Source: a virus
Length of the DNA stretch: 20,139 nt
Strand: one strand, 5' to 3'
IMG/VR virus record: IMGVR_UViG_3300009074_000054
Span: 1 to 20,139 of that record
Under the pieces are notes generated by a model, which saw nothing but the letters and a program-made list of their open reading frames with translations, did no database searches and was not told the DNA's origin. Below, piece after piece: positions 1-20,139 of the stretch; the first letter of the stretch is position 1, and the number at the start of each line of letters is the position of its first letter. The translations under genes and the position numbers were made by a program.

Positions 1-1779
1 CTCGGCAGAATTCAATTTAATCTTTCCTTTGAGAACATCGCCTAAGGTGTCTGGATTTATACGACCAAGTTTCTTTTCTAGTTTATCAAATGAACCTTCT
101 TCAATATCCTCAGACTCCTTTACAAGCTTGCTGATCTGTCCTTTTAATATCTTCTTAGCTGCATCTGCATGAGCCTTAGTTACTTTCGATTCTAAATCAA
201 GATATCTCATCTTCTTAATCAATGCGTCGGCATCCTTTCCTCCTTTGAGTCTTAGAGCCTTAAGAACCATCGCGACTGTTGCACTAGCTTCTTCAAGATT
301 GGTTGCTTCGTCAACTCCAATCATCAATGCGCTAATTGCGTCTTTAACATTTTTAAAGTATTCGACGCCAGATGACTTACCGCCATCAAACTTAATCTTG
401 CCTTTTTCGATAGAAAAATCAGTTACTGCACCTTGGCCAAAATCTGCTGTATTTCCTTTAACATCAGCACCAAGTTTTTTTGCAGTAGCAAGAACTTTCT
501 TCAGATCTGCGTTAGTTGCTTCTTCGATTTCAACAGATTCTTCGGTAAGAGCTTTAACTCCAAACTTAGGGAAATACTTATCGTTCTTCTTTTTTGCGAT
601 TGAAGCAGTATCCTTATCGTTCATCTTAGAGAATACTGCCTTAGCTTTCTTAAGATCACTTGAAGAAATCTTAGCAGCTTGATCTTTCTTAGCAAGTTCA
701 CCTGCGACTTTGATGCCATCTTTATCAGTCAACAACCGAAGAGCATGAACAATATCGCGATAAACAATAGCTTCTTCAAGAGATTCAAGCAACTTGAGCT
801 TCTTTAGTTCACTCTTTACAACACGATCTGGTGCTTCCATATCAGCTGGTGCATCGATTCCTATAAGAGTAGTAAGACCTTGTGTTAGATCCGCATTCTT
901 GATCTTACCAGACTCAATCGCTTTAACAATATTTTGTGTAACAGTTTTGCGCTGTTTCTGCTTTACAGCATCGCTCATGATCACGATCTTTTCAACCCAA
1001 GACTTCAAAGATTCTTCACCCTTTTTAATAGAGTACATGCCTTTATGAGTTTTAACCTTGATTGCTTCTTCAAGATCAGTAGCTTCAGCAATTCCTTCAA
1101 ACTCTGGTTGGCTATCAATATATCTGATGTAAGCTTCTTTAATTTCGGCTGTAGTTGAATCTAAATCGATGTTAGAGGAAGCAACGAAATTTTCGACTAC
1201 TTCCATATTATCCTGTTTGAGAGTAAGAGATACAATTTTTTCAAGTCTAAGAGTATCCAAATCCTTCTTAACCTTTACTTCTTCTTTGATCTCTTCTCCT
1301 TCAGGACGACGAGTACTCTTTTTTGGGTAAATGATCTTGAGAGGGTTATTTGTAATGAAGATTAGTTCATCATCCAAATCTAATCCAGCAGCAGTTGCTG
1401 CCTTTGTTGTTCCTAATAGTTTGTTTTTAACTCCAAGCTTAATCTCTCCTGGACGTACTGTCGATATAATCTGCTTTAGGTCGTGCTTCTTAATAAGCTT
1501 TGCTTGCTTATCCTTATCACCGTTAGTTCTTGTCCATGCTTGTTCGAGCTTCTTAAATGGAACTATTTTAGCTTCTTCGAGTGGATCGTGACCTTCTCTA
1601 ATTCGACGCTTAGACAATTCTCTCGTAATTGCTGTTACGACTGGTTTAGAAGCTGCTCTACTAACATCAGCAAAGATCCGCAATAGATCCTTTAGCTCTT
1701 TATCAGATAGCCGTGCATAATCTGCGGTGGATGCCTCAGCAATATGTTTCTCTACTATTTCTTGTTCTTTTATGTTCAT
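1..1779 (-). CDS. Putative internal head/scaffold protein with many prohead-protease sites (partial, 3' end outside window)
   Basis: The reading frame is open from the ATG at 1779 to the window edge, giving 593 codons without a stop, so the C-terminus is missing. The product is Lys/Glu/Ala-rich, largely helical in appearance, with no membrane segment. I recognise no enzyme domain. It carries at least ten (I/L)-x-E|(A/G) tripeptides, after residues 15, 62, 69, 215, 232, 238, 336, 420, 497 and 561. This is the cleavage pattern known for the T4 gp21 prohead protease. The N-terminus (MNIKEQEIVEKHIAEA) looks like a capsid targeting tag ending in IAE|A. Residues about 334-365 and 495-525 resemble each other (LEEA...ALRL...KD...L.KK), suggesting an internal repeat. 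A GGGAAAA sequence 5' of the ATG is a plausible ribosome binding site. An early-type and a late-type promoter both lie upstream. A scaffold/core or internal head protein is inferred, not proven. Confidence 0.8.
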   Translation of the reverse strand, partial: MNIKEQEIVEKHIAEASTADYARLSDKELKDLLRIFADVSRAASKPVVTAITRELSKRRIREGHDPLEEAKIVPFKKLEQAWTRTNGDKDKQAKLIKKHDLKQIISTVRPGEIKLGVKNKLLGTTKAATAAGLDLDDELIFITNNPLKIIYPKKSTRRPEGEEIKEEVKVKKDLDTLRLEKIVSLTLKQDNMEVVENFVASSNIDLDSTTAEIKEAYIRYIDSQPEFEGIAEATDLEEAIKVKTHKGMYSIKKGEESLKSWVEKIVIMSDAVKQKQRKTVTQNIVKAIESGKIKNADLTQGLTTLIGIDAPADMEAPDRVVKSELKKLKLLESLEEAIVYRDIVHALRLLTDKDGIKVAGELAKKDQAAKISSSDLKKAKAVFSKMNDKDTASIAKKKNDKYFPKFGVKALTEESVEIEEATNADLKKVLATAKKLGADVKGNTADFGQGAVTDFSIEKGKIKFDGGKSSGVEYFKNVKDAISALMIGVDEATNLEEASATVAMVLKALRLKGGKDADALIKKMRYLDLESKVTKAHADAAKKILKGQISKLVKESEDIEEGSFDKLEKKLGRINPDTLGDVLKGKIKLNSAE

Positions 1780-1812
1780 TTAAGTTTTCCCATGGTTAAT
1801 TGTCTATTCTTA

Positions 1813-1820
1813 TATTTATA
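1813..1820 (-). promoter_or_regulatory. T4-type late promoter box TATAAATA upstream of the partial head-protein gene
   Basis: TATAAATA on the minus strand, 33 bases before the ATG at 1779. It is identical to the core of the T4 late promoter recognised by the gp55 sigma factor. It leaves room for a short leader holding GGGAAAA. Position and exact match support it; no expression data are available. Confidence 0.6.
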
Positions 1821-1843
1821 ATATAGATACTTTACATTCGTAT

Positions 1844-1872
1844 ATTATACTATAAATTTGTTACTTTGTAAA
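1844..1872 (-). promoter_or_regulatory. Sigma70-type promoter TTTACA-N17-TATAAT upstream of the late box
   Basis: Minus strand -35 TTTACA (1867-1872) and perfect -10 TATAAT (1844-1849) with 17 bases between. The -35 box begins just past the stop codon of the upstream gene. It shares a 14-base exact stretch around the -10 (1842-1855) with the promoter at 16286-16299. It is followed by the late box at 1813-1820, so this gene seems to have tandem early and late promoters. Confidence 0.65.
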
Positions 1873-1874
1873 AT

Positions 1875-4055
1875 CTATTTACCAAACTCATGGCCGGCGA
1901 CTCTCTCCATTTGCTTGCTATATTCCTTAAAGCTCGGCTTTTCCTTATATAGCTTAATAGAAATTTCAGAGCGCTCTTTTCCCTTTATGCGCCATTTGTA
2001 ACCTTTTTCAGTGTGGTCTGGATCAGCGGTTTTGACTACTCGTCTTTTATAACCCTGTTCCCAAGTTTCTCCCTCATACTTACCTTCGCCTTCGTCAATC
2101 TTTTGCCCAGGAGTATTTTTTTTAAATATCTTTGTTGTTTCAGGAGTGCCGTAATCTAATGCTTCTTTCATTCCGCTATGTTGCGACCAAAGATCTTTAT
2201 CAGCAGTAGTTCGGGTTTTACCTCCAGTGGCAAAAGAATTGATTCTAGCAAATCCCCACTGGGATGGAGTAGTTCCAGGTCTGTGGCCAGTTTTCCAAGC
2301 TGCAACTCCACGATCAAATACCTTCTTAAGAATTGAATACGAAATACCTGTCGCTTTAGCCTTATTTTCGATACCAGTCTTATTTTCAGAGATTAGCTCT
2401 TCAGTAGATTCTCCGAGCTGGGCTGAAACCCACTTCTTAGCGATGTTATTCTTAGGAGCTTCTTTTGCAAATTTGGCCATTTGCTTGTATGCCGATGTTG
2501 TAGCCTTTGCGACGTTTGCTCCGCTTGAATTATCAACAATAACAAAGTTTTTAGAGAATAGCTGTTGGAATTTACCAAGATTGTTTTGAACATCCTTCCA
2601 CATCTTTGTAACGGTATCATCTGGAAGACTTCTCGCTCTCATCCGGTTACGCTCTAGAGCTGTATCAAGATCAGTATTAACAAAGATCATTGCTACATCA
2701 TAACCAATCGTTTTCATTAGATCAGCCTGCTTTTTAATCTTGGCATAGTCTTTACCAGTTCCATCAATTACCAAACCGAGTCTGCCGTTGATATATAGAT
2801 CCTGTTGCTTTGCTGTCAATTCCTTTGCTCTACCACGAATTTTTTGACCCTTTGGACTAAAGATATTTTCAGGTGATGGTTCAAGATCTGCTTTCTTTAG
2901 CATTACCTCAAACTTATCATCCGAATTAACAACCTTAAATCCAAGAGCAGTAAGAGCAGTCTTACCAACAGTGAATGATTTACCAGAACCTGGGCCACCT
3001 GCAAGGAATACTGCTTTGAAGATTGCTGGATCATCGACACCCTCTTCAATGCTTTCTTCACCAAACATATCTTTAAATTTCTTTGTATGTTTAGAAGTCT
3101 TTGTTTTGGCAGTAGCATCTCCTGGAGCTGGCTTATATGCGTCTGGATTATCATCATCCATAGCAGCTTGTTTTTTAAACTGCGATTGTCGTTTAGCTTT
3201 AGTTGACTTTGACAAACCTGCATGATACTTTGGATTTACAGTTTCTTCAAGGTATTCTTCAAGGTGATTAATAAAGTACTTTGTTCCAATAGAGCTAACA
3301 ACGTAGTTTGAATATCGTTCAGCGATAGTAAAGTTGTGGTTTGTCTTTTGGCACGTTACTCTATCGCCAGTATTAAAAATCTCTCCTGAAATATAGCGTT
3401 CACGCTTTTCAGATAGAGTTGGAAGTTGGATATGCTTACGAAAGTTAACCATTTCCTTTAAACCCATTCTCTTACGAATTAGATTAAAGAGCGACATATC
3501 TTCTCCGTATTCTTTTGGTAATCCCTTTGAAAAAGACTTAAAGTCACCATCGATTGCAGCTTGGCGCATCTTCGATGCAGACATTCCAGATACACCCTCA
3601 GCATCAGGATCACGATCACCCGCAGATACTACTTCAATTCCTCCATCAAAATCATACAGTCCGTGGGCTGCTTTAACTCCGTTGTACTTATTGAGAAGGC
3701 TGCTCATTTCCTTAACGCGATCAGAACCAACCACAAATTTCGCCTTAGTATAACCCTGAGAATACAGAGAGGCTGCTGCATGTAGTACCGAAATGCTTTT
3801 ATCATCAACAATGTTTCGGCCATGCTTAGGAAACATCTTACGCATTACCTTAATCTTTTCGCTGTACTGCAGAGGATTCTTCTTAGCGTCATTTGACTTA
3901 GAAGCGTATATCTTATAGTCATTACCAGTTGCGATAGATGCAACTTTAGCAAGAAGCTTTCCATGACCAACAGTAGGCGGATTGAAGCGGCCGAAAGTAA
4001 ATGTTACTTCGCGTGTCTTTTCTTCATTGAACTCTTTAAATCCTTTAACAATCAT
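1875..4055 (-). CDS. Multidomain head-tagged protein: cytidylyltransferase-like nucleotidyltransferase + P-loop kinase + DUF5824-like domain
   Basis: The product has 726 residues. Residues 14-200 form an HxGH-type nucleotidyltransferase: FGRFNPPTVGH at 21-31 holds the nucleotide-binding TVGH, and GMSASKMR at 157-164 matches the ISGTxxR-type second motif seen in archaeal NMN adenylyltransferases. Residues 200-340 form a basic linker. It opens with a second tag-like stretch (MVNFRKHIQ at 202-210, then LSE) and contains a conserved-looking KPAPGD segment. Residues 345-530 are a P-loop kinase of the zeta-toxin/polynucleotide-kinase type, with Walker A GGPGSGKS at 353-360. Residues 559-625 resemble DUF5824 (ISYSILKKVFDRGVAAWKTG). 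Possible prohead-protease sites fall in linkers: LEE at 269-271, IEE|G at 336-338, ISE at 555-557 and IDE|G at 653-655. The start MIVKGFKEF looks like a capsid targeting tag. The substrates are unknown. NMN, a lipid precursor or RNA ends are all possible. Confidence 0.85.
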   Translation of the reverse strand: MIVKGFKEFNEEKTREVTFTFGRFNPPTVGHGKLLAKVASIATGNDYKIYASKSNDAKKNPLQYSEKIKVMRKMFPKHGRNIVDDKSISVLHAAASLYSQGYTKAKFVVGSDRVKEMSSLLNKYNGVKAAHGLYDFDGGIEVVSAGDRDPDAEGVSGMSASKMRQAAIDGDFKSFSKGLPKEYGEDMSLFNLIRKRMGLKEMVNFRKHIQLPTLSEKRERYISGEIFNTGDRVTCQKTNHNFTIAERYSNYVVSSIGTKYFINHLEEYLEETVNPKYHAGLSKSTKAKRQSQFKKQAAMDDDNPDAYKPAPGDATAKTKTSKHTKKFKDMFGEESIEEGVDDPAIFKAVFLAGGPGSGKSFTVGKTALTALGFKVVNSDDKFEVMLKKADLEPSPENIFSPKGQKIRGRAKELTAKQQDLYINGRLGLVIDGTGKDYAKIKKQADLMKTIGYDVAMIFVNTDLDTALERNRMRARSLPDDTVTKMWKDVQNNLGKFQQLFSKNFVIVDNSSGANVAKATTSAYKQMAKFAKEAPKNNIAKKWVSAQLGESTEELISENKTGIENKAKATGISYSILKKVFDRGVAAWKTGHRPGTTPSQWGFARINSFATGGKTRTTADKDLWSQHSGMKEALDYGTPETTKIFKKNTPGQKIDEGEGKYEGETWEQGYKRRVVKTADPDHTEKGYKWRIKGKERSEISIKLYKEKPSFKEYSKQMERVAGHEFGK

Positions 4056-4056
4056 A

Positions 4057-4233
4057 CTAAATATCTTTTCTCTTTATTAACGGTGCTGAGCAATCATTGC
4101 TTTCAAGTTTTTTCCTATTAGCGTTGACTTTAGCAAGATAACCATCAGGATCTATGTCTGTGCCAGATTGCTGAGTATAATCTACCACTAGAAAGTCTTT
4201 AAAATTTAGTATTTTTTCTGGTAATTTATTCAT
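4057..4233 (-). CDS. Small tag-bearing protein, 58 aa, hypothetical
   Basis: A 58-codon reading frame from ATG 4233 to TAG 4057-4059 fills the gap between two larger genes. Its stop lies one base before the ATG of the 726-residue gene, so translation may be coupled. The N-terminus contains ILNFKDFLVVDY, resembling the F-K-x-F-(I/L) tag found on its neighbours. The rest (GTDIDPDGYLAKVNANRKKL) is unlike anything I recognise. A late-type box TATAAATA ends only 9 bases before the ATG, so a transcript from it would be nearly leaderless. The tight fit between neighbours and the shared tag make it more likely real than chance, but it is short. Confidence 0.55.
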   Translation of the reverse strand: MNKLPEKILNFKDFLVVDYTQQSGTDIDPDGYLAKVNANRKKLESNDCSAPLIKRKDI

Positions 4234-4242
4234 TGTAATATA

Positions 4243-4250
4243 TATTTATA
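4243..4250 (-). promoter_or_regulatory. T4-type late promoter box TATAAATA
   Basis: Exact TATAAATA on the minus strand in the 28-base gap upstream of the 58-aa ORF. An AGGAGAG sequence lies just 5' of it and would not be in the transcript, so it cannot act as a binding site for the small ORF if this promoter is used. It probably serves the small ORF and the 726-residue gene. Confidence 0.5.
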
Positions 4251-4261
4251 CATCTCTCCTA

Positions 4262-5152
4262 TTACGTTAGCTTATCTAGAGCTTCAGGAACAGGATATTT
4301 CTTCTTTAAGAGACCTTCTTTAGCCATCTTGTAGATATCTTTGCGATGTTTCTTGTGTGGAAAGGAGGATGATTGTACTGCCTTTAGAGCTTGCTCAAAG
4401 GTTAATATATCACTGGCTTTGTATGAGCCTCCAAATAGATATTTAATAATGGTGTCTGGATCATCGCTCAGTGTTTCTGATGATACTTTTTTAGCAGTCT
4501 TTGTGACTTTGCCAGTTTTCAGAGATTTTAATGATTGAGTTCCCTTTTGCAATCCTCCTGATAACGAGAACCAAAAACGATCCCACGTAATAGGCTGCTT
4601 ATCATTCGACATTTCTTTTACTTTCAATCCAGCGAATTTAGCGATACCATACAATAACTCATTTCGATATAATCCCTTTAGGCTTGATTCAAGATATGAA
4701 GGAGAATAATAAGACCAAGAAGCGAGCTTAACATTATCAACGAGCATGAAATCAAGTTGTACAGTTTCACCTTCTTGTTTACCATCTACATTTGTAATTG
4801 GATACCCAACCGAGACAATACCGATAGACCTTAGATCTCTAAATTTATATCCCTTTTTCTTTGTGATATTAATGATAAGGTCTATCATGTCACCAAATGT
4901 AGATACGTTCTTATGCTTAAGCAATTCTCGAGAAGAAAGAGCAATATCAATATCTCCTGAAACTGCTTTAGGAGCTTTCTTTCCAGTAGAACCTAGTATT
5001 GCAGTATCTTTTTCGCTAAGACCAAGAAGCTTTAAATAATCTTTAAATACAGATTTTACAGTGGCAATCGAGTTTTCTTGGTTGATACCAACAACTCCTT
5101 CGACAGCATTTCCGCCTTCATTGATTTGTATAAATTGTTTAAAGTTTATCAT
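4262..5152 (-). CDS. Pol-beta-superfamily nucleotidyltransferase with capsid-targeting-like N-terminus
   Basis: The product has 296 residues. LGSTGKKAPKAVSGDIDIAL (53-72) carries the G-S...D-x-D signature of the Pol-beta-like nucleotidyltransferase fold, with acidic residues D67 and D69. VQLDFMLVD (131-139) supplies the likely third acidic residue, D134. Family members add nucleotides to RNA, protein or small molecules; the substrate here is not evident. The N-terminus MINFKQFIQINEGG fits the tag pattern of this cluster, with INE|G as a candidate prohead-protease site at residues 10-12. The C-terminal 60 residues are basic, with FPHKKHRKDIYK. The start codon overlaps the stop of the upstream ligase-like gene by 4 bases (ATGA), so the two are translationally coupled. 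All catalytic residues appear present. Confidence 0.8.
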   Translation of the reverse strand: MINFKQFIQINEGGNAVEGVVGINQENSIATVKSVFKDYLKLLGLSEKDTAILGSTGKKAPKAVSGDIDIALSSRELLKHKNVSTFGDMIDLIINITKKKGYKFRDLRSIGIVSVGYPITNVDGKQEGETVQLDFMLVDNVKLASWSYYSPSYLESSLKGLYRNELLYGIAKFAGLKVKEMSNDKQPITWDRFWFSLSGGLQKGTQSLKSLKTGKVTKTAKKVSSETLSDDPDTIIKYLFGGSYKASDILTFEQALKAVQSSSFPHKKHRKDIYKMAKEGLLKKKYPVPEALDKLT

Positions 5153-6087
5153 TTCTTTTTGAATTTTATGTCTTTAAGTTTTGCTCTACGATCTTTGAAT
5201 CTAGCTGAAGTAGCCTTTAGTGTAGTGCCTGATTTCGTCTGAAGAACGATACCTTCGAAATCATCTCCAAACTTTCCAGCTCTTACATATGATAGTATTT
5301 TATTTGAAAGCTCTGTTTGGTATTTAGCAATCTCTTGTTTAAGTTTATCTTTGAGAGGTTTATCTATCTTTTTTCGTGACACCAATGCTGCATCGATATT
5401 ATCATACTTAGAGAGAATATTCTTTTTAACCTTATCAATGCTTAACGTGATATCTATATCAGAATCAATCTTTAAATTTGCACTGGTGTACTTACGCTCC
5501 TTAGTCGAAATCTTATATAAAGCTTTGAATATCTCTTCCTTATTTTCGATAGGGTTTCCGTCGAAGTCTTGAACATCGAATGGCACAAATGTCCATTCTT
5601 CCCCTAAGTTCTTCTTGTCGTAATCCATAAAAATGAATTGAAGTTTACTGTTCTTCGTTTCAGTTGCAAGTGGCACATACAACACCTCTCCAGTAATAAC
5701 GATACCATTTCCAGTATTGTATTTAGAAAGTACACTTTGTAACTTCTTATCGTTTTGTACTTCCTTTAGTATATTATCAAAGTTAACACTAATGCTATTG
5801 TCATAACCCTTAGAGGTTGCAAAGGTTGAGAAGTCGCCAGGCTTAAAATACCGCTGAGACATTTTAGTATTAATAAATGTCTTGCCTTTAGAATCTTGAC
5901 CAATCGTAAGAGAGCTACCATCGATCTTCTCAGTAATAGATATATCCTTTAATTTAAGAACGCCTTTATATTCAGATTCCAACTCCTTAATAAGAGACAA
6001 AAAATCAATTGGCTTCATTGTCTCAATATGAGTAATGAAGGTTGGCGATATCTTAGTTTCAACTAGGAATGTCTTAAATGAAATCAT
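5149..6087 (-). CDS. DNA/RNA ligase-type covalent nucleotidyltransferase with capsid-targeting-like N-terminus
   Basis: The product has 312 residues. TEKIDGSSL (52-60) is motif I (K-x-D-G) of the ATP-dependent ligase/capping enzyme superfamily, with K54 as the expected adenylated lysine. TGEVLY in the middle resembles motif III. FEGIVLQT (277-284) is motif IV and TLKATSARF (289-297) is a motif V-like stretch. The length suits a minimal ligase core plus insert, and no OB-fold extension is obvious. An RNA ligase of the Rnl2-like group is the best guess; a DNA ligase is less likely because of the small size. The protein begins MISFKTFLVETK, with LVE as a candidate cleavage site. It starts within the stop codon of the 98-aa gene (TAATG) and ends in an ATGA overlap with the Pol-beta-type gene, forming one operon. 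Confidence 0.8.
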   Translation of the reverse strand: MISFKTFLVETKISPTFITHIETMKPIDFLSLIKELESEYKGVLKLKDISITEKIDGSSLTIGQDSKGKTFINTKMSQRYFKPGDFSTFATSKGYDNSISVNFDNILKEVQNDKKLQSVLSKYNTGNGIVITGEVLYVPLATETKNSKLQFIFMDYDKKNLGEEWTFVPFDVQDFDGNPIENKEEIFKALYKISTKERKYTSANLKIDSDIDITLSIDKVKKNILSKYDNIDAALVSRKKIDKPLKDKLKQEIAKYQTELSNKILSYVRAGKFGDDFEGIVLQTKSGTTLKATSARFKDRRAKLKDIKFKKK

Positions 6088-6383
6088 TATGGAGCTAGTT
6101 TAATTTCAACTTGTTTTGGTTTTACCTTCAACTCTTTCTTTAGAAATTTAGTCAATTGTTTAACGGCGCTTTTATATGTTGACATTGCTTTTGAAACGAA
6201 TGTATCTTGTTGCATTCCAATAATTCCACCAGAATTTAAAGATGCTTTATAGTCAAATGCCCATGTTCCTTCACCCTTAGGTTGTTGACCTCGATGTGAG
6301 AATTGCCAAGGTGTTAAATCGATTGCATAACCTTCTTTAAGTTCTTGCTCCTTTTCGATTACATGTTCTTTAAATGTTTTCAT
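6087..6383 (-). CDS. Small head-tagged protein, 98 aa, hypothetical
   Basis: The N-terminus MKTFKEHVIEKEQELKEG closely resembles, from memory, the capsid targeting sequence of T4 internal protein III (MKTYQEFIAEA). LKE|G at residues 15-17 is a candidate prohead-protease site. Cleavage there would leave a mature protein of about 80 residues. It would start YAIDLTPWQFSHRG and have a basic, Lys-rich C-terminal half, as expected for a DNA-associated internal head protein. No domain is recognised. The start is well supported by AGGA 8 bases upstream. It lies first in a coupled operon with the ligase-like and Pol-beta-type genes, directly behind a late-type box. Confidence 0.75.
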   Translation of the reverse strand: MKTFKEHVIEKEQELKEGYAIDLTPWQFSHRGQQPKGEGTWAFDYKASLNSGGIIGMQQDTFVSKAMSTYKSAVKQLTKFLKKELKVKPKQVEIKLAP

Positions 6384-6394
6384 ATTAATATTCC

Positions 6395-6402
6395 TATTTA
6401 TA
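6395..6402 (-). promoter_or_regulatory. T4-type late promoter box TATAAATA
   Basis: Exact TATAAATA on the minus strand, 11 bases before the ATG at 6383. It overlaps the AGGA that serves as ribosome binding site (TATAAATAGGA). A start at the usual late distance would give a leader of only about 5 bases without AGGA, so some translation may depend on upstream read-through. Confidence 0.55.
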
Positions 6403-7797
6403 TTAATAAATTTTAATAAAGAATCCGTTATCTACGCTTATCTTCTTAGCGCCATTAATCATCTTATTCATGATGTTAGATAGGTCTTTTTCGTTTGTTA
6501 TAAAGAAGTGCATAATCTTTAGACCCTGTATTTTCATGCATAAATTCTGTGCAACTTCATAATCATTCTGAGCTTTTGCAACAAGATCATCAAACTCTTC
6601 TTTGGTCAATTGGTTTTGATCTTTAACTTTTTTATGTTTAATAACTGTTTTGTACCACCCGTATATTTCCTTACGTCTAGCTTCATTAAATGTACCGAAT
6701 ATTTCTGGCGTTCTACCAAAATATGCAATACTGCTAATTCTTTCATCATCATATTCGGCCATAATACGATCCAAAATAGCAGTACTAATTTTACCTAATC
6801 GACCTCCTGACGGTGTTCCATCTGAGGTAATTTCAGTTTGTGCAGTACCATATCCATGCGGAAAACCACGTACCTGTAGGCTAATTTGTTTTAATGTGTC
6901 AGTATTCTTAAATGTAAATAGGCCAATTTCTTTACCTTCTTCGCTTAAGTTACAGTTAAACTTAGCGATCTCAATGTTATATGCTGCTATCTTAATTTTA
7001 CCAGGCTCATTCGCATAATCTATCGATGGATTATTATTGACTAATTGCTTAAGAGAGATCGGATAAAGTGTCTTCTTTTTGTAATAAGAGTATAGCTTAT
7101 TGTTAAACATCGGAATTAATCCATCTTTAATTTCATAAGTATCTACCAAATTCTGTAGCTCTTTTGAAATGGCAGACTTTTTCCTCTTACTGACTATGAA
7201 GATGTCTGCTGGATTCCATGAATCTTTAGCAATCTTTGCCTTCTTAGTAAATGCAGTAATAGCTTTAGCAAAATCTGATTTGTCTGTTGCATCATGCAGT
7301 ATATCAAAACCGCTTAAAGAACCAACAATCTTTTTAACCACAGAGCGCGTGTTTTTAAAGGTTGGTAACCATGCGATGTATGCATCTGGGTTATCGATGA
7401 ATAGCTGTTGACCAGTATCTTTAGGTGTCTTAATGTCTTTTCTCAAGGATGCTACAGTTGCTAACTCACCAGCATCAGCCAACTTCTTCCCGAGAGCATT
7501 CCTTGAACCATTGCCCATACCTGAAAACAACGACTTATCAATATCAATGAATCTAAATTCTCTTTTGCCATCAGTAAACACAGCAGCATAGGCTTGTTCT
7601 GATTTATTTGGATAGAGAATCTTCGTATATTTAGAAACGTCGGTCTGAACCTTTTCTAAAGCCACGATATCTTTAGTCTTTTTAAACTTATAAAATTTGC
7701 CATCTTTCGCCTTAATCTTATCACCAGCATTAATCTTAGCGACTATCGCAGTAATATATTTTGGTTTGGAGAGGTCTGCTTTACTAAATAGTGCCAT
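6403..7797 (-). CDS. Hypothetical phage protein with a PD-(D/E)xK-like motif
   Basis: The product has 464 residues and no signal peptide or membrane segment. WNPADIFIVSK (194-204) resembles the P-x-D-h-h-h-x-K core of PD-(D/E)xK nucleases. A glutamate in AGELATVASL (E111) could be the preceding acidic residue of such a fold. The C-terminal half (SGGRLGKISTAILDRIM, EIFGTFNEARRKEIYGWYK) is not recognised. Unlike its neighbours it does not start with the F-K-x-F tag (MALFSKADLSKPKY), so head packaging is less clear. The start lies one base after the stop of the 106-aa gene, and no Shine-Dalgarno sequence is visible, so translation is probably coupled. A nuclease is a tentative guess; a structural role is equally possible. 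Confidence 0.75.
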   Translation of the reverse strand: MALFSKADLSKPKYITAIVAKINAGDKIKAKDGKFYKFKKTKDIVALEKVQTDVSKYTKILYPNKSEQAYAAVFTDGKREFRFIDIDKSLFSGMGNGSRNALGKKLADAGELATVASLRKDIKTPKDTGQQLFIDNPDAYIAWLPTFKNTRSVVKKIVGSLSGFDILHDATDKSDFAKAITAFTKKAKIAKDSWNPADIFIVSKRKKSAISKELQNLVDTYEIKDGLIPMFNNKLYSYYKKKTLYPISLKQLVNNNPSIDYANEPGKIKIAAYNIEIAKFNCNLSEEGKEIGLFTFKNTDTLKQISLQVRGFPHGYGTAQTEITSDGTPSGGRLGKISTAILDRIMAEYDDERISSIAYFGRTPEIFGTFNEARRKEIYGWYKTVIKHKKVKDQNQLTKEEFDDLVAKAQNDYEVAQNLCMKIQGLKIMHFFITNEKDLSNIMNKMINGAKKISVDNGFFIKIY

Positions 7798-7798
7798 A

Positions 7799-8119
7799 TT
7801 ATGTTAAGTCAGATACTGTTTTGCCCTTTTCCCAGAACTTACACGACCAGTAGCGCGCCTTCCATTTTGGGCCCAAATCTGTATCGCACTGATGACGAGC
7901 TCTAAAGCTTTTACGTCTTTTAGGATCATCTCGCTTGATTTCCATATTAGGATCTCCAAAACCGAGTTTAATAGTATTACCCTTTTCGTTCTTTACATAC
8001 ACGTAGAACTTCTTCTTACCGTCATTGGCACGAAACGGCTTATTAAGAGTAACCTTCTTACCCTGATATTCTGTCTCTTCAAACAAGAGAGAGTCTTTAA
8101 ATTCTAGCATAATTCCCAT
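7799..8119 (-). CDS. Conserved small phage protein (GDPNMEIKRDDP...FRARH family), probably head-associated
   Basis: The 106-residue product has a strongly patterned core: NKPFRANDGKKKFYVYVKN, GFGDPNMEIKRDDPKRRKSF, RARHQCDTD and YWSCKFWEKG. I recognise this arrangement from many phage genomes, where it is a small uncharacterised family near head or structural genes. C78 and C92 could bind metal. The N-terminus from the second methionine (MLEFKDSLLFEET) fits the capsid-targeting-like pattern, with LFE as a candidate cleavage site. The true start may therefore be 8110 rather than 8119. Neither ATG has a good Shine-Dalgarno sequence. A late-type box precedes it by 33 bases. Confidence 0.8.
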   Translation of the reverse strand: MGIMLEFKDSLLFEETEYQGKKVTLNKPFRANDGKKKFYVYVKNEKGNTIKLGFGDPNMEIKRDDPKRRKSFRARHQCDTDLGPKWKARYWSCKFWEKGKTVSDLT

Positions 8120-8152
8120 AGTGTGTTAAGTTTTAAGATACTTAGTCTAATC

Positions 8153-8160
8153 TATTTATA
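8153..8160 (-). promoter_or_regulatory. T4-type late promoter box TATAAATA
   Basis: Exact TATAAATA on the minus strand in the 53-base gap between the protease gene and the 106-aa gene, 33 bases before the ATG at 8119. It marks the change from replication genes to the presumed late block. Confidence 0.65.
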
Positions 8161-8172
8161 ACATAACACTTT

Positions 8173-8646
8173 TTAGTATTGCGCCCATTTACAGTTTTTC
8201 CAGCGACTTTGTTCAAACCACCGTATAAATAAGCCCCTTTCTCTCCCATGCGCCTCTATCTCCCATGGAAGGTCGTAATAATTTACGACGTTACATTTCA
8301 CTATGGATCCATGCCATTTGCATAAGTTAACCTCTCTAGAAAGGTCCTTTAGTTCTCCCTTTGCGAATTGCTTTACATGCACCATTTCATGAGCAACGGT
8401 TTCTAGCATTGCTTGAATAGGCTGAGAAGAGTCAACTCTCATAATGAATTCACGAGGACGGTACGAGCTATCTTCCCATATACAATCTCCTGAGAGCTCT
8501 TCTTTACCTCTTAGATCACGTATGAGTTTAATATCTACCTCTACCTTATTTACTAAGCGTGGTGCTAAGTGGTTAAGAGAGAAGTTGGCAATGTCTTCTA
8601 CCATTTCTCTCTTAACCTTACCTGAACCTGTAACCGATATAAACAT
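8173..8646 (-). CDS. SprT-like zinc metalloprotease domain protein
   Basis: The product has 157 residues. TVAHEMVHVKQ (83-93) holds the zinc-binding HExxH motif, H86-E87-x-x-H90, with E87 as catalytic base. LPWEIEAHGRE (126-136) downstream offers the third ligand, E131 or H133, as in SprT/gluzincin-type proteins. Known SprT-family members include SPRTN, which digests DNA-protein crosslinks. The C-terminus has Cys and aromatic residues (RWKNCKWAQY). The start codon overlaps the helicase stop codon (TAATG), so it is coupled to the replicative helicase, which suggests a role at the fork. A lysis or head-maturation role is less likely from this position. Confidence 0.8.
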   Translation of the reverse strand: MFISVTGSGKVKREMVEDIANFSLNHLAPRLVNKVEVDIKLIRDLRGKEELSGDCIWEDSSYRPREFIMRVDSSQPIQAMLETVAHEMVHVKQFAKGELKDLSREVNLCKWHGSIVKCNVVNYYDLPWEIEAHGRERGLFIRWFEQSRWKNCKWAQY

Positions 8647-10007
8647 TAAATCTTGAATGCTGAGAAGTCAGTTTTTGCAGCAACTGGAGCTGGAGACAAA
8701 TCATCACTTGATAGTGTCTGTGCCGAGTCCTCAATATCGTATAATCGCATTCTAGATCGATCAATGCCAACGCAAAATCGCTTGTTTTGTGTAGGATCAT
8801 TATAACGATTCTTTAGTTGCTTAATCATCAATTGGTTAGCACTCTCGAGTTGCTCAGTAGATATAAGAGCAAGCATTAAATCAGAAGTTGCTGGCAGACC
8901 AAATGATTCTGATGTGTCAGTAATTTCAACATCTGAATTGCCAAATCCTGAACGAGTGACCTGAGTTGCTGACCAGATCGGCACATTGTACTCAACAGCA
9001 AGGCCACGAATCTCTTCAGCAATTGCCTTAATAAGCGAGTATGTATTGATCGAAGCGCCTAAGCCCTTTACTCGAGAGCTTGAACAGATATTCAAATAAT
9101 CGATATAGATCACGTCTGGACTAAACTTCTTTTTCATCTTAAGCTCACTTAGAAGTGAACGAAAGTGGCCAACATGAGCGACAGCGGTTGGGTATTCTTT
9201 AATAATCAGTTTGCCGTGTGTCTTCTTATTGGCTAAATGTGCCTTATTGATAAAGGCATCTTTACTTAGATCAGTAATCTTTGCGATATCAACATCGAAT
9301 AGATTAGCATCAATGCGTTCTGCGATCTTTTCTTCTGCCATTTCAAGAGTAATGTACAATACATTTTTACCTTGCGCGAGGGCATCTGCAGCAAAATGGC
9401 ACATAGCCAAACTTTTCCCAACCCCAGTGCCAGCCAAAATGATATTAAGAGATTTTCGTGGAACACCACCCTTAGTGATCGTATTAAGGAGTTCAATATT
9501 GAATGGAATTTTATCTTCTTTTTGATGATAATATTCATAACGTTCTTCAACGTTTTCAAAGTAATCGTGGCCGACATTCGTATCAAATGTGACCGACAAG
9601 GCCTTTGTCAGGATATCGGGAATTGCTCCCTCGGCCTTGTCGGTATTACCATCGATGATCGAGATCGACTCCATCAATGCAAGATATACAGCTCTATCTT
9701 TACACCACTTCTCTGTCGATTCGATTAGCCACTCTGTTTCAACTGCATTATCATCATGTAATGATTTGATTAGAGCTAGCGTTTCATTTGCTATAGGACG
9801 ATTGCTATATTCTGATTCTTGGAATTCAACCTCAAGAATGGCTGGAGTTGGCAACTTATTGTATTTAGTTACAAACTGCAAGAATATATCATAGACTGCT
9901 TTATGTTGATCTTCAAAGTACTCCTTCTTAATATGCGGAAGAGCCTTTCTGAGAAAATCCTCATTATTAGTCAATGATTTCAGTATTATCGTCTGTATGT
10001 CTTGCAT
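8646..10007 (-). CDS. 41: Replicative DnaB-family helicase (T4 gp41-like)
   Basis: The product has 453 residues, close to T4 gp41. The N-terminal domain (1-150) resembles gp41, including the AIPDILTKALS...DTNVGHDYF segment. The RecA-type ATPase core follows: Walker A AGTGVGKS at 192-199, LYITLEMAEE at 217-226 and Walker B DVIYIDYLN at 298-306. A helicase arginine and sensor region follows (WSATQV, ESFGLPATSDLML, QLKNRYNDP). It unwinds DNA ahead of the polymerase and interacts with the primase. It overlaps the gp40-like gene by 41 bases and the protease gene by 1 base. A 12-bp perfect inverted repeat lies inside it at 9592-9644. The start at 10007 has AGGA about 10 bases upstream. Confidence 0.95.
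   Translation of the reverse strand: MQDIQTIILKSLTNNEDFLRKALPHIKKEYFEDQHKAVYDIFLQFVTKYNKLPTPAILEVEFQESEYSNRPIANETLALIKSLHDDNAVETEWLIESTEKWCKDRAVYLALMESISIIDGNTDKAEGAIPDILTKALSVTFDTNVGHDYFENVEERYEYYHQKEDKIPFNIELLNTITKGGVPRKSLNIILAGTGVGKSLAMCHFAADALAQGKNVLYITLEMAEEKIAERIDANLFDVDIAKITDLSKDAFINKAHLANKKTHGKLIIKEYPTAVAHVGHFRSLLSELKMKKKFSPDVIYIDYLNICSSSRVKGLGASINTYSLIKAIAEEIRGLAVEYNVPIWSATQVTRSGFGNSDVEITDTSESFGLPATSDLMLALISTEQLESANQLMIKQLKNRYNDPTQNKRFCVGIDRSRMRLYDIEDSAQTLSSDDLSPAPVAAKTDFSAFKI
9592..9644. repeat. 12-bp perfect inverted repeat with nested hairpin inside the helicase gene
   Basis: ACCGACAAGGCC at 9592-9603 is matched exactly by GGCCTTGTCGGT at 9633-9644, separated by 29 bases. The spacer itself holds GGGA-ATTGC-TCCC (9618-9630). 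The stem is GC-richer than the surroundings. It lies over the codons for the conserved AIPDILTKALS stretch. It could fold in the helicase mRNA or act as a protein site; chance is possible. Confidence 0.6.
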
Positions 10008-10284
10008 TACCTATTTGTCCTGTCTGATCTTCCAGTATTTCTGTTAATATATTTCCGATATAATCTCGGAATTCGGTGCTCTCTTCGAGCTCGTGCTTTG
10101 AATATGGTTCAGGTACTTCTTCAATATGATAATTGAATTTTAGACGAGCTAAGTCATTTTCAATATCTTCTTCAATAGTAACTGAACCATACGTATATAT
10201 TACATTATTATAAGGACCTTGTACAATCTTTAATGAATAAAGTTCAGAGTCCTTCTTTTCTACAAAGATGTATTCTTTACTCAT
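9967..10284 (-). CDS. 40: gp40-like protein (head vertex assembly chaperone by position and pattern)
   Basis: A longer frame extends upstream, but the start at 10284 (MSKEYIFVEKKD) is preferred. It overlaps the recombinase stop by only 8 bases and removes an unlikely basic extension read from uvsX in another frame. That gives 105 residues, close to T4 gp40 (114). The product is acidic with alternating beta-type strands (SLKIVQGPYNNVIYTYGSV) and ends in a helix (EFRDYIGNILTEILED). It sits between uvsX and the helicase exactly as gene 40 does in T4. In T4, gp40 assists assembly of the portal vertex initiator. The assignment rests on position and general pattern more than strict identity. Confidence 0.75.
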   Translation of the reverse strand: MSKEYIFVEKKDSELYSLKIVQGPYNNVIYTYGSVTIEEDIENDLARLKFNYHIEEVPEPYSKHELEESTEFRDYIGNILTEILEDQTGQIGNARHTDDNTEIID

Positions 10285-11341
10285 CTGCGATTGACGGTTC
10301 AGTTTCAAGCCTAAGTTCTTCGAGCATAGAAACATGAGCAACCTTATATCGTTTCTCGATGCACTTCTCAAAATCTGTCTTATCGAATATTGCTGTCCAG
10401 AATTCTTCAGTCATCGTTTGTGCAGCACGAAGATTTCCGCTCAACTCTTCTTGTGTATTAGGATTCATTGCCATATACCAACCATTCTTAGGCTTAACAA
10501 CGTGACCAGTTTCAAGAGCAAGATCTAATAAACCTGACCACTTTTCGATACCTCCGTCCCAACTTACACTAATTGGGATCTTAGACTTCTCCTTTACAAA
10601 GCGAGACTTCTCGATATTAATAATGAAGTGGTAACCTGAGATTTCAGTACCAGCCTTTTCTTGCCGACGGCCAATGATCCATACATCATTCGCTGAGTAC
10701 ATGACACCAGTTCCACCAGACACAACTGCCTTTGAGAACATCTCTTGTGTTTGATACGTGTGGTTGACTGCAAGAAGAGGAATATCCTTCAGTGTCAAGA
10801 ATGGTGTAATCATGCGGAATAGACCTTTAAGAGCCTTAGCTCGAGTCATATCAGCAACTGACTTCATATTCTCTGCATCTTCGATTTCTTTCTTCGATGC
10901 AATGTTACCAATAGAATCAATCACTACGATCACCTTATCTTTACGATCGATTTCAGTAAGCTGATGAACCAAATCAAATTTAAGTTCTTCAATATTGGTG
11001 ACAGGTGTATGTAACACACGAGTTGTATCGATACCGAAACTCTCAAAGTATGATTGTGGTGAACCAAACTCCGAATCATAGAACATGAGAACTGCATCCT
11101 TATGCTTCTTCATATAAGCACCTGCCATTAAAAGGGCAAACGATGTTTTGAAGTGCTTACTTGGACCAGCGAGGACTGTTAGACCTGAAGAGATACCACC
11201 TTGAGTGGAACCAGAGAGTGCGACGTTAATCATCGGCACTGATGTTTTAGTCATTTCCTTTTCGGAAAAGAACTTTGATTCAGAGAGAATCTCTGCGCCT
11301 GATGTGCGACTTGATTTTTTTAGTTTTTCTAGTAGTGACAT
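10277..11341 (-). CDS. uvsX: UvsX RecA-like recombinase
   Basis: The product has 354 residues, slightly shorter than T4 UvsX at its C-terminus. Shared segments are SKFFSEKEM...PMINVALSG, Walker A GPSKHFKT at 59-66, LMFYDSEFG, HTPV, Walker B VIVVIDSIGN at 137-146, ASKKEIEDA, DMTRAKALK, AVNHTYQTQEMFSK and GGTGVMYSA. It forms filaments on single-stranded DNA and drives strand exchange for recombination-dependent replication. The acidic C-terminal tail of T4 UvsX is largely missing here. It has its own promoter, TTTACA-N17-TATAAT, with a 23-base gap to the ATG but no visible Shine-Dalgarno sequence. Its end overlaps the gp40-like gene. Confidence 0.96.
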   Translation of the reverse strand: MSLLEKLKKSSRTSGAEILSESKFFSEKEMTKTSVPMINVALSGSTQGGISSGLTVLAGPSKHFKTSFALLMAGAYMKKHKDAVLMFYDSEFGSPQSYFESFGIDTTRVLHTPVTNIEELKFDLVHQLTEIDRKDKVIVVIDSIGNIASKKEIEDAENMKSVADMTRAKALKGLFRMITPFLTLKDIPLLAVNHTYQTQEMFSKAVVSGGTGVMYSANDVWIIGRRQEKAGTEISGYHFIINIEKSRFVKEKSKIPISVSWDGGIEKWSGLLDLALETGHVVKPKNGWYMAMNPNTQEELSGNLRAAQTMTEEFWTAIFDKTDFEKCIEKRYKVAHVSMLEELRLETEPSIADE

Positions 11342-11364
11342 AATTGTTGTTAATTTAAGGTGTA

Positions 11365-11393
11365 ATTATACCATTTTTAATGGTCTTTGTAAA
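11365..11393 (-). promoter_or_regulatory. uvsX: Sigma70-type promoter TTTACA-N17-TATAAT for uvsX
   Basis: -35 TTTACA at 11388-11393, -10 TATAAT at 11365-11370, spacer 17, on the minus strand. The spacer holds the palindrome CCATTTTTAATGG (11371-11383), touching the -10 box, a possible operator. It lies in the 62-base gap before the recombinase gene. Confidence 0.75.
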
Positions 11394-11403
11394 TGCCTAA
11401 GTG

Positions 11404-12426
11404 CTATAGGAAGAACGCGTCTAATCCTCCAGTCGGCTCTGTCCAGTTTTTACCCTGCCAATGAGGATATGATGCTCGAGATAGATGAACCGATTGTGGT
11501 TTTTCCATTACATCGAAACTGAGTTCTCCAATAGTATTCTTTAGATTTGCCGTCCACATATACACTGTTGTATGACTTTTAAGTCTTTCAATAAATGCTT
11601 GACGTACATCTGTTCGTTCTTGCCATGATCCATAGAATGGAGTCTTTTTATACCAACCAGTTTTCGGCACTTTGCGAGATTCGTTCTCAATTGGAAGTGG
11701 TTCCCAAGGAATAACACTTGCACTATATGCTCTAGAAATTCGGTAGAGTTCAGCACTGTATCGATCTGCTAGCTTTTCAGCTTCTTCGATTGGATTATCG
11801 AATCTGCATAGGTGATGTCGTATATCAATGTTGCCAAAATATGTTTCGATCTTATCATACTCTCGATCTTTAGGAATGAATGTTTCAAACCCACGATTGA
11901 TAGAACCATGCAGTGTAGAGAATGGAACAGATACATTTTCCCATTGAGGACGATACATACAAATCGCGTGACTATCTCCAAATGAGATGTTTGTATAATG
12001 TCTAATCGTATTTGGATCTACTGTAATTGCATCGGCCTGCAACTTCTTTAGATTATTCCAATCAACTTCATTCCATGTAAGATTAGCCTTCGTTAGTCGA
12101 TCCTCAAACATTGATGCATAATCAGGGAAGTCGACAATGATAGAGTTTACCTTACCCTTGAAGTTAGATAGAGCAACTAAGAAGTCTTTGTTTGGATAGG
12201 CTTGAATGCCACCAAAGAGATTAAGGCCACCGCTCCAATCACTACCATGATAGAAAAAGATCTCATCGTATGGTGTGTAGTCTTTAATCTTATCTGACAC
12301 CAAATTGATAGTTACGTCATAACGCGCTTCGCTGAGCTGATCAGCATAGATAATAGCCTGCGCTGCTTTATGAGAGTGTATCTTATTTGATATAGGTCCT
12401 AAACTAGTTAATAGTATCTTTTTCAT
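11404..12426 (-). CDS. Two-part protein with GDSH (SGNH-like) motif in the putative DNA-modification block
   Basis: The product has 340 residues. The first 120 begin MKKILLTSLGPISNK and alternate strands and helices like a Rossmann-type or glycosyltransferase N-lobe. The middle has ISFGDSHAICMYRPQW (149-164), a GDS motif as in block I of SGNH hydrolases. YFGNIDIRHHLCR follows, where the GN and HH could be the other SGNH blocks. The C-terminus has PKTGWYKKTPFYGSWQERTD. I do not know the exact family. Its start overlaps the PLP-enzyme stop by 23 bases, so it belongs to the same operon as three genes resembling base-hypermodification enzymes. A transferase or hydrolase acting on the modified base is inferred. 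Confidence 0.8.
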   Translation of the reverse strand: MKKILLTSLGPISNKIHSHKAAQAIIYADQLSEARYDVTINLVSDKIKDYTPYDEIFFYHGSDWSGGLNLFGGIQAYPNKDFLVALSNFKGKVNSIIVDFPDYASMFEDRLTKANLTWNEVDWNNLKKLQADAITVDPNTIRHYTNISFGDSHAICMYRPQWENVSVPFSTLHGSINRGFETFIPKDREYDKIETYFGNIDIRHHLCRFDNPIEEAEKLADRYSAELYRISRAYSASVIPWEPLPIENESRKVPKTGWYKKTPFYGSWQERTDVRQAFIERLKSHTTVYMWTANLKNTIGELSFDVMEKPQSVHLSRASYPHWQGKNWTEPTGGLDAFFL

Positions 12427-13312
12427 CTTTCTTCCATTTTCTATATGAGTTTATGCTTTCGTAGAGTGATTCATCTTCAAGTTTCGGTGAAGCCCCAACA
12501 TTCCAGAAAAGAATGTCTCTTCCAGTGTTTTTAGGAATATACTTCCACGCTTTACCGTCGTAGGTATTAACTGAGGGAAACGGTGGAAGATCTTCTTTAA
12601 TCGCAGTCGTAAAGGGAAGAGGATGGGAAATGATACTATCATGACCGATCTCCCCGCTTTTCATGTTACGAGAAACTGCAACACAGTGGAACTTAGCATT
12701 TGGCCAAGCAATTTGTAATGCTCTATGCAATACGCCAGTCGAAATGACGGTCCACACTTCTTCTGGTTCAGGGATTTGAGATGCTACTTTTACAAATCCT
12801 GCAGTCACTAACTCGTGTTTCAAGCCAAGAGGAATAAAGAAAGCATCTTCTTGTTCATCTGCCCACTTCTTCGCGATAGCGTTCAGATTAGGCATAGCAG
12901 CAATACGATGAAACTCGTAGTCAGCACCTTTCTCAATACAGCATGCTTGGTGATGTGAGATCTGTTTCGAAGAGGGCATGAACAGTTTCACCTTCTTATC
13001 ATGTCGCTTTGCAACCTCTAAGAGAGATACACCTGCTAGTCCAGTTCGAGGTTGAACATAGACGAGAGTCTTCTGTTTGATCTGAGAAACTAAAAGATCT
13101 CCTCCTCGGATCTTACTACCAACAAGCAGATCGTCTCGAACAACTCGAACACCATCATGCATCTTAACAACTGGAGGTGGATTAGGATCTTCCCAATCTT
13201 TTGCTAAATCCAAATAGTACTCCCGGGCCTCTGCGCGGGTACTTATGCCTTGCAGTCGTAAGACTTCGATATCCTTATTGCAGTTATCTATTGTATGCGT
13301 ATCGTGTGACAT
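12404..13312 (-). CDS. PLP-dependent enzyme, fold type II (TrpB/cysteine synthase/ACC deaminase-like)
   Basis: The product has 302 residues. RDDLLVGSKIRGGDLL (59-74) resembles the PLP-lysine segment of ACC deaminase and D-cysteine desulfhydrase (G-N-K-x-R), with K67 as the likely Schiff-base lysine. YVQPRTGLAGVSLLEVAKRH (75-94) corresponds to the substrate loop (S-x-G-N-H-A) in a diverged form. STGVLHRALQIA resembles the Gly-rich phosphate-binding loop. PLP enzymes occur in phage thymidine-hypermodification clusters, where they process an amino acid attached to DNA. The perfect promoter at 13319-13347 places the -10 box 6 bases before the ATG, so its mRNA may be leaderless. It overlaps the GDSH gene by 23 bases. 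Confidence 0.7.
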   Translation of the reverse strand: MSHDTHTIDNCNKDIEVLRLQGISTRAEAREYYLDLAKDWEDPNPPPVVKMHDGVRVVRDDLLVGSKIRGGDLLVSQIKQKTLVYVQPRTGLAGVSLLEVAKRHDKKVKLFMPSSKQISHHQACCIEKGADYEFHRIAAMPNLNAIAKKWADEQEDAFFIPLGLKHELVTAGFVKVASQIPEPEEVWTVISTGVLHRALQIAWPNAKFHCVAVSRNMKSGEIGHDSIISHPLPFTTAIKEDLPPFPSVNTYDGKAWKYIPKNTGRDILFWNVGASPKLEDESLYESINSYRKWKKDEKDTIN

Positions 13313-13318
13313 AACCCT

Positions 13319-13347
13319 ATTATACAGTATTTAGCCTACTTTGTAAA
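13319..13347 (-). promoter_or_regulatory. Sigma70-type promoter TTTACA-N17-TATAAT for the PLP-enzyme gene
   Basis: -35 TTTACA at 13342-13347, directly after the upstream stop codon, and -10 TATAAT at 13319-13324, spacer 17. Only AGGGTT separates the -10 from the ATG at 13312, so the predicted transcription start coincides with the start codon. Confidence 0.75.
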
Positions 13348-14325
13348 CTACTTTTTTAATGAGAAGGTCTTCGGATAGACCCAATCATATGGGATTTTCT
13401 TAGTAGTTCCCTTTATACCATGCCGAATAAACAGATGCTTACACCACATACACGCCTTATCTTCGATATTGATATTATATTGGCGCTTCATTGGATTATC
13501 TGGATGAGCTGCGACCTCATTGAATTGGCGAACAAGCTCCTTTGCTGGATCATTGATCGGTTTATATGCTCCAGTCGATTCATCTAATTCAAACTTTGTT
13601 TTACCGAATAGGTTCTTACCTCCAAAGAGTTGCCATAATCCATAGAATGACAATGTGCCTGGAGTAACCCATGATTCTGGATCTACCAAATCAGGACGAG
13701 CCATTGCGATATGGCGAGAGAGATTCTTAAACGGATACATCACATTACGAAATCCAAACTTCTCTTTAGTGTGTCGTTCTAACTTAGATGCTAACTCCAT
13801 CATTGTAAGTCTCCTATCAGATTCTAGAATCGAATAGCAATCTTCTGCAATTTGTTGAGGAACTTCACACAACCAATCTCGTACGATAGTTCCCTTTGGA
13901 TAGTAGATCTGAAAAAGATCAGAGCGAGCATGCCTTTCAGTTTCAAACCGAGTCTTCATAGCTTCGATACCATGATCGCGCAATGCTCTAAACGTTAGCC
14001 AATGCTCGTTACTGAATGACCATACAATAGTGTGATGCAAAAGCGTCTTGAGATCTTTCTCGTCCTTCATCTCATCTACATACGGCATTTCATCCCAGTG
14101 TAATCGATGAGAGAACTGTTGTGGATTTGCTTTAAGTAGAGGTTCTTCTCTTACATCGTATGCTCTACAGAACTCAAAGAACTTTTGAAATCGTTCTTCG
14201 AGAGAGTAGTTTTCTAATAGACAATTAGTCGGCTTGCCTTTCTTTAAGATTGGTTCAGACGAATTTGGATAGATAATCTTATTAGTGCTGCTATCATCGA
14301 TGAAATCTTCTATAGTGTTTTGCAT
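13348..14325 (-). CDS. Putative base-hypermodification protein (amino acid:DNA transferase / pyrophosphorylase-like)
   Basis: The product has 325 residues, is soluble, and is rich in Trp, Arg and His. Notable segments are HTIVWSFSNEHWLTFRALRD, YPFKNLSRHIAMARPDLVDP (210-229) and SFYGLWQLFGGKNLFG, then DKACMWCKHLF (about 293-303) near the C-terminus, where C296 and C299 form a CxxC that could bind metal. The pairing with the next upstream gene and with a PLP enzyme recalls the alpha-glutamyl/putrescinyl-thymine pyrophosphorylase and amino acid:DNA transferase families of phages with hypermodified thymine. I cannot confirm the family by eye. The start overlaps the upstream gene stop by 16 bases. 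The N-terminal 30 residues (DSSTNKIIYPNSSEP) look disordered. Confidence 0.75.
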   Translation of the reverse strand: MQNTIEDFIDDSSTNKIIYPNSSEPILKKGKPTNCLLENYSLEERFQKFFEFCRAYDVREEPLLKANPQQFSHRLHWDEMPYVDEMKDEKDLKTLLHHTIVWSFSNEHWLTFRALRDHGIEAMKTRFETERHARSDLFQIYYPKGTIVRDWLCEVPQQIAEDCYSILESDRRLTMMELASKLERHTKEKFGFRNVMYPFKNLSRHIAMARPDLVDPESWVTPGTLSFYGLWQLFGGKNLFGKTKFELDESTGAYKPINDPAKELVRQFNEVAAHPDNPMKRQYNINIEDKACMWCKHLFIRHGIKGTTKKIPYDWVYPKTFSLKK

Positions 14326-15503
14326 TTTTCTTTGTATTGTTCGACTGTCATTCCTGCTTGTTTTAGAATAGTATCATCTGAAGGGTGATTCTTAATACCA
14401 TTGAAAGTTTTGATTAAACCAAAATCTAACATAGCTTTTTGTCTTCCATATGGATGATCTTTAATGCTCGATGAATTCCATAATGTATCCATATTTACAT
14501 CTGCATAATCGGCTCCAGGACGGACATAGTTTTCAATCCAACGAATGAAGTCGCATGCAACATCTTCTGCGTTATACGGCACTGATCCAGTATCTTCATA
14601 GATTTTCATCATCACGGCATCTAAGAACTCTTCTGACTTCTTACCCTTACCATTAGGCGTGTCTGCCAAATAACCAATGCACTCAACAGCATTTGTTCCA
14701 TAATAGAACATTGACTCAAGATTGACAAATTGCGGAAACCAATCAGCAACGTCTGCAATGATTGCCGCATATTGAAAACGGTATACTCTTAGGCCATTCG
14801 TTTGGTTCCATTTAAACATCCATTCACCAATTTCTCGGAGATTGCGTTTACCGCCTTTCTCTAAGAAAGATGCTAAGTCACGAGCCAAACGTGGTGCATA
14901 CTCGCATAGGAAGTAATCTCCTCCACGCTTGTATACATAATCACCTTCGATACCAAACAATGGAGCCGATTCTACTTGAGGCTTTGGTGGTTTTGGAAAT
15001 GCTGGAAACTGATAACCAACTGAAGTGTAAAATGTCTTTTTAGTAGACTTCACTTGTTCACACATTTCTTCGATTGTATCAGATTGCCATAGATCAAACA
15101 AAAGAGTGTTATGATAGCCGCTTGGTTTCGTTGCATAGTTAATAGCTGAACCACATACACGATGGAGAATGAAGAGATAGAGCCATTCAGAAAGTCCGAA
15201 TGTGTCTCTCTTATTACTCCAATTCGCTGCTACTTCTTTTCGTTGATGTGTATAAAGACCAGCTTCCATTCTTGACCAGTATGGATGATCTTCTGACCAA
15301 CCATAGAAGCAATCATTCACGATCTGACTGAAGCCAGCGAACTTCCTTTCAACAACATCATAGAGCTCAATGTTCTCCATAAGAGGATCTCCAAGCTGAG
15401 AATCCTTATGCGGTATATGACCTAAGTTTGATTTCTCTTGTTGGTCTTTAGCTAAATGAAAGTACCGAATGAACTCATCATAATATTTTGTTGTTTTAAC
15501 CAT
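14310..15503 (-). CDS. Putative amino acid:DNA transferase-like base-hypermodification protein
   Basis: The product has 397 residues. Conserved-looking segments are LYLFILHRVCGSAINYATKP, GYHNTLLFDLW, TSVGYQFPAFPKPPKP, GGDYFLCEYAPRLARDLASF, RNLREIGEWMFKWNQTNGLR, YRFQYAAIIADVADWFPQFV and FYYGTNAVECIGYL. From memory this resembles proteins annotated as amino acid:DNA transferase or alpha-glutamyl/putrescinyl-thymine pyrophosphorylase clade 2. Such enzymes transfer an amino acid or amine to activated 5-hydroxymethyl pyrimidine in DNA. The dense Gly, Trp, Tyr and Arg motifs suggest an enzyme. It starts 3 bases after the dCMP deaminase stop and overlaps the next gene by 16 bases. The function is inferred with moderate confidence; the gene itself is clear. 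Confidence 0.8.
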   Translation of the reverse strand: MVKTTKYYDEFIRYFHLAKDQQEKSNLGHIPHKDSQLGDPLMENIELYDVVERKFAGFSQIVNDCFYGWSEDHPYWSRMEAGLYTHQRKEVAANWSNKRDTFGLSEWLYLFILHRVCGSAINYATKPSGYHNTLLFDLWQSDTIEEMCEQVKSTKKTFYTSVGYQFPAFPKPPKPQVESAPLFGIEGDYVYKRGGDYFLCEYAPRLARDLASFLEKGGKRNLREIGEWMFKWNQTNGLRVYRFQYAAIIADVADWFPQFVNLESMFYYGTNAVECIGYLADTPNGKGKKSEEFLDAVMMKIYEDTGSVPYNAEDVACDFIRWIENYVRPGADYADVNMDTLWNSSSIKDHPYGRQKAMLDFGLIKTFNGIKNHPSDDTILKQAGMTVEQYKEKCKTL

Positions 15504-15506
15504 GTA

Positions 15507-15944
15507 TTATATATAGGTGATTTTTACATTGGCTTCATTTAGAAAGTCAGTTGCTGTTCCGCATGATTCATTCCAACGTATATTATTTGATGTGCCCATA
15601 ACAACTTCTTTAATGCCAACTTGAATCATTGCTTTAGCGCATTCGTGACAACACGGAAGTCCATGTATATATGCTGTAGCTCCTGCAAGAGATACGCCAG
15701 AGCGAGAAGCGTTATAGATTGCATTCATCTCAGCGTGGACAATGCGACTATACTTCGATTCGCGATTATTATAGAGTTCTTCATCATCACTCATTCCACG
15801 GGCAAAGCCGTTATATCCTTGAGATAGTACTTGACCAAATTTTCCGATGATCACTGCACCACACTGAGTTGAAGGATCTTTGGACCATTGGGCAATAGTA
15901 CGAGCCAACTCGATATATCGCTTATGCCATTTATTTGTTGTCAT
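15507..15944 (-). CDS. dCMP deaminase
   Basis: The start at 15944 (MTTNKWHKRYIELA) is chosen. The longer frame upstream adds 30 residues that only shadow the DUF1599-like gene, while the short form (145 residues) fits the family. HAEMNAI at 70-76 holds the zinc-binding H70 and catalytic E72. CHEC at 99-102 holds the two zinc cysteines, with Cys instead of the usual Pro before it (PCCHEC against PCPDC in T4). GAVIIGKFGQVLSQGYNGFA is the typical N-terminal strand and GYNG loop. The enzyme converts dCMP to dUMP, feeding dTMP or a 5-hydroxymethyl-dUMP route. It overlaps the DUF1599-like gene by 14 bases. Confidence 0.93.
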   Translation of the reverse strand: MTTNKWHKRYIELARTIAQWSKDPSTQCGAVIIGKFGQVLSQGYNGFARGMSDDEELYNNRESKYSRIVHAEMNAIYNASRSGVSLAGATAYIHGLPCCHECAKAMIQVGIKEVVMGTSNNIRWNESCGTATDFLNEANVKITYI

Positions 15945-16281
15945 CAGCAATCTGTTCTTTGCGATTAAGGAAGTCACGTTCAGGATCTTGACCATCCATT
16001 CCTCCTCGCATATAAGCAACGATGAACGAACCATAATTAATCAAATCTTTTGATGAATCTTCGAGAGACTCAAAGTTTGGATTATAGTTTGGATCGTTTT
16101 CCATTGCTTCAAGCACAGACTGCATCCGTAGCACCTTCGCGTGAACGATGTCGATAATCGTTGATATACCACGCGGATAATAATCTGCTTGGCGAATACG
16201 GCTATTCGGGTTTTGGTAATCGTTGCCCTTCGATGTTTGAAGCTCAGCGCATTCTTGTAATACTTTAATTGATTCTTTCAT
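15931..16281 (-). CDS. DUF1599-like (nucleotide-modification-associated) protein
   Basis: The 116-residue all-helical product has KGNDYQNPNSR (18-28), DIVHAKVLRMQSVLE (44-58) and ESLEDSSKDLINYGSFIV (71-88). This matches the KG-x-DY ... K-x-x-R ... ES-x-x-D-x-x-x-D-L-x-x-Y layout of DUF1599. That family has been proposed to be associated with nucleotide modification, and its fold is possibly related to MazG-type pyrophosphohydrolases. Its position between a thymidylate-synthase-family gene and dCMP deaminase fits that idea. A promoter directly precedes it, with only 6 bases between the -10 box and the ATG. The family assignment is by eye. Confidence 0.7.
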   Translation of the reverse strand: MKESIKVLQECAELQTSKGNDYQNPNSRIRQADYYPRGISTIIDIVHAKVLRMQSVLEAMENDPNYNPNFESLEDSSKDLINYGSFIVAYMRGGMDGQDPERDFLNRKEQIADDNK

Positions 16282-16287
16282 ACTAAT

Positions 16288-16316
16288 ATTATACTATAAT
16301 TTATACGTGTTGTAAA
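16288..16316 (-). promoter_or_regulatory. Sigma70-type promoter TTTACA-N17-TATAAT for the DUF1599-like gene
   Basis: -35 TTTACA at 16311-16316, inside the end of the upstream gene, and -10 TATAAT at 16288-16293, spacer 17. ATTAGT is all that separates the -10 from the ATG at 16281, predicting a leaderless mRNA. It shares 14 exact bases around the -10 with the promoter at 1844-1872. Confidence 0.75.
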
Positions 16317-16792
16317 TGATTAACGTTTAGAAGACTGTAACCTTTAGAAGTTTTAAACGCGGTTTTAATAGCCTCTTTTAATGGAAGCATTCCTTCAAAC
16401 TTAAATGTCAACTCTTGTCCAATCTTATAGTCGTGTTCTATGTTTTGAGAGAATGCTACAATATGAGTAAGCTGATTGCGATTATATGAATCAACCATTT
16501 TCAATATTCCAGTTAGAGATACATTAGAGTATTGACTTGGCTTTCGTTTCAAATCAATTAATACTTCATCTGTAAATGCCCAATCATGTCTCCATTGATA
16601 GGCTTCTTTCTCTACTTTGTCTAAAGTTTTCATTAGACCAATGTGTTTAGCCGTTATCTCAAGAGCAAGAGCATCTACATTTTCACGACTGCTATATGCT
16701 GGTTTCTTCGCCTCTTCGTCGAGTCTATTGAGCAACCACTCATCTACCACATATGTGTGGTTATTAATTATTTCTGCAATTTTTTCAATCAT
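16301..16792 (-). CDS. Hypothetical phage protein, 163 aa
   Basis: No family is recognised. The product is acidic and mostly helical in its first 110 residues (MIEKIAEIINNHTYVVDEWL, KPAYSSRENVDALALEITAK). The C-terminal part is beta-like (YKIGQELTFKFEGMLPLKEA). It has no signal peptide or membrane segment. It lies in the nucleotide-metabolism operon between the thymidylate-synthase-family gene and the DUF1599-like gene. A 14-codon reading frame sits immediately upstream, joined by one base to its ATG. Its last codons overlap the -35 box of the next promoter. Confidence 0.75.
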   Translation of the reverse strand: MIEKIAEIINNHTYVVDEWLLNRLDEEAKKPAYSSRENVDALALEITAKHIGLMKTLDKVEKEAYQWRHDWAFTDEVLIDLKRKPSQYSNVSLTGILKMVDSYNRNQLTHIVAFSQNIEHDYKIGQELTFKFEGMLPLKEAIKTAFKTSKGYSLLNVNHLQHV

Positions 16793-16793
16793 A

Positions 16794-16838
16794 TTAGCTC
16801 GAGAAAGAAGCGTTTAAGTCAGCTGCGTTGAATTTCAT
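16794..16838 (-). CDS. Possible 14-codon micro-ORF
   Basis: ATG at 16838 follows the thymidylate-synthase-family stop after one base. The frame reads MKFNAADLNASFSS and stops at 16794-16796, one base before the ATG of the 163-aa gene. Both junctions read TAATATG. It exactly fills the intergenic gap, so it may be a leader peptide, a coupling device or the remnant of a start. It is too short to be sure. Confidence 0.25.
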   Translation of the reverse strand: MKFNAADLNASFSS

Positions 16839-16839
16839 A

Positions 16840-17586
16840 TTAACTGTAAAATTCTCTTACCGCTTGGTTATAGTCGCGATGAGCTTCATTAGCGAGAGTC
16901 TTAAGTTTATCAAGGTTATTCTTTTGATTATCGATATAATCTTCAATAAACTTAAAATGGCGCTCGTATACGTGGAGAGAACCGACCTGCCAAGTTATGC
17001 CACCTGGTGGAATACCAAGATCATTAGCCAACTTGTTAAGTACATACTCTTGCCATGCTGAATCATTACGATAGCCAAAGACAACATCGTTAGATCGCAT
17101 TTGAACAATAGCATGAAGTGCATTATCGCGAATAAGATACTGAACAGCATTCGTACAGATGAAGTCAGACATACCATTGAGATTATATTCAGTATGTATA
17201 GTTGGTCGTGTATAGATCATTACAGCACGGCGAGTATTTTGATCCAAAGAGAGATGCTCGCGGCAGCGCTTGTACTGATGTTTATTTTCAGCACTGAATA
17301 TTAGATAACCATAGTTTGAATGAATCATACCATCTTTATCTGATATTTCTTGCCAAATCTTTGGAGTTGGAACAAGATCATTCACATTGCACGATTGCGA
17401 TTCATACCACTGGATTTCGCGATCGATGTAATTCTGGTCGGGTGTACCAAAGATAGCAACTTCATTCGCTAAGAATGAAGCACCAACAATTTCAATGGTT
17501 TTTACTCCTGTTTTATCGGTAACAAACTCGTTATGGAGGAATTTCTGTACGAATGTTTTACGTATATCTTTAACTAGATTTTGCAT
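16840..17586 (-). CDS. Thymidylate-synthase-family enzyme, candidate dNMP hydroxymethylase
   Basis: The product has 248 residues. Family landmarks: IWQEISDKDGMIHSNYGYLI (77-96), DQNTRRAVM (115-123) with the phosphate-binding arginines, DFICTNAVQY (141-150) with C144 as the catalytic cysteine, QMRSNDVVFGYRND (162-175), and LHVYERHF (204-211) with the H-x-Y pair. The usual P-C-H around the cysteine is I-C-T here. The asparagine that selects dUMP in thymidylate synthase (N177 in E. coli) appears to be D175. The same Asn-to-Asp change is known for T4 dCMP hydroxymethylase, so a dCMP substrate is possible. A 5-hydroxymethyl-dUMP-forming enzyme is the alternative. The promoter -10 box is only 8 bases before the ATG. 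Confidence 0.85.
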   Translation of the reverse strand: MQNLVKDIRKTFVQKFLHNEFVTDKTGVKTIEIVGASFLANEVAIFGTPDQNYIDREIQWYESQSCNVNDLVPTPKIWQEISDKDGMIHSNYGYLIFSAENKHQYKRCREHLSLDQNTRRAVMIYTRPTIHTEYNLNGMSDFICTNAVQYLIRDNALHAIVQMRSNDVVFGYRNDSAWQEYVLNKLANDLGIPPGGITWQVGSLHVYERHFKFIEDYIDNQKNNLDKLKTLANEAHRDYNQAVREFYS

Positions 17587-17594
17587 AATATATT

Positions 17595-17623
17595 ATTATA
17601 AACTATTAGATGAATTTTGTACA
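17595..17623 (-). promoter_or_regulatory. Sigma70-type promoter TGTACA-N17-TATAAT for the thymidylate-synthase-family gene
   Basis: -35 TGTACA at 17618-17623 and -10 TATAAT at 17595-17600 with 17 bases between, in the 87-base gap before the ATG at 17586. Eight bases lie between the -10 and the ATG, and no Shine-Dalgarno sequence fits in them. Confidence 0.7.
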
Positions 17624-17673
17624 TCATATTAATTTGAGATTAGTTGAGGTTGATCGTTAATGTTAGTAGTCTA

Positions 17674-18009
17674 TTATGCTCCAGTCCATGCAATCTTAGT
17701 AAGATCTTCATTGACAAAGATGTTTCCGCGGGCAAAGTTTCGAGCTGGTGCTTTATGACCTGCGGCTTTAAGAATATCACCATACGCGAATTTCTTATCT
17801 TTATCGGTATTAACGATGAAAGAGTGAGCTCCGCCACCTGTCCTGATTGCGATGTATTTGTTACCGACTGCGTGGCTGACAGAGGCTGCGAATTCTTCTC
17901 GCATCTCAGCGCTAATATCATCATCACCTTTCATAAAGCGATTATAGCTGGCTTTCATAACTTCGTAAAGGTTATCTATAGCTGTAGTCATTTCTTTAGT
18001 AGTTTTCAT
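17674..18009 (-). CDS. Small hypothetical phage protein, 111 aa
   Basis: The product starts MKTTKEMTTAIDNLYEVMKA, a helical region rich in charged residues. It then has a compact Gly/Ala-rich part (AVGNKYIAIRTGGGAHSFIV, then KFAYGDILKAAGHKAPARNF). It has no membrane segment, signal or metal motif. I recognise it as a typical small phage protein without known function. The gene is monocistronic in layout, with its own promoter 36 bases upstream and another promoter directly after it, so it may be separately regulated or highly expressed early. Confidence 0.75.
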   Translation of the reverse strand: MKTTKEMTTAIDNLYEVMKASYNRFMKGDDDISAEMREEFAASVSHAVGNKYIAIRTGGGAHSFIVNTDKDKKFAYGDILKAAGHKAPARNFARGNIFVNEDLTKIAWTGA

Positions 18010-18045
18010 AATTTTTATAAGCTCTATTGGTTGGTTACAGTATTA

Positions 18046-18073
18046 ATTATACCATATATGGACCAAATGTACA
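18046..18073 (-). promoter_or_regulatory. Sigma70-type promoter TGTACA-N16-TATAAT for the 111-aa gene
   Basis: -35 TGTACA at 18068-18073, -10 TATAAT at 18046-18051, spacer 16, on the minus strand. The spacer contains the perfect palindrome CCATATATGG (18052-18061), touching the -10 box as in the uvsX promoter. Confidence 0.65.
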
Positions 18074-18098
18074 CTAGTAATATACCTATGATATTCAG

Positions 18099-18117
18099 TT
18101 ACATATGACTTTCTCCT
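18099..18117 (-). other. Orphan Shine-Dalgarno with start-stop (ATG-TAA)
   Basis: AGGAG (18113-18117) lies 8 bases before ATG-TAA (18104 to 18099) in the 136-base gap between the primase-like and 111-aa genes. No longer ORF follows. It may be the remnant of a deleted gene or a ribosome-parking site. Apart from this and the promoter, I see nothing in this gap, including no clear terminator. Confidence 0.3.
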
Positions 18118-18145
18118 GAGTAAGGGTGCCAGAATCACAAAATTG

Positions 18146-19078
18146 TCACGCTTTTAGCGCATAGTCTATCGCTCTAGCAGCCTCAAGGACTAATGGTCTG
18201 CTCTTATACCATCCACCAGTATCTTGATCGATCTCTGTACACAGTCTCGAAATTTCATCTGGAGAAATTGGATATCCGCGTTTGATTGCGTTAGCTGCAA
18301 TAGAGACCATAATAGAGTACATCTTTGAGTACCAACCAGTAGAACCAATTGTTTTATATTCAATAACCATTTGCTTATTGACGAATGGGCAATCTGAATA
18401 TGAGGACCATGTAATAGATGTATTTGTTAACCGAGTTTCTCTATATTTTTGTATCTCTTTACGAATATGATCAGGAAGCTTATCAGCAAATGAGCTCTTA
18501 AATCCATCTACAAAATCGTGCTTCTGCATGAGAGCGGTTGGATCAAGTAGCGGAGCTTTATGTGTAAAAATGAAGTTGTATGCGTTTGGATACTGAGCAG
18601 GAACATAATACATTCTGCTTAAGTCTTTTGTTTGCTTATCGCCAAGGGAGTTGAACTCTGTATTAAGAGCAAACCAAAAGTGACGAATCTTATCTGCTGA
18701 AACTGCTTCAGTAAGCGGGAATACGATTCTAAACTTAGGATGCTCCTTTGTCGAGGATGCCGATGAGTAGCAAATAAAGTAGTGGTCTTTGAACACTTTT
18801 ATCGCTTCTTCAAATGAGGTATCATACTCATCGACATCCAACGCTGCCCATTTGGACCACTTTGTTACGTTTACGTTCTTACGCGTTTCACCGCTGACAT
18901 ACGCAGCTGGAGATATAAGTGGTGAACCCTTTTTGAATTCACCTTTCTTCGGCTTATAACCTGGTTGTGTAGACAAATCATATAGCAACTTTTCGAACTT
19001 CTCAAGGGAGTCGAACGACATCAACTTATGTGTCTTATTGTCGAAGATGTTGCTGTAGATTGTAAGAGCGTAAGACAT
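18146..19078 (-). CDS. AEP/PrimPol-like primase domain protein
   Basis: The product has 310 residues. WAALDVDEYD (77-86) holds the D-x-D metal-binding motif. YSSASSTKEHPKFRIVFPL (104-122) matches the phage and plasmid AEP primase pattern (YSS/T-S-S...P-K-x-R-h-V-h-P-L). KDLSRMYYVPAQYPNA (151-166) matches the D-x-S-R-x-x-Y-x-P motif that follows in these primases. The C-terminal 90 residues are helical (SKMYSIMVSIAANAIKRGYP, then DEISRLCTEIDQ), similar to a PriCT-type helical domain. T4 itself uses a TOPRIM-type primase (gp61), so this may be an alternative primer maker or initiator. The start lies 5 bases after the MazG-like stop. Confidence 0.75.
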   Translation of the reverse strand: MSYALTIYSNIFDNKTHKLMSFDSLEKFEKLLYDLSTQPGYKPKKGEFKKGSPLISPAAYVSGETRKNVNVTKWSKWAALDVDEYDTSFEEAIKVFKDHYFICYSSASSTKEHPKFRIVFPLTEAVSADKIRHFWFALNTEFNSLGDKQTKDLSRMYYVPAQYPNAYNFIFTHKAPLLDPTALMQKHDFVDGFKSSFADKLPDHIRKEIQKYRETRLTNTSITWSSYSDCPFVNKQMVIEYKTIGSTGWYSKMYSIMVSIAANAIKRGYPISPDEISRLCTEIDQDTGGWYKSRPLVLEAARAIDYALKA

Positions 19079-19083
19079 AATTG

Positions 19084-19491
19084 CTAAGCTAGATCTCCAT
19101 GATTGCCGCTGTGGTCAGGTGCAAGCCATCCAGCTGGCTTCACCAAATCTGGTAACCCTAAAGGATTATCTCTACCCTCTTTAATACCAACTTCCTTTGA
19201 CATGTTTGCCTTATGCACTTCGTCCCAAGCTCTGTATGGATCTACACCAAGAGCATCAAGTGTGCCAATTGCCACAACACATAGGTCAATCAATCCATCA
19301 ACAACTTCTTCAGAATCAAAAGACTTACCAGATTCTGCAGCTGTTTCAGTTTCTCCCAGTTCCTCGTGGAGGAAGTCTAATCTAAAACGTAAGAATGTTC
19401 GTAGCATTACACTATCAAAATTCTTAACGGCATCTCGCACACCAAATTTAGTATGCATTTCATTTATATCTTTACACCAGTCTTTACTCAT
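19084..19491 (-). CDS. MazG-like nucleotide pyrophosphohydrolase
   Basis: The 135-residue all-alpha product has FLHEELGETETA (40-51) with the E-E-x-x-E metal-binding motif (E43, E44, E47). EEVVDGLIDLCVVAIGTLDA (61-80) holds the second D-x-x-x-D pair (D65, D69). WDEVHKANMSK and VKPAGWLAPDH at the C-terminus are typical of phage MazG-like proteins. Members cleave NTPs or dNTPs to the monophosphate and pyrophosphate. Here it could supply dUMP or dCMP and remove normal dNTPs, as T4 gp56 does. A promoter sits 7 bases before the ATG, so the mRNA may be leaderless. Confidence 0.88.
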   Translation of the reverse strand: MSKDWCKDINEMHTKFGVRDAVKNFDSVMLRTFLRFRLDFLHEELGETETAAESGKSFDSEEVVDGLIDLCVVAIGTLDALGVDPYRAWDEVHKANMSKEVGIKEGRDNPLGLPDLVKPAGWLAPDHSGNHGDLA

Positions 19492-19498
19492 AATATCT

Positions 19499-19527
19499 AT
19501 TATACCCTATTTTGCGGGTTTTGTACA
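19499..19527 (-). promoter_or_regulatory. Sigma70-type promoter TGTACA-N17-TATAAT for the MazG-like gene
   Basis: -35 TGTACA at 19522-19527, -10 TATAAT at 19499-19504, spacer 17, on the minus strand in the gap after the polymerase stop. AGATATT is all that lies between the -10 and the ATG at 19491. Confidence 0.75.
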
Positions 19528-19529
19528 AC

Positions 19530-20139
19530 CTAAAAGAAAAACTCCTGAAGATTTGCTTGAGGTTCTGCTGACCAACCGATAGCGTTGAGTATAATATTGA
19601 TTGGATCAAGGAATGATTTTTCGAATTGAAGATCATAATTGATGTATTTATTGAGCTCTAGCTCATCAGGCAAAAAGTCGGGGAATGCCACTACGTTCTC
19701 ACGAAGAGGATTCGGCATAAGCATATATAAGAACTTGATCTTATCACCATTCTGAATAACCTGATGCTTACGATTAAGACCTTTCAGTTTGAGTTGGTTA
19801 TTATATAGTAAAGAACCTCTGACATGAATTGGAGTACCCTTACTATATATAGTAGCCTTTGATTTCCATTTACTTAGATCTGTTACACCTCTAGGAAATG
19901 CAACCTGATCAGGAGATAGCGATTGAAAGTGCGCTTTAAAATCAGCAATAGCGCGTTGAGTTTTTCTTTCATCTCCTGTTACAATGATCTTGAACATTTC
20001 GTTCATTGCACTGCGGCATGCTTGAGGTGTAGAAGACTTAACAGCTTCAATCCCCATGATCTTGATCTTTGGCTCGGCGTATTGAACACCTTCGTTATTA
20101 TGAACGTTGAGGATGTATCGCTTCTTCGCAGTCCAAATA
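19530..20139 (-). CDS. 43: DNA polymerase, family B, C-terminal part (T4 gp43-like; 5' end outside window)
   Basis: The frame continues to the window edge; its first internal ATG is at 20057, but 27 more codons upstream (IWTAKKRYILNVHNNEG...YAEPKIKIMG) clearly belong to the polymerase. About 202 residues are visible. They include KKRYI and MGIEAVKSSTP, matching the KKRY and MGxExxKSSTP segments at the end of the palm domain in T4 gp43. Thumb features follow: PIHVRGSLLYN, NGDKIKFLYMLMPNP, YINYDLQFEKSFLDP. The C-terminus ANLQEFFF resembles the sliding-clamp-binding tail of gp43 (SLFDMFDF). The catalytic Asp motifs and the exonuclease domain lie outside the window. Confidence 0.93.
   Translation of the reverse strand, partial: IWTAKKRYILNVHNNEGVQYAEPKIKIMGIEAVKSSTPQACRSAMNEMFKIIVTGDERKTQRAIADFKAHFQSLSPDQVAFPRGVTDLSKWKSKATIYSKGTPIHVRGSLLYNNQLKLKGLNRKHQVIQNGDKIKFLYMLMPNPLRENVVAFPDFLPDELELNKYINYDLQFEKSFLDPINIILNAIGWSAEPQANLQEFFF

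Follow-up and report, generated by a model that had tools for sequence, protein, structure and literature searches.

The 20,139-nucleotide window analysed here (positions 1 to 20,139 of IMG/VR record IMGVR_UViG_3300009074_000054) probably encodes a head-cargo system of the T4 type, extended to enzymes and modular polyproteins, in a late gene cluster of a T4-like marine phage. Five of its genes (1875-4055, 4262-5152, 5149-6087, 6087-6383 and 7799-8119) open with F-x-x-[FYH]-[LIV]-x-E or a near variant, and genes 1-1779 and 1875-4055 are predicted from sequence to be polyproteins whose modules are joined by [LIV]xE/[AGS] sites (a slash marks the predicted cut). Packaging of the cytidylyltransferase is well supported by tags and by mass spectrometry of relatives' virions; cleavage after (I/L)xE, placement inside the head, injection and cargo function we infer. 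All genes lie on the minus strand, with these features:

1-1779, minus: P1, N-terminal 593 residues of a predicted modular polyprotein with an excess of sites, truncated by the window edge
1732-1743, minus: first predicted P1 cleavage site, HIAE/A; [IL], E and A invariant in relatives
1813-1820, minus: TATAAATA, T4-type late promoter element of P1, kept at about the same place in 6 of 6 distinct relatives
1875-4055, minus: P2, tagged NMNAT-like cytidylyltransferase, predicted polyprotein (Pfam, PHROG, AlphaFold2 model)
2088-2099, minus: predicted P2 site IDE/G before the GETWE module; site at 22 of 24 GETWE junctions
3039-3050, minus: predicted P2 site IEE/G before the kinase domain; all 15 kinase junctions carry a site
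3240-3251, minus: predicted P2 site LEE/T before the KYHAGLSKST module, roughly placed; stand-alone tagged version in locus L074
4020-4055, minus: P2 N-terminal tag MIVKGFKEFNEE; F6 invariant in 60 aligned homologues
4057-4233, minus: untagged 58-residue ORF with inner NFKDFLVV; start MNKLP or MDKLP in all relatives
4243-4250, minus: TATAAATA, doubtful promoter, 17 nt before the 58-residue ORF; position shifts in L006 and L039, missing in L042
4262-5152, minus: P4, putative nucleotidyltransferase, from a reading of its GSTGKK..SGDIDIAL motif only
5114-5152, minus: P4 tag MINFKQFIQINE/G, by comparison with the T4 layout
5149-6087, minus: P5, RNA-ligase-like (EKIDGSS, EGIVL; Pfam RNA_ligase 5.7e-8)
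6058-6087, minus: P5 tag MISFKTFLVE, 4 of 4 T4 positions
6087-6383, minus: P6, YAID-PWQFSH domain, also internal in L036 and L043/L044
6333-6383, minus: P6 tag MKTFKEHVIEKEQELKE/G, 4 of 4 T4 positions
6395-6402, minus: TATAAATA, doubtful promoter, 19 nt before P6; absent at that place in L039
6403-7797, minus: P7, cluster member without a tag (PHROG 1462)
7799-8119, minus: P8, EYQGK domain; of 23 copies that lie in T4-like contexts, 22 have the site
8075-8119, minus: P8 tag MLEFKDSLLFEE, weak match to the T4 layout
8153-8160, minus: TATAAATA, late promoter element of P8, kept in 3 of 3 distinct relatives

In the T4 record, ipII and ipIII begin MKTYQEFIAEA and ipI begins MKTFKEF..TITEA, a layout that we scored as an aromatic residue at positions 4 and 7, [LIV] at 8 and E at 10. 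P5 (MISFKTFLVE) and P6 (MKTFKEHVIE) match all four positions, a level reached by about 0.1% of internal stretches. Three of four are matched by P4 (MINFKQFIQINE) and, after a shift of two, by P2 (MIVKGFKEFNEE), a level also attained by 2.8% of internal stretches and, by chance, by the untagged replication-side ORFs at 14310-15503 and 19084-19491; P8, which begins (MGI)MLEFKDSLLFEE, is a weaker match. Our first regular expression was positive for 4 of 22 window genes, with 0.44 expected. The likeness to the T4 capsid-targeting sequence named in an earlier, sequence-only reading is largely borne out by comparison with the T4 record, and the shared tag stands for five genes. It does not extend to two others named in that reading: P1 starts with MNIKEQEIVEKHIAE, which holds a conserved [IL]xE/A site and no aromatic tag, and ILNFKDFLVV lies inside MNKLPEKILNFKDFLVVDYTQQ, in an ORF whose own start is kept in all relatives, and has no E/A site. 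The tag ends read E/G in P4, LKE/G in P6, E/T in P5 and E/K in P2; given the K after the tag's E, the P2 tag may target without cleavage.

A lack of tag conservation in homologues would have refuted the earlier reading; 71 of 72 cytidylyltransferase homologues carry the tag. Over 65 aligned rows, F is present in 64, an aromatic residue or H at +3 in 63 and E at +6 in 55, the residue after this E often being K, E, N or T. The tag also opens 129 other plus-strand flank genes, whereas the reversed pattern used as a decoy gives 3 and the minus strand likewise 3; the same neighbourhood holds 27 tagged gene families or singletons. Distant relatives of the untagged P7 carry tags in L109 (E 3e-5) and L096 (E 5e-4); the tags of HTVC008M are weak against the T4 layout. 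An S77 (gp21-type) prohead protease is encoded by the relatives Melnitz, HTVC008M, S-SZBM1, C48C1 and immuto and by one tagged contig; the gene is absent from the window contig, itself only a genome fragment. The EYQGK domain has a tag or site in 4 of 4 complete genomes with an S77 protease and in 0 of 6 without.

The cytidylyltransferase domain of P2 is followed in module order by the KYHAGLSKST module, a Zeta/AAA_33-type kinase, DUF5824 and the GETWE module, with Pfam matches to the cytidylyltransferase (4.9e-5), the AAA_33 kinase (5.8e-10) and DUF5824 (1.6e-18). An AlphaFold2 model of residues 1-300 (pLDDT 87) has NMN/NaMN adenylyltransferases as its best PDB matches (E 6.6e-6) and a fold resembling NMNAT, NadD and PPAT, and the FGR..PP..GH residues invariant in the alignment fit the GRxNPPTxGH motif of the NMN/NaMN adenylyltransferase superfamily. 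By motif and modelled fold the domain belongs to this superfamily; its activity is putative. Of the enzymes named in the earlier reading, one nucleotidyltransferase (the cytidylyltransferase) and the ligase-like enzyme have Pfam support at the values given, and the second nucleotidyltransferase (4262-5152) has none. Other relatives of P4 come solely from Prevotella Lak phages (25-27% identity), the known relatives of P5 are all near ones, with no match among named phages, and PDB sequence searches with either gave no match. The window DNA has no close relative among named phages.

P1 is 880 residues long in L030 (152-2794), with 100% identity over the shared 593 residues, and the full polyprotein has no match among named phages. 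It contains 13 [LIVM]xE[AGST] sites, compared with 3.6 in shuffles (p<0.001), and the counts for the remaining proteins of the window equal or approach chance. The first site varies among relatives (HIAEA, FISEA, YLDEA, TISEA, YLSEA, HLNEA), with only [IL], E and A constant. Across families, [LIV]xE/[AGS] sites occupy domain junctions in 66 of 69 copies and 0 of 308 windows inside domains. Relatives carry the modules in permuted order, in duplicate or as independent genes with tags of their own: the KYHAGLSKST module is a separate protein in L074 (MKTFKEFLKENSGYYRGLSKST), the kinase stands alone in HTVC008M gp129 (MIPFILKE/GLYDPGIFK) and L111 (MLSFNEHIAEVEE/GVNDPAIFK), and the GETWE module begins MITFKDYITE/GEGKYKGETWEDGYKRRVV in L090, compared with IDE/GEGKYEGETWEQGYKRRVV in the window. 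Conversely, the YAID-PWQFSH domain of P6 lies behind IHE/G or LDE/A in L036 and L043/L044, and each of the 7 copies has a site. BLAST break points fall at sites in 49% and 57% of cases, with 21-22% expected. The modules, about 72 residues each, are mostly without mutual relationship. An AlphaFold2 model of P1 is of low confidence (pLDDT 52), with dips at three linkers, and neither P1 nor P2 has a peptidase domain match.

The late promoters proposed in the sequence-only reading survive in part. The element TATAAATA lies upstream of 4 of 8 cluster genes and 0 of 15 other window genes; its conservation in relatives upholds it for genes 1-1779 and 7799-8119, and the copies before P6 and the 58-residue ORF are doubtful. 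In 80 loci its frequency shows no contrast between tagged and untagged ORFs (14% versus 13%), perhaps because the entire neighbourhood is late.

Virion proteomics published by others places the cytidylyltransferase in purified virions of S-SM1 (PMC3037559), S-SZBM1 (PMC9146016), S-SCSM1 (PMC9602691) and S-CREM2 (PMC10665884). The presence in virions anticipated by the earlier reading is seen in these four relatives. In each of them the tag ends in E/A, of which the passages on these proteins make no mention. Detections in relatives are limited to the cytidylyltransferase and syntenic neighbours, S-SCSM1 ORFs 89-93 all being annotated as virion proteins (PMC9602691), and the proteome authors caution that carry-over is possible in CsCl preparations. 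When tags were compared with virion detection across the S-SCSM1 genome, the Fisher test was non-significant (p=0.6; of 48 virion proteins, 1 has a tag), because tags are few in this phage; the tag is thus not the sole route into the virion. In the literature covered, with subscription papers outside that coverage, we found no paper tying capsid targeting to these phages.

Several other explanations bear on the tags and the polyproteins. A chance or low-complexity likeness of phage N-termini can be set aside, as the decoy counts and the invariant F6 already refute it, even though short motifs recur and two untagged window ORFs score 3 of 4. It is quite improbable that the tag addresses another part of the virion, such as the tail, or is a phage-specific assembly signal unrelated to that of T4; whole-virion mass spectrometry does not separate head from tail, but both the T4 spacing at 4, 7, 8 and 10 and the E/A ending are shared, and S77 proteases are present in the same phages.

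P1-type proteins might instead be prohead core or scaffold (gp22-, gp67- or gp68-like), cut to peptides that leave the head, and S-SZBM1_139, which adjoins the cytidylyltransferase gene of that phage, is indeed rich in alanine and lysine. We regard this as improbable: HTVC008M and cyanophages have a separate scaffold gene beside their protease and capsid genes, the syntenic S-SCSM1 products persist in mature virions, and the small, mostly unrelated modules include some that exist as separately tagged genes. That the LEEA linkers are merely recombination seams or flexible linkers in chains that stay uncut is unlikely, though it draws on uniform linker DNA (44 of 46 LEEA linkers use CTT for Leu, a choice made in about 41% of Leu codons overall) and on the reuse between genes of 21 residues that span a linker and the end of a module. 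Against it, the first P1 site is variable except for [IL], E and A, the identical junction type is also found behind N-terminal tags, and the EYQGK domain lacks the junction in phages that lack the S77 protease.

The head-cargo reading has known parallels. The cluster resembles T4 IPI, IPII and IPIII in tag layout (ipI MKTFKEF, window P6 MKTFKEH), in the E/A-type end, in the S77 protease of the window's relatives and, for part of the cluster, in late promoter elements; unlike in T4, the tags sit on enzymes and numerous unrelated small domains, and multi-module polyproteins form part of the cargo. Cyanophages S-SM1, S-CBWM1, S-SZBM1, S-SCSM1 and S-CREM2 have a homologous NMNAT-like enzyme reported as a virion protein, encoded after pol, uvsX and gp41 in the syntenic S-SM1, S-SZBM1 and S-SCSM1 and after gp55 in S-CREM2, whereas in the window this enzyme forms a single chain with kinase, DUF5824 and GETWE modules. 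In the giant phages SPN3US and phiKZ, propeptides of ejected head proteins are likewise removed by the prohead protease, but these mostly exceed 100 residues, in contrast to window tags of 10-17 residues and repeated internal sites. Polyvalent proteins (Iyer et al. 2017, PMC5512222) are also multidomain and predicted to be packaged and injected; some have their own peptidase domain, whereas the window modules are joined by prohead-protease-type sites.

We propose that the window comes from a T4-like marine (Kyanoviridae-like) phage and holds a cargo cluster expressed late, in which an N-terminal capsid-targeting sequence would pull each tagged enzyme into the prohead core and a gp21-type (S77) protease would then cleave after [IL]xE. 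In P1 and P2 a single targeted or co-packaged chain would bear several small modules; as each is preceded by a site of the same type, the protease would free several small proteins within the head. Modules would be shuffled, duplicated and liberated by recombination at the common linkers. Made up of the NMNAT-like transferase, Zeta/PNK-type kinase, RNA-ligase-like enzyme, putative nucleotidyltransferase and small modules, the cargo would exit with the DNA and act immediately in the new host; repair of nucleotides or NAD and action against host defences are plausible roles. Tagging and chaining probably serve carriage inside the head and entry into the next host with DNA.

Somewhat more speculatively, we favour the view that T4-like marine phages hold a recombining, beads-on-a-string library of head-delivered proteins cut inside the capsid. 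With the linker as both protease site and recombination seam, modules could be exchanged between phages while packaging and processing are retained, and a virion protease could convert shuffled polyproteins into multi-protein payloads. If so, a readable N-terminal code would reveal the protein contents of the heads of abundant ocean phages, would explain the recurrence of the cytidylyltransferase in cyanophage virions, and would let candidates for injection (anti-defence, NAD or nucleic-acid repair proteins) be listed from metagenomes without regard to function.

Our analysis supports a T4-type head-cargo system that is new in its cargo range and polyprotein form; the sequence-only proposal of head-packaged, injected enzymes is supported and can be extended to polyproteins. 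In the T4 record, MKTYQEFIAEA opens ipII and ipIII, and MKTFKEF opens ipI, where TITE|A comes further on (a vertical bar marks a predicted cut). Targeting by the IPIII tag depends on residues 4 and 7, and processing on residues 8 and 10 (PMC9026906). The shared N-terminal tag proposed for the window matches 4/4 of these positions in the RNA-ligase-like P5 and YAID-domain P6 and 3/4 in the cytidylyltransferase fusion P2 and putative nucleotidyltransferase P4, with a weaker fit in the EYQGK-domain protein P8; ILNFKDFLVV, also put forward as a tag, is ruled out as not N-terminal. Four proteins of Methylophilales phage Melnitz score 4/4 against the T4 layout, and two of these head the syntenic cluster.

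P7 (6403-7797) has no tag, and its distant relatives at loci L109 and L096 are tagged. Among named phages, P4 (4262-5152) has relatives only in the 540-kb Prevotella Lak phages (25-27% identity). The C48C1 cytidyltransferase (L033:23514, CDS0089) is annotated from an internal ATG, with the tag VIKNFSQYLLEEE upstream and lacking an ATG start; tags at L052, L072, L075, L085, L099 and L125 likewise lack an opening ATG. Such tags can be hidden by annotation.

An IMG/VR scan with a cytidylyltransferase alignment yielded 80 loci. All but one of the 72 readable homologues keep the tag (71/72), the single exception having ND where others have NE. In 64 rows of a 65-sequence alignment the first aromatic position holds F; 63 rows have Y, F or H at the second, and 55 have E at +6. 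Across 60 aligned homologues the leading F never varies. The pattern fits 129 flanking same-strand genes (including a few cytidylyltransferases with a variant core motif); the reversed pattern fits 3, and the opposite strand has 3. These 129 fall into 27 families or singletons, including DUF6267, small basic proteins, and HAD-like and Zeta-like enzymes. DUF6267, the commonest tagged neighbour (L046-L125), carries KWDGAPA, which is similar to ligase motif I, and may be the counterpart of P5.

Cytidylyltransferases were reported in purified virions of S-SM1 (PMC3037559), S-SZBM1 (PMC9146016), S-SCSM1 (PMC9602691) and S-CREM2 (PMC10665884), with S-CBWM1 cited as a further case (PMC9602691). In the genomes, the four virion copies start MKKFSAFLNE|A, MRFRQFIIE|A, MKSFLQFLKE|A and MKNFSSFLTE|A. 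Neighbours of the enzyme were also detected, namely S-SCSM1 ORFs 89-93 (PMC9602691), S-SZBM1 136 and 139 (PMC9146016), and S-CREM2 155, 156 and 160 (PMC10665884). The relevant passages of these proteome papers leave true cargo versus carry-over undecided and mention no targeting sequence. Genome-wide in S-SCSM1, we found no association between tag and virion detection, which means that proteins must also enter the virion in other ways. The 69-residue virion protein S-SCSM1 ORF93 (L019:16627-16836) ends in a tag-like stretch, KKRTFKEFLEYIE; a related domain at locus L120 instead has a tag-like N-terminus, MKSFQEL.

The EYQGK domain, which also occurs in unrelated marine phages, links the junction to the gp21-type (S77) prohead protease. 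It starts untagged in six phages (e.g. MATYKGK, MAKYQGR), and a search of their complete genomes found an S77 protease in 0/6. C48C1, Melnitz, HTVC008M and Flavobacterium phage immuto carry the domain behind a tag or site-like junction (the weakest being PMMES in Melnitz), and 4/4 have the protease, a split with an exact probability of 1 in 210 (hand arithmetic).

The predicted polyprotein P1 has 13 [LIVM]xE[AGST] sites compared with 3.6 in shuffles. Its full length is 880 residues in another contig, identical across the window's 593. Dividing its sequence at these sites gives modules that match those of a relative end to end in a different order (N-terminus 73% identical); duplicates occur, and a further gene, which starts with the tag MFTFLQYLKE|A, holds some of the modules. 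Twelve loci hold further chains, whose 93 pieces have a median of 72 residues. In chains searched without prior cutting, the internal starts (49%) and ends (57%) of BLAST matches fell within 6 residues of a site, against 21-22% for random positions. Same-strand ORFs of the 80 loci hold 761 sites where 459 are expected; the opposite strand holds 18 against 20.

Several domains are found next to an N-terminal tag in one protein and embedded in a longer chain in another, most clearly the GETWE module, where P2 reads IDE|GEGKYEGETWEQGYKRRVV and a separate L090 gene reads MITFKDYITE|GEGKYKGETWEDGYKRRVV. Junctions of GETWE, kinase, EYQGK and YAID domains carry a site in 66/69 copies from T4-like contexts versus 0/308 windows inside domains; the latter are non-independent, but the contrast is large nonetheless. 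At the level of sequence, tag and linker are interchangeable. The linker Leu codon is CTT in 44/46, a uniformity above codon-usage prediction, so linkers probably also serve recombination. In the L030/L034-L045 polyproteins the LEEA linkers have almost the same DNA sequence (CTTGAAGAAGC[AT]), more so than codon bias would give, as though recombination or gene conversion kept them alike. Cleavage is compatible with such a role, since only [IL], E and A stay constant in the first P1 site.

All genes of this 20,139-base virus fragment lie on the minus strand. From its right-hand end, read from position and sequence as DNA polymerase, the order runs through nucleotide metabolism to:

10277-11341, minus strand, UvsX
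8646-10007, minus strand, DnaB-type helicase
1-8119, minus strand, cluster with the tagged genes

The order polymerase, uvsX, gp41, cytidylyltransferase cluster is common to Pelagibacter phage HTVC008M and cyanophages S-SCSM1, S-SZBM1 and S-SM1; uvsX, gp41 and the cluster also adjoin in Melnitz (gene identities partly by synteny). The stretch 11404-17586 encodes a PLP-dependent enzyme (weak Pfam match), a dCMP deaminase, a thymidylate synthase homologue and two further proteins (13348-15503), perhaps a thymidine-modification set. Late promoters had been proposed for the cluster, and TATAAATA has four minus-strand copies in the window, each closely preceding a cluster gene. Every distinct relative read retains the copies ahead of P1 and P8, which bear the proposal out; the other two lie too near the start codon to convince. 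HTVC008M and Melnitz have TATAAATA ahead of many structural and some cluster genes.

We regard the conserved tag and junctions, module shuffling and late promoter elements as established on sequence grounds. Tagged proteins would be targeted into the prohead core, where the S77 protease would cut and release modules, and the cargo would be ejected with the DNA. Packaging of the cytidylyltransferase family is very probable and processing of the polyproteins likely; injection is favoured on balance. The predicted cytidylyltransferase structure resembles NMN/NaMN adenylyltransferases in the PDB. By analogy with established enzyme families, our guess is that an NMNAT, a kinase and a ligase carried in the head would suit early repair of NAD or nucleic acids, possibly directed against NAD-depleting or RNA-cutting defences.

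Follow-up and report, generated by a model that had tools for sequence, protein, structure and literature searches.

A probable capsid-targeted polyprotein of a marine phage with candidate head-protease sites between its enzyme modules

The window examined here is a stretch of 20,139 bases from a virus record, on which all genes considered lie on the minus strand. Its gene at 1875-4055 (minus strand), read as a single open frame of 726 residues, probably encodes a capsid-targeted polyprotein that the prohead protease, presumably of the S77 type, would cleave in trans, and the freed modules would enter the next cell with the DNA; a probability of about 0.7 is assigned to this reading. At the level of sequence, the modules of the chain are fused, split and reordered among relatives, head-targeting tags occur, and fused copies still have hydrophobic-x-E at the joins. 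The features of the chain are as follows.

4020..4055, minus strand: N-terminal capsid-targeting-like tag, residues 1-12 (MIVKGFKEFNEE), from its tag-profile score and variants in relatives
3462..4019, minus strand: nucleotidyltransferase (NMNAT/cytidylyltransferase-like), residues 13-198; Pfam CTP_transf_like, phrog_3041, phrog_395
3453..3461, minus strand: candidate site LKE-201 at the transferase end; [ILVM]xE at this column
3408..3452, minus strand: second tag-like element, residues 202-216 (MVNFRKHIQLPTLSE), from the tag profile; predicted disordered
3255..3407, minus strand: small beta-rich module, residues 217-267, with five strands in the model ("SH3" is our own label)
3054..3221, minus strand: basic module, residues 279-334 (YHAGLSKSTKAKR...KHTKKFKDMFG), from a custom HMM
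3042..3050, minus strand: candidate prohead-protease site IEE-338, followed by G, ahead of the kinase; its column lines up with the point where the tags of stand-alone kinases end
2496..3041, minus strand: P-loop kinase, residues 339-520; AAA_33/Zeta_toxin
2385..2393, minus strand: candidate site ISE-557 ahead of DUF5824, from retention in fused copies
2184..2381, minus strand: DUF5824, residues 559-624; PF19141, 67.5 bits
2091..2099, minus strand: candidate site IDE-655, followed by G, ahead of the C-terminal module, from retention in fused copies
1878..2090, minus strand: C-terminal module, residues 656-726, from the alignment of relatives

Pfam places CTP_transf_like at residues 20-117 (24 bits against a cut-off of 21), AAA_33 at 350-489 (40 bits) and Zeta_toxin at 347-500 (34 bits), both above their cut-offs, and DUF5824 at 559-622 (67.5 bits, above cut-off), and the cytidyltransferase families of PHROGs cover residues 10-295. 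The C-terminal module (656-726) is without a Pfam match and contains 36 invariant columns across 10 diverse copies (alignment A3); the basic module gave 175 matches with our own HMM across the loci of the best 80 relatives per scan. An AlphaFold2 model built from 70 sequences (mean pLDDT 84, pTM 0.45) consists of folded blocks, with pLDDT mostly above 90 in the transferase domain and the strands of the beta-rich module spanning 232-267, and between the blocks pLDDT falls below 50 (206-213, 271-274, 326-337, 634-636 and 647-661). An earlier note on this DNA had listed an HxGH nucleotidyltransferase, a basic linker, a P-loop kinase and a DUF5824-like domain in one gene. The transferase, kinase and DUF5824 are borne out by Pfam, but the letters of the supposed HxGH motif are TVGH (28-31); the supposed linker (202-335) contains the beta-strand module and the conserved basic module, and the conserved module downstream of DUF5824 had been overlooked.

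A tblastn search with the chain matched 530 phage records, with at least 80% of the protein covered in two only, both HTVC008M. Scans of viral contigs confirmed 160 relatives of the whole protein and 592, 591 and 560 for three module alignments; the best 80 of each were kept and the ORFs of their loci searched by HMM for the six modules of the window chain, identical proteins being removed and near-identical ones kept. Among 341 complete ORFs in these loci there are 28 architectures, 23 of them multi-module. Of the ORFs with the kinase, 70 have no other module and 36 do; the corresponding numbers are 52 and 105 for DUF5824 and 48 and 36 for the C-terminal module. In L029 the order is swapped to transferase-DUF5824-kinase-C-terminal module. 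HTVC008M encodes the kinase separately, as a protein of 220 residues (MIPFILKEGLYDPGIF...), and a transferase-DUF5824 fusion comes next. Melnitz has one protein made up of the transferase, DUF5824 and a further module, which the window encodes separately with a tag (7799-8119); its kinase has a gene of its own about 50 kb away, MKTFAELQE/GVYDPNIF (here and below, a slash marks the candidate point of cleavage). C48C1 encodes DUF5824 separately (MITFKKYLEEKR...DLEE/G). Outside this phage group, the Agrobacterium phage Atu_ph07 carries the same kinase behind an unrelated N-terminal region, with VTE/GVND at the join; this protein (L349:1748-4084, 778 residues) comprises a YRGMK-motif N-terminal region, the kinase and then two similar segments starting ELFDT.

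The YRGMK motif of Atu_ph07 recurs in the preceding ORF of 497 residues. One fused copy (L070:5869-8226) has an N-terminus, MKDKYSFKDLTVVDYT, that resembles the window's 58-residue gene at 4057-4233 (NFKDFLVVDYT), as if a gene of that type had been fused too. Cyanophage proteins adjoining the transferase (L088:3251-4222 and 6955-8517; L089:4935-6344; L092:414-1619) have, as judged by eye, reshuffled segments in common (e.g., LDPVGKEDGDVDNDGKK and KGKHGQSxxEY) joined by glutamate-rich links, and possibly belong to the same modular system.

Modules of the chain also occur in relatives as separate genes with a tag. Stand-alone kinases begin with a near-perfect T4 internal-protein tag (e.g., MLKFSQFISE/GVNDPAIFKA): 33 of 58 distinct 10-mers fit the T4 spacing x3-[FYLI]-x2-[FYHLI]-[ILMV]-x-E, with the consensus M-L-K-F-K-Q-F-L-S-E, and the other 25 are variants, many with the core moved upstream. 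In the T4 record ipII and ipIII start MKTYQEFIAE/A and ipI starts MKTFKEFTSTTTPVSTITE/A; passages of PMC9026906 assign residues 4 and 7 of the T4 tag to targeting and residues 8 and 10 to processing, and give the gp21 motif as L/I-x-E. Tags are also found on stand-alone genes for the C-terminal module (e.g., MIDFKDFIAE/GEGKYKG) and for DUF5824 (L004, L082, L084 and others). Since a narrow regular expression was too strict (1 of 181 ORFs in HTVC008M and 5 of 199 in Melnitz), a profile of the stand-alone kinase tags was adopted, the scores of which are not independent for kinase genes. By this profile the tag core of the window gene, GFKEFN, scores above 99.9% of internal 6-mers; it is shifted with respect to the T4 spacing (F6, F9, N10, E12) and has variants in relatives (IKGFKQFNEE, KSFTEYLTEE, KSFKQFTEA), whereas cyanophage homologues start MKSFLQFLKEA or MKSFFQFLSEA. 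In the loci of the best 80 relatives per scan, 167 of 1046 non-redundant genes have a tag core at the N-terminus, compared with 90 of the 8751 internal windows.

Fused copies have lost the tag, yet keep hydrophobic-x-E at the same column, which for the kinase is the one where the stand-alone tags end. Here "fused" means, strictly, that another module lies upstream in the same ORF, and "non-redundant" that the copies were reduced to 70% identity over 22 upstream residues. Among the non-redundant fused copies the motif is present in 13 of 14 kinases, against 944 of 4017 linker windows (23.5%; binomial P 7e-8), in 15 of 16 C-terminal modules, against 737 of 2876 (25.6%; P 2e-8), and, within 18 residues upstream of the anchor, in 55 of 55 copies of DUF5824, against 3114 of 10313 (30.2%; P 2e-29); the non-redundant copies are still mutually related, so these P values overstate independence, and the linker windows come from proteins of a wider fused set that took in ORFs called too far upstream. 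The exceptions are one fused kinase (L236) and one fused C-terminal module (L049). Each of the 28 strictly fused kinases, the 14 non-redundant ones included, reads E/G here, with E as P1, and residues farther upstream are little conserved. At the transferase end, [ILVM]xE occupies the LKE-201 column in 134 of 147 distinct C-termini. Some fused junctions also contain whole tag remnants (e.g., ESFIDFLE/GPGK in L069 and FKEHLELEE/GVND in L125): 13 of 85 pass the threshold, compared with 211 of the 4073 control windows (P 4e-4), and when the threshold is made stricter 7 of 85 do, compared with 132 of the 4073 (P 0.02).

In the window protein itself LKE-201, LSE-216, IEE-338, ISE-557 and IDE-655 are all present as L/I-x-E sites, and the last three are positioned exactly at module starts. 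Linkers account for 103 of the 714 residues and contain eight of the nine [LI]xE motifs after residue 12 (Fisher P = 2e-4 in comparison with other glutamates). Disorder is predicted at or beside three of the four junctions at LKE-201, IEE-338, ISE-557 and IDE-655; in the AlphaFold2 model pLDDT below 50 flanks IEE-338 (326-337) and surrounds IDE-655 (647-661), and ISE-557 lies at the end of a predicted helix, outside the low-pLDDT stretches. The earlier note had proposed that IEE, ISE and IDE fall between domains and had named poor conservation in homologues as counter-evidence. The sites are where it put them and nearly all fused copies keep them, compared with 24-30% for linker windows, so that this half of its proposal is supported, with cleavage there presumed.

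The element at residue 202 calls for a different account from the one first given. The earlier note read it as the point where another tagged gene had become fused to the transferase, and the segment is indeed real and conserved: its core NFRKHI (within MVNFRKHIQLPTLSE) ranks 7 of 83,495 internal 6-mers by the profile of N-terminal tags, F/Y-x-x-H-I/V-x-L is conserved in most relatives, and residues 206-213 have pLDDT below 50, although LSE-216 is absent in one clade, which has SN, TD, TT or SD instead. The fusion is nevertheless very improbable. The module that follows the element was found in 152 ORFs of the loci of the best 80 relatives per scan, none of which is a complete ORF starting there; in 150 the transferase belongs to the same ORF, and a contig end truncates the remaining two. 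The segment also falls inside the phrog_3041 and phrog_395 matches, and sampled cyanophage homologues have an MWQVAPKLDP-like sequence at this position and no tag. A second gene start was therefore rejected. Some transferase-only relatives of about 200 residues have an untagged N-terminus and end in a tag-like sequence, SFSQYIKE in L178:1610-2206 (...GMQLKETYVSFSQYIKE), SFSQFLRD in L177:78-674 (...GMELKETYKSFSQFLRD) and SFKSFLKE in L181:594-1232 (...GMQLKEGEVFHSFKSFLKEQLCIGS), and this ending coincides with the 202 element when aligned on the preceding helix. Since the two coincide and hydrophobic-x-E is kept between helix and element, residues 202-216 are most likely the C-terminal tag of the transferase module, now internal, and could be excised between LKE-201 and LSE-216. 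C-terminal tags show no general enrichment, with 7 among the 1046 non-redundant genes and 90 among the 8751 internal windows, and three of the seven belong to these transferase-only proteins, so the claim is confined to the transferase family; two further endings, in L170 and L147, were assessed by visual inspection, and that of L233 is weaker.

Several neighbouring genes are likewise tagged. Tag cores above the 99.9 percentile occur in 6 of 24 window genes including 1875-4055, all within 1875-8119; in HTVC008M and Melnitz pooled they occur in 13 of 380 ORFs. The genes next to the chain are:

4057-4233, minus strand: tagged
4262-5152, minus strand: tagged
5149-6087, minus strand: tagged RNA ligase (PF09414, 33.5 bits)
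6087-6383, minus strand: tagged
6403-7797, minus strand: untagged
7799-8119, minus strand: tagged

The product of 4262-5152 (MINFKQFIQINEGG) contains the letters GSTGKK...SGDIDIA, which we take to be polymerase-beta-type nucleotidyltransferase-like, and has no family above cut-off in Pfam or PHROGs. Farther off, 11404-17586 (minus strand) encodes a PLP-dependent enzyme-like protein (PALP, below cut-off), a dCMP deaminase and a thymidylate synthase-like enzyme, which might form a DNA base modification set. The large protein encoded at 1-1779 (minus strand), truncated by the contig end, is rich in E and K, contains hydrophobic-x-E many times over (LEEA, IEEA) and has no family above cut-off in Pfam or PHROGs; it is possibly another chain like that of 1875-4055.

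An S77 protease is present in three of nine records searched (HTVC008M, Melnitz and C48C1, all complete), was not found in the six incomplete contigs searched, and no protease gene was found on the 20 kb window contig. No peptidase family was detected in the 726-residue protein with Pfam or PHROGs; a protease embedded within the chain was considered and rejected, as Pfam shows no peptidase domain. Virion association comes from the Synechococcus phage S-SCSM1, in which the transferase homologue, not fused to a kinase, and the adjoining gp089, gp282, gp280 and gp279 are annotated as virion proteins. NMNAT/cytidylyltransferase proteins are reported in cyanophage virions in passages of PMC9602691 and PMC10665884, where the authors caution that such proteins could be carry-over.

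The nearest folds of the kinase are the Clostridium thermocellum polynucleotide kinase (4gp6) and L-seryl-tRNA(Sec) kinase. The transferase gave weak NMNAT-type model matches; against solved structures its segment had no match in a sequence search, a 20-member profile had one borderline match (UPF0348 protein MJ0951), and DUF5824 and the C-terminal module yielded nothing useful. Literature searches returned nothing on DUF5824 or under 'cytitidyltransferase'. A tagged RNA ligase, a kinase and a nucleotidyltransferase together suggest an injected RNA-repair set; an RNA-repair or NAD-restoring kit, strategies discussed for phages in passages of PMC9503650, is plausible, with less confidence than packaging.

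We infer a mechanism in which the N-terminal tag directs the entire chain into the prohead core, as the propeptide of T4 internal proteins does, and a T4-gp21-type (S77) prohead protease cuts after hydrophobic-x-E in flexible linkers, at IEE-338, ISE-557, IDE-655 and probably LKE-201. The transferase, kinase, DUF5824 and C-terminal module would thus be freed within the head and injected with the DNA. Several cargoes would then share a single tag, and this would account for the loss of the tag from fused copies that still have the cut site. On balance the comparison leans towards a wider, exchangeable cargo system in marine T4-like phages, in which a 10-residue head tag plus hydrophobic-x-E forms a cassette, modules move among tagged single genes, tagless polyprotein links and forms with the tag at the C-terminus, and cleavage in trans by the head protease yields separate injected enzymes in equal dose. 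If so, this would be a Gag-Pol-like cargo trick, one targeting signal loading several enzymes in a fixed ratio for the maturation protease to separate and so bringing several enzymes into the next cell, and tag plus cut site would be a sequence rule for finding injected enzymes in marine phages, many of whose genes of this sort carry only the label 'hypothetical protein'.

Two other readings of the chain have to be weighed. It may be packaged and left uncut, as a polyvalent effector of tethered enzymes, with the conserved glutamates being module edges inherited with the domain. The virion RNA polymerase of phage N4, packaged uncut according to passages of PMC5512222, is a precedent, and the helix-end position of ISE-557 and the presence of V at P3 in 6 of 14 fused kinases, weaker than the L/I preferred in T4, point the same way. 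We regard this as unlikely: the upstream neighbours of the kinase vary freely while its invariant P1 is held and P3 stays hydrophobic in 13 of 14 non-redundant copies, the column is that of the tag end in stand-alone genes, and retention is seen in three unrelated modules. A cytoplasmic metabolic fusion for NadR-like NAD salvage or RNA repair, with no role in the virion, seems decidedly improbable; NadR (6gyf) is among the fold matches of the kinase, at rank 50, and the transferase has its weak NadM-type matches, but T4-type tags on the window gene and its neighbours and the virion annotation of the S-SCSM1 homologue and its neighbours argue against it.

The polyprotein cut in trans is, we infer, best read as a variation on T4 internal proteins and 'polyvalent' phage proteins. 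In T4, according to passages of PMC9026906, the internal proteins IPI-IPIII and Alt carry a capsid targeting sequence and are cut by gp21. The window chain resembles them in its short N-terminal tag-like sequence (aromatics at 4 and 7 in T4, at 6 and 9 in the chain), its L/I-x-E site and the S77 protease of its complete relatives, and would likewise be non-structural cargo packed in the head; T4, however, has one protein per tag, whereas the window chain has several enzyme modules per tag with a site before each. The closest prior idea appears to be that of the polyvalent proteins of phages and conjugative elements, described in passages of PMC5512222 as multidomain mosaics for which packaging and injection have been proposed, with release of their domains by proteolysis credited to an embedded metallopeptidase and compared with RNA-virus polyproteins. 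The shuffled combinations of unrelated domains in one phage polypeptide are common to both, but an embedded peptidase is proposed for many polyvalent proteins, though not all, as self-cut virus polyproteins have a protease domain inside the chain, whereas by Pfam and PHROGs the window protein has neither and its sites fit a head protease acting in trans. A literature search of titles and abstract openings found no description of a polyprotein that is targeted to the head and taken apart there in trans by a prohead protease. Among cyanophage virion transferases (S-SCSM1 ORF91 and S-CREM2 ORF154, as given in passages of PMC9602691 and PMC10665884), ORF91 was the one compared; it shares the homologous transferase and has the N-terminal tag MKSFLQFLKEA, but has no kinase, DUF5824, C-terminal module or tag-like element at the residue-202 position. 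NadR, which joins an adenylyltransferase and a ribosylnicotinamide kinase, has the same order of HIGH-type transferase and P-loop kinase; by fold matches the window kinase comes closer to polynucleotide and seryl-tRNA kinases, and it would be separable at its site.
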